Shown here: in pieces, positions 1 through 64,000 of the stretch
Layout: every line of letters begins with the position of its first letter
Numbering within the stretch: position 1 is the stretch's first letter
Source of the DNA: Neoarius graeffei
Lineage: Eukaryota; Chordata; Actinopteri; Siluriformes; Ariidae
Direction of reading: 5' to 3'
NCBI RefSeq assembly: GCF_027579695.1
Contig: NC_083582.1
Span: 2,552,878-2,616,877, forward strand
Length of the DNA stretch: 64,000 nt
Made by a program: the position numbers and the translations under genes
The notes under the pieces: model-generated
The model's input: only the letters and a program-made list of their open reading frames with translations
Database searches by the model: none
Told to the model about the DNA's origin: nothing

Positions 1-3000
1 CAGTCACACAGTTACTCAGTTACTGACACACTGAGTCAGTTACACAGACACAGTTACTGACACACTGAGTCAGTTACACAGTCACACAGTTACTCAGTTA
101 CTGACACACTGAGTCAGTTACACAGTCACTGACACACTGAGTCAGTTACACAGTCACACAGTTACTGACACACTGAGTCAGTTACACAGTCACACAGTTA
201 CCGACACACTGAGTCAGTTACACAGTCACACAGTTACACAGTCACTGACACAGAGTCAGTTACACAGTCACTGACACACTGAGTCAGTTACACAGTCACT
301 GACACACTGAGTCAGTTACACAGTCACTGACACACTGAGTCAATTACACAGTCACTGACACACTGAGTCAGTTACACAGTCACTGACACACTGAGTCAGT
401 TACACAGTCAGTAACACACTGGGTCAGTTACACAGTCAGTAACACACTGGGTCAGTTACACAGTCACACAGTTACTCAGTTACTGACACACTGAGTCAGT
501 TACACAGTCACTGACACACTGAGTCAGTTACACAGTTACTGACACACTGAGTCAGTTACACAGTCACACAGTTACTGACACACTGAGTCAGTTACACAGT
601 TACTTCTTCACTGACACACTGAGTCAGTTACACAGTCACTGACACACTGAGTCAGTTACACAGTTACTGACACACTGAGTCAGTTACACAGTCACACAGT
701 TACCGACACACTGAGTCAGTTACACAGTCACACAGTCACTGACACACTGAGTCAGTTACACAGACACACAGTCACTGACACACTGAGTCAGTTACACAGT
801 CACACAGTTACTGACACACTGAGTCAGTTACACAGTCACACAGTTACCGACACACTGAGTCAGTTACACAGTCACACAGTCACTGACACACTGAGTAAGT
901 TACACAGACACAGTCACTGACACACTGAGTCAGTTACACAGTCACTGACACACTGAGTCAGTTACACAGTCACTGACACACTGAGTCAGTTACACAGTCA
1001 CTGACACACTGAGTCAGTTACACAGTCACTGACACACTGAGTCAGTTACACAGTCACTGACACACTGAGTCAGTTACACAGTCACTGACACGCTGAGTCA
1101 GTTACACAGTCACTGACACGCTGAGTCAGTTACACAGTCACTGACACGCTGAGTCAGTTACACAGTCACTGACACGCTGAGTCAGTTACACAGTCACTGA
1201 CACGCTGAGTCAGTTACACAGTCACTGACACGCTGAGTCAGTTACACAGTCACTGACACGCTGAGTCAGTTACACAGTCACTGACACGCTGAGTCAGTTA
1301 CACAGTCACTGACACGCTGAGTCAGTTACACAGTCACTGACACGCTGAGTCAGTTACACAGTCACTGACACGCTGAGTCAGTTACACAGTCACTGACACA
1401 CTGAGTCAGTTACACAGTCACTGACACACTGAGTCAGTTACACAGTCACTGACACACTGAGTCAGTTACACAGTCACTGACACACTGAGTCAGTTACACA
1501 GTCACTGACACACTGAGTCAGTTACACAGTCACTGACACACTGAGTCAGTTACACAGTCACTGACACACTGAGTCAGTTACACAGTCACACAGTTACTGA
1601 CACACTGAGTCAGTTACACAGACACACAGTCACTGACACACTGAGTCAGTTACACAGACACACAGTCACTGACACACTGAGTCAGTTACACAGTCACTGA
1701 CACACTGAGTCAGTTACACAGTCACTGACACACTGAGTCAGTTACACAGTCACTGACACACTGAGTCAGTTACACAGTCACTGACACACTGAGTCAGTTA
1801 CACAGTCACTGACACACTGAGTCAGTTACACAGTCACTGACACACTGAGTCAGTTACACAGTCACTGACACACTGAGTCAGTTACACAGTCACTGACACA
1901 CTGAGTCAGTTACACAGTCACTGACACACTGAGTCAGTTACACAGTCACTGACACACTGAGTCAGTTACACAGTCACTGACACACTGAGTCAGTTACACA
2001 GTCACACAGTTACTGACACACTGAGTCAGTTACACAGTTACTGACACACTGAGTCAGTTACACAGTCACTGACACACTGAGTCAGTTACACAGTCACACA
2101 GTTACTGACACACTGAGTCAGTTACACAGACACACAGTCACTGACACACTGAGTCAGTTACACAGACACAGTCACTGACACACTGAGTCAGTTACACAGA
2201 CACAGTCACTGACACACTGAGTCAGTTACACAGTCACTGACACACTGAGTCAGTTACACAGTCACTGACACACTGAGTCAGTTACACAGTCACTGACACA
2301 CTGAGTCAGTTACACAGTCACTGACACACTGAGTCAGTTACACAGTCACTGACACACTGAGTCAGTTACACAGTCACTGACACACTGAGTCAGTTACACA
2401 GTCACTGACACACTGAGTCAGTTACACAGTCACTGACACACTGAGTCAGTTACACAGTCACTGACACACTGAGTCAGTTACACAGTCACTGACACACTGA
2501 GTCAGTTACACAGTCACTGACACACTGAGTCAGTTACACAGTCACTGACACACTGAGTCAGTTACACAGTCACTGACACACTGAGTCAGTTACACAGTCA
2601 CTGACACACTGAGTCAGTTACACAGTCACTGACACACTGAGTCAGTTACACAGTCACTGACACACTGAGTCAGTTACACAGTCACTGACACACTGAGTCA
2701 GTTACACAGTCACTGACACACTGAGTCAGTTACACAGTCACTGACACACTGAGTCAGTTACACAGTCACACAGTTACTGACACACTGAGTCAGTTACACA
2801 GTCACTCAGTTACTGACACACTGAGTCAGTTACACAGTCACACAGTTACTGACACACTGAGTCAGTTACACAGTCACACAGTTACTGACACACTGAGTCA
2901 GTTACACAGTCAATGACACACTGAGTCAGTTACACAGTCACTCAGTTACTGACACACTGAGTCAGTTACACAGTCACTCAGTTACTGACACACTGAGTCA

Positions 3001-4452
3001 GTTACACAGTCACACAGTTACTGACACACTGAGTCAGTTACACAGACACACAGTTACTGACACACTGAGTCAGTTACACAGTCACACAGTTACTCAGTTA
3101 CTGACACACTGAGTCAGTTACAGTCACTGACACACTGAGTCAGTTACACAGTCACTGACACACTGAGTCAGTTACACAGTTACACAGGCACTGACACACT
3201 GAGTCAGTTACACAGTCACTGACACACTGAGTCAGTTACACAGTCACTGACACACTGAGTCAGTTACACAGTTACTGACACACTGAGTCAGTTACACAGT
3301 TACTGACACACTGAGTCAGTTACACAGTTACTCAGTTACTGACACACTGAGTCAGTCACACAGTCACTGACACACTGAGTCAGGTACACAGTAACTGACA
3401 CACTGAGTCAGTCACACAGTCACTGACACACTGAGTCAGTCACACAGTCACTGACACACTGAGTCAGTTATACAGTCACTGACACACTGAGTCAGTTGCT
3501 CAGTTACTGACACACTGAGTCAGTTACTCAGTTACTGACACACTGAGTCAGTTACACAGTCACTCACACACTGAGTCAGTTACACAGTCACTCACACACT
3601 GAGTGAGTCACACAGTCACTGACACACTGAGTGAGTCACACAGTCACTGACACACTGAGTGAGTCACACAGTTACTGACACACTGAGTCAGTTACACAGT
3701 TACTGACACACTGAGTCAGTTACACAGTTACTGACACACTGAGTCAGTTACACAGTCACTGACACACTGAGTCAGTTACACAGTCACTGACACACTGAGT
3801 CAGTTACACAGTCACTGACACACTGAGTCAGTTACACAGTCACTGACACACTGAGTTAGTTACACAGTCACACATTTACTGACACACTGAGTCAGTTACA
3901 CAGTCAGTAACACACTCGGTCAGTTACACAGTCACACAGTTACTCAGTTACTGACACACTGAGTCAGTTACACAGTTACACAGTCACTAACACACTGAGT
4001 CAGTTACACAGTCACTAACACACTGAGTCAGTTACACAGTCACTAACACACTGAGTCAGTTACACAGTCACTAACACACTGAGTCAGTTACACAGTCACT
4101 AACACACTGAGTCAGTTACACAGTCACTAACACACTGAGTCAGTTACACAGTCACACAGTTACTGACACACTGAGTCAGTTACACAGTCACAGACACACT
4201 GAGTCAGTTACACAGTCACAGACACACTGAGTCAGTTACACAGTCACACAGTTACTGACACACTGAGTCAGTTACACAGTTGCACAGTCACTAACACACT
4301 GAGTCAGTTACACAGACACACACTTACTGACACACTGAGTCAGTTACACAGTCACACAGTTACTCAGTTACTGACACACTGAGTCAGTTACGCAGTGACA
4401 CAGTTACTCAGTTACTGACACACTGAGTCAGTTACACAGTCACTCACACACG
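1..4452. repeat. 28-bp satellite array A
   Basis: The whole stretch is a tandem array with a basic period of 28 bp; a clean example is 2221-2760. Each unit contains GTCACTGAC and CTGAGTCAG, two short odd palindromes, and most units therefore hold TGAGTCA. Variant units add CACAGTTACT or CAGTTACTC blocks. A run at about 1083-1389 has the same A-to-G change (CACGCTGAG) in about 11 consecutive units, which indicates local homogenisation. The array starts before the window and ends where the sequence turns single-copy at the GGGTACATATAG motif. No coding potential is believed; open frames here are repeat translations. Confidence 0.97.
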
Positions 4453-4589
4453 GGTACATATAGTCAGTTGTTCACACAGCCAGTAGTCCATCAAACCATC
4501 AACTTTCCACAAAAAAATAGATAAATAAATAGCCAATTACCAATTTGACATGACATACCGTATGAAGACGACCAAGATTTAACTAAGTA

Positions 4590-6194
4590 CAACCCCGATT
4601 CCAAAAAAGTTGGGACAAAATACAAATTGTAAATAAAAACGGAATGCAATGATGTGGAAGTTTCAAAATTCCATATTTTATTCAGAATAGAACATAGATG
4701 ACATATCAAATGTTTAAACTGAGAAAATGTATCATTTAAAGAGAAAAATTAGGTGATTTTAAATTTCATGACAACAACACATCTCAAAAAAGTTGGGACA
4801 AGGCCATGTTTCCCACTGTGAGACATCCCCTTTTCTCTTTACAACAGTCTGTAAACGTCTGGGGACTGAGGAGACAAGTTGCTCAAGTTTAGGGATAGGA
4901 ATGTTAACCCATTCTTGTCTAATGTAGGATTCTAGTTGCTCAACTGTCTTAGGTCTTTTTTTGTCGTATCTTCCGTTTTATGATGCACCAAATGTTTTCT
5001 ATGGGTGAAAGATCTGGACTGCAGGCTGGCCAGTTCAGTACCCGGACCCTTCTTCTACGCAGCCATGATGCTGTAATTGATGCAGTATGTGGTTTGGCAT
5101 TGTCATGTTGGAAAATGCAAGGTCTTCCCTGAAAGAGACGTCGTCTGGATGGGAGCGTATGTTGCTCTAGAACCTGGATATACCTTTCAGCATTGATGGT
5201 GTCTTTCCAGATGTGTAAGCTGCCCATGCCACACGCACTAATGCAACCCCATACCATCAGAGATGCAGGCTTCTGAACTGAGCGCTGATAACAACTCGGG
5301 TCGTCCTTCTCCTCTTTAGTCCGAATGACACGGCGTCCCTGATTTCCATAAAGAACTTCAAATTTTGATTCGTCTGACCACAGAACAGTTTTCCACTTTG
5401 CCACAGTCCATTTTAAATGAGCCTTGGCCCAGAGAAGACGTCTGCGCTTCTGGATCATGTTTAGATACGGCTTCTTCTTTGAACTATAGAGTTTTAGCTG
5501 GCAACGGCGGATGGCACGGTGAATTGCGTTCAGAGAAATGTTCTCTGGAAATATTCCTTAGCCCATTTTGTGATTTCCAATACAGAAGCATGCCTGTATG
5601 TGATGCAGTGCCGTCTAAGGGCCCGAAGATCACGGGCACCCAGTATGGTTTTCCGGCCTTGACCCTTACGCACAGAGATTCTTCCAGATTCTCTGAATCT
5701 TTTGATGATATTATGCACTGTAGATGATGATATGTTCAAACTCTTTGCAATTTTACACTGTCGAACTCCTTTCTGATATTGCTCCACTATTTGTCGGCGC
5801 AGAATTAGGGGGATTGGTGATCCTCTTCCCATCTTTACTTCTGAGAGCCGCTGCCACTCCAAGATGCTCTTTTTATACCCAATCATGTTAATGACCTATT
5901 GCCAATTGACCGAATGAGTTGCAATTTGGTCCTCCAGCTGTTCCTTTTTTGTACCTTTAACTTTTCCAGCCTCTTATTGCCCCTGTCCCAACTTTTTTGA
6001 GATGTGTTGCGGTCATGAAATTTCAAATGAGCCAATATTTGGCATGAAATTTCAAGATGTCTCGCTTTCGACATTTGATATGTTGTCTATGTTCTATTGT
6101 GAATACAATATCAGTTTTTGAGATTTGTAAATTATTGCATTCCATTTTGATTTACAATTTGTACTTTGTCCCAACTTTTTTGGAATCAGGGTTG
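4590..6194 (-). mobile_element. Tc1-like DNA transposon, copy 1
   Basis: The element is 1,605 bp, bounded by TA dinucleotides at 4588-4589 and 6195-6196. It begins CAACCCCGATTCC and its other end is the inverted CAACCCTGATTCC. The inverted ends are about 215 bp long. They contain the motif AAAAAAGTTGGGACA twice per end, once at the tip and once internally (about 4784-4800, and inverted at about 5987-6002). This is the IR/DR arrangement known from Tc1-type elements such as Sleeping Beauty. The transposase lies on the minus strand and is broken (separate entry). All three copies in the window moved by segmental duplication, since their flanks are the same. Confidence 0.93.
4949..5886 (-). pseudogene. 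Tc1-like transposase, frameshifted (copy 1)
   Basis: This is the cut-and-paste transposase of the surrounding Tc1-like element. It survives as two minus-strand pieces in different frames. The N-terminal piece (5530-5886, 118 aa) has the helix-turn-helix region typical of Tc1 (IAKSLNISSSTVHNIIKRF) followed by a basic GRKT stretch. The C-terminal piece (4949-5458, 169 aa) holds the catalytic domain: WSDESKF gives the first Asp (residue 29), [11 protein letters not shown] the second (119) and [11 protein letters not shown] the Glu (154), a DD34E spacing as in Tc1. About 70 bp between the pieces contain a frameshift and stop. The catalytic residues are intact but no full protein can be made, so the element needs a transposase from elsewhere. 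Copies 2 and 3 share the same lesion. Confidence 0.92.
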
Positions 6195-6196
6195 TA

Positions 6197-7007
6197 GAAC
6201 ATATTACACAGGTAAACAGGACACAGTGCAGAGCTTGGTCATAACCAAAGACTAACAATACCCATCTTAGCTTCAAAAAAGCATAATTCTTCTATTGTGA
6301 TGAGAAGTGGCAAAGTAACTGACAAAGTCATCCATGTTAAGGGCACGTGCCCTCCTGGACTCAACACTTAGAATACCCAGATGATTTAGCTTTAAGGCAG
6401 AGAAGCTGTAATCCGCGGCTAGCCTCTACAAATGACGCAAAAGATGCCACTGTTTATTAAGAACGTGCAGAAGGCATCTAGCTTCATCTAACTTATTCTG
6501 GGATAAACTGCGGTCGTGTACTCACCGATATAGGTCAGTCTGAAAATCCATCTGGCTGAGGAGCAGCTACCTTTTCTGTTCTTCTTCTTCTTTCCCATGT
6601 CTTCTATTGTAAATTGGATTGCAACGCCTTGTGGTAGCTTGCATTGCGCCATCTACTGTACAGGAGGAACCTAGCAGTCACAGACTTCAATGCAACTGGC
6701 TTTTCTCGTGCGGTGCCGTAACATGTCAATCATCTGGGGGGGCACCTGGGGTAGTCAATCAGATTCCAGGGGAGGCTAGTGCTCCCCTTAAATAGGGCAC
6801 GGTCACTGGGAAGACACACAAACACATTCATTAGCAACAGGTGTAGTGATTCTGCCACTTACTTTCCCTGACTCCACCCTCCTGTCACAGACCGATGCTT
6901 GACCACGCCCCCGCTGCCACAGCTAGAGGCAGTCATGACATGGTACCCTTAGAACCAATTAAACCCCCAGCCTTCTGATCAGTATCCTAGAGGCAGAATC
7001 CAGGACT
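6197..7007. other. Spacer between Tc1-like element and hAT, copy 1
   Basis: This is about 810 bp of sequence present three times in the window only because of the segmental duplication. It includes a CTTCTTCTTC tract followed by GCGCCATCTACTG at about 6580-6660, a style common in dispersed fish repeats, and a 28-bp stretch at 6367-6394 that reappears at 8437-8464. The last eight bases, CCAGGACT (7000-7007), are the left target-site duplication of the hAT. No gene was recognised. Confidence 0.7.
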
Positions 7008-8436
7008 CAATGGCGTAGATTTATATAGGGATGGTAGGGACATATCACAATCAATATTTGGGGAATACAAAATGGTCCCTACCAATATTTACCATTTTAT
7101 TTTAATATAGCAAAAATCTACATTTATTAATGTAATATTTCAATATACTACGCAGTGGTAGCATTAATTTAAACGTTTTGTTTATGAGAGGTTCCGAGAT
7201 GTATTCGGAGCTATGACGACCCATGCCGCTACTTCATTGGCTGCAACAGAGCGATGGTCATCAGTGGTGCCAGTCAGGCAGCCTCACGCCAAAGCAGAGG
7301 TCCATGTGCTGTGGTGCTGAAAGCAGCAACGCATCTGGCTCGTAATGGCCCGAAACTGTATAAATTTGTCATTCTGAATTTGACCACTGTTCTACTTTAT
7401 AAGCTTAAGAGACAACAATGCCATTGCCACCAAAAAAGAAACGGGACATTAGAAGTTATTTCACCACCGCGACAGTAAGTATAGTGCGCCCAGAAGTTTG
7501 ATATTTAGCTGTGTCACGCAACACAATTATTGCAGCGTTCAGTGAAGGCTTAGCTAAGTGTTCTAATTCCTCCTCCCCTCCCGTGTCTTTTTGGAGTGCT
7601 AGTTTTAACTGTCTGTAGTAGCCAACAGGATAAAGCCCTGGCAGATACATGCAATAAACACGGGAAGTCATGGAAAGATGCTGACAGCTCCCGTTTTCAT
7701 TAGTTAGTTAGTGCTAGTGTAGCCTGGTGGCTATAAAGCTTGCCAGTTGTTGTTGCTAATTAATGAAAACTCTGTGCATGAAATTAGACAACAGAAGAAA
7801 GATGCAAGCCTTGTGCAGGTTAAGAATCTGTGCTTTTGTCACTATAGTTTTCTTTTTGTCCAGTTTGAACTCAGTCGTAGCATAATTTCTTTTCACCTGA
7901 GCTAAATACATCATGGCAACATGTAGGCGATATTCCAGTCCTCGTGTTTGTTAAAAATGGGTTCATGAATCTTTTTCATGAACATTTTGTTTGATTACAT
8001 AGGACACAAAGAAGTGTAGCGCCAACCAGGAGGAGGTTTCGACAGAGGAAGCAGAACCTACAGGTGGTCAGGTGAGGTGTAAAGTTAAGAACAGGCATAA
8101 GTAGGTCAGCAATGACACTGAATGTGATGTAGAATAGGTCTACTAATTATATAATATTTTTGTTTTTGCATAGGATGTTCAGACATCCAGTGAAGGGGCA
8201 GGACAGATAGAAGGAGAGGTGGCTGGAGCTTCAGGGCTCCAGGTGAGGTTTTGGTTCTCTGATGTGACATATATGGAATATACTAACAAATGATCTTAGT
8301 AAATATGCCATTTGAAGTGTTAGTCTTTATTAAGTATGAGTGTGGTTGTGTACACGTGATGTATGATCAAGTTATTGGGGCGGGGGGAGTAAGCTGTAAT
8401 GTCCCTACCAAAGCTTAGACCAAACCTACGCCCTTG
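7008..8436 (+). mobile_element. hAT transposon, internally deleted derivative (copy 1)
   Basis: The 5' end (CAATGGCGTAGATTTATA) and the inverted 3' end (reads CAAGGGCGTAGGTTTGG on the other strand) match the full-length element at 27634-33589. The left target duplication CCAGGACT is present at 7000-7007. On the right it is replaced by rearranged sequence. Relative to the full element, everything from intron 3 to just before the 3' end is missing, and the two sides meet at a shared AGT near 8335. Exons 1-3 and the promoter region remain, while the catalytic exon is gone. The element also lacks the Harbinger-like insertion: GTGTACACGTG at about 8350-8360 is the empty site. Confidence 0.9.
7418..8242 (+). 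pseudogene. hAT transposase 5' exons 1-3 without catalytic exon (copy 1)
   Basis: Exon 1 is 7418-7474 (19 codons, MPLPPKKKRDIRSYF..., then a GTAAGT donor). Exon 2 is 8003-8071 and exon 3 is 8174-8242, each 69 nt in phase 0 with consensus AG and GTGAGG borders. The lysine-rich KKKRDI..YF start is like the N-terminus of TTF-zinc-finger (ZMYM1-like) hAT transposases, and exons 2-3 encode acidic low-complexity linker. The fourth exon, with the zinc finger, RNase-H-like core and dimerisation domain, is deleted, so at most a short linker peptide could be made. The exon boundaries were inferred from the splice signals and from copy 3. Confidence 0.75.
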
Positions 8437-8505
8437 CTTAGAATACCCAGATGATTTAGCTTTAGTCAGTCAGTAACTGTTACACAGTTACTGACTGTTA
8501 ACAGT
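8437..8505. other. Rearrangement junction with templated 28-mer and fold-back (copy 1)
   Basis: Directly after the hAT 3' end comes a 28-bp piece (8437-8464) identical to 6367-6394 upstream of the element. Next is a perfect 13-bp inverted repeat, CAGTCAGTAACTG (8467-8479) and its complement (8485-8497), with a 5-bp loop, then the 12-bp palindrome ACTGTTAACAGT (8494-8505). Satellite follows. The expected right target duplication CCAGGACT is missing. A copied local fragment plus fold-back satellite is what template switching during repair leaves. Confidence 0.85.
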
Positions 8506-10733
8506 TACACAGACACAGTTACTGACACACTGAGTCAGTTACACAGTTACTCAGTTACGGACACACTGAGTCAGTTACACAGTCACACAGTTACTGACAC
8601 ACTGAGTCAGTTACACAGTCACACAGTCACTAACACACTGAGTCAGTTACACAGACACACAGTTACTGACAGACTGAGTCAGTTACACAGTTACTCAGTT
8701 ACTGACACACTGAGTCAGTTACACAGTCACACAGTTACTGACACACTGAGACAGTTACACAGTCACACAGTTACTCAGTTACTGACACACTGAGTCAGTT
8801 ACACAGTCACTGACACACTGAGTCAGTTACACAGTCACTGACACACTGAGTCAGTTACACAGTCACTGACACACTGAGTCAGTTACACAGTTACTGACAC
8901 ACTGAGTCAGTTACACAGAAACACAGTTACTGACACACTGAGTCAGTTACACAGTCACACAGTTACTCAGTTACTGACACACTGAGTCAGTTACACAGTC
9001 ACTGACACACTGAGTCAGTTACACAGTCACACAGTTACTGACACACTGAGTCAGTTACACAGTCACACAGTTACCGACACACTGAGTCAGTTACACAGAC
9101 ACACAGTTACTGACACACTGAGTCAGTTACACAGTCACACAGTTACACAGTCACTGACACACTGAGTCAGTTACACAGACACACAGCTACTGACACACTG
9201 AGTCAGTTACACAGTCACACAGTTACACAGTCACTGACACACTGAGTCAGTTACACAGTCACTGACACACTGAGTCAGTTACACAGTCACTGACACACTG
9301 AGTCAGTTACACAGTCACTGACACACTGAGTCAGTTACACAGTCACACAGTTACTGACACACTGAGTCAGTTACACAGTCACTCAGTTACTGACACACTG
9401 AGTCAGTTACACAGTCACACAGTTACTGACAAACTGAGTCAGTCACACAGTTACTCAGTTACTGACACACTGAGTCAGTTACACAGTCACTGACACACTG
9501 AGTCAGTTACACAGTCACTGACACACTGAGTCAGTTACTCAGTTACTGACACACTGAGTCAGTTACTCAGTTACTGACACACTGAGTCAGTTACACAGTC
9601 ACACACACACTGAGTCAGTTACACAGTCACTGACACACCGAGTGAGTCACACTGTTACTGACACACTGAGTGAGTCACACAGTTACTGACACACTGAGTC
9701 AGTTACTCAGTTACTGACACACTGAGTCAGTCACACAGTCACTGACACACTGAGTCAGTTATACAGTCACTGACACACTGAGTCAGTTGCTCAGTCACTG
9801 ACACACTGAGTCAGTTACTCAGTTACTGACACACTGAGTCAGTTACACAGTCACTCACACACTGAGTCAGTTACACAGTCACTCACACACTGAGTGAGTC
9901 ACAGTCACTGACACACTGAGTGAGTCACACAGTCACTGACACACTGAGTGAGTCACACAGTTACTGACACACTGAGTCAGTTACACAGTTACTGACACAC
10001 TGAGTCAGTTACACAGTCACTGACACACTGAGTCAGTTACACAGTCACTGACACACTGAGTCAGTTACACAGTCACTGACACACTGAGTCAGTTACACAG
10101 TCACTGACACACTGAGTCAGTTACACAGTCACTGACACACTGAGTTAGTTACACAGTCACACATTTACTGACACACTGAGTCAGTTACACAGTCAGTAAC
10201 ACACTCGGTCAGTTACACAGTCACACAGTTACTCAGTTACTGACACACTGAGTCAGTTACACAGTCACTGACACACTGAGTCAGTTACACAGTCACTAAC
10301 ACACTGAGTCAGTTACACAGTCACTAACACACTGAGTCAGTTACACAGTCACTAACACACTGAGTCAGTTACACAGTCACTAACACACTGAGTCAGTTAC
10401 ACAGTCACTAACACACTGAGTCAGTTACACAGTCACACAGTTACTGACACACTGAGTCAGTTACACAGTCACAGACACACTGAGTCAGTTACACAGTCAC
10501 AGACACACTGAGTCAGTTACACAGTCACACAGTTACTGACACACTGAGTCAGTTACACAGTTGCACAGTCACTAACACACTGAGTCAGTTACACAGACAC
10601 ACACTTACTGACACACTGAGTCAGTTACACAGTCACACAGTTACTCAGTTACTGACACACTGAGTCAGTTACGCAGTGACACAGTTACTCAGTTACTGAC
10701 ACACTGAGTCAGTTACACAGTCACTCACACACG
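8465..10733. repeat. 28-bp satellite array B
   Basis: The same TGAGTCA-containing satellite as array A. Variant blocks are shared with array A (for example the CAGTTGCTC, TGAGTGAGTCAC and CACACTCGG variants), which fixes the 6,281-bp register of the duplication. Confidence 0.96.
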
Positions 10734-10870
10734 GGTACATATAGTCAGTTGTTCACACAGCCAGTAGTCCATCAAACCATCAACTTTCCACAAAAAAATA
10801 GATAAATAAATAGCCAATTACCAATTTGACATGACATACCGTATGAAGACGACCAAGATTTAACTAAGTA

Positions 10871-12475
10871 CAACCCCGATTCCAAAAAAGTTGGGACAAA
10901 ATACAAATTGTAAATAAAAACGGAATGCAATGATGTGGAAGTTTCAAAATTCCATATTTTATTCAGAATAGAACATAGATGACATATCAAATGTTTAAAC
11001 TGAGAAAATGTATCATTTAAAGAGAAAAATTAGGTGATTTTAAATTTCATGACAACAACACATCTCAAAAAAGTTGGGACAAGGCCATGTTTCCCACTGT
11101 GAGACATCCCCTTTTCTCTTTACAACAGTCTGTAAACGTCTGGGGACTGAGGAGACAAGTTGCTCAAGTTTAGGGATAGGAATGTTAACCCATTCTTGTC
11201 TAATGTAGGATTCTAGTTGCTCAACTGTCTTAGGTCTTTTTTTGTCGTATCTTCCGTTTTATGATGCACCAAATGTTTTCTATGGGTGAAAGATCTGGAC
11301 TGCAGGCTGGCCAGTTCAGTACCCGGACCCTTCTTCTACGCAGCCATGATGCTGTAATTGATGCAGTATGTGGTTTGGCATTGTCATGTTGGAAAATGCA
11401 AGGTCTTCCCTGAAAGAGACGTCGTCTGGATGGGAGCGTATGTTGCTCTAGAACCTGGATATACCTTTCAGCATTGATGGTGTCTTTCCAGATGTGTAAG
11501 CTGCCCATGCCACACGCACTAATGCAACCCCATACCATCAGAGATGCAGGCTTCTGAACTGAGCGCTGATAACAACTCGGGTCGTCCTTCTCCTCTTTAG
11601 TCCGAATGACACGGCGTCCCTGATTTCCATAAAGAACTTCAAATTTTGATTCGTCTGACCACAGAACAGTTTTCCACTTTGCCACAGTCCATTTTAAATG
11701 AGCCTTGGCCCAGAGAAGACGTCTGCGCTTCTGGATCATGTTTAGATACGGCTTCTTCTTTGAACTATAGAGTTTTAGCTGGCAACGGCGGATGGCACGG
11801 TGAATTGCGTTCAGAGAAATGTTCTCTGGAAATATTCCTTAGCCCATTTTGTGATTTCCAATACAGAAGCATGCCTGTATGTGATGCAGTGCCGTCTAAG
11901 GGCCCGAAGATCACGGGCACCCAGTATGGTTTTCCGGCCTTGACCCTTACGCACAGAGATTCTTCCAGATTCTCTGAATCTTTTGATGATATTATGCACT
12001 GTAGATGATGATATGTTCAAACTCTTTGCAATTTTACACTGTCGAACTCCTTTCTGATATTGCTCCACTATTTGTCGGCGCAGAATTAGGGGGATTGGTG
12101 ATCCTCTTCCCATCTTTACTTCTGAGAGCCGCTGCCACTCCAAGATGCTCTTTTTATACCCAATCATGTTAATGACCTATTGCCAATTGACCGAATGAGT
12201 TGCAATTTGGTCCTCCAGCTGTTCCTTTTTTGTACCTTTAACTTTTCCAGCCTCTTATTGCCCCTGTCCCAACTTTTTTGAGATGTGTTGCGGTCATGAA
12301 ATTTCAAATGAGCCAATATTTGGCATGAAATTTCAAGATGTCTCGCTTTCGACATTTGATATGTTGTCTATGTTCTATTGTGAATACAATATCAGTTTTT
12401 GAGATTTGTAAATTATTGCATTCCATTTTGATTTACAATTTGTACTTTGTCCCAACTTTTTTGGAATCAGGGTTG
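10871..12475 (-). mobile_element. Tc1-like DNA transposon, copy 2
   Basis: Same 1,605-bp element as at 4590-6194, with TA at both ends and shifted by 6,281 bp. The flanks are also identical, so this copy arose by segmental duplication and not by transposition. Confidence 0.93.
11230..12167 (-). pseudogene. Tc1-like transposase, frameshifted (copy 2)
   Basis: Two minus-strand pieces, 11811-12167 (DNA-binding part) and 11230-11739 (DD34E catalytic part). The proteins are identical to those of copy 1 and carry the same frameshift and stop between them. The shared lesion shows the transposase was already dead before the segment was duplicated. Confidence 0.92.
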
Positions 12476-13288
12476 TAGAACATATTACACAGGTAAACAG
12501 GACACAGTGCAGAGCTTGGTCATAACCAAAGACTAACAATACCCATCTTAGCTTCAAAAAAGCATAATTCTTCTATTGTGATGAGAAGTGGCAAAGTAAC
12601 TGACAAAGTCATCCATGTTAAGGGCACGTGCCCTCCTGGACTCAACACTTAGAATACCCAGATGATTTAGCTTTAAGGCAGAGAAGCTGTAATCCGCGGC
12701 TAGCCTCTACAAATGACGCAAAAGATGCCACTGTTTATTAAGAACGTGCAGAAGGCATCTAGCTTCATCTAACTTATTCTGGGATAAACTGCGGTCGTGT
12801 ACTCACCGATATAGGTCAGTCTGAAAATCCATCTGGCTGAGGAGCAGCTGCCTTTTCTGTTCTTCTTCTTCTTTCCCATGTCTTCTATTGTAAATTGGAT
12901 TGCAACGCCTTGTGGTAGCTTGCATTGCGCCATCTACTGTACAGGAGGAACCTAGCAGTCACAGACTTCAATGCAACTGGCTTTTCTCGTGCGGTGCCGT
13001 AACATGTCAATCATCTGGGGGGGCACCTGGGGTAGTCAATCAGATTCCAGGGGAGGCTAGTGCTCCCCTTAAATAGGGCACGGTCACTGGGAAGACACAC
13101 AAACACATTCATTAGCAACAGGTGTAGTGATTCTGCCACTTACTTTCCCTGACTCCACCCTCCTGTCACAGACCGATGCTTGACCACGCCCCCGCTGCCA
13201 CAGCTAGAGGCAGTCATGACATGGTACCCTTAGAACCAATTAAACCCCCAGCCTTCTGATCAGTATCCTAGAGGCAGAATCCAGGACT
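12476..13288. other. Spacer between Tc1-like element and hAT, copy 2
   Basis: Duplicate of 6195-7007, differing at 12850 (G versus A at 6569). It ends with the hAT left target duplication CCAGGACT. No gene was recognised. Confidence 0.7.
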
Positions 13289-14717
13289 CAATGGCGTAGA
13301 TTTATATAGGGATGGTAGGGACATATCACAATCAATATTTGGGGAATACAAAATGGTCCCTACCAATATTTACCATTTTATTTTAATATAGCAAAAATCT
13401 ACATTTATTAATGTAATATTTCAATATACTACGCAGTGGTAGCATTAATTTAAACGTTTTGTTTATGAGAGGTTCCGAGATGTATTCGGAGCTATGACGA
13501 CCCATGCCGCTACTTCATTGGCTGCAACAGAGCGATGGTCATCAGTGGTGCCAGTCAGGCAGCCTCACGCCAAAGCAGAGGTCCATGTGCTGTGGTGCTG
13601 AAAGCAGCAACGCATCTGGCTCGTAATGGCCCGAAACTGTATAAATTTGTCATTCTGAATTTGACCACTGTTCTACTTTATAAGCTTAAGAGACAACAAT
13701 GCCATTGCCACCAAAAAAGAAACGGGACATTAGAAGTTATTTCACCACCGCGACAGTAAGTATAGTGCGCCCAGAAGTTTGATATTTAGCTGTGTCACGC
13801 AACACAATTATTGCAGCGTTCAGTGAAGGCTTAGCTAAGTGTTCTAATTCCTCCTCCCCTCCCGTGTCTTTTTGGAGTGCTAGTTTTAACTGTCTGTAGT
13901 AGCCAACAGGATAAAGCCCTGGCAGATACATGCAATAAACACGGGAAGTCATGGAAAGATGCTGACAGCTCCCGTTTTCATTAGTTAGTTAGTGCTAGTG
14001 TAGCCTGGTGGCTATAAAGCTTGCCAGTTGTTGTTGCTAATTAATGAAAACTCTGTGCATGAAATTAGACAACAGAAGAAAGATGCAAGCCTTGTGCAGG
14101 TTAAGAATCTGTGCTTTTGTCACTATAGTTTTCTTTTTGTCCAGTTTGAACTCAGTCGTAGCATAATTTCTTTTCACCTGAGCTAAATACATCATGGCAA
14201 CATGTAGGCGATATTCCAGTCCTCGTGTTTGTTAAAAATGGGTTCATGAATCTTTTTCATGAACATTTTGTTTGATTACATAGGACACAAAGAAGTGTAG
14301 CGCCAACCAGGAGGAGGTTTCGACAGAGGAAGCAGAACCTACAGGTGGTCAGGTGAGGTGTAAAGTTAAGAACAGGCATAAGTAGGTCAGCAATGACACT
14401 GAATGTGATGTAGAATAGGTCTACTAATTATATAATATTTTTGTTTTTGCATAGGATGTTCAGACATCCAGTGAAGGGGCAGGACAGATAGAAGGAGAGG
14501 TGGCTGGAGCTTCAGGGCTCCAGGTGAGGTTTTGGTTCTCTGATGTGACATATATGGAATATACTAACAAATGATCTTAGTAAATATGCCATTTGAAGTG
14601 TTAGTCTTTATTAAGTATGAGTGTGGTTGTGTACACGTGATGTATGATCAAGTTATTGGGGCGGGGGGAGTAAGCTGTAATGTCCCTACCAAAGCTTAGA
14701 CCAAACCTACGCCCTTG
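13289..14717 (+). mobile_element. hAT transposon, internally deleted derivative (copy 2)
   Basis: Duplicate of 7008-8436 with the same internal deletion and the same loss of the right target duplication. Both terminal inverted repeats are still present. Confidence 0.9.
13699..14523 (+). pseudogene. hAT transposase 5' exons 1-3 without catalytic exon (copy 2)
   Basis: Exons at 13699-13755, 14284-14352 and 14455-14523, as in copy 1. The catalytic exon is deleted. Confidence 0.75.
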
Positions 14718-14786
14718 CTTAGAATACCCAGATGATTTAGCTTTAGTCAGTCAGTAACTGTTACACAGTTACTGACTGTTAACAGT
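14718..14786. other. Rearrangement junction with templated 28-mer and fold-back (copy 2)
   Basis: Same junction as 8437-8505: the copied 28-bp fragment, the 13-bp hairpin arms at 14748-14760 and 14766-14778, then satellite. Its presence in both copies shows the junction predates the 6.28-kb duplication. Confidence 0.85.
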
Positions 14787-17700
14787 TACACAGACACAGT
14801 TACTGACACACTGAGTCAGTTACACAGTTACTCAGTTACGGACACACTGAGTCAGTTACACAGTCACACAGTTACTGACACACTGAGTCAGTTACACAGT
14901 CACACAGTCACTAACACACTGAGTCAGTTACACAGACACACAGTTACTGACAGACTGAGTCAGTTACACAGTTACTCAGTTACTGACACACTGAGTCAGT
15001 TACACAGTCACACAGTTACTGACACACTGAGACAGTTACACAGTCACACAGTTACTCAGTTACTGACACACTGAGTCAGTTACACAGTCACTGACACACT
15101 GAGTCAGTTACACAGTCACTGACACACTGAGTCAGTTACACAGTCACTGACACACTGAGTCAGTTACACAGTTACTGACACACTGAGTCAGTTACACAGA
15201 AACACAGTTACTGACACACTGAGTCAGTTACACAGTCACACAGTTACTCAGTTACTGACACACTGAGTCAGTTACACAGTCACTGACACACTGAGTCAGT
15301 TACACAGTCACACAGTTACTGACACACTGAGTCAGTTACACAGTCACACAGTTACCGACACACTGAGTCAGTTACACAGACACACAGTTACTGACACACT
15401 GAGTCAGTTACACAGTCACACAGTTACACAGTCACTGACACACTGAGTCAGTTACACAGACACACAGCTACTGACACACTGAGTCAGTTACACAGTCACA
15501 CAGTTACACAGTCACTGACACACTGAGTCAGTTACACAGTCACTGACACACTGAGTCAGTTACACAGTCACTGACACACTGAGTCAGTTACACAGTCACT
15601 GACACACTGAGTCAGTTACACAGTCACACAGTTACTGACACACTGAGTCAGTTACACAGTCACTCAGTTACTGACACACTGAGTCAGTTACACAGTCACA
15701 CAGTTACTGACAAACTGAGTCAGTTACACAGTCAGTAGCACACTGGGTCTGTTACACAGTCACACAGTTACTGACACACTGAGTCAGTTACACAGTCACT
15801 CAGTTACTGACACACTGAGTCAGTTACACAGTCACTCAGTTACTGACACACTGAGTCAGTTACACAGTCACAGACACACTGAGTCAGTTACACAGTTACA
15901 CAGTCACTGACACACTGAGTCAGTTACACAGTCACTGACACACTGAGTCAGTTGCACAGTCACACAGTTACTGACACACTGAGTCAGTTACACAGTCACA
16001 CAGTTACTGACACACTGAGTCAGTTACACAGTCACTCAGTTACTGACACACTGAGTAAGTTACACAGTCACACAGTTACTGACACACTGAGTCAGTTACA
16101 CAGTCACACAGTTACTCAGTTACTGACACACTGAGTCAGTTACACAGTCACTGACACACTGAGTCAGTTACACAGTTACTGACACACTGAGTCAGTTACA
16201 CAGAAACACAGTTACTGACACACTGAGTCAGTTACACAGTCACAAAGTTACTCAGTTACTGACACACTGAGTCAGTAACACAGACACACAGTTACTGACA
16301 CACTGAGTCAGTTACACAGTCACACAGTTACTCAGTTACTGACACACTGAGTCAGTTACACAGTCACTGACACACTGAGTCAGTTGCACAGTCACACAGT
16401 GACTAACACACTGAGTCAGTTACACAGTCACACAGTCACTAACACACTGAGTCAGTTACACAGACAGTTACTGACACACTGAGTCAGTTACACAGTTACT
16501 CAGTTACTGACACACTGAGTCAGTTACACAGTCACACAGTTACTGACACACTGAGTCAGTTACACAGTCACACAGTCACTAACACACTGAGTCAGTTACA
16601 CAGACACACAGTTACTGACAGACTGAGTCAGTTACACAGTTACTCAGATACTGACACACTGAGTCAGTTACACAGTCACTGACACACTGAGTCAGTTACA
16701 CAGTCACACAGTTACTGACACACTGAGTCAGTTACACAGTTACTCAGTTACTGACACACTGAATCAGTCACACAGTCACACAGTTACTGACACACTGAGT
16801 CAGTCACACAGTCACTGACACACTGAGTCAGTTACACAGTCACTGACACACTGAGTCAGTTACACCGTCACTGACACACTGAGTCAGTTATACAGTCACT
16901 GACACACTGAGTCAGTTACACAGTCACTGACACACTGAGTCAGTTACACAGTCACTGACACACTGAGTCAGTTACACAGTCAGACACACTGAGTCAGTTA
17001 CTCAGTTACTGACAGTCAGTTACTCAGTTACTAACACACTGAGTCAGTTACACAGTCACACACACTGAGTCAGTTACACAGTCACACACACTGAGTCAGT
17101 TACACAGTCACTGACACACTGAGTGAGTCACACAGTCACTGACACACCGAGTGAGTCACACAGTCACTGACACACCGAGTCAGTTACACAGTCACTGACA
17201 CACTGAGTCAGTTACACAGTCACTGACACACTGAGTCAGTTACACAGTCACTGACACACTGAGTCAGTTACACAGTCACTGACACACTGAGTCAGTTACA
17301 CAGTCACTGACACACTGAGTCAGTTACACAGTCACTGACACACTGAGTCAGTCACACAGTCACTGACACACTGAGTCAGTCACACAGTCACTGACACACT
17401 GAGTCAGTTACACAGTCACTGACACACTGAGTCAGTTACACAGTCACTGACACACTGAGTCAGTTACACAGTCACTGACACACTGAGTCAGTTACACAGT
17501 CACTGACACACTGAGTCAGTTACACAGTCACTGACACACAGAGTCAGTTACTCAGTTACTGATAGAGTCAGTTACTCAGTTACTAACACACTGAGTCAGT
17601 TACACAGTCACTGACACACTGAGTCAGTTACACAGTCACTGACACACTGAGTGAGTCACACAGTTACTGACACACTGAGTGAGTCACACAGTTACTGACA

Positions 17701-20700
17701 CACTGAGTGAGTCACACAGTCACTGACACACCGAGTCAGTTACACAGTCACTGACACACTGAGTCAGTTACACAGTCACTGACACACTGAGTCAGTTACA
17801 CAGTCACTGACACACTGAGTCAGTTACACAGTCACTGACACACTGAGTCAGTTACACAGTCACTGACACACTGAGTCAGTTACACAGTCACTGACACACT
17901 GAGTCAGTTACACAGTCACACATTTACTGACACACTGAGTGAGTTACACAGTCAGTAACACACTGGGTCAGTTACACAGTCACACAGTTACTCAGTTACT
18001 GACACACTGAGTCAGTTACACAGTTACACATTCACTAACACACTAACACACTGAGTCAGTTACACAGTCTCTAACACACTGAGTCAGTTACACAGTCACT
18101 AACACACTGAGTCAGTTACACAGTCACTAACACAGAGTCAGTTACACAGTCACTGACACACTGAGTCAGTTGCACAGTCACTGACACACTGAGTCAGTTG
18201 CACAGTCACTGACACACTGAGTCAGTTGCACAGTCACTGACACACTGAGTCAGTTACACAGTCACACAGTTACTGACACACTGAGTCAGTTACACAGTCA
18301 GTAGCATACTGGGTCTGTTACACAATCACACAGTTACTGACACACTGAGTCAGTTACACAGTCACACAGTTACTGACACACTGAGTCAGTTACACAGTCA
18401 ATGACACACTGAGTCAGTTACACAGTCACTCATTTACTGACACACTGAGTCAGTTACACAGTCACTCAGTTACTGACACACTGAGTCAGTTACACAGTCA
18501 CACAGTTACTCAGTTACTGACACACTGAGTCAGTTACACAGTCACTGACACACTGAGTCAGTTGCACAGTCACACAGTTACTGACACACTGAGTCAGTTA
18601 CACAGTCACACAGTCACTAACACACTGAGTCAGTTACACAGACACACAGTTACTGACAGACTGAGTCAGTTACACAGTTACTCAGATACTGACACACTGA
18701 GTCAGTTACACAGTCACTGACACACTGAGTCAGTTACACAGTCACACAGTTACTGACACACTGAGTCAGTTACAGTCACACAGTCACTGACACACTGAGT
18801 CAGTTACACAGTCACTGACACACTGAGTCAGTTACACAGTCACTGACACACTGAGTCAGTTACACAATCACTGACACACTGAGTCAGTTACTCAGTTACT
18901 AACACACTGAGTCAGTTACACAGTCACACACACACTGAGTCAGTTACTCAGTTACTAACACACTGAGTCAGTCACACAGTCACTGACACACTGAGTCAGT
19001 TACACAGTCACTGACACACTGAGTCAGTTACACAGTCACTGACACACTGAGTCAGTTACTCAGTTACTGACACACTGAGTCAGTCACACAGTCACTGACA
19101 CACTGAGTCAGTTACACAGTCAGACACACTGAGTCAGTTACACAATCACTGACACACTGAGTCAGTTACTCAGTTACTAACACACTGAGTCAGTTACACA
19201 GTCACACACACACTGAGTCAGTTACAGTCACACAGTTACCGACACACTGAGTCAGTTACACAGTCAAACAGTTACTAACACACTGAGTCAGTTACACAGA
19301 CACACAGTTACTGACACACTGAGTCAGTTACACAGTCACACAGTCACACAGTGACTAACACACTGAGTCAGTTACACAGTCACACAGTCACTAACACACT
19401 GAGTCAGTTACACAGACACAGTTACTGACAGACTGCGTCAGTTACACAGTTACTGACACACTGAGTCAGTTACACAGTCACTGACACACTGAGTCAGTTA
19501 CACAGTCACTGACACACTGAGTCAGTTACACAGTCACTGACACACTGAGTCAGTTACACAGTCACTGACACACTGAGTCAGTTACAGTCACTGACACACT
19601 GAGTCAGTTACACAGTCACTGACACACTGAGTCAGTTACACAGTCACTGACACACTGAGTCAGTTACACAGTCACTGACACACTGAGTCAGTTACACAGT
19701 CACTGATACACTGAGTCAGTTGCACAGTCACTGACACACTGAGTCAGTTGCACAGTCACTGACACACTGAGTCAGTTACACAGTCAGTAACACACTGGGT
19801 CAGTTACACAGTCACACAGTTACTCAGTTACTGACACACTGAGTCAGCTACACAGTCACTGACACACTGAGTCAGTTACACAGTTACTGACACACTGAGT
19901 CAGTTACACAGACACACAGTTCCTGACACACTGAGTCAGTTACACAGTCACACAGTTACTCAGTTACTGACACACTGAGTCAGTTACACAGTCACTGACA
20001 CACTGAGTCAGTTACACAGTCACACAGTTACACAGTCACTGACACACTGAGTCAGTTACACAGTCACTGACACACTGAGTCAGTTACAAAGTCACACAGT
20101 TACACAGTCACTGACACACTGAGTCAGTTACACAGTCACTGACACACTGAGTCACTTACACAGTCACTGACACACTGAGTCAGTTACACAGTCACTGACA
20201 CTGAGTCAGTTACACAGTCAGTAACACACTGGGTCAGTTACACAGTCAGTAACACACTGGGTCAGTTACACAGTCACACAGTTACTCAGTTACTGACACA
20301 CTGAGTCAGTTACACAGTCACTGACACACTGAGTCAGTTACACAGTTACTGACACACTGAGTCAGTTACACAGTCACACAGTTACTCAGTTACTGACACA
20401 CTGAGTCAGTTACACAGTCACTGACACACTGAGTCAGTTACACAGTCACTGACACACTGAGTCAGTTACACAGTCACACAGTTACTGACACACTGAGTCA
20501 GTTACACAGACACACAGTCACTGACACACTGAGTCAGTTACACAGTCAAACAGTTACTGACACACTGAGTCAGTTACACAGTCAGTAGCATACTGGGTCT
20601 GTTACACAATCACACAGTCACTGACACACTGAGTCAGTTACACAGTCACTGACACACTGAGTCAGTTACACAGTCACTGACACACTGAGTCAGTTACACA

Positions 20701-23700
20701 GTCACTGACACACTGAGTCAGTTACACAGTCACTGACACACTGAGTCAGTTACACAGTCACTGACACACTGAGTCAGTTACACAGTCACTGACACACTGA
20801 GTCAGTTACACAGTCACTGACACACTGAGTCAGTTACACAGTCACTGACACACTGAGTCAGTTACACAGTCACTGACACACTGAGTCAGTTACACAGTCA
20901 CTGACACACTGAGTCAGTTACACAGTCACTGACACACTGAGTCAGTTACACAGTCACTGACACACTGAGTCAGTTACACAGTCACTGACACACTGAGTCA
21001 GTTACACAGTCACTGACACACTGAGTCAGTTACACAGTCACTGACACACTGAGTCAGTTACACAGTCACTGACACACTGAGTCAGTTACACAGTCACTGA
21101 CACACTGAGTCAGTTACACAGTCACTGACACACTGAGTCAGTTACACAGTCACTGACACACTGAGTCAGTTACACAGTCACTGACACACTGAGTCAGTTA
21201 CACAGTCACTGACACACTGAGTCAGTTACACAGTCACTGACACACTGAGTCAGTTACACAGTCACTGACACACTGAGTCAGTTACACAGTCACTGACACA
21301 CTGAGTCAGTTACACAGTCACTGACACACTGAGTCAGTTACACAGTCACTGACACACTGAGTCAGTTACACAGTCACTGACACACTGAGTCAGTTACACA
21401 GTCACTGACACACTGAGTCAGTTACACAGTCACTGACACACTGAGTCAGTTACACAGTCACTGACACACTGAGTCAGTTACACAGTCACTGACACACTGA
21501 GTCAGTTACACAGTCACTGACACACTGAGTCAGTTACACAGTCACTGACACACTGAGTCAGTTACACAGTCACTGACACACTGAGTCAGTTACACAGTCA
21601 CTGACACACTGAGTCAGTTACACAGTCACTGACACACTGAGTCAGTTACACAGTCACTGACACACTGAGTCAGTTACACAGTCACTGACACACTGAGTCA
21701 GTTACACAGTCACTGACACACTGAGTCAGTTACACAGTCACTGACACACTGAGTCAGTTACACAGTCACTGACACACTGAGTCAGTTACACAGTCACTGA
21801 CACACTGAGTCAGTTACACAGTCACTGACACACTGAGTCAGTTACACAGTCACTGACACACTGAGTCAGTTACACAGTCACTGACACACTGAGTCAGTTA
21901 CACAGTCACTGACACACTGAGTCAGTTACACAGTCACTGACACACTGAGTCAGTTACACAGTCACTGACACACTGAGTCAGTTACACAGTCACTGACACA
22001 CTGAGTCAGTTACACAGTCACTGACACACTGAGTCAGTTACACAGTCACTGACACACTGAGTCAGTTACACAGTCACTGACACACTGAGTCAGTTACACA
22101 GTCACTGACACACTGAGTCAGTTACACAGTCACTGACACACTGAGTCAGTTACACAGTCACTGACACACTGAGTCAGTTACACAGTCACTGACACACTGA
22201 GTCAGTTACACAGTCACTGACACACTGAGTCAGTTACACAGTCACTGACACACTGAGTCAGTTACACAGTCACTGACACACTGAGTCAGTTACACAGTCA
22301 CTGACACACTGAGTCAGTTACACAGTCACTGACACACTGAGTCAGTTACACAGTCACTGACACACTGAGTCAGTTACACAGTCACTGACACACTGAGTCA
22401 GTTACACAGTCACTGACACACTGAGTCAGTTACACAGTCACTGACACACTGAGTCAGTTACACAGTCACTGACACACTGAGTCAGTTACACAGTCACTGA
22501 CACACTGAGTCAGTTACACAGTCACTGACACACTGAGTCAGTTACACAGTCACTGACACACTGAGTCAGTTACACAGTCACTGACACACTGAGTCAGTTA
22601 CACAGTCACTGACACACTGAGTCAGTTACACAGTCACTGACACACTGAGTCAGTTACACAGTCACTGACACACTGAGTCAGTTACACAGTCACTGACACA
22701 CTGAGTCAGTTACACAGTCACTGACACACTGAGTCAGTTACACAGTCACTGACACACTGAGTCAGTTACACAGTCACTGACACACTGAGTCAGTTACACA
22801 GTCACACAGTTACTGACACACTGAGTCAGTTACACAGTCACTCAGTTACTGACACACTGAGTCAGTTACACAGTCACACAGTTACTGACACACTGAGTCA
22901 GTTACACAGTCAGTAGCATACTGGGTCTGTTACACAATCACACAGTTACTGACACACTGAGTCAGTTACACAGTCACACAGTTACTGACACACTGAGTCA
23001 GTTACACAGTCAATGACACACTGAGTCAGTTACACAGTCACTCAGTTACTGACACACTGAGTCAGTTACACAGTCACACAGTTACTGACACACTGAGTCA
23101 GTTACACAGACACACAGTTACTGACACACTGAGTCAGTTCCACAGTCACACAGTTACTCAGTTACTGACACACTGAGTCAGTGACACAGTCACTGACACA
23201 CTGAGTCAGTTGCACAGTCACACAGTCACTAACACACTGAGTCAGTTACACAGACACAGTTACTGACAGACTGCGTCAGTTACACAGTTACTCAGTTACT
23301 GACACACTGAGTCAGTTACACAGTCACAGACACACTGAGTCAGTTACACAGTCACTGACACACTGAGTCAGTTACACAGTCACACAGTTACTGACACACT
23401 GAGTCAGTTACACAGTTACTCAGTTACTGACACTCTGAGTCAGTTACAGTCACTCAGTTACTGACACACTGAGTCAGTTACACAGTCACACAGTTACTCA
23501 GTTACTGACACACTGAGTCAGTCACACAGTTACTGACACACTGAGTCAGGTACACAGTCACTGACACACTGAGTCAGTCACACAGTCACTGACACACTGA
23601 GTCAGTCACACAGTCACTGACACTGAGTCAGTCACACAGTCACTGACACACTGAGTCAGTCACACAGTCACTGACACACTGAGTCAGTCACACAGTCACT

Positions 23701-25079
23701 GACACACTGAGTCAGTCACACAGTCACTGACACACTGAGTCAGTCACACAGTCACTGACACACTGAGTCAGTCACACAGTCACTGACACACTGAGTCAGT
23801 CGCTCAGTCACTGACACACTGAGTCAGTCGCTCAGTCACTGACACACTGAGTCAGTCGCTCAGTCACTGACACACTGAGTCAGTTACACAGTCACTGACA
23901 CACTGAGTCAGTTACACAGTCACTGACACACTGAGTCAGTTACACAGTCACTGACACACTGAGTCAGTTACACAGTCACTGACACACTGAGTCAGTTACA
24001 CAGTCACTGACACACTGAGTCAGTTACACAGTCACTGACACACTGAGTCAGTTACACAGTCACTGACACACTGAGTCAGTTACACAGTCACACATTTACT
24101 GACACACTGAGTCAGTTACACAGTCAGTAACACACTCGGTCAGTTACACAGTCACACAGTTACACAGTCACTAACACACTGAGTCAGTTACACAGTCACT
24201 AACACACTGAGTCAGTTACACAGTCACTAACACACTGAGTCAGTTACACAGTCACTGACACACTGAGTCAGTTACACAGTCACTGACACACTGAGTCAGT
24301 TACACAGTCACTGACACACTGAGTCAGTTACACAGTCACTGACACACTGAGTCAGTTACACAGTCACTGACACACTGAGTCAGTTACACAGTCACTGACA
24401 CACTGAGTCAGTTACACAGTCACTGACACACTGAGTCAGTTACACAGTCACTGACACACTGAGTCAGTTACACAGTCACTGACACACTGAGTCAGTTACA
24501 CAGTCACTGACACACTGAGTCAGTTACACAGTCACACATTTACTGACACACTGAGTCAGTTACACAGTCAGTAACACACTCGGTCAGTTACACAGTCACA
24601 CAGTTACACAGTCACTAACACACTGAGTCAGTTACACAGTCACTAACACACTGAGTCAGTTACACAGTCACTAACACACTGAGTCAGTTACACAGTCACT
24701 AACACACTGAGTCAGTTACACAGTCACTAACACACTGAGTCAGTTACACAGTCACTAACACACTGAGTCAGTTACACAGTCACACAGTTACTGACACACT
24801 GAGTCAGTTACACAGTCACAGACACACTGAGTCAGTTACACAGTCACAGACACACTGAGTCAGTTACACAGTCACACAGTTACTGACACACTGAGTCAGT
24901 TACACAGTTGCACAGTCACTAACACACTGAGTCAGTTACACAGACACACACTTACTGACACACTGAGTCAGTTACACAGTCACACAGTTACTCAGTTACT
25001 GACACACTGAGTCAGTTACGCAGTGACACAGTTACTCAGTTACTGACACACTGAGTCAGTTACACAGTCACTCACACAC
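14746..25079. repeat. 28-bp satellite array C (largest)
   Basis: About 10.3 kb of the same satellite. The part at about 20,610-22,800 is a run of roughly 78 near-identical 28-bp units, much more uniform than the edges, which fits recent expansion or unequal exchange in the middle of the array. Marker variants such as GTCAGTAGCATACTGGG recur at about 18300, 20580 and 22910, pointing to larger repeat blocks of about 2.3 kb. The right end (24,080-25,079) carries the same ordered variants as the ends of arrays A and B. Confidence 0.96.
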
Positions 25080-25217
25080 GGGTACATATAGTCAGTTGTT
25101 CACACAGCCAGTAGTCCATCAAACCATCAACTTTCCACAAAAAAATAGATAAATAAATAGCCAATTACCAATTTGACATGACATACCGTATGAAGACGAC
25201 CAAGATTTAACTAAGTA

Positions 25218-26820
25218 CAACCCCGATTCCAAAAAAGTTGGGACAAAGTACAAATTGTAAATAAAAACGGAATGCAATGATGTGGAAGTTTCAAAATTCC
25301 ATATTTTATTCAGAATAGAACATAGATGACATATCAAATGTTTAAACTGAGAAAATGTATCATTTAAAGAGAAAAATTAGGTGATTTTAAATTTCACGAC
25401 AACAACACCTCAAAAAAGTTGGGACAAGGCCATGTTTCCCACTGTGAGACATCCCCTTTTCTCTTTACAACAGTCTGTAAACGTCTGGGGACTGAGGAGA
25501 CAAGTTGCTCAAGTTTAGGGATAGGAATGTTAACCCATTCTTGTCTAATGTAGGATTCTAGTTGCTCAACTGTCTTAGGTCTTTTTTTGTCGTATCTTCC
25601 GTTTTATGATGCACCAAATGTTTTCTATGGGTGAAAGATCTGGACTGCAGGCTGGCCAGTTCAGTACCCGGACCCTTCTTCTACGCAGCCATGATGCTGT
25701 AATTGATGCAGTATGTGGTTTGGCATTGTCATGTTGGAAAATGCAAGGTCTTCCCTGAAAGAGACGTCGTCTGGATGGGAGCGTATGTTGCTCTAGAACC
25801 TGGATATACCTTTCAGCATTGATGGTGTCTTTCCAGATGTGTAAGCTGCCCATGCCACACGCACTAATGCAACCCCATACCATCAGAGATGCAGGCTTCT
25901 GAACTGAGCGCTGATAACAACTCGGGTCGTCCTTCTCCTCTTTAGTCCGAATGACACGGCGTCCCTGATTTCCATAAAGAACTTCAAATTTTGATTCGTC
26001 TGACCACAGAACAGTTTTCCACTTTGCCACAGTCCATTTTAAATGAGCCTTGGCCCAGAGAAGACGTCTGCGCTTCTGGATCATGTTTAGATACGGCTTC
26101 TTCTTTGAACTATAGAGTTTTAGCTGGCAACGGTGGATGGCACGGTGAATTGCGTTCAGAGAAATGTTCTCTGGAAATATTCCTTAGCCCATTTTGTGAT
26201 TTCCAATACAGAAGCATGCCTGTATGTGATGCAGTGCCGTCTAAGGGCCCGAAGATCACGGGCACCCAGTATGGTTTTCCGGCCTTGACCCTTACGCACA
26301 GAGATTCTTCCAGATTCTCTGAATCTTTTGATGATATTATGCACTGTAGATGATGATATGTTCAAACTCTTTGCAATTTTACACTGTCGAACTCCTTTCT
26401 GATATTGCTCCACTATTTGTCGGCGCAGAATTAGGGGGATTGGTGATCCTCTTCCCATCTTTACTTCTGAGAGCCGCTGCCACTCCAAGATGCTCTTTTT
26501 ATACCCAATCATGTTAATGACCTATTGCCAATTGACCGAATGAGTTGCAATTTGGTCCTCCAGCTGTTCCTTTTTTGTACCTTTAACTTTTCCAGCCTCT
26601 TATTGCCCCTGTCCCAACTTTTTTGAGATGTGTTGCGGTCATGAAATTTCAAATGAGCCAATATTTGGCATGAAATTTCAAGATGTCTCGCTTTCGACAT
26701 TTGATATGTTGTCTATGTTCTATTGTGAATACAATATCAGTTTTTGAGATTTGTAAATTATTGCATTCCATTTTGATTTACAATTTGTACTTTGTCCCAA
26801 CTTTTTTGGAATCAGGGTTG
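25218..26820 (-). mobile_element. Tc1-like DNA transposon, copy 3
   Basis: Same element as copies 1 and 2 with TA at both ends. It is 1,603 bp because of a 2-bp deletion near 25405 in the left inverted end, and it carries a few substitutions. The flanking sequence is shared with the other copies. Confidence 0.93.
25575..26512 (-). pseudogene. Tc1-like transposase, frameshifted (copy 3)
   Basis: Pieces at 26156-26512 and 25575-26084 on the minus strand. The catalytic Asp, Asp and Glu are all present, with the same interruption between the pieces as in the other two copies. Confidence 0.92.
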
Positions 26821-26822
26821 TA

Positions 26823-27633
26823 GAACATACTACACAGGTAAACAGGACACAGTGCAGAGCTTGGTCATAACCAAAGACTAACAATACCCATCTTAGCTTC
26901 AAAAAAGCATAATTCTTCTATTGTGATGAGAAGTGGCAAAGTAACTGACAAAGTCATCCATGTTAAGGGCACGTGCCCTCCTGGACTCAACACTTAGAAT
27001 ACCCAGATGATTTAGCTTTAAGGCAGAGAAGCTGTAATCCGCGGCTAGCCTCTACAAATGACGCAAAAGATGCCACTGTTTATTAAGAACGTGCAGAAGG
27101 CATCTAGCTTCATCTAACTTATTCTGGGATAAACTGCGGTCGTGTACTCACCGATATAGGTCAGTCTGAAAATCCATCTGGCTGAGGAGCAGCTGCCCTT
27201 TCTGTTCTTCTTCTTCTTTCCCATGTCTTCTATTGTAAATTGGATTGCAACGCCTTGTGGTAGCTTGCATTGCGCCATCTACTGTACAGGAGGAACCTAG
27301 CAGTCACAGACTTCAATGCAACTGGCTTTTCTCGTGCGGTGCCGTAACATGTCAATCATCTGGGGGGGCACCTGGGGTAGTCAATCAGATTCCAGGGGAG
27401 GCTAGTGCTCCCCTTAAATAGGGCACGGTCACTGGGAAGACACACAAACACATTCATTAGCAACAGGTGTAGTGATTCTGCCACTTACTTTCCCTGACTC
27501 CACCCTCCTGTCACAGACCGATGCTTGACCACGCCCCCGCTGCCACAGCTAGAGGCAGTCATGACATGGTACCCTTAGAACCAATTAAACCCCCAGCCTT
27601 CTGATCAGTATCCTAGAGGCAGAATCCAGGACT
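26823..27633. other. Spacer upstream of the full-length hAT, copy 3
   Basis: Third copy of the spacer, ending with target duplication CCAGGACT at 27626-27633. The 28-bp fragment copied into junctions 1 and 2 is present here as well. No gene was recognised. Confidence 0.7.
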
Positions 27634-27984
27634 CAATGGCGTAGATTTATATAGGGATGGTAGGGACATATCACAATCAATATTTGGGGAATACAAAATG
27701 GTCCCTACCAATATTTACCATTTTATTTTAATATAGCAAAAATCTACATTTATTAATGTAATATTTCAATATACTACGCAGTGGTAGCATTAATTTAAAC
27801 GTTTTGTTTATGAGAGGTTCCGAGATGTATTCGGAGCTATGACGACCCATGCCGCTACTTCATTGGCTGCAACAGAGCGATGGTCATCAGTGGTGCCAGT
27901 CAGGCAGCCTCACGCCAAAGCAGAGGTCCATGTGCTGTGGTGCTGAAAGCAGCAACGCATCTGGCTCGTAATGGCCCGAAACTG

Positions 27985-27990
27985 TATAAA
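27985..27990 (+). promoter_or_regulatory. TATA box of the hAT transposase gene
   Basis: TATAAA lies 54 bp before the proposed ATG (28044), within the conserved 5' end of the element. The same motif is present in the two deleted copies. Its role as promoter is inferred from position. Confidence 0.5.
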
Positions 27991-28496
27991 TTTGTCATTC
28001 TGAATTTGACCACTGTTCTACTTTATAAGCTTAAGAGACAACAATGCCATTGCCACCAAAAAAGAAACGGGACATTAGAAGTTATTTCACCACCGCGACA
28101 GTAAGTATAGTGCGCCCAGAAGTTTGATATTTAGCTGTGTCACGCAACACAATTATTGCAGCGTTCAGTGAAGGCTTAGCTAAGTGTTCTAATTCCTCCT
28201 CCCCTCCCGTGTCTTTTTGGAGTGCTAGTTTTAACTGTCTGTAGTAGCCAACAGGATAAAGCCCTGGCAGATACATGCAATAAACACGGGAAGTCATGGA
28301 AAGATGCTGACAGCTCCCGTTTTCATTAGTTAGTTAGTGCTAGTGTAGCCTGGTGGCTATAAAGCTTGCCAGTTGTTGTTGCTAATTAATGAAAACTCTG
28401 TGCATGAAATTAGACAACAGAAGAAAGATGCAAGCCTTGTGCAGGTTAAGAATCTGTGCTTTTGTCACTATAGTTTTCTTTTTGTCCAGTTTGAAC

Positions 28497-29470
28497 TCAG
28501 TCGTAGCATAATTTCTTTTCACCTGAGCTAAATACATCATGGCAACATGTAGGCGATATTCCAGTCCTCGTGTTTGTTAAAAATGGGTTCATGAATCTTT
28601 TTCATGAACATTTTGTTTGATTACATAGGACACAAAGAAGTGTAGCGCCAACCAGGAGGAGGTTTCGACAGAGGAAGCAGAACCTACAGGTGGTCAGGTG
28701 AGGTGTAAAGTTAAGAACAGGCATAAGTAGGTCAGCAATGACACTGAATGTGATATATGTCGAATAGGGCAGCCAAAAGTTAATTCACATTGGTCTGAAA
28801 TAAATAGAGCTCTGAGACACAGCTCCCAAGATATGTCTACTAATTATATGTTCTTTTTCACATAGGATGTTCAGACATCCAGTGAAGGGGCAGGACAGAT
28901 AGAAGGAGAGGTGGCTGGAGCTTCAGGGCTCCAGGTGAGGTTTTGGTTCTCTGATGTGACATATATGGAATATACTAACAAATGATCTTAGTAAACATAT
29001 GTTATTTTGCCAGTTACTTTGAACTCAGTCATGAAATAATTTCTTTTCACCTGAGCTAAATACATCATGGCAACATGTAGGCGATATTCCAGTCCTCATG
29101 TTTGTTAAAAATGGGTTCATGAATCTTTTTCATGAACATTTTGTTTGATTACATAGGACACAAAGAAGTGTAGCGCCAACCAGGAGGAGGTTTCGACAGA
29201 GGAAGCAGAACCTACAGGTGGTCAGGTGAGGTGTAAAGTTAAGAACAGGCATAAGTAGGTCAGCAATGACACTGAATGTGATGTAGAATAGGTCTACTAA
29301 TTATATAATATTTTTGTTTTTACATAGGATGTTCAGACATCCAGTGAAGGGGCAGGACAGATTGAAGGAGAGGTGGCTGGAGCTTCAGGGCTCCAGGTGA
29401 GGTTTTGGTTCTCTGATGTGACATATATGGAATATACTAACAAATAATCTTAGTAAATATGCCATTTGAA
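28497..29470 (+). repeat. Tandem duplication of transposase exons 2 and 3
   Basis: A block of roughly 0.5 kb, starting near GAACTCAGTC and containing exon 2, intron and exon 3, occurs twice (exons at 28629 and 28866, again at 29157 and 29328). Each exon is 69 nt in phase 0, so the duplication adds 46 codons without changing frame. The intron between the first pair carries an insertion (about 28753-28850) that the second pair and copies 1 and 2 lack. Confidence 0.88.
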
Positions 29471-29548
29471 GTGTTAGTCTTTATTAAGTCAAGCTAGTGT
29501 GAATACAAACCAGGTTACGTTTTGTTTGCTCTATAGGAGGCAGTCAGT

Positions 29549-30377
29549 CAGTGCGTTTACATGCACATAGAGAAAATCGAATTTCTGCCGTTGCTCGACT
29601 GAAATAGAAGTTCTAAATGGCATGGAAACACCTTAGCTCGGCTGAAATTGAACCAAACTTGATTCCTCGTAATCGAGCTACACGACCTAGATTATGCGAT
29701 TTTTGCCGAGCTACTTAGTGCATGTAAACCCTATCGAGCGAGCTACTTACTTCAGCACTGCCCCTTCCGGAAGTGACGAGCTACGAGACCACAAGCGGGA
29801 AACACAACAGCCTCGGTTGAAAAAAAAAAACAGCCTCGGTCGGCATGACACCTCACCTTAGCCGCCACTTTATTAGGAACACTTGTATCTGGGCATGTAC
29901 GCACCCATTTCCAATTAGTTGGTAAGTTATTAGCATGTTAGCAGGCTAACAGTTAATATGTTCACCATTACAGATCAACTTCAACTTAGTGGCCATTTTA
30001 TTAGGAACACTTCTGTTCGTGCATACAAACTACAAACACTTCTTGTGAACAGGAACTGATAACTTTGTTTATACAGTGTTGCCAAATTGGGCGGTTTAAA
30101 TGCATTTTGGCGGGTTTTGAACATATTTTGGGCTGGATAATGTCAGCAGTATTTGGCAACACTGCTCTTGAATAGCTCTTCTTCATGACAACAACCAGAA
30201 GTGTACCAACACACTGGGGCGTGTAGCGCCACCTGTGGCTCGGGTGCACAATGTACCTCACACAATAGCTTGATTTCCTTGTGTGCATGTAGGATTGGAT
30301 TTCTCTGGCACCCCTGCTGGGACCCTTTGCTCGATTACCGACAGCAGCTCGATTTGGATGTGCATGTAAACGTACTG
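29549..30377. mobile_element. MITE inserted in the last transposase exon
   Basis: The ends are inverted: CAGTGCGTTTACATGCAC at the left and GTGCATGTAAACGTACTG at the right, with AGT on both sides (29546-29548 and 30378-30380). Removing the element and one AGT restores a continuous reading frame across the exon. A three-base duplication suits the PIF/Harbinger group, but the class is not certain. In its middle (about 29856-30020) a CCACTTTATTAGGAACACTT motif occurs twice, which is a common fish repeat and probably a secondary insertion. Confidence 0.85.
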
Positions 30378-32982
30378 AGTGTGAGCGCCAGTGACCATCA
30401 AGCAAGTCAGGGTAGCAGTGTCCTGGACATTGGGAGTGCACCATACCAGCCTGATGCAAAATTCATTTCAGCACAGCAGCTGTCCAATACGAGGCTGCTG
30501 TTTCAGGCCAAATGGTTTAGTCTCTATCCATGGCTGCATTATAGCCCCACCATACAAAAAGTTCTTTGTTTTGAGTGTGTCAAAGCCTTTACGATCAAAA
30601 AGACCTCCCTAGAAAAAAACATGATCCTGCATTTAGCCTAAATGGTTTTGGCAATTGGAAAAATGCTTCTGAGAGCTTTACCCGCCATCAAAATAGCAAA
30701 GCACACCTTCATGCGGTCACTGTGAATGCAATGGAGCAAACTCCAGTCCATACACAGCTGGCCAGTGCTTTAGCCAAGACGCAGCAGGAAGCCAGGCATT
30801 GTCTTGTGGAAATTATGGAGTGTGTGAGGTATCTGGCTAGGCAGGGACTTGCAGTGAGAGGGCATGATTCAAATGAGGGTAATTTGTTCCACCTTCTGAA
30901 GTTAAAGGCAAAGGATGACCCAGTCCTAACTTCCTGGCTGACTCGCTGCCATGATTATGTAAGTCCGCAGTGCCAAAATGAATACTTGGCTTTGTTTGGC
31001 AACACAATTGTGAGCGGAATTGCCACAATGATTAGGTCCCTCCCTGTTGTCCAATTTTCCATCATTATGGATGGAACCCAGGACATCCAGGGCAAAGAGC
31101 AGGTCTCTATATGCCTGAGATATGTTGATAAAGACCTGGTGCCAGTGGAAGCATTTCTGGGCTTGTACAATACACCAGCAACAACTGGTGAGCAGATGGC
31201 AAAACTAACTGTGGACGTGCTCCTCAGACTAAACCTGCCTATCTCAGGTTTGCGAGGACAGACGTATGACGGGGCAGCAAGCATGGCAGGGCATTTTTCT
31301 GGGGCCCAGGCAGTGCTTAAAAAGGAGCAGCCCCTGGCATTGTATGTACACTGTGGCGCACATTGTGTCAACCTAATTACACAATGTGCATGCAATTCCT
31401 CACCGTTACTGCGTGATGCGCTTCAGTGGGTCCATGAACTTGGAACACTGAGCAACCAATCCGGCAAATTTAAAGGCATACTGGCACAGCATACTGTACC
31501 AGAGGGGCCCACCAGGACAGTTAAACCACTCTGTCCCACAAGATGGACTGTCCGTGGGCAAGCTGTGCAGGTAGTCCTCAATGAATATGAGGCTATCCTA
31601 AACAGTCTGGAGGAAATGGCCTCATTTGGTTCGGACACAGGCACTAGGGCAAATGGTCTATTGGAGCGATTCCAAAAGGGGAAGACCATTCTGGGCCTCT
31701 TTCTAGCCACAGAGGTGCTCGGAGAGCTTGAGTGTTTGAACAAATTCCTGCAGAATCGTTCCCAAACAATTGCCGGCATGCAGACTGCAGTTCTATATGT
31801 AAGCTCAACTATTCAGGAGAAAAGGACTGAGGAAAAGTTTGCAGAATTGTTTGAGAAGGCAGTGCAGATGGTGGATACTTTAGGGATTGAGGCTATTGAA
31901 ATTCCTCACCAAAGAAAACCCCCTAGGAGATATACTGGTCAGGCTCGTCATCATCAGCCAAAGACAGCAGAGGAGTTCTACAGGATTGAGTTTTTCAAGG
32001 TCTTGGACTGTTTGGATATGCAGTTCAAAGACAGATTCAACCAACCTGATCTGGAGAAATTCAAACAGGTTGAGGATGTGCTCCTCACCGGTAGGCTTAA
32101 TGACACTATTGGAGAGTATCCAGAGATTGACAGGGAGAGTCTGAGGATTCAGCTTCCCATGTTTCTCAACAAGCATGCACTGAAATCAAGTGGAGAAGCT
32201 GCAGATATCCTGAGAAGGATGCCCAGTGAAGTACGTGGCCTGTTTGATGAGGTGGAGAAACTTGTTAGGCTGTTGTTAGTCATCCCTGTGGCATCAGCAG
32301 AAGCTGAAAGAAGCTTCAGTGCTTTGAAAAGGCTAAAAACCTGGCTGAGGTCGACAATGACCCAGCAGCGCCTTAACAACGTCAGCGTATGCCATGTGCA
32401 TCAAACAGCACTTGACCTCATTGATTTGAAAGAAATTGGGCAGCAGTTTGTGTCTGCTAATGACAGACGGAGGCATGTGTTTGGTGTATTTAAATAACAT
32501 TACAGACATATTCATACCCCTGTAAAAATCTGCAGATTACACTGCATTTAGATGGGTGTAAAAGTTCTAAGCATTTATGTTTACATATTTAGTTTTGCCA
32601 GTTGATAAACACAGATGCACATAAGCATGCAACAAACACTGCAATAATACAGAGATTTTTATTTATTTATTTTTATATAGTGCAAGATATTATTTATTTG
32701 TTCTTTTCTGGATATTTTTCTCTTAAATGCACAATATCCCAATAATGTAGAGATTGCATCATTTACCTGAAGTGCAAGAAGTTATTTCTTTGTTCTTATC
32801 TGGATTTGTGTTTGCTGTATAATACAGAAGATCCCAATAATAGTTATTTATTTTGATCTTACCTGGAATGTTTTTCTCTTAACTGCATAAGAGGACAAAA
32901 TGCAAAATGTATGCTAAATTTGGAAAAGGAATAAGTAAAGTGTTCTTGAGCTGTTGCGCTGAGTATGAGTGTGGTTGTGTAC

Positions 32983-33499
32983 AGGCCAATTTATGCTGAC
33001 AACGTAGTCCTCGCAGATAGCGGCGCAGACAGTGTCTGTGTAGCCCCCCCACCTTTGCAGACGCTCTGCGTGCACCTCCCAAAAATTGTGACCACCGCAG
33101 AAGCCTCGCAGACAGCACCGCAGACAAGAGGGCTCTGATTGGTCCACTCGACATCCGCTGTACACGCACTTCCGCTTCCCTACTTTCCCGGTTTGGTTTG
33201 TTTTCATGACCGCCATTTTTAAAAACACGAGCAAAGATGGAGCAGCACGAAGAGCGGTTGATCGAGGAAGTGAGGAAGTACGTACATCTGTACGACTCCA
33301 GTTCTAGTCATTATAAGTAACCGGAGGATAAACACTCCACTAACCACACCCACCAACTACTCCTAGCGATTTCGCGCCCCCTTGCGTTGTGCCGGTGAAT
33401 AACATCGCGCACGCCTATTACTCCCCGCTCAACAATAAATTACAACTGTCTGCGAAAAGCTATCTGCGAAAGCCTTGTCGCAAGAGCATGCAGAGGCCT
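32983..33499 (+). mobile_element. Harbinger-like non-autonomous element (copy in the hAT)
   Basis: About 517 bp beginning AGGCCAATTTATGCTGAC and ending GCAGAGGCCT. It is closely similar to 62330-62843. Copies 1 and 2 of the hAT preserve the empty site GTGTACACGTG, so the limits are clear; TAC flanks it, with one extra T at the right. It contains many GCAGACxGxGTC units and a short frame resembling a MADF domain start (33237-33320). The Harbinger assignment is inferred from the 3-bp target and the MADF remnant. Confidence 0.75.
33237..33320 (+). pseudogene. MADF-domain N-terminal fragment in a Harbinger-like element
   Basis: ATG followed by 26 codons to TAA: MEQHEERLIEEVRKYVHLYD and a serine-rich end. 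The pattern EERLIEEVRK...LYD is how MADF DNA-binding domains begin, and autonomous Harbinger transposons encode a MADF/Myb-like partner protein. The frame stops just after the first helix region, where a full domain would run about 80-90 residues, so this is a remnant. It is kept identically in the second element at 62572-62655. Confidence 0.6.
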
Positions 33500-33597
33500 T
33501 TACACGTGATGTATGATCAAGTTATGGGGGGGGGAGTGGGAGTAAGTTGTAATGTCCCTACCAAAGCTTAGACCAAACCTACGCCCTTGCCAGGACT

Positions 33598-34995
33598 ATT
33601 CAAACTTTTACCCCGTAAGCCGCGCACTTCCCATGTATTTTTTGGGAACTCCCATTCCCAGTTTTTGAGGGTGAACTACATTACTTTTAATTCTTTTAAC
33701 CTCTGCATGTTTTCACTCATAAAGCTTTCTATGCAATGAGCATAATTGTAATAGCTGCAGACTATAATGTAGCCACCTTTAGTGTATTATCAGATTTACA
33801 GCTCAGTGTCAATAAATACTGTAAAATGTTCTAATAATTTACTGGCAGATTTGTCAGTAGAGTTCTGCAAATTTACAGTAAATAATTGTAGTATCTGTAC
33901 CTTTTAGTGTAATTGCTGTGGGTTTTTTTGTTTGGTTTTTTGCCGAATACCACTGTATGTTTTGAGTAATATAGTGTAAATTTAAAATAAATAATAATAC
34001 CCTACATTTGCTCATTTGGCTGACATTTTTAAGGTTAAGGATCCTGCTCCAGCATCCAAACAGAGCAATCTGGCAATACTGGTGTGGACGTGGGACCGCA
34101 ATGTCCACGGCCAAAACAAAATTGTAGTAGAATCACAGTAGCGACTGCACCACCCTGAGAAAACCAGGGAATCTATTGGTTTGATCCAATGGCAAATAGA
34201 ACAAGAAGACAGAGTCATCTATATCCCCGCCCTATACACCAAGTTTCAAGATATTATTTGTCACATTTTTCAAGTTGTGCTGCAGGAACCCAACCCGACC
34301 TCTTTACACTGATCTCAGCAGCCCATGGCATAAACCCACTGGGTCTTTGGTCCAGGGGAGCTAAAAATTAACATCTCTCACATTTCTTAGTATCAAAGGC
34401 ACAAATACATTACTGAATCAACACATTTACCAACTTTCAACACCAAACCACTCATAGCTTTCAAGTTCTGCTCCGGAAACAAAACCTGCCCCTAAGACTA
34501 ACCTCAGAGACTAAGTCTGAAATTGTTTCCATGGAAACATTAAAAATTAAAATTTCTCAAATTTCTGAGGATGAAAAGTCACATCTACATCACCTTGTTA
34601 ACATGTATACCAAGATTCAAATCTGTATCAGCAATAGTTTTGGATATATGCTCCGGAAACGAACATTGCTCTTAGAAACCAAGTCAAAATAAATTTTTTA
34701 TGTAAAAATTTGAAAAATACTTTTTTTCAAAAATCCAAAATGGCAAAAGGCACCAGTTCACATGTTGCTTGATATGTATACACATTTTCATGAAGATATC
34801 TTCAGTAGTTTTAAAGATATGGCCCGGAAATACAGATGGAACCCATTTCTATATCCCCCGCTCAACTTCATTTGGGCGGGGGATAACAAGTACGAGCTGT
34901 GTTGCTGCCCAATCACAAACCTTTTAACTGAATGAAAGAAGACAAGTAGAGATGTGAATTCTCAAATATGTTCTTATTTATTGCAAGGAAAAAGA

Positions 34996-35027
<32 letters not shown>

Positions 35028-35433
35028 AAAATCCACTGCAAAAAAGAAATCACATTAACAGTAATTAAAAACTCTCTACAGCTTTACTACGGTCGAACAA
35101 TATTATCAGCTGCTCAGGTCTTTCCCAGCAGGACCCCAACCTACCTGTGGAGGAGTCCAACACCAACATGCTAGGAGCAATCCAGTAATTCACACCTACT
35201 CAATTTTATGAGATACACACCAATTCTAAATTCCACTACATTGACCCACACAATACTGTAGCCCCAGGCACTGCAAAATGAAGCCCTCCATGTTGGCTCG
35301 GGCCCCGACTGGGTGATGCTCCTGGAACAACCAAACAACAATTACAAATTTGATCATTCCAGTTGGCAAGACAATAGAAGAAAATGTTTGCCTTTGTCCT
35401 ATTGAGAGAAGCCAAACATCCAGTCAACAGGAA
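33598..35433. other. Intergenic region with dispersed repeat sequence
   Basis: No gene was recognised. Between about 34208 and 34890 is sequence with repeat character: it starts near CTATATCCCCGCCC and ends near GGGCGGGGGATAA, which are roughly inverted. Its body contains several phrases such as CTCCGGAAAC and TTTCAAGATAT that recur with variation. A (TAAA)n microsatellite lies at 34997-35031. Around 33790-33900 is AT-rich sequence with TTTACAGTAAAT-type motifs. Confidence 0.5.
34997..35031. repeat. (TAAA)n microsatellite
   Basis: About eight uninterrupted AAAT units. Confidence 0.95.
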
Positions 35434-35446
35434 CATACTGAAATAT

Positions 35447-35822
35447 CTCATCTCATCTCATTATCTCTAGCCGCTTTATCCTTCTACAGGGTCGCAGGCA
35501 AGCTGGAGCCTATCCCAGCTGACTACGGGCGAAAGGCGGGGTTCACCCTGGACAAGTCGCCAGGTCATCACAGGGCTGACACATAGACACAGACAACCAT
35601 TCACACTCACATTCACACCTACGCTCAATTTAGAGTCACCAGTTAACCTAACCTGCATGTCTTTGGACTGTGGGGGAAACCGGAGCACCCGGAGGAAACC
35701 CACGCGGACACGGGGAGAACATGCAAACTCCACACAGAAAGGCCCTCGCCGGCCCCGGGGCTCGAACCCAGGACCTTCTTGCTGTGAGGCGACAGCGCTA
35801 ACCACTACACCACCGTGCCGCC
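35447..35822 (-). mobile_element. tRNA-derived SINE, copy 1
   Basis: Read on the minus strand it starts GGGCGGCACGGTGGTGTAGT and has the Pol III B-box-like GGGTTCGAGCC, so the head is tRNA-derived. The tail ends in TGAGATGAGATGAG. A 13-bp target duplication CATACTGAAATAT flanks it (35434-35446 and 35823-35835). Four copies of this family are in the window. Its long open frames are repeat-derived and not proteins. Confidence 0.92.
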
Positions 35823-35859
35823 CATACTGAAATATAATAACTAAAAATATTTTTAAGGG

Positions 35860-36231
35860 GGGGTGGCGTCGTGGTTAGCGCTGTCACCTCACAGCAAGAA
35901 GGTCCGGGTTCGAGCCCCGGGGCCGACGAGGGCCTTTCTGTGTGGAGTTTGCATGTTCTCCCCGTGTCCGCGTGGGTTTCCTCCGGGTGCTCCGGTTTCC
36001 CCCACAGTCCAAAGACATGCAGGTTAGGTTAACTGGTGACTCTAAATTGAGCGTAGGTATGAATGTGAGTGTGAATGGTTGTCTGTGTCTATGTGTCAGC
36101 CCTGTGATGACCTGGCGACTTGTCCAGGGTGTACCCCGCCTTTCGCCCGTAGTCAGCTGGGATAGGATCCAGCTCGCCTGCGACCCTGTAGAACAGGATA
36201 AAGCGGCTACAGATAATGAGATGATGATGAG
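35860..36231 (+). mobile_element. tRNA-derived SINE, copy 2
   Basis: Same family as copy 1 in the opposite orientation, with target duplication ATTTTTAAGGG (35849-35859 and 36232-36242). The first bases of the tRNA head are divergent (GGGTGGCGTCGTGG). Confidence 0.92.
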
Positions 36232-36242
36232 ATTTTTAAGGG

Positions 36243-37050
36243 AAAGAATTAAAAAGAAGAAAAATAAAGGGAACACTACAGTAAACTCAGCTTAATCACA
36301 AATTTAAGAGAGGGGGAAAGGGAGGTGAAAAAGAACAAACAAAAAGAGAAAGGCTGGACTTTTGGAAGGACTGGGCTGCAGAGGAGCAAAAATAATTTAA
36401 ATATAGAAATATATATGAATTTTGTTTTCAGCAAATATCTTTATTCTGGTCACCATGCTGCAAGTGTGCTGTGAAAGTCAGAAGGCCTGTAGAACAATTT
36501 ACTATACTTCAGGAGGCTCTCCTTCCATGCTAACTGGAATACTACCAATTTAGTTTGAGGCCATTTCCGTTCTAATTTTTCAGTGGTCTGTCTTCAGGTG
36601 TAAGTGTGATCATTATACCAGGGTGAAAGTTGAAAAGTAAAATAAGTGAAAAATTTCCCCTCACACAAACTTCGTGTTGCATCCTGTGGGATCCCAGCCC
36701 TGATGATCAAGTCTGGTCTTATCTAGATCTCCTATGAAGCTTTGGAAAGCTTCATTCAAAAAAAAAGCCCACAACCTCTTTGTTTCTGCGTTTGTATTTG
36801 TTTATAAAGCATCACCTGTTCAATCTGGATCAAGTATTCACACTGATTACATCCCAAACCTCAAACATTACCAGTGACTCTCTTCATTGGGATTGCAAGC
36901 TGAGAACTTGCTAGTAGTGGAAAATGTTTATTATTATTTATTATTGGTGGTGACAGACATTAATTACTGCATTTCGTTGCTTTAGTACTTGTCACTTGTC
37001 AAATGACGATCAAGTTGAATCTGATCTGATCTAATCTAATCTGTTCTCAG
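36243..37050. other. Region upstream of the gvin-like gene
   Basis: AT-rich sequence with no recognised repeat and no long frame. A pentamer tract (GATCTGATCTAATCT) at about 37018-37040 directly precedes a CTGTTCTCAG splice acceptor. Earlier exons or the promoter of the gvin-like gene could lie here but I could not identify them. Confidence 0.5.
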
Positions 37051-37128
37051 CATCCAGGAAAGCAGTCTGTCCAACACGATAAGTTGAGACCGCAACATTC
37101 ACTGGAAGAAAACAAAGAGCACCAGATG
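37051..37128 (+). CDS. Candidate upstream exon of the gvin-like gene
   Basis: A 78-nt open segment bordered by CTGTTCTCAG and ATG|GTGAGC, giving 26 codons in phase 0 at both ends (ending SLEENKEHQM). The next acceptor at 37257-37258 also opens in phase 0, so the two join without shifting frame. It is hydrophilic and has no domain that I recognise. Supported only by splice signals and phase. Confidence 0.55.
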
Positions 37129-37258
37129 GTGAGCAACACCACAACACAGAAAGATGTCCATCCTCAGCTTGTCTACATGTCTAGCATGTGGAGAAAAAGG
37201 CATTTCGGTTATTTATTTTAAATGCTGGTGATATTTTGTGTGATTTTTTTTTTCTCAG

Positions 37259-40200
37259 GAGAGAAAATCAAATGGAGTAGAAGACCTGTTGCTTCGACTT
37301 GGTCTGAAGAAGAATGATGAAGACAAACTTACCAGCACACACTTTCTTGAAATATCCAAATCCACTTTAGAGTACAAAGAGCCCAGTAAAGAGAACGAAC
37401 TGGTTCATGTTTTCATGCAACGGCTTTTGACAGGAGATTACAGAGCAAGACACATCTCTGTCAGAAACGAAACCAACGTACCTAAATCTCTGACAGGAGC
37501 TAAAGGAGGTGCTTTTGCTGATCTTTTTAAAAAACAGAATGTAAAGACTGAAAGGAAACAGGCTGAGATTCACCCAATGGATGTTCAGATGGCAGTGTTC
37601 CTTTGTGCAGATCATTTTCTTCAACAAATCATGGTGACCAAACTGGCACAGTGTCAGTATGCGATCCCTCTGCTGGTACCCAATCCCTTTAGTGATGAAA
37701 TTGAATTTCCTCTCTGGACAATGCGGCAAATCAACAAGAGCTGGAAGTCGACTGATGCTTCAGGACAAATCATCAGCGAGACTCGACCTGTTTCCAAAGC
37801 AGAAACTCCAATGGTGGCATTCTTCAGGCTTGGGTCTGTTTCCTCATCCAAGTCTCAGCTGATTAACAACCTGATTAATGAGAAGCACAACACATTTTTC
37901 CACAGACACTGTCCAGGCAGCAGCAGAAACCGTCTACTGATGGACGGAGTGGTGGAGATCGCTTGGTACTGTCCATCTGGGAAAAGCTCTGAACATTTCA
38001 CTGAATGCGTTGCTTTTTGTAATCTTCATGGTGATTCCAGCAGAGCTGTAACTCAGAGAGAGATACTTACGACCACGGCCTCTGTAAATGTTGTACTTTT
38101 GCCTAAGCTTGATGAGGATGATAATAATATGAGACTTGTAGAGGAGCTTTGCAAATCCCCAACACCTCTCATTGTTGTTCTTACTGATGAAGATAATGAT
38201 GATGAAGATGATGTGTGTGAGATCGGTACAGGAAAATACAGAGTGGAACTAAAAAGTAGAAGTCAGTCTAATGCATCTAATGTACTCAAAAATATTATCA
38301 GGAAATGTCTCTCACAAAAACACAGGACCTTCAATCTTGAGAAAATGACCAACAACTCAGAGGTCAGTGTGGATGAGCACAATGAGGCCTGTAAGAGAGG
38401 AAAGGAAGCTGCACAAAATATAATGGGTTTTCTCAAAGAAAAAGATCCACTGAGGGTAAAAGAGAAATATCTGCCCTGCCAGGGAAAACTGTGGCACGAC
38501 TGGTGCCAAACGAGCAAAGACTTACGGCGACTTCAAAGTAACAACATAGAAAACGAGCTCAGCAACAAGAAAACTGAAATGAAGGATCTCAGACGGAAAC
38601 AACAGGAACATGGATTCAGTTACCTCATGAAGTTATTTGTCGATGGTTTGATCAGTGAGAGATTAAACCTGTCAGTCAGTGAGAGAGTGTATTTCCTCAG
38701 ATGGACTGTAATTGGGCTGACTGAATTCACTTCAGAGAAACTCTCTACCATCCAAAAAGAATATTAACAAAAATGGATAGATGTGCATGACTTAAAAAAG
38801 CAAGACAAACCTGAAAAGCAAAAAACTGAACGAATAAATCTGGACGAACTGAAGGCTGAAGAATCAAACTTAAAAAAAATATCAAAAGAACTGAATGCTG
38901 CTAACTTTGGCTTGGAGCACATGCTGAGAGAGATGGGCCAGATTTATGAAGCCTCAGTCTCTGAAGAAAAAAGCACGACAGGGAACCAGGTTAGAAACGT
39001 GAATAAACTGCCTGAACTTGCTGCTAAGCTCATGATATCTGGGCACCCGATGGAGCTGATGGACGGTGATGCAGCTTATGTTCCTCTAACTTGGGTTTCA
39101 GCTGTTTTAGATGAAGTCATCAGGATACTGGGAGACCAGAGAGTTTTTGTGTTGTCAGTTTTGGGAATTCAGAGCTCTGGGAAATCCACCATGCTGAACG
39201 CCATGTTTGGGCTCCAGTTTGCAGTCAGTGCAGGCAGATGCACCAGAGGAGCCTTTATGCAGCTGGTTAGAGTTTCTGAGGACATGAAGGAAACGTGGAA
39301 GATTGACTACATTTTAGTTGTTGATACTGAAGGTCTCAGAGCTCCAGAACTGGCTGGAAGCAACACCATCCATCATGACAATCAACTTTCCACATTTGTG
39401 GTAGGATTAGGAAACATGACTTTGATTAACATCTTTGGAGAGAACCCAACTGAGATGCAGGAAATACTCCAGATTGTTGTCCATGCATTCCTGAGGATGA
39501 AGAAGGTCAGGCTAAACCCCAGCTGCATGTTTGTGCATCAGAATGTTTCTGATATTACAGCTAGAGAGAAAATCCTGGATGGAAGGAGAAATTTGCAGGA
39601 AACACTGGATAAAATGACTAAATTAGCAGCTAAAGATGAAGACTACTGTACAGAAAATTTCACTGATGTCATTGCATTTGATGTAGAGCGTGATGTGAAG
39701 TATTTTTCACAGCTCTGGGAGGGTTCTCCACCCATGGCACCACCAAACCCATGCTACAGCGAGAACATCCAGGAACTAAAGAGAGATATTCTTTCTCATG
39801 CAAAAACTACAGATGGCCTGAAATTATCACAGTTTCAAAAGCGTGTGAAAGATCTGTGGAATGCTTTACTGGACGAAAATTTTGTTTTCAGTTTTAAAAA
39901 TGCACAAGAGATCTCAGTGTACAGGAGACTGGAGCAGAAGTATGGGAACTGGACCTGGAGTCTGAGGAGTGAAATGATGACTATAGAAAACAAAATGCTG
40001 AACAGAGTAGCCAGTGGAAACATAGAAACAGTCCAGAGGAAAGTTCTGGAAGAAGAAATGGCAGGAACACTAAAGGATGTCCAAAATGCATTTAAACAAT
40101 ATTTTGAAGAAGACAATGAAAAGGAAACACTGATTCAGTGGAAATGCAGATTTGAGACCCAAATCCAGAACCTCCATGATGATCTAATCGAGGAAGCAAA

Positions 40201-42058
40201 GAGAAAAGTGGATGATAGCATTCAGCAGGGAAGCATGAGACAAAACCTTGATCAGCAACGTGTGAACTACGAGAAGACACTCTTTGAAAAGAGCAAAGAG
40301 CTTGCTTCAAAACTTAAAAGACAGACGAACTGTAAAACGGACACAAGTAAGGAGTTTGATTCCATGTGGGAACAATGGGTCTCTGAAATAACTAAACAAG
40401 CTCCAAAAATCAAAGATGTTGACATCTCAAACGAGATAATGGAAGTTCTGGGAGAGGTCTACAAACATGACTTGGTTTCAAATCGAAAGCGTTCTTCAGA
40501 GTATAGAGGAATTGGACGTGTCCGTGATTACAGCAGCTATATCCCAACTTACAAGAGCATGTTCAAATGGATTATGGATAAATTTTTGTGGAGAAATCCT
40601 CTTACACCAGAGAACTTAAACCAATCAATACGTGAGCTCATTAATCAGGTCACTGAAGAAACCAAAAAACAGGTGGAGTCATTTCCGTTCTCAACACAGG
40701 GATACAATTCACATTATATTCAACGCATTGCACATGACGTCAAAACCCAGGTGCAGGAATTTGAAACACGATTCAAGAAAGATCGAAAGTTATCTGACGA
40801 TGTCTCTGTCTTTAACCAAGATTTCTATGTCGATCTCTCACTTTATGTGTGTGAACAGTCAGCACAACGCATCTCAGAGCTTCACAGGAAATTCAGAGAA
40901 GTAAATGATCCACTTAATTATTTTAAAAAGAAAAGGGATGAGTATTTTAACATCTTTCAGAAATACTGTGAGGGAGCAACATCAGCAGCGATACTTGGAG
41001 ACCGGGTTTGCGGTAAACTGAAAGAAGCGATTCTTCAGAGTGTCTACAACAAGATCGCTCCATTTGTGTCTGGACAGATGAGAGAGAAACCACCATTTAA
41101 TGGGAACAGAGCTGATCTGGAAAAACACATTCTCAAGTCTTTAGCAGAGCAGAAGGGAGATAAGGATGAGAGGTTTAAAAACTACTTAATGTACATGTAC
41201 AGTCCTAAAGTCCACTTTGAGGAGTTCATCAAGGCCAGGGTTAAAGAGTTCATGGCAGCTGAAAACCCAAAAGCAGTTTCTGTAATTGAAGAGTGCATTG
41301 ATCAGAAACAGACCAGCATCATCACTGCTGCAACAAAGACGACAGATGAAGTCAAACATTTCAAAGGTGATGCAAATCAGTGGCTGGATGTTTTTACTAA
41401 GAGCCTTGCAGATGAGTTAGGAGATACGAGAGTTCAGTTGTGTGATGAAGAGTGTAAGAATAGCATTGACTTCGATGTTCTTGTGGAAGCCATAAGGAAG
41501 GAACTCCCAGCTGTTGTTAAAGAGTTAAAGAGACGTCTCAGTAAGATTTCACACTTTTCCATGGAGAAGTTCAGAGAAAGACCTGATGAGGTTCTAATCA
41601 AACAGGTCTGTGGGTGCTGCTGGAAACAGTGTCCTTTCTGTGGAGCCGTCTGTACCCACAGCCAAGAAGGTCATCCTGGAGATCACAATGCTGATTATCA
41701 TCGCTCCGCTGCAGTGACAGGAACCCATTATAGGGACACAACAATATTCCACATAGAGTTTTGCACAACAAACGTAGCAAGTGACCTCTGCTTTTACCTA
41801 TCCAGTGAATCTGAGACTCTTGTTCCTTATAAAGATTACAGGAAAGCAGGTGGGGTGTTTGCTGAATGGGGAATCTCCCCTGATTTTTCCACGTTAGCTT
41901 ACTGGAAATGGTTTGTTTGTGAATTTCAGGAAAATCTTGAAAAACACTATAACCTACAGTTTTGTGGTTACGGGGAGATTCCTGCTGAGTGGAAAAAGTT
42001 TACCCTGTCAGATGCTCTTGAAAGTTTAAGAATACTCATCTCATCTCATTATCTCTAG
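37259..42058 (+). CDS. Interferon-induced very large GTPase 1-like (gvin/VLIG) with one in-frame stop
   Basis: One large exon, as is usual for this family, opening after a TTTTCTCAG acceptor as ERKSNGVEDLLLRLGL. Family-typical segments follow: HPMDVQMAVFLCADHF, AIPLLVPNPF and FPLWTMRQI. The frame meets TAA at 38765-38767 and continues in the same frame (QKWIDVHDL) for about 1,095 codons more. That part contains the VLIG-type GTPase domain: P-loop GIQSSGKS (39164 on), the G2-like RCTRGA, and DTEGL (39323 on), followed by a long helical region. Near the C-terminus is a Cys/His cluster, CGCCWKQCPFCGAVC with later histidines. The last residues and stop come from a SINE. Very large GTPases are interferon-induced cytosolic or nuclear proteins. 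This copy is either a recent pseudogene, a null allele or affected by a base error. Confidence 0.85.
38765..38767 (+). other. In-frame TAA interrupting the gvin-like frame
   Basis: The codons on either side (QKEY before, QKWIDV after) read on in one frame with no indel, so a single base change would explain the break. It falls between the N-terminal region and the GTPase domain. Confidence 0.85.
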
Positions 42059-42411
42059 CCGCTTTATCCTTCTACAGGGTCGCAGGCAAGCTGGAGCCTA
42101 TCCCAGCTGACTACGGGCGAAAGGCGGGGTACACCCTGGACAAGTCGCCAGGTCATCACAGGGCTGACACATAGACACAGACAACCATTCACACTCACAT
42201 TCACACCTACGGTCAATTTAGAGTCACCAGTTAACCTAACCTGCATGTCTTTGGACTGTGGGGGAAACCGGAGCACCCGGAGGAAACCCACGCGGACACG
42301 GGGAGAACATGCAAACTCCACACAGAAAGGCCCTCGCCAGCCCCGGGGCTCGAACCCAGGACCTTCTTGCTGTGAGGCGACAGCGCTAACCACTACACCA
42401 CCGTGCCGCCC
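42036..42411 (-). mobile_element. tRNA-derived SINE, copy 3, in the gvin-like 3' end
   Basis: Flanked by a 13-bp target duplication AGTTTAAGAATAC (42023-42035 and 42412-42424). Its reverse-oriented tail (CTCATCTCATTATCTCTAG) supplies the last codons and the TAG of the gvin-like frame. Without it the frame would end ATA CAT TAA. Confidence 0.93.
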
Positions 42412-42424
42412 AGTTTAAGAATAC

Positions 42425-43480
42425 ATTAATACATTTTAATGAAATGGCACTTTTCTCTGCTTTCTGACACAAAAAACATCTGGATCTGATTGAAGAGAGT
42501 CCAGCTTACCTGAATGAGAAGACTTCAGCCACATCCACATCCCACAATACCCAACAACACATTCAGCTTCATGACCAGATTCTAGTGATCTGTACGAGTA
42601 TCACAGTGGCTGATAATTCATTTCACGAGACATTACTCATTTAACAGGACGACAGTTTTCAGCATTCTTTGCATGTGTTTTATTTTGGATTAATCTATTA
42701 ATATATGAGTGATTAATTTACTCTAGATAGGAAACTGAGGTTTATTGATTTGTCAAAGATTCTCATAATTATTTTTAATGTAAAGTGGATATAAAAATCT
42801 ACACGAACTTGTGATTAAAAAAATTAATTAAAATAAAAAACTGAGAATGAAATTTCCAACTTTTACATTTATATACAGTAGAAGCCAACAAAAATGCAAC
42901 CAATTTATTTTTTCCCCCTAAAACATTTTGATTTGTTTTTCACTTGGTGGTGGTTACTATATCACATTTAAAGGTGGAAAAAAATCAGACATAATTTTTT
43001 TTGTTTTATTTATTTTTTTAAATTTAAAAAACCTGTGATTTTAACAGGGGTGTGTAAACTTTTTATATCCACTGTAACTGTATTGTGAAGAGGCTTTTTG
43101 GGTTCCAATAATTACATATTTTGAAATTATAGAATGTTTATCAGATATATTCTCTAATCTTTAAACTAATAGCACAAACTGATTCCTCTGTTTATAAATC
43201 TGTCTTCAAAACTTTACCTGCAGTTTCACTGTTTGTCCAGTAGATGGAGGAGAGAAAGTTATTCTCCATGGCAGGACAGGAAAGGGTTAAAATCACTGAC
43301 CAACTTTCTAACTTGCTCTGTGAAATATATCTTTCTGCATTTGTTTTTTTTTTCATATAATATTTTCCTTCTCATGTATCTGTAAGTTTAGTGATCATTA
43401 GTGTTAATTAGCCTTTTGACTGTTTTGGAGAATCTGAACCTTGTGAGAAATAAAATCTGGAATACTTTACATTGGACGTT
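42425..43480 (+). other. Probable 3' UTR of the gvin-like gene
   Basis: AT-rich, non-coding, with a canonical AATAAA at 43449-43454 in a GAGAAATAAAATCTGG context. No other gene lies in between. Assignment as 3' UTR is inferred from position and orientation. Confidence 0.5.
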
Positions 43481-43674
43481 TAATCCTTTTAATCATGTTG
43501 TTATCATTCACAATGTCATTCTCTGTGTAATGCAGTCAGATTAATACAGTGGTGGTTTGTCGATAAGGGCAGGTTGTGCAGAGCCCCGCCCTTTATATCA
43601 TCCATTTAACCGGGGCACAGATAGGATTTTTGAACTGGGGGGGACTGAGCTGTCAGCAAATGATTCCATTTTGT

Positions 43675-43797
<123 letters not shown>

Positions 43798-44325
43798 CAC
43801 TACCGTTCAAAAGTTTGGGGTCACTTTGAAATGTCCTTATTTTTGAAAGAAAAGCACTGTTCTTTTCAATGAAGATGACTTTAAACTAATCAGAAATCCA
43901 CTCTATACATTGCTAATGTGGTAAATGACTATTCTAGCTGCAAATGTCTGGTTTTTGGTGCAATATCTCCATAGGTGTATAGAGGCCCATTTCCAGCAAC
44001 TCTCACTCCAGTGTTCTAATGGTACAATGTGTTTGCTCATTGCCTCAGAAGGCTAATGGATGATTAGAAAACCCTTGTACAATCATGTTAGCACAGCTGA
44101 AAACAGTTGAGCTCTTTAGAGAAGCTATAAAACTGACCTTCCTTTGAGCAGATTGAGTTTCTGGAGCATCACATTTGTGGGGTCGATTAAATGCTCAAAA
44201 TGGCCAGAAAAATGTCTTGACTATATTTTCTATTCATTTTACAACTTATGGTGGGAAATAAAAGTGTGACTTTTCATGGAAAACACAAAATTGTCTGGGT
44301 GACCCCAAACTTTTGAACGGTAGTG
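43798..44325. mobile_element. Tc1/mariner-type MITE
   Basis: The ends are CACTACCGTTCAAAAGTTTG and the inverted CAAACTTTTGAACGGTAGTG, each followed by GGGTCAC. TA precedes the left end. About 528 bp with no coding capacity. This end sequence is common among short Tc1-type repeats in fish. Confidence 0.88.
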
Positions 44326-45216
44326 TGTATACATGTTATTTCACCTCCCTCACTGCCATCACCAGGAACCACCTGCAGGCCAGGACAATGATAACATTTT
44401 AACATAGCCTATGGAAATCCAAAGTTTACACATTATCATCACGCACAGAAATTGCAAAACTGCAAAACTAGTTTTAAAACCGCTAAGTTCCAACTGTTAA
44501 CCATAGCGAGAGGCTGGGCTACGTGTGTGTGTGTAAAGTGTAAACCAGTGCATCCTGACTTTCTAACTATGCCTGTGTGTTGCGTGAGCGGCAGTCAGTC
44601 AACAACTCTTCGCAAAGTTTCCTTATGAAACAATATGCTCGCTGAAATTATGGCAGGGAACGCCAGATTAAACATTAAAACTGCCTTCTGAGCACTGTAT
44701 CTACAGGCTGCCACCGAAAGAAGGAGGCTACCAGAAAGGCTTCTCTACTCCGTATGATTTTACTTTCACTACGACATTACTTTGAACAGACTATCAAAAA
44801 ATTGCAAGGTGATATGATAAAGTAAGGCACAGTTTACTTACAGTTGTTGTTTTTTTTTAAACGATGCAATCGTTTTCTGCCTTTTGGCACCCTTCATCAT
44901 GCCGTGTTGGGGTCCTGAACTAGGAGGCGCTGTCCCCGATATGCCTGTCAAACTTGTGGGTAACCATAGCAACCAAGCTCGAGCTCACAACCTGTGCAGT
45001 CTGCGCAGTTGCAACTATGTATACACTGCTGTGCACCTCAATAAACCGAATGGTAATTAGTCTTTTGATTTTTCCGTGAGGTTTGCCTTATGCAAAGAAA
45101 GACAGTATAGACGTTTTTTTCTTCCCTATAAGTGGGGGGGACCGAACGAGGTGAATTTAAATCTGGGTGGGACGAATCCCCCCGTCCCCCCCTCTATCTG
45201 CGCCCGTGCATTTAAC

Positions 45217-45564
45217 AAATATTAATCTTCCAGTCCTCATTCACAACTCCATACATTTTAAACTCCAATGAAATATTAATTACCTTATGAATGACCAAAG
45301 ATTTTTAAAATGTTGCTGTTTGACAGATGTAAGCCCGTGTTCTGTCGATTTTCTCGTCTTTCTCGGCGTTGTGTAATCATTGTGCACTGCGTTCACAGCC
45401 CCATTTAGAGTGATTATTGCATCTAGGGGTCAAAAATGGGAATGATCTGAATCACTAATGGAGGTCTACTGGGGAGCGAATCCCAACACCTGACCATCAC
45501 ACCTGGATGAACTTGTTGGACATCCTGTTCCAAAACTACGGGCATTAATGTGGAGTTAACTCAT
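45217..45564. other. Spacer before the CCCATAACCC satellite
   Basis: About 350 bp of apparently single-copy sequence. No gene or repeat was recognised. Confidence 0.5.
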
Positions 45565-48500
45565 AACCCACAATCACACACCCACACCCCCATAACCCAC
45601 ACACCCCCATAACCCACACCCACACCCCCATAACCCACACACTCATAACCCACACACTCATAACCCACACACCCATCACCCACACACTCACACACCCATA
45701 ACCCACACACTCACACACCCATAACCCTCACACCCATAACCCTCACACCCATAACCCATAACCCTCACACCCATAACCCATAACCCACACACCCATAACC
45801 CACACACTCACACACCCATAACCCTCACACCCATAACCCACACACTCACACACCCATAACCCTCACACTCATAACCCACACCCATAACCCTCACACCCAT
45901 AACCCTCACACTCATAACCCACACCCATAACCCTCACACCCATAACCCACACACCCATAACCCTCACACCCATAACCCACACACCCATAATCCACACACC
46001 CATATCCCACACACCCATAACCCTCACACCCACACACCCATCACCCACACACCCATAACCCACACACTCACACACCCATCACCCACACACCCATAACCCA
46101 CACACTCACACATCCATCACCCACACAGCCATAACCCACACAAGCACACACCCATCACCCACACACCCATAACCCACACACTCACACCCATGACCCACAC
46201 ACCCATAACCCACACACTCACACACCCATAACCCTCACACCCATAACCCACACACTCACACACCCATAACCCTCACACCCATAACTTACACACTCACACA
46301 CCCATAACCCTCACACCCATAACCCATAACCCACACACCCATAACCAACACACTCACACACCCATAACCCATACACTCACACACCCATAACCCTCACACT
46401 CATAACCCACACCCATAACCCTCACACCCATAACCCACACACCCATAACCTTCACACCCATAACCCACACACCCATAACCCTCACACCCATAACCCACAC
46501 ACCCATAACCTTCACACCCATAACCCACACACCCATAATACACACACCCATATCCCACACCCATAACCCTCACACCCATCACCCACACACCCATAACCCA
46601 CACACCCATAACCCACACACTCACACACCCATCACCCACACACCCATAACCCACACACCCATAACCCTCACACCCACACACCCATCACCCACACACCCAT
46701 AACCCACACACTCACACACCCATCACCCACACACTCACACATCCATCACCCACACAGCCATAACCCACACAAGCACACACCCAACACCCACACACCCATA
46801 ACCCACACATTCACACCCATGACCCACACACCCATAACCCACACACTCACACACCCATCACCCACACACCCATAACCCACACACTCATAACCCATAACCC
46901 ACACACCCATAACCCACACACCCATCACCCACACACTCATAACCCACACACCCATCACCCACACACCCATAACCCACACACTCACACACCCATAACCCTC
47001 ACACCCATAACCCACACACTCACTCACCCATAACCCATACATCCATAACCCACACACCCATAACCCACACACACATAACCCATAATCCACACACTCACAC
47101 ACCCATCACCCACACACCCATAACCCACACACTCACACACCCATAACCCTCACACCCATAACCCATAACCCACACAGCCACACACCCATAACCCACACAC
47201 TCACACACCCATAACCCTCACACCCATAACCCACACACTCACACACCCATAACCCTCACATTCATAACCCACACCCATAACCCTCACACCCATAACCCTC
47301 ACACCCATAACCCACACACCCATAACCCTCACACCCATAATCCACACACCCATATCCCACACCCATAAACCTCACACCCATAACCCACACACCCATCACC
47401 CACACACCCATAACCCACACACCCATAACCCACACACCCATAACCCACACACTCACACACCCATCACCCACACACCCATAACCCACACACCCACACACCC
47501 ATCACCTACACACCCATCACCCACACACTCACACACCCATCACCCACACACCCATAACCCACACACTCACACATCCATCACCCACACAGCCATAACCCAC
47601 ACAAGCACACACCCATCACCCACACACCCATAACCCACACACTCACACCCATGACCCACACACCCATAACCCTCACACCCATAACCCACACACCCATAAT
47701 CCACACACCCATATCCCACACCCATAAACCTCACACCCATAACCCACACACCCATCACCCACACACCCATAACCCACACACCCATAACCCACACACTCAT
47801 AACCCACACCCTCACACACCCATAATCCACACACCCATATCCCACACACCCATAACCCTCACACCCACACACCCATCACCCACACACCCATAACCCACAC
47901 CCTCACACACCCATAATCCACACACCCATATCCCACACACCCATAACCCTCACACCCACACACCCATCACCCACACACCCATAACCCTCACACCCACACA
48001 CCCATCACCCACACACCCATAACCCACACACTCACACATCCATCACCCACACAGCCATAACCCACACAAGCACACACCCATCACCCACACACCCATAACC
48101 CACACACTCACACCCATGACCCACACACCCATAACCCACACACTCACACACCCATAACCCTCACACCCATAACCCACACACTCACACACCCATAACCCTC
48201 ACACCCATAACTTACACACTCACACACCCATAACCCTCACACCCATAACCCATAACCCACACACCCACACACCCATAACCAACACACTCACACACCCATA
48301 ACCCACACACTCACACACCCATAACCCTCACACTCATAACCCACACCCATAACCCTCACACCCATAACCCACACACCCATAACCTTCACACCCATAACCC
48401 ACACACCCATAACCCTCACACCCATAACCTTCACACCCATAACCCACACACCCATAATACACACACCCATAACCCTCACACCCATAACCCACACACCCAT

Positions 48501-49720
48501 CACCCACACACCCATAACCCACACACCCATAACCCACACACTCACACACCCATCACCCACACACCCATAACCCACACACCCATAACCCTCACACCCACAC
48601 ACCCATCACCCACACACCCATAACCCACACACTCACACACCCATCACCCACACACTCACACATCCATCACCCACACAGCCATAACCCACACAAGCACACA
48701 CCCAACACCCACACACCCATAACCCACACACTCACACCCATGACCCACACACCCATAACCCACACACTCACACACCCATCACCCACACACCCATAACCCA
48801 CACACTCACACACCCATAACCCTCACACCCATAACCCACACACCCACACACCCATAACCCACACACTCACACACCCATCACCCACACACCCATAACCCAC
48901 ACACTCATAGCCCATAACACTCACACCCATCACCCACACACTCATAACCCACACACTCATAACCCATAACCCACACACCCATCACCCACACACTCATAAC
49001 CCACACACCCATAATCCACACACTCACACACCCATAACCCTCACACCCATAACCCACACACTCACTCACCCATAACCCATACACCCATAACCCACACACC
49101 CATAACCCACACACTCACTCACCCATCACCCACACACTCATAACCCACACACCCATAACCCACACACTCACACACCCATAACCCTCACACCCATAACCCA
49201 CACACTCACTCACCCATAACCCATACACCCATAACCCACACACCCATAACCCACACACCCATAACCCACACACACATAACCCATAATCCACACACTCACA
49301 CACCCATCACCCACACACCCATAATCCACACACTCACACACCCATCACCCACACACCCATAACCCACACATTCACTCACCCATAACCCACACACTCATAA
49401 CCCACACACCCATAACCCATAACCCACACACCCATAACCCTCACACCCATCACTCTCACACCCATAACCCACATACTCATAACCCACACGCTCACACACC
49501 CATAACCCTCACACCCATAACCCTCACACCCATCACCCTCACACCCATAACCCTCACACCCATAACCCACACACTCATAACCCACACGCTCACACACCCA
49601 TAACCCACACAGCCATAACCCTCACACCCATCACCCTCACACCCATAACCCACACACCCATCACCCTCACACCCATAACCCACACACCCATCATCCACAC
49701 ACCCATAACCCACACCCCCT
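45565..49720. repeat. CCCATAACCCACACA minisatellite array, G-rich complement
   Basis: About 4.15 kb built from 14-16-bp units of ACACACCCATAACCC and variants (CTCACACC, CATCACCC, AATCCACA). The complement reads GGGTTATGGGTGTGTGGG, so adjacent units supply four G-triplets with loops of 4-5 bases. Larger blocks repeat: an AGCCATAACCCACACAAGC landmark occurs near 46125, 46757, 47588, 48053 and 48678, and stretches around 46340-46800 and 48290-48720 match at a shift of about 1.92 kb. Frames reading GYGCVGYGC or VWVMGV are repeat translations. Confidence 0.95.
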
Positions 49721-50403
49721 GCTCTCATCACCCAGGAACAGTGAAAAAGTGACAAAACACTGTGTAATCTCAAAACCCAGAGAAACTGAACAGGAATTAT
49801 TAATAAAAATGAGAGAATTCGGATTGAATGAAATAAAATGCAGCGGCTCTGCTCTCTTCATTCACTGCTTTACACTTTCAGACAGCTTTGTGTTTGTTTC
49901 AGTCCCATCAGCTCGTGCTCTCTGTTAGTAATCACTCTCACTAACACTGATCTGCACTCAGACCCAACTCCTTCATCACACTCTAACAATCCCACAGGTG
50001 TGGCTGTAGGAACAGGGATTATTGCTGAATGTTATGAGATCTGTATTTTTATGATGGTGATTTTATATTTTTGTGTGTGTTTTGGTTTGTTTCGTGATGT
50101 GCAGCTTTTCTTTGCTCCGCTTGATATTTAGTAGGCTTTAGTTTTGGGGCGAATGAGCTAAAGCCCCCCCACAGAGGGCACATCCGGGTGTAGGGAACAA
50201 TAACAGGTTCACATTAACCTCAGGGTTAATTCAAGCCAACACTGAACAAATACAGTGTCTTGCAAAAGTATCCCCCCCCCCCCCCGGTGTTTGTCCTGTT
50301 TTGTCACATTAAAGCTGGAATTAAAATGGATTTCTGGAGGGTTAGCACCATTTGATTTACACACCATGCCTACAGCTTTAAAGGGGCATGTTGTTGTTTT
50401 ATT

Positions 50404-50470
<67 letters not shown>

Positions 50471-50540
50471 TGTGAGGGTTGTGTGTCTCTATTAGCCCTG
50501 TGACAGACTGGTGACCTGCTCAGGGCGAACCCCGCCCCTC
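49721..50540. other. Intergenic region with microsatellites and a repeat tail
   Basis: Holds AT-rich single-copy sequence, a 15-base C run at about 50271-50285, and a (GT)n tract at 50407-50467. From about 50490 it has CCCTGTGACAGACTGGTGAC, the familiar start of a fish SINE tail, which is cut off at 50540 and resumes at about 53807. No convincing gene. Confidence 0.6.
50407..50467. repeat. (GT)n microsatellite
   Basis: About 30 uninterrupted TG dinucleotides. Confidence 0.97.
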
Positions 50541-50696
50541 CCCTTATGAAAATATCCTATAGTTATACTATGGTATAGCTATAGTTTTTATAGTATCACT
50601 ATAGTATTACTATAACAACAATAGTAAAACTGTAGTTTTCTAGAAATACTATATTATTTCCTATAGGATTACTATAGTTTTACTGTCAGCACAGTG

Positions 50697-52421
50697 CAGT
50701 GGCGGCTGGTAGTCTTTCAAACAGGGGAGGCTGGTCGGTTACGATATTTCCAGATTTTAAAAGAAATAACACATCAATTTTGCCCATACTCTTGCCTCTG
50801 ATCTGGCTGATTGTTGGCAGCGTCACAAACTGTGAAATAACAGGTTCTTTTGGCCCATTAGCCTACTGTCCAATATACATGATGGTGGTGTTGGGGGGGG
50901 GGGGGGGGGTATATTTTAACATTTTATATTTTAAAATTGTGGCATGTTGTTTAAAAATTGACCTCGGCTGTGTTTTTGTTTAAAAATGTTTTCCAAATTG
51001 TAGCGGTGTTTAATTCATATCCAGAAAAAACATATATTCCAATATAATATACTCAGCATAAACATTTTAAATAGATTCTATATTTTTGGTCCATCCATGA
51101 CATATTACTCATCTCATCTCATCATCTCTAGCCGCTTTATCCTGTTCTACAGGGTCGCAGGCGAGCTGGATCCTATCCCAGCTGACTACGGGCGAAAGGC
51201 GGGGTTCACCCTGGACAAGTCGCCAGGTCATCACAGGGCTGACACAGACACAGACAACCATTCACACTCACATTCACACCTACGCTCAATTTAGAGTCAC
51301 CAGTTAACCTAACCTGCATGTCTTTAGACTGTGGGGGAAACCGGAGCACCCGGAGGAAACCCACACGGACACGGGGAGAACATGCAAACTCCACACAGAA
51401 AGGCCCTCGCCGGCCACGGGGCTCGAACCCAGGACCTTCTTGCTGTGAGGCGACAGTGCTAACCACTACACCACTGTGCCGCCTTGACATATTACTAAAG
51501 TAGCCTATTTACTGTTGTTGATGTGGGTCACTTGCTGTTAGCCAATTCACTTTCTCGTACCAGGAGAGCTGAAAGGAACGAGTATTATTCCCTACCTTTT
51601 TCACCAAGTCAATTTGAGGTGTTGGTCTACCCTGCTCTTTAATTTAAATTTTTTCCTCGAAAGGAAGACTGGCAAATGGCTTCGCCAAAATTAAATCAGC
51701 AATGCTTGGCATCCATGCGCAGCTTTCTTGCTAGCTGACTAGCCCCCTCAAGTTCAGTCACTCAAATAAATGAAATTTCTGGAACTAAGATAGCAAACTT
51801 GACAACACTATATTTACACTTTATTTACAATGAAAATATATACAAACTAAAAAAGCTGGTAGAAACCGTATGTAATGAATGAAATCGAAATGTAAGCCGA
51901 TCTCTTACAATACACCACAGCACTTGTGAATCCGCATGGGACTGAACTGAAATTCACCACTGCCTGTCTATATTTGAAACGAGCTGTCAATCAAAGAAAA
52001 TATCCGGCCACTTTCACCAATCACCAGTCTCCTCGCGGAAACTGCCATGTCCCTCCCACTGTGAGGCTGGGAGTCCGGTGGGCGGGCATTTTCGCAATAT
52101 TTGTCCAATAATCGTCTTGCATTTTGATATTGAAAAGCGCAGAGCTCCCAAATGCCATTGAAGTCCACTGAGGCTGGGCTGCATCGCGCTGTCACGAGGG
52201 GGAAAAACTCACGCACACATTAGGCGAACTGGGGAAAGTTATAACGGAATGATTTCGCACTGTAGTTGGGTTGAGCACATATATTTCTATGATTCTGGAT
52301 CTGAAATAGCAATGTTCTAAGGTCGGCTATAACATAAGCCTAGCGCAATTCATCCTACACGATGTTCGTCATTTTTAGAGGAGGCTGAGCCTCCCTCGCT
52401 GTCTTAGAGTAATCGCCCGTG
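50697..52421. mobile_element. hAT-like non-autonomous element
   Basis: A perfect 8-bp target duplication GCACAGTG lies at 50689-50696 and 52422-52429. The left end is CAGTGGCGGCTGGTAG and the right end, inverted, is CACGGGCGATTACTC. Subterminal GGGGAGGCTGG and GAGGCTGAGCCTCC motifs lie inside. No transposase was recognised. It carries SINE copy 4, so it is older than that SINE, and it sits inside ACTATAG-type sequence, so it is younger than that. Confidence 0.85.
51110..51484 (-). mobile_element. tRNA-derived SINE, copy 4
   Basis: Same family as the other three, with target duplication TGACATATTACT (51098-51109 and 51485-51496). It is inserted in the hAT-like element. Confidence 0.92.
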
Positions 52422-52663
52422 GCACAGTGGTATTATCATTAAAACTATAGTAATACTACAGTTATACAAAAATACTATAGTAGTAGCTATAGGATTACTC
52501 TAGTTTTACTATCAGCACAGTAGAGTTACCATAGCTATTCAAAACACTGAACTAGTAACTATAGGATTCTTATAGTTACACAATAAAGACTGTAGTATTT
52601 AGTGCTATAGAAGTACTATACTTATTTAGAAATACTATAGCATCACTATAGATTAATAAGCCA

Positions 52664-53806
52664 CCCCTTATGAAAAATACTATAGTTATATATTATAGTT
52701 ATACTGTAGTCATCGTGACTATAGTATTTTGATGGTATTTTTGTCACTATAGGACTATACTATAGTAATACTATAGTTCTGGAGACTATAGTATTACAGA
52801 CTATAACTATACTATAGTTTTAGAAACTATAGTTCTCCAGACTATAGTAATATTATAGAACTCGAACTATAGTAATACTATAGTTATCTGACTATAGTAA
52901 TATTATTGTTAGGCTTTGTAACTATCCTGGCCTCTAGAGGCCGCTATGGTATCTTTGTCATGTCATGTTTGTTTTGACAGCTCGGGGATTTGTGTTTGTT
53001 TTGACAGCCATGTGCTTCTTTGTTTTGTTAGTCATGTGCCTCGTGCCCCACCTGTTCTTAGTTAACTGTCCCGCCTAGTCTTAATTGCCAATTCTGACCT
53101 GGTCATGTGTTCTATTACTTTGGGTATTCATACTACCCCATTTTGTGTTTTCTAGTCACTGAGTCTTTGTGCTGTTTGATGGTTAGTCACTTTTGTACTG
53201 CGTACCTTTGCCTGTTGACTTTTATTTTTGGAATACTGCTCTTTTGGGACATTTGGACTGTTTTTGTTTTCTTGGAACTTTGCCCTTTTTGTATCTTCTG
53301 AGCGTTTGGATTTTCTCTCCCTTGGTGTTGGATTTTTTGGACTGTTGGAACTTTTGGATTTTTTTTTTCTTGTATCTCCTGTGTGTTTGGATTTGCCTGA
53401 CTGGAAGATATTTTACCTTTGTGGATTTATCTGGACTTCTGAACTTTGGCAAATAAATTTTATTGGACTCTAGCTTTGATCTCACTCCTCTACACTTGAG
53501 TAATTCCTCTGCTTAGCCTAGTGGGTGTTTGCTGGGTTAATGTAATGTGTAGTAACCCAGCAAACACCCACTAGGCTAAGCAGAGGAATTACTCAAGTGT
53601 AGAGGAGTGAGATCAAAGCTAGAGTCCAATAAAATTTATTAGCATTACTATAGTTCGAATACTATAGTCTAGAGAACTATAGTTTCTAAAACTATAGTAT
53701 AACTATAGTCTGGAGAACTATAGTATAGTCCTATAGTGACAAATACCATCAAAATACTATAGTCACGATGACTATAGTATATAACTATAGGATTTTTTCA
53801 TAAGGG
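52664..53806. mobile_element. Long-TIR element with ACTATAG repeats
   Basis: The left arm (52664 to about 52910) and right arm (about 53641-53806) are inverted copies over roughly 165 bp. They share GTCATCGTGACTATAGTATT and AAACTATAGTTCTC-type segments. The central 730 bp is unrelated: it starts TGTTAGGCTTTGTAACTATC and ends in a large palindrome. That centre could be a captured or inserted LTR-like fragment, but this is unproven. Confidence 0.7.
53452..53640. repeat. 88-bp near-perfect palindrome (fold-back)
   Basis: Positions 53452-53539 and 53553-53640 are reverse complements across 88 bp with a 13-bp spacer (ATGTAATGTGTAG). The left arm continues the preceding unidirectional sequence, so the right arm looks like a fold-back copy. 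Confidence 0.95.
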
Positions 53807-54039
53807 TCACATGAAGCAAGCTGGGATTGGCTCCAGCTTCCCTCACGACCCGTAATGGATAAGTGGCATAGATAATGGATGGATTTATTCCTTTAAGCTT
53901 TTTCAGTGACTTGAGAAAGTATTGACCCCCTGTGATCATTAATCTTTTTAATTTAAGTGTATTAGTATAGGATTTTTTTTTTCTTGCTCCTTCAGAAATG
54001 ATTCTCTACAGAAACAGAATTAAATTATTTTATCAAATC
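53807..54039. other. Remaining half of a split SINE tail and spacer
   Basis: GGCTCCAGCTTCCCTCACGA to AATGGATGGA (about 53835-53885) is the usual end of the fish SINE tail begun at about 50490. AT-rich spacer follows, without a gene. Confidence 0.6.
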
Positions 54040-54660
54040 ACTTCCCCCCCGGTTGAGAGTACGTCGTGCGCATTCTGGCTGCCGCTTCTCACCAGAGCTT
54101 TTTTTTCTTTTTCAATTTTTCATTTTATTTTTTTTTTTTCTGTGTAGTTTGAGTGTTTTGTCCGCAGGCTGTGGTGTAGCTCCGGATCCAGTTTTGGGCG
54201 TTGGTTCCCTCCAGGCCTTGGTTCGCCGTGGGCGATGCCTGCGCTCCCAGCTGTGGACTGCAGTGAGCTCGTTGCTCATTTAACATTCGTGGTTGTCCAG
54301 CGCTCTGCGCTTTAACGCTTGGCGTGATGTTCCGAGCGATGTTGCTCGGTGGCGTCGCGGCAGCTGTGCGGGCGGTTTGGGACACCAGCGCTCTGCGTGG
54401 CGGAGCTTCTGTGCTCGCTTTGTGGATCCACGGCATGGTGTTCGCGCGATGTGGCTGATGACGTCACGGCGGCTGTGCTGGGGACTCGTTTTCATGCGCC
54501 TTTTGGTGGGACTGTGGCTGCTCCACCACTGGAATTACATCCTGACCCCGACTTGGTGGACTTCTTACTTTTTTTTTTATTCATTTTTTTTTTCTTTGTC
54601 TATAATTGTAAAGCGTCCTTGGGTTTTTTGAAAGGCGCTATATAAATTGAACTTACTATT
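54040..54660 (+). mobile_element. Probable truncated non-LTR retroelement
   Basis: A GC-rich body full of CGATG, GCGCTCTGCG and similar motifs ends in TTGTAAAGCGTCC...AAAGGCGCTATATAAATTG and a short ACTTACTATTAT tail. That is the typical 3' end of several fish LINE/SINE families. No target duplication or reverse transcriptase was seen, so the class is not fixed. Frames in it are not credible genes. Confidence 0.6.
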
Positions 54661-55026
54661 ATCTCCCCAGATTTATTTGAATATAAAACATTAAAAATGG
54701 CTCAGTTGATTTTTCTTCACCCCGTCAGTGTGAACTGTGCTTTTGCACTGATTATTAATGAGATGTTTCAGAGATTTTTGTTTTTTTAAATATAGGAAAG
54801 TTACACATTGTGATTTTGGTATTTTCTTCCATAACTCACTGCAAAATTCCAACTCTGAAAAGGAAATGGAGAATGTTGTTGAACAGAAGGTTTTCAGTTC
54901 ATGCCACAGAGTCTCTCCTGGATTGAAGTCCAAACCCTGGTGTCCTGTTCACTGCTGGACACTGATGATCCACTTTAACATGAATAAGGGCAGGTGATGA
55001 TGATCACAGAGATCCGCTTCTCATCA
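54661..55026. other. Spacer before the hAT nest
   Basis: Single-copy-looking AT-rich sequence. I see no gene, repeat end or strong signal in it. Confidence 0.5.
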
Positions 55027-55580
55027 TCAGGGAGCAGTGTTGGGAGTAACGCATTACAAAAGTAATTAATTACTGTAATGCATTACTTTTTGGTGTAACG
55101 CAGTAATGTAAGGCACTACAGGAGAGAAAACCGGTAATATTTACTCGCTACAGTGCCAGTAACGCACGTTACAATGCATTTTTAACCTGGATTGTTTTGT
55201 GGGTTTTGTTCATACAAAGTTCGTGGATCACCGCGAGATCAGCTACTGATAAAAGTCCACGCAGAACCACTTCCTTTTACTAACTAGCAGGGGCGGACTT
55301 ACCATTCGGCAAACCAAGGCGGTTGCCTACAGTCAGCCCCGTCACGGTAAACACCAAACAATATATATGTAATCTTAATTTGTCTCTGATATTAAGTAGT
55401 CAACGATATAAATGGAAAAACACACCAAAAAAGCATCAGAATATCGAATTAATGTGTATATAGTATTTGTCCCAGCACACACACACCCTGGTTGTTTTAC
55501 ATTGGACTAGTCCATGATCTGATGACGTAGACAGGCGCGCGACGGAAATTCAAACCGAAGCAGCGGGAACTGTAAACCTG

Positions 55581-55735
55581 ATGAAGCGCAGTTATGAGAG
55601 CGGTTGCGCTAAACGAAAAAAAAAGGGCACAAAGCAAAAATAATGCAGCTGCACTTCTGAAACTAACTACATTTTTCAAATCGCCTGAGTCTGCTCCAGC
55701 CTCAACCTCTGCTGTTGAGGAATGTGTTCGTGTAG
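55581..55735 (+). pseudogene. N-terminal fragment of a hAT (ZMYM1/TTF-type) transposase
   Basis: Begins ATGAAGCGCAGTTATGAGAG (MKRSYESG..) and runs into a nine-A tract that shifts frame. The rest (NAAALLKLTTFFKSPESAPA and ending SAVEE) reads in another frame. A lysine-rich start followed by a short hydrophobic FFK motif is typical of TTF-type hAT transposases, comparable to the KKKRDIRSYF start at 28044. The remainder of the gene is missing, so this is a relic. Confidence 0.65.
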
Positions 55736-55793
55736 TTTGGGTTCCATACCTCTGCGCACCACCTTTCTATGTAGCCCAGGAGTAATAGGGTTA

Positions 55794-58270
55794 TACCCGG
55801 AACAAATTAGTAACAAGCTGAAAATTTCAGAACATGTTCAGAATACCTTTAGGAATAACATACTAAAAGTCCCCGGAAATCCCCCTTGTGCTCTCTGAGA
55901 AATTCAAGATGGCGTCCAAAATGGCCGCCAAATGGAGATCTGCCCATATCTCAGGCCCAAAACAAAATATTAATGCAATTAAAAGGTCAGAATGTATGTT
56001 TTGTAGGGTAGGAGAGTAAATTCCAACATGTGTGTATTAATTACATTGTGTATTAACATTATATAATAACAATGTACACATTATTATAACAGTATATTTG
56101 TGTATAGTGTCAGGCCCGGCGCCATGGGGGGGCGAAAGGGGGCGTCGCCCCCTCGTGGCTACAGCCCCGCCCCCTCAACGGAGACTCAGATCACTTAATT
56201 GTTTTCTTATGAAAATATAATGTATTATAGACGTATTAATAATTTGCATTTTCAAATACGAAATATTAAGTGGTTGCGCATTGCACAAAATACATTTCAC
56301 ATAAATCACTACTAAAACTGGCACGGTAGAACAAATCTGATTGGTTGTTATGATTCTTACGTTGCAATCGTAGAATTCAACTGTATTAAGGTAGGATTAT
56401 TTCAAAAAGCCTGAATTTAATATTAACCCTGTTTTAGACATATGTATCAATCCTAACTGCTGGGGATAGTTATTGTGGGTGTGTGTGTGAAATGCTGACA
56501 CAGCCGCGCACACACAGACCTGTGATAAGGACAGGGGGCGGGGTCGCGCTGGCGGGCGGGGGGTTTACATGCACACTTACAAGTGCACAATCCTGTAATA
56601 TGCAGTCAGTTTACGGGAGTCTTTCCCCCTCCGAATTAAACGAATTCAATCACAATATTGTGAATCCATTTTCTTTCTTTGTAGGCTAAGTTTATCTCCG
56701 TTTATGTTGGTGTATGTGTTCATATATGGTCCGCTTTGTGCACAAATAGCGTAAGAATATGTGTCGTTGACGTCACCCCCCATGCAGCGGGGGGGAAAAT
56801 TCATCACTTCAGAGTGTTTAGTCCCCTACACGCCTAAACTGGGATCGCGGATTAAGTGGTTAGCGTTGACTCGGTGCGAGTCAGGAAGGCTATTACTGGT
56901 GCAGCCGCGGGGTCTGTTGATTTTTTTTAATTATGATTTTGGCTGCTGAGCCAAGTATCTTAGACTTGCATTGACGTTTTGTTTTCATGCCACGGAGCTA
57001 TTTGTATGTATTTTAAATGTAAAAGACTTGCCTGTAGGTTTGTGTGTGTTGTTTTATGTTTGGCATCTTTCCGGTTGTACCGCGTGTCTGTGAGAAAATT
57101 GGAGGGGAGGGTTAACAGGTGGGCACGGGTGCTGATAAAGCGCCATTGCCCTGGTAATATGCCACATGATTTTCCCGTAAGCAACCTTCGGGGCCGTGGT
57201 TTTGTGGTTGGCGCAGTTAATTGTTTGAAACACGTTGTCAGACCGCCATCACTACTACACACTATATGAAAAATATTTGCCCCCTTGCGATTTCTAATTG
57301 CCCCCTTAGTAAACTGTTCCTGGCGCCGGGCCTGTATAGTGTGGATCCATTGGTTACTCGTTCACTCCGTATCATCCTATTCTGTTCACAAAACAACAAA
57401 CACAATTACTAGGGGTTGGAGCACTTATTTTCATTAATATTAATTAAAGTAAATTGGTGGTGTAAAATGAAAAATGGCATGTTAAAAGGTCATGCTGAGT
57501 TCAGTCATTTTTAAAAGGTCATGCTGAGTTTAGTCATTTTTTGTCCGAACACACTGGCATTGCTAGTAGTAAAGACTGGCGCTAGAAACTCAAAGATTAA
57601 TTTTTTTCCACCCTTAAACAAGCTTGAATAAATTCCCTACTTCATTGATGGTACAACAAAGGTCCAAGCATTACAACTGAGGCACTGAGAAGTGTTTAAG
57701 TCTACTCGTTGTTTATAAGCAAGAGCTTTTATTGAGGCAGACCTTTTTGTCATGAAAGTCGCCGGAATGTTGAAGAAGTGTACTGAAACAGCTTGCCATT
57801 GTAGTTTTAGAAGATAGAGTTCTCAAATTTAATTTCCCTTTAATGTTTTATCAAAGCTTAAAGATGCACTAAATATTAAGGAAATTGATGTCTAATTGTT
57901 GTCTTACATTATGTTCATGTATGTAGGTAGCCTACTAAGCTAATCTGTCAATCATGTCAACCATCAAATTCCATGTAATTTCCACATTAATGACCTTGTA
58001 ATCTTGGTTAATTTTAATTTTAACAGTGTGACAATGGTGAATTTGCATTGCTTGTATGAGAGAACATATAATTTAACATTTTAATTGCATTTATATTATG
58101 TTTTATCCCTGAGATATTGAAAAATCTCCAATCGGCGGCCATTTTGGACGCCATCTTGAATTTCTCAGAGAGCACAAGGTGGATTCCCGGGGACTTTTAG
58201 TATGTTATTCCTAAGGGTATTCTGAACATATTCTGAAAAATTCAGCTTGTTACTAATTTGTTCTGGGTTG
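55794..58270. mobile_element. Third-level element with long inverted ends
   Basis: Arms of about 160 bp (55794-55957 and 58109-58270) are inverted copies with few differences. They begin with ACAAATTAGTAACAAGCTGA and include AAGATGGCGTCCAAAATGGC. The target duplication is unclear. No transposase was recognised. The centre contains a short tandem duplication (AAAGGTCATGCTGAGTT, near 57487 and 57517) and a fourth-level hAT. Confidence 0.85.
56111..57334. mobile_element. Fourth-level (innermost) hAT-like element
   Basis: The ends are CAGGCCCGGCGCCATGG and, inverted, CAGGCCCGGCGCCAGG. A perfect 8-bp target duplication TATAGTGT lies at 56103-56110 and 57335-57342. Length is 1,224 bp, with CCCCC/GGGGG-rich ends and no recognised transposase. 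Confidence 0.92.
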
Positions 58271-58457
58271 GACTCAATTTTGAGCTAATGCTCTTGGGCT
58301 AATGAAGACTTTGGAGAAGCCAGCAACAAGAAGGACTTTCTTTCTCATATGATTATGATGAACAATGGATATTTGGAGATTAAGGACTTTTCAGTAATGT
58401 ACTGGCTGCAACCTTTAAAACTCATACCTCTCTCTTTCCCCCCCCCCCCCCGCACAC

Positions 58458-58509
<52 letters not shown>

Positions 58510-59336
58510 CATTATGGAATGGTGATGGAATACATGAACAATGGAATTTTGAAGATTAAGGACATTTCAATAATGTACTGGCTGCATCCTTTACAAACTC
58601 ACAATCCCTCTGTGTCTGTCTCTCAACCACTGGATTGCCTGTCACTAAATGGCTCTCTCTCTCACTACCTCCCTCACTCCCTCTCTCTCTCATACATTTA
58701 TCTTGGCATCAGTCTTATCCCATTGAAATGTAGAGGTTTCGATAGAGTAATATCCATTTGTGTTGTAGTTCTGATAACAGTAAGATCATTTTGTATCTCT
58801 GGTAATGTGTATCTGGTAATATGGATCCATTTGTGTTCTACTTCTGATAAGATCATTTTATATCTGGTAATATGTATCTGTGGAGTAAAAATAATTGGAT
58901 TTCAGATATCCTTGTTTTATTAAAATATGGAGATTGACTCTTAAAATTGGCTCTCTCTCTCTCTCTACTGTCTCTTCTTCTGTTGTTTGCCTTGTCGCTC
59001 TCTCTCTTTCTGGTTTGATCTGAGCAATAAACACTGTCAGAATTTTGGCAAATGCTGGAGTAATCTCAAACCTGTTTCACTGTGGAGCTTATTTGGGGCA
59101 CATTGTTAGTGGCAGTTTGCTATCTTTTTTTTTCTGAATTTATATCAAGGAGATATGGCATGTGCCAAGTAGGATGACCATTATTCTGTGTGTGTGTTTC
59201 AAGACTGACTTTTGAGGGCCCCATGTCTGTATTTCGCCTAGGGCCCCAAAATGGCTAGAACCGCCCCTGCTAACTAGTCACGGACATGGAGACCGACACA
59301 GATGCATATATGCATCTAGGGAGGGGTCTGTGTTTG

Positions 59337-59413
59337 TGTGTGACAGAGAAAAAGTGAGAGTTCATACACAAAAACAGCCACATAGCAAATTCTCACTTTT
59401 TCTCTGTCACACA
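59337..59413. repeat. 22-bp inverted repeat (hairpin)
   Basis: TGTGTGACAGAGAAAAAGTG (59337 on) and its complement ending at 59413 form 22-bp arms around a 33-base loop. The loop phrase CAGCCACATAGCAAA recurs at about 59449. Confidence 0.85.
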
Positions 59414-60182
59414 GACACACACACACACTCATGTACATTGACAAAAAACAGCCACATAGCAAAGCGAGAGAGTGTCTCTGTGTGTGCACGCGCGCACGCA
59501 CGTGTGAAAGTGAGAGTGAAAAGAAATTATATATTTCTGTCATTGTGTGTATGTGTGTTATTGTGTGTGTGTGCTCATGCACATGTAGTATGGCCATTGA
59601 TATGTAGGGCAATAGTTATGTGCAGATTATTTACAAGTAAGTTATGGGTGCAGAATGTACAGGTAGGACAATGAAAAAATGGGTATAAATTATGATTAAC
59701 AGAGGGTAATACAGCTGGAACTACCTTAATAGATGTCCTATAGAGAAGGGCTACATTCACAGACGTGTATATAACACCAGATGTGCAGTTGTGAAAATGC
59801 AGATTGCTACAGAATTGAAGAGGACGGCACTGAACAGGTGCTGGTGTGCATGGTAAGGTATGGCAAGAAGGGAAAGGACGATTTATCCTTGGTATTGTGG
59901 GCGGGTAAGAAGCTATTCCTGAACATGCTGGTTTTTAGTCTGCAGGCTTCCTGGATGGGAGGTGAAAGAGTCATGACTCATGAGCTAGATTTGCTCTGTA
60001 GATTACCAAAATCCATTCCAGTCATTTTGGCGAGAATAAATAAAGTAATGTAAAAGTAGTGTAATGCCTTACTTTTTAAATGCAGTAATATTGTAATGTA
60101 ACGCATTACTTAAAAATGACAGCAAAAATTAATAAGTAATGCATTACAGTTCTTGAGTAACTTGCCCAACACTGTCAGGGAG

Positions 60183-60610
60183 GCAGGGACAGGGCAGGGT
60201 TCGGGCAGGTGCAGATGTTAGTTTAGGAGAACGTGATCTTGACTTTTGTAAGAATCTGTTATCTTGTTGGATCTACAGAATAAAGAACATTTAGATGTTT
60301 AGATATTTTTTAGGATTTGCAGGACTGCCAAAGGTCTGAGACGCGCTGTTTTTTAAAGATGAAATGTGTTTCCTCAGTGAGGGAATGAAGCTAAAGATGT
60401 GTGGAGAAGAGCTCGACAGGAGCACTGACACTTCTGGGAGTCGCTTTTGGTTCTCGGTGAAGAGGAGCTGCCCACAGGAGGAGAACTGAGGAGAACTGCA
60501 GAGAGTTATAAAGGTGATGAGATGTTCCACTGATAGAGGTTGGGTGAGAGCGTGTGTTGTTAGATTAGATTAGATTAGATTAGATTAGATTAGATTAGAT
60601 TAGATTAGAC
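60183..60610. other. Spacer with (TTAGA)n microsatellite
   Basis: No gene was recognised. A TTAGA pentamer tract of about ten units lies at 60560-60609, just upstream of the CpG-rich 5' region of the tweety-like gene. Confidence 0.7.
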
Positions 60611-60966
60611 TGGGTCGGGTCGGGGTCGGGTCAGTTCGTCTCTGGTTCACTCTCCGGAGCAGAAGGTGGCGGTAATGCACCAGGAAGCTGGAGACCAACC
60701 GCCCAGCAGAAGAAAAAGCAGAACCCTGGTCCCCGTGTCTCGTGAACGCGCACTCGTGTCCTGTGCACGCGCCCGGCAGCGCTGTGGGTGGTTTTCCTGC
60801 TCCGGTTCCGGAATCTGGATTATTTTATGATCAGAAATAACCGGAATGCGGATTTTCACACCGAGGAGTTCACACCGCGGGAGCAGCGCGTGCGCTTAAA
60901 GTGCAGAGACACTCCAACTGAGAGCTTTTGTTCACCGGGACAGCGCGCGCTCACAGTCTCTATATA
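60611..60966 (+). promoter_or_regulatory. CpG-rich 5' region of the tweety-like gene
   Basis: GC- and CpG-rich compared with its surroundings (for example CGGGTCGGGTCGGGGTCGGG at 60613 on and GGGACAGCGCGCGCTCACAG at 60938 on), ending in TATATA at 60959-60966. That TATA motif is about 335 bp before the ATG at 61298. Promoter activity is inferred from composition and position. Confidence 0.55.
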
Positions 60967-61294
60967 GCTCTCTCTCTCTCTCTCTCTCTCACACACTCAA
61001 TCTCTCTCTCACTCACTCACACTCTCTCAATCTCTGTCTCTCTCTCTAAATCTCTCTCTATATCTCACTCACTCTCTCACACACACACTCTCTCTCTCTC
61101 TCTCTAAATCCTTCTCTTTATCTCACTCTCACACACTCACTCACACTGTCACACACACACTCTCACTCTGTCTCTCTCACACACACTGTCTCTCACACAC
61201 ACACTCGCTCGCTCTCTATATATCTCTATATCTCTCTCTCACACACACTATATCTCACACTCTCTCCCACTTTCTCTCTCTCTCTCTCTCTCTC
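60967..61294. repeat. CT/CA-rich microsatellite in the 5' leader
   Basis: Nearly pure CTCTCTCT, CACACA and CTCTAAAT sequence reaching to three bases before the ATG. It would form a pyrimidine-rich 5' leader if transcription begins near the TATA motif. Confidence 0.9.
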
Positions 61295-61297
61295 ATC

Positions 61298-61426
61298 ATG
61301 TCCTCCTCTGAACTGGATTATATCCCTCCGTGGTGGATTTATTGGCTTCACCAGTTTCCTCACATCAATCTGAGACTCCAACAAATCAACAACAGCTTCA
61401 ACCCTCAGGAGGAAAACTACCAGCAG
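61298..61426 (+). CDS. Tweety homolog (ttyh2-like), exon 1
   Basis: ATG to a CAG|GTCAGT donor, 43 codons. The peptide starts MSSSELDYIPPWWIYWLHQF and ends NPQEENYQQ. Tweety proteins are membrane chloride/volume-regulated anion channel-related proteins. Their extracellular N-termini carry the pattern Y..PWW...LH..PH...L...NS.F.P....YQ; the DYI.PWW and LRLQ.(I/V)N form is closest to TTYH2 as I recall it. The exon ends in phase 0 just before the first membrane segment, as expected. Later exons are not in the window, so they lie beyond 64,000 or were missed. The donor is embedded in a minisatellite. Confidence 0.82.
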
Positions 61427-61945
61427 GTCAGTGTTTCACATCCTAAACTACCAGCAGGTCAGTGTTTCACATCCTAAACTACCAGCAGGTCAGCGTTTCA
61501 CATCCTAAACTACCAGCAGGTCAGCGTGTCGCGTCCTGAACTCCCGGCGTGTCGCGTCCTGAACTCCCGGCGTGTCGCGTCCTGAACTCCCGGCGTGTCG
61601 CGTCCTGAACTCCCGGCGTGTCGCGTCTTAAACTATCGGTGGGTCACGTGCTAAACTATCGGCGTTTCGCATCCTAAACTACCAGCAGGTCAGTGTTTCA
61701 CATCCTAAACTACCAGCGGGTCGACGTTTCACATCCTAAACTACCGGCGGGTCGACGTTTCACATCCTAAACTACCGGCGGGTCGGCGTTTCGCGCCCTA
61801 AACTCCCGGCGTTTCGCGCCCTAAACTCCCGGCGTTTCGCGCCCTAAACTACGAGCAGGTCAGTGTTTCACATCCTAATCTACCAGCAGGTCAGTGTTTC
61901 ACATCCTAATCTACCAGCACGCCGGTGTTTCACATCCTAAACTAG
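61414..61945 (+). repeat. Minisatellite that repeats the exon-1 splice donor
   Basis: The unit contains AAACTACCAGCAG|GTCAGTG and TTTCACATCC, 31 bp in the first copies. It begins inside exon 1, so the true donor at 61426|61427 recurs at 61457, 61488 and 61519, each exactly 31 bp apart. Later units drift (CCCGGCGTGTCGCGTCCTGA, then ACCGGCGGGTCGACGTTTCA forms), and some lose the GTCAGT donor. Confidence 0.92.
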
Positions 61946-62329
61946 TCAAGTTTATTTGTATAGCGCTTTTAACAATAAACATTGTTGCAAAGCAGCTTTA
62001 CAGAATTTGAACGACTTAAAACATGAGCTAATTTTATCCCTAATCTGTCCCTAATGATGAAGCCTGTGGCGACGGTGGCAAGGAAAAACTCCCTCAGACG
62101 ACATGAGGAAGAAACCTCGAGAGGAACCAGACTCAAAAGGGAACCCATCCTCATTTGGGCAACAACAGACAGCATGACTATAACATTAACAGTTTTAACA
62201 TGAAGTCAGTTTCGTTGATGTTATAAACTCTTCATTGATGGAAACTTGAGTGCAAAACTGTTCATGACAACTGCAGTCCTAAAGTTAGCAAGTCAACTGT
62301 AGTCCTCAGCCATAAAAGCATTATTGTAA

Positions 62330-62843
62330 AGGCCAATTTATGCTGACAACCCAGTCCTCGCAGACGGTGTCGCAGATAGCGTCTGCGTAGCCCCCCCACC
62401 TTCACAGACGCTCTGCGAGCACCTCCCAAAAATTGTGACCACCGCAGAAGCCTCGCAGACAAGAGGGCTCTGATTGGTCCACTCTACATCTGCTGTACAC
62501 ACACTTCCGCTTCCCTACTTTCCCGGTTTGGTTTGTTTTCACGACCGCCATTTTTAAAAACACGAGCGAAGATGGAGCAGCACGAAGAGCGGTTGATCGA
62601 GGAAGTGAGGAAGTACGTACATCTATACGACTCCAGTTCTAGTCATTATAAGTAACCGGAGGATAAACACTCCACTAACCACACCCACCAACTACTCCTA
62701 GAGATTTCGTGACTTCGCGCCTCCTTGCGTTGTAGCGGTGAATAACATTGCGCACGCCTATTAACTCCCCGCTCAACGATAAATTACAACTGTCTGCTAA
62801 AAGCTGTCTGCGAAAGCCTTGTCGCAAGAGCATGCAGAGGCCT
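62330..62843 (+). mobile_element. Harbinger-like non-autonomous element, second copy
   Basis: Begins AGGCCAATTTATGCTGAC and ends GCAGAGGCCT, flanked by TAA on both sides (62327-62329 and 62844-62846), the 3-bp target typical of PIF/Harbinger. Closely similar to 32983-33499; this copy lacks about 15 bp in the GCAGACAGCACC part and has a few extra bases near 62710. Contains the same MADF-like start. Confidence 0.8.
62572..62655 (+). pseudogene. MADF-domain N-terminal fragment, second copy
   Basis: 27 codons and TAA, the same peptide as at 33237-33320 (MEQHEERLIEEVRKYVHLYD then serines). Confidence 0.6.
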
Positions 62844-63887
62844 TAAGAGTCCAGAGCATCCTCCAGGTATAACTCTCAACTGTCCTCATGGGGCCGTCCT
62901 TCACAGGAGTGGTGCGATAAAACTCCGACCAGACACAGGGCACCAGGATGGATCAAGCAGGTCCGAGGGGCAGAAGAGGCCAGCATCTCAATCCCAGGAT
63001 CAACATGTAACTCAGAGGGACAGATTGGGGGGGGGAGAGAGAGAAAGAAAACACAGGTTGTTAGGTATGCCCTAAAAATGACAAGTATTAAATCTGTGTG
63101 GTAGGCTTGCAGAGACGAGAGTCTTGACATCAGGCATAACACACAACAATGGCATGTTAATATGGTAAAAAATATATCATGACCTGCTCTGGCTGGATGC
63201 TTGATTGGGTGATGGGAGCACACTCCTCAGCAATGATGAGATGCAGATGGGACCCTTAGGGCTGGCCAAGACAATTCAGTTACATTTCACCGGGTCTGGG
63301 ACATGTGACAGAAAGTCTGACGGCCGATTCCCTGCAGGCTACGATAGCCAGTCGAGGTCTCCACCCTCTCCACCAAAAGATTTCCTGTTGACTCCATGTA
63401 ACTCAGAGGGACAGATTTGGGGTGGGGGAGGGGAGGGAAAGAAAACACAGGTTGTTAGGTATGCCCAATGTCACCTGAATAAGTAGGAACAGTATACATA
63501 TTGCACCGAGTACAAGCAGGGACTCCGGCAACTAACTATGACAGCATAACTAAAAGGAGAGAGCCAGAAGGTAACACAGGCATGAGGGGCCCCGGGACAT
63601 AAAGCAGCAGCCACTACACCGTCAACAAACTCGAGTGAGCAAGCGAGTGGGGACTGACAGCATCCATACATCCCAGTTTACCAAAACACTCTATCTGAGG
63701 ATCCTCCAAATCTACACCTTTACCTCATAAACACCATTAACACAAGGCTTGACTAAACAGATATGTTTTCAGCCTAGACTTAAATGCTGAGACTGTGTCT
63801 GATTCCCGAACATTACTTGGAAGGCTGTTCCATAACTGTGGGGCTTTGTAAGAAAAGGCTCCGCCCCCTGATGTAGCCTTCACTATA

Positions 63888-64000
63888 GACCCTTTTCACG
63901 TGACGTCACGACAAACGCGGCCGCCATTTTGGACATGTACTACCAGTAGTTTACCACAGTCAACATTGAGGAACGGCAGCAAAGAAAGTTTTTACTTTCA
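63888..64000. mobile_element. Possible end of another DNA transposon, cut by the window
   Basis: TAGACCCTTTTCACGTGACG followed by GGCCGCCATTTTGGACATG abruptly replaces the preceding repeat. It looks like a terminal inverted repeat, but the other end is outside the window. Confidence 0.4.

Follow-up and report, generated by a model that had tools for sequence, protein, structure and literature searches.

The splice donor that closes exon 1 of a ttyh2-like gene lies within the unit of a 31-bp minisatellite and is repeated in tandem into intron 1. In our reading the array is for the most part an unstable intron repeat that is carried passively at a small cost to splicing, and not a device; we give this reading a probability of roughly 0.6. 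The window, i.e. the complete stretch of 64 kb analyzed here, corresponds to G000:C14:2552878-2616877 of a genome of 2.34 Gb in 38 contigs, which is probably that of a bony fish, judging from its genes. Only exon 1 of the ttyh2-like gene falls within the window itself (Table 1).

Exon 1, the repeat unit and the predicted products

The best PDB match of exon 1 was tweety homolog 2 (residues 4-43 on 4-43, best E 1.1e-13). Additionally, the Pfam family Tweety (PF04906) matched exon 1 (E 2.7e-12) as well as exon 2 of a further copy of the gene on the same contig, here named copy A. Based on these matches the exon is assigned to the tweety (TTYH) family and called ttyh2-like after its best PDB match, in agreement with the original prediction.

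Exon 1 ends with CAG|GTCAGT at 61426|61427. In the tweety paralogues on contigs C21, C16 and C5 the same exon also terminates with ...YQQ, and the border reads CAG|GTCAGT, CAG|GTAAGA and CAG|GTTCCC, respectively. Exon 2 of copy A begins with SLLFLVC after a CAG acceptor, and the junction is in phase 0. Since the paralogues share the exon end and the junction to exon 2 of copy A is in phase 0, donor 1 marks a sound exon end. It looks like the ancestral donor of exon 1, with a GTCAGT that predates the repeat, because the C21 paralogue has an identical donor. A CT/CA-rich microsatellite of 327 bp (window 60968-61294) ends 3 bp upstream of the start codon, and the 5' untranslated region of the ttyh2-like gene would therefore be repetitive as well.

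The repeat unit, AAACTACCAGCAGGTCAGTGTTTCACATCCT, is 31 bp long and contains 13 nt from the end of exon 1, followed by 18 intronic nt. The repeat grew from the exact exon-intron border and the donor signal was therefore copied many times. Two earlier observations could be confirmed: the unit spans the border, starting 13 nt inside an exon whose end is shared by the paralogues, and the full units adjoining exon 1 carry a donor-like site at a spacing of 31 bp. TRF detected 31-bp arrays at 61414-61542 (4.2 copies, 94% match), 61659-61811 and 61843-61944, and stretches with a 23-bp period at 61524-61680 and 61784-61850. Unit rows were obtained by wraparound alignment, with a wrong fit for at least one row, that at 2614484 in the window block. 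No match to the exact 27-base unit pattern was found in viral contigs.

The motif CAGGTCAGY occurred seven times when both strands of the 64-kb window were searched, always on the + strand and inside the array, at the starts of the seven donors listed in Table 1. Dinucleotide shuffles of the window (array included) contained 2.52 such motifs on average, and seven or more were reached in 1 of 100 shuffles. The original prediction had listed four sites as CAG|GTCAGT at 61426, 61457, 61488 and 61519. Each position correctly gives the final exonic base for its donor, but sites three and four read CAG|GTCAGC, and three more CAG|GTCAGT (starting at 61686, 61856 and 61887) had been overlooked.

Table 1. 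Features of the ttyh2-like exon 1 and the adjoining array (window positions unless a contig is named)
Feature	Position	Strand	Remark
Exon 1 coding part, ttyh2-like gene	61298..61426	+	43 aa, MSSSELDYIPPWW...EENYQQ
Exon-proximal array block	61414..61944	+	~18 units of 31 bp, some shortened to 23 bp
Donor 1, CAG|GTCAGT	61424..61432	+	exon 1 end as in the C16, C21 and C5 paralogues
Donor 2, CAG|GTCAGT	61455..61463	+	+31 nt; predicted frame shift and stop within the stand-in exon 2 (copy A)
In-frame TAA	61475-61477	+	closes predicted products from donor 3 onward
Donor 3, CAG|GTCAGC	61486..61494	+	+62 nt; predicted stop in insert
Donor 4, CAG|GTCAGC	61517..61525	+	+93 nt; predicted stop in insert
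Further CAG|GTCAGT	61686..61694	+	+262 nt; absent from the original prediction
Further CAG|GTCAGT	61856..61864	+	+432 nt; absent from the original prediction
Further CAG|GTCAGT	61887..61895	+	+463 nt; absent from the original prediction
Insertion interrupting the array, ~4.75 kb	starts 61945, fills window to 64000; G000:C14:2614822-2619572	.	placed by array blocks and junction letters

As 31 equals 1 modulo 3, the frame rotates with each unit and the frame of the TAA is met within three units. Products were tabulated for all sites with a score of more than 2 bits. For the junction and the +31 product, copy A supplied exon 2 as a stand-in, because a run of 5,000 N lies where exon 2 of the window copy is expected. 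The predicted +0 product was open. The +31 product was frame-shifted and stopped at codon 90 in exon 2, and the predicted +62, +93, +212, +262, +432 and +463 products all stopped at codon 60, formed by the TAA of Table 1. Thus, an open product was predicted for none of the later sites scored, neither for the 7 of the window block nor for the 15 within the initial 0.7 kb of copy A. It had been proposed that later donors keep the frame at multiples of three units (93 nt). This exception fails because the +93 insert, which translates into VSVSHPKLPAGQCFTS*TTSRSAFHILNYQQ, holds a stop as the +62 insert does, and a frame-keeping +93 product was rejected.

Extent of the array and its copies on contig C14

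The array at 61414-61945 is real, but it is merely the exon-proximal part of a longer one. A confinement to this stretch was rejected, since the array resumes behind the insertion at G000:C14:2619573 and runs over 135 rows to 2623377, up to the run of 5,000 N. Further downstream, exon 3 (2636984-2637103), exon 4 (2637256-2637486) and several later exons, to 2650816, were matched in addition to exon 1. Judged from copies A and B, which are collinear with it, the window copy should have its exon 2 in the 5,000-N run. Stops at 2636948, 2636951, 2638087 and 2650670 occurred in three family-match rows, each near the edge of its row; these probably lie in introns.

In copy A, exon 1 (G000:C14:1603539-1603667) was identical to that of the window copy, here also named copy C, over 129 coding nt. 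Its array starts at the same base and comprises 302 rows (1603655-1613029). The first 15 units all keep CAG|GTCAG, and the window copy has four consecutive donors. Copy B carried 54 array rows plus exon 2; its exon 1 was not found in the 30 kb read, of which 7.5 kb are N. The proposed variation of array length therefore holds between exon copies within the genome (19 plus at least 135 rows in the window copy, 302 in copy A and 54 in copy B). Exon 3 of copy A is split by a 424-bp element (G000:C14:1627173-1627596) with an 8-bp target duplication and the inverted ends CAGAGCATTTTTT...AAAAAATGCTCTG; copies B and C are without this element.

The gene copies could be dying duplicates in which the array was free to expand once splicing no longer mattered. 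The element inside exon 3 of copy A, the exon 1 not found in copy B, the N run in place of exon 2 of the window copy and the existence of a further tweety paralogue on C21, in which this donor occurs once, would all suit such a history. However, in the window copy exon 1 is open and no stop interrupts the aligned parts of exon 3, exon 4 and the later matches, and the coding parts of exon 1 are identical in copies A and C. We therefore regard this alternative as unlikely.

An effect of the assembly, with the three places being haplotypes or misplaced pieces of one locus and copy number and layout accordingly unreliable, is very unlikely in our view. It would be compatible with the N runs in or near the copies and their cousins, which measure exactly 5,000 or 7,500 bases apart from one that reaches the edge of a piece. 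It would also fit the closeness of copies A and C, which across exon 1 and its 5' flank differ at 15 of 876 aligned bases and show 82 gap columns, mostly in the microsatellite. Against it, the exon-proximal units were read without N in both copies, and the insertions differ among copies A, B and C, whose pieces of at least 300 bp outside the arrays are ~93-99% alike (excluding a tandem repeat at 2442 kb as well as the initial piece of the 5' flank, which contains microsatellite gaps and is 91% alike). Moreover, the border-spanning unit of the window is independent of the distant copies.

The C21 paralogue allows a comparison, since it has the same CAG|GTCAGT donor with the border in a single copy. 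The border-spanning unit was not repeated in the 209 bases behind this donor, where the best other ungapped match was 15/31. From 26 bases behind the donor to the end of the 401-base piece (L045, piece positions 218-401) a GC-rich 28-bp tandem repeat of other sequence was present, without the exon border. At least two tweety genes of this genome have thus acquired repeats at the start of intron 1. Such a repeat is not a mark of the ttyh2-like array alone, an observation that fits both the passive reading and one in which any repeat would be of use.

Related 32-bp arrays without exon 1 were present at five other places of C14 that were read, two of them with two arrays each; pieces of at least 300 bp of these segments were 92-99% alike. 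The 32-bp arrays of segments L038, L039, L040, L041 and L042 (C14, 1.66-2.49 Mb) share the core AAACTACCAGCAGGTCAGT, and tweety exon 1 was not found in these segments. Two array searches gave at least 127 and at least 209 matches, and among the matches listed all were on C14, some of them outside the places read.

Further repeats and transposase sequences lie elsewhere in the window. Three large arrays of a 28/56-bp unit, CAGTTACACAGTCACTGACACACTGAGT, lie at 9-4469, 8479-10750 and 14760-25097; their right ends gave identical TRF rows (64-bp period, 6.1 copies, same score), which suggests segmental copying. A 4.2-kb array of the 15-bp unit CATAACCCACACACC at 45562-49719 shows an extreme strand asymmetry, with a GC skew of -0.98 at 46001-48000. 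Transposase sequences were found at 30575-32497 and 25575-26521, namely an open hAT-type frame of 640 aa, matching DUF4371 and Dimer_Tnp_hAT, and Tc1-like pieces on the minus strand, respectively. Furthermore, a URGCP/GVIN-like large GTPase gene (37244-42058; Pfam URGCP E 3.9e-109, URGCP_GTPase E 3.7e-121) consists of two adjacent open stretches with a stop between them.

Donor strength and decay along the array

Donor strength was estimated with a vertebrate donor matrix and a U1 end, neither of which was computed from this genome. With this matrix, CAGGTCAGT scored 4.6 bits, CAGGTCAGC 3.3, CGGGTCAGC 1.0 and CGGGTCGGC -1.6, compared to 8.7 for CAGGTAAGT. The U1 duplexes, calculated with this U1 end, had predicted energies of -7.5, -6.9, -6.2, -6.2 and -11.6 kcal/mol in the same order. 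Sites on the + strand scoring at least as high as CAGGTCAGC by this matrix numbered 7 in the 537 bp of the array versus 26 in 33,750 bp of other window sequence. By these estimates CAG|GTCAGT, with C at +3, is a modest donor and the commonest later forms are poor. To call the donors functional-looking, as was done initially, was therefore overstated: they are donor-like, but CAG|GTCAGT stays at 4.6 bits against the 8.7 of CAGGTAAGT, and many later units are weaker.

RNA folding added little. Donors 1 and 2 of the window copy were predicted to be paired, with an accessibility in the 7th-10th percentile of 759 background GT sites, and the other five window donors ranged from the 15th to the 47th percentile of the same sites. 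The RNA of two founder units folded somewhat better than shuffles (z -2.09, 8/200 as good). Two units of the later consensus (z -0.01) and a single founder unit (z -0.66) folded no better than shuffles. These predictions are weak or empty, and no inference is drawn from them.

Along the array the donor motif is lost. CAG|GT was kept in 7/19 rows of block 1 and 6/135 rows of block 2 of the window copy, in 78/302 rows of copy A and in 1/54 rows of copy B. Compared to founder unit 1, AT-to-GC changes exceeded GC-to-AT changes in all four blocks, by 32:9, 926:135, 457:94 and 169:32 over 13, 299 (copy A), 72 and 30 full-length units, respectively, with 6, 3, 63 and 24 gapped rows excluded; as units arise as copies of other units, these counts do not represent independent events. 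Most repeats at a distance from the exon have thus lost the CAG|GT donor, mainly via AT-to-GC changes. This fits a GC-biased turnover of the repeat which would erode the donor away from the exon, with coding constraint presumably holding the first copy. A special preservation of GT as support for function was rejected. In the 299 full units of copy A the GT bases were kept in 94% and 100%, which is no better than the 12 unit bases behind the donor (86-100%).

We infer the following order of events for the passive reading. A stretch of 31 bp straddling the border, with 13 nt at the end of exon 1 and 18 nt at the start of intron 1, would have been duplicated and have grown into an intron minisatellite, probably before the gene itself was copied on the contig. 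The protein would be made via splicing at donor 1. The next few units, with donors that are equal or slightly weaker, may be used occasionally, and the resulting mRNAs, predicted to be frame-shifted or stopped, should be removed by nonsense-mediated decay. In units farther away, a turnover biased from AT to GC would wear the donor from CAG|GTCAGT via CGG|GTCAGC to CGG|GTCGGC.

Some observations count against this passive reading. In the window copy, donors 1 and 2 are identical and have nearly the same flanks, and the letters therefore give no sign that donor 2 is ignored. Furthermore, drift alone would not necessarily leave a run of 15 donor-like units as in copy A, although local copying of units explains this run.

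The extra donors could instead act as a splicing rheostat, in which decoy donors divert transcripts into decay and the length of the array or a splicing factor sets the diverted share. All scored extra donors are predicted to be non-productive (7/7 in the window block, 15/15 in the first 0.7 kb of copy A), the unit counts differ widely between the copies, and elsewhere alternate 5' splice sites and decay are described as setting the mRNA level (Hps1, Ptbp1; PMC4222953). The donor letters, however, decay along the array instead of being kept, in the window copy exon 1 is separated from most units by the 4.75-kb insertion, and competition is plausible for the first few units only. We consider such a rheostat quite unlikely. 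Equally doubtful is a self-copying decoy array. Here, copies of the donor that do not keep the frame would be generated by the repeat itself, the intact units adjoining the exon would set the loss of transcript, and GC-biased turnover would wear the decoys out.

Known systems and biological meaning

The arrangement had been put forward as undescribed. It is not new in kind, since a minisatellite with multiple splice donor sites was reported for human IFI6 (6-16, G1P3) by Turri, Cuin and Porter in 1995, as cited in PMC4526556, PMC2572611, PMC2915984 and PMC3618361. In the citing text of one of these, two downstream repeat units act as splice donors and lead to three mRNA species (PMC4526556). 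The ttyh2-like gene resembles IFI6 in its minisatellite units, which carry putative alternative donors. The IFI6 unit is said to be 12 bp long and frame-keeping, with protein isoforms as products, and the keeping of the frame may be peculiar to that case. Unlike this, the unit of the ttyh2-like gene is 31 nt long and does not keep the frame, its extra donors are predicted to be non-productive and its array reaches ~302 units. The ttyh2-like gene is set apart by a unit length that is unable to keep the frame, by the hundreds of units and by two copies that share exon 1 but differ in their arrays. Within the open-licence literature listings, neither a second example of minisatellite donors besides IFI6 nor a record joining ttyh2 and a minisatellite was found.

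Other systems share single aspects with the array. In Hps1, a downstream donor feeds decay unless Ptbp1 favours the upstream one (PMC4222953). A downstream donor yielding a decay-prone mRNA is predicted for the ttyh2-like gene as well, but Hps1, in the account given there, has one pair of unlike donors, a known regulator and no tandem repeat. For DOK7 it is stated that the donor nearer to the 3' splice site is favoured, which is also the stronger one, and that the placement of SRSF1 matters (PMC5585400). By analogy, a preference for the intron-proximal donor would count against the passive reading, though in DOK7 this donor is also stronger. Intron gain via tandem duplication of AGGT-containing sequence (PMC4974935) likewise multiplies splice-site letters by tandem duplication. 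As outlined there, however, a new intron is made, whereas in the ttyh2-like gene the start of an existing intron is duplicated and no new intron is proposed. In ABCA7, an intronic VNTR affects splicing (PMC5954066), and the length of an intron tandem repeat may alter splicing in both genes; the ABCA7 repeat differs in that the relevant text does not describe it as repeating the splice donor itself.

With an identical exon followed by 4 or 15 consecutive donors in nearly the same context, the two copies form a natural series for competition between 5' splice sites. RNA from the animal would reveal whether the first, the last or the best among near-equal donors is chosen. If the extra donors are used, the length of the minisatellite would be a simple heritable control on the output of the gene; if they are unused, something would have to protect donor 1.
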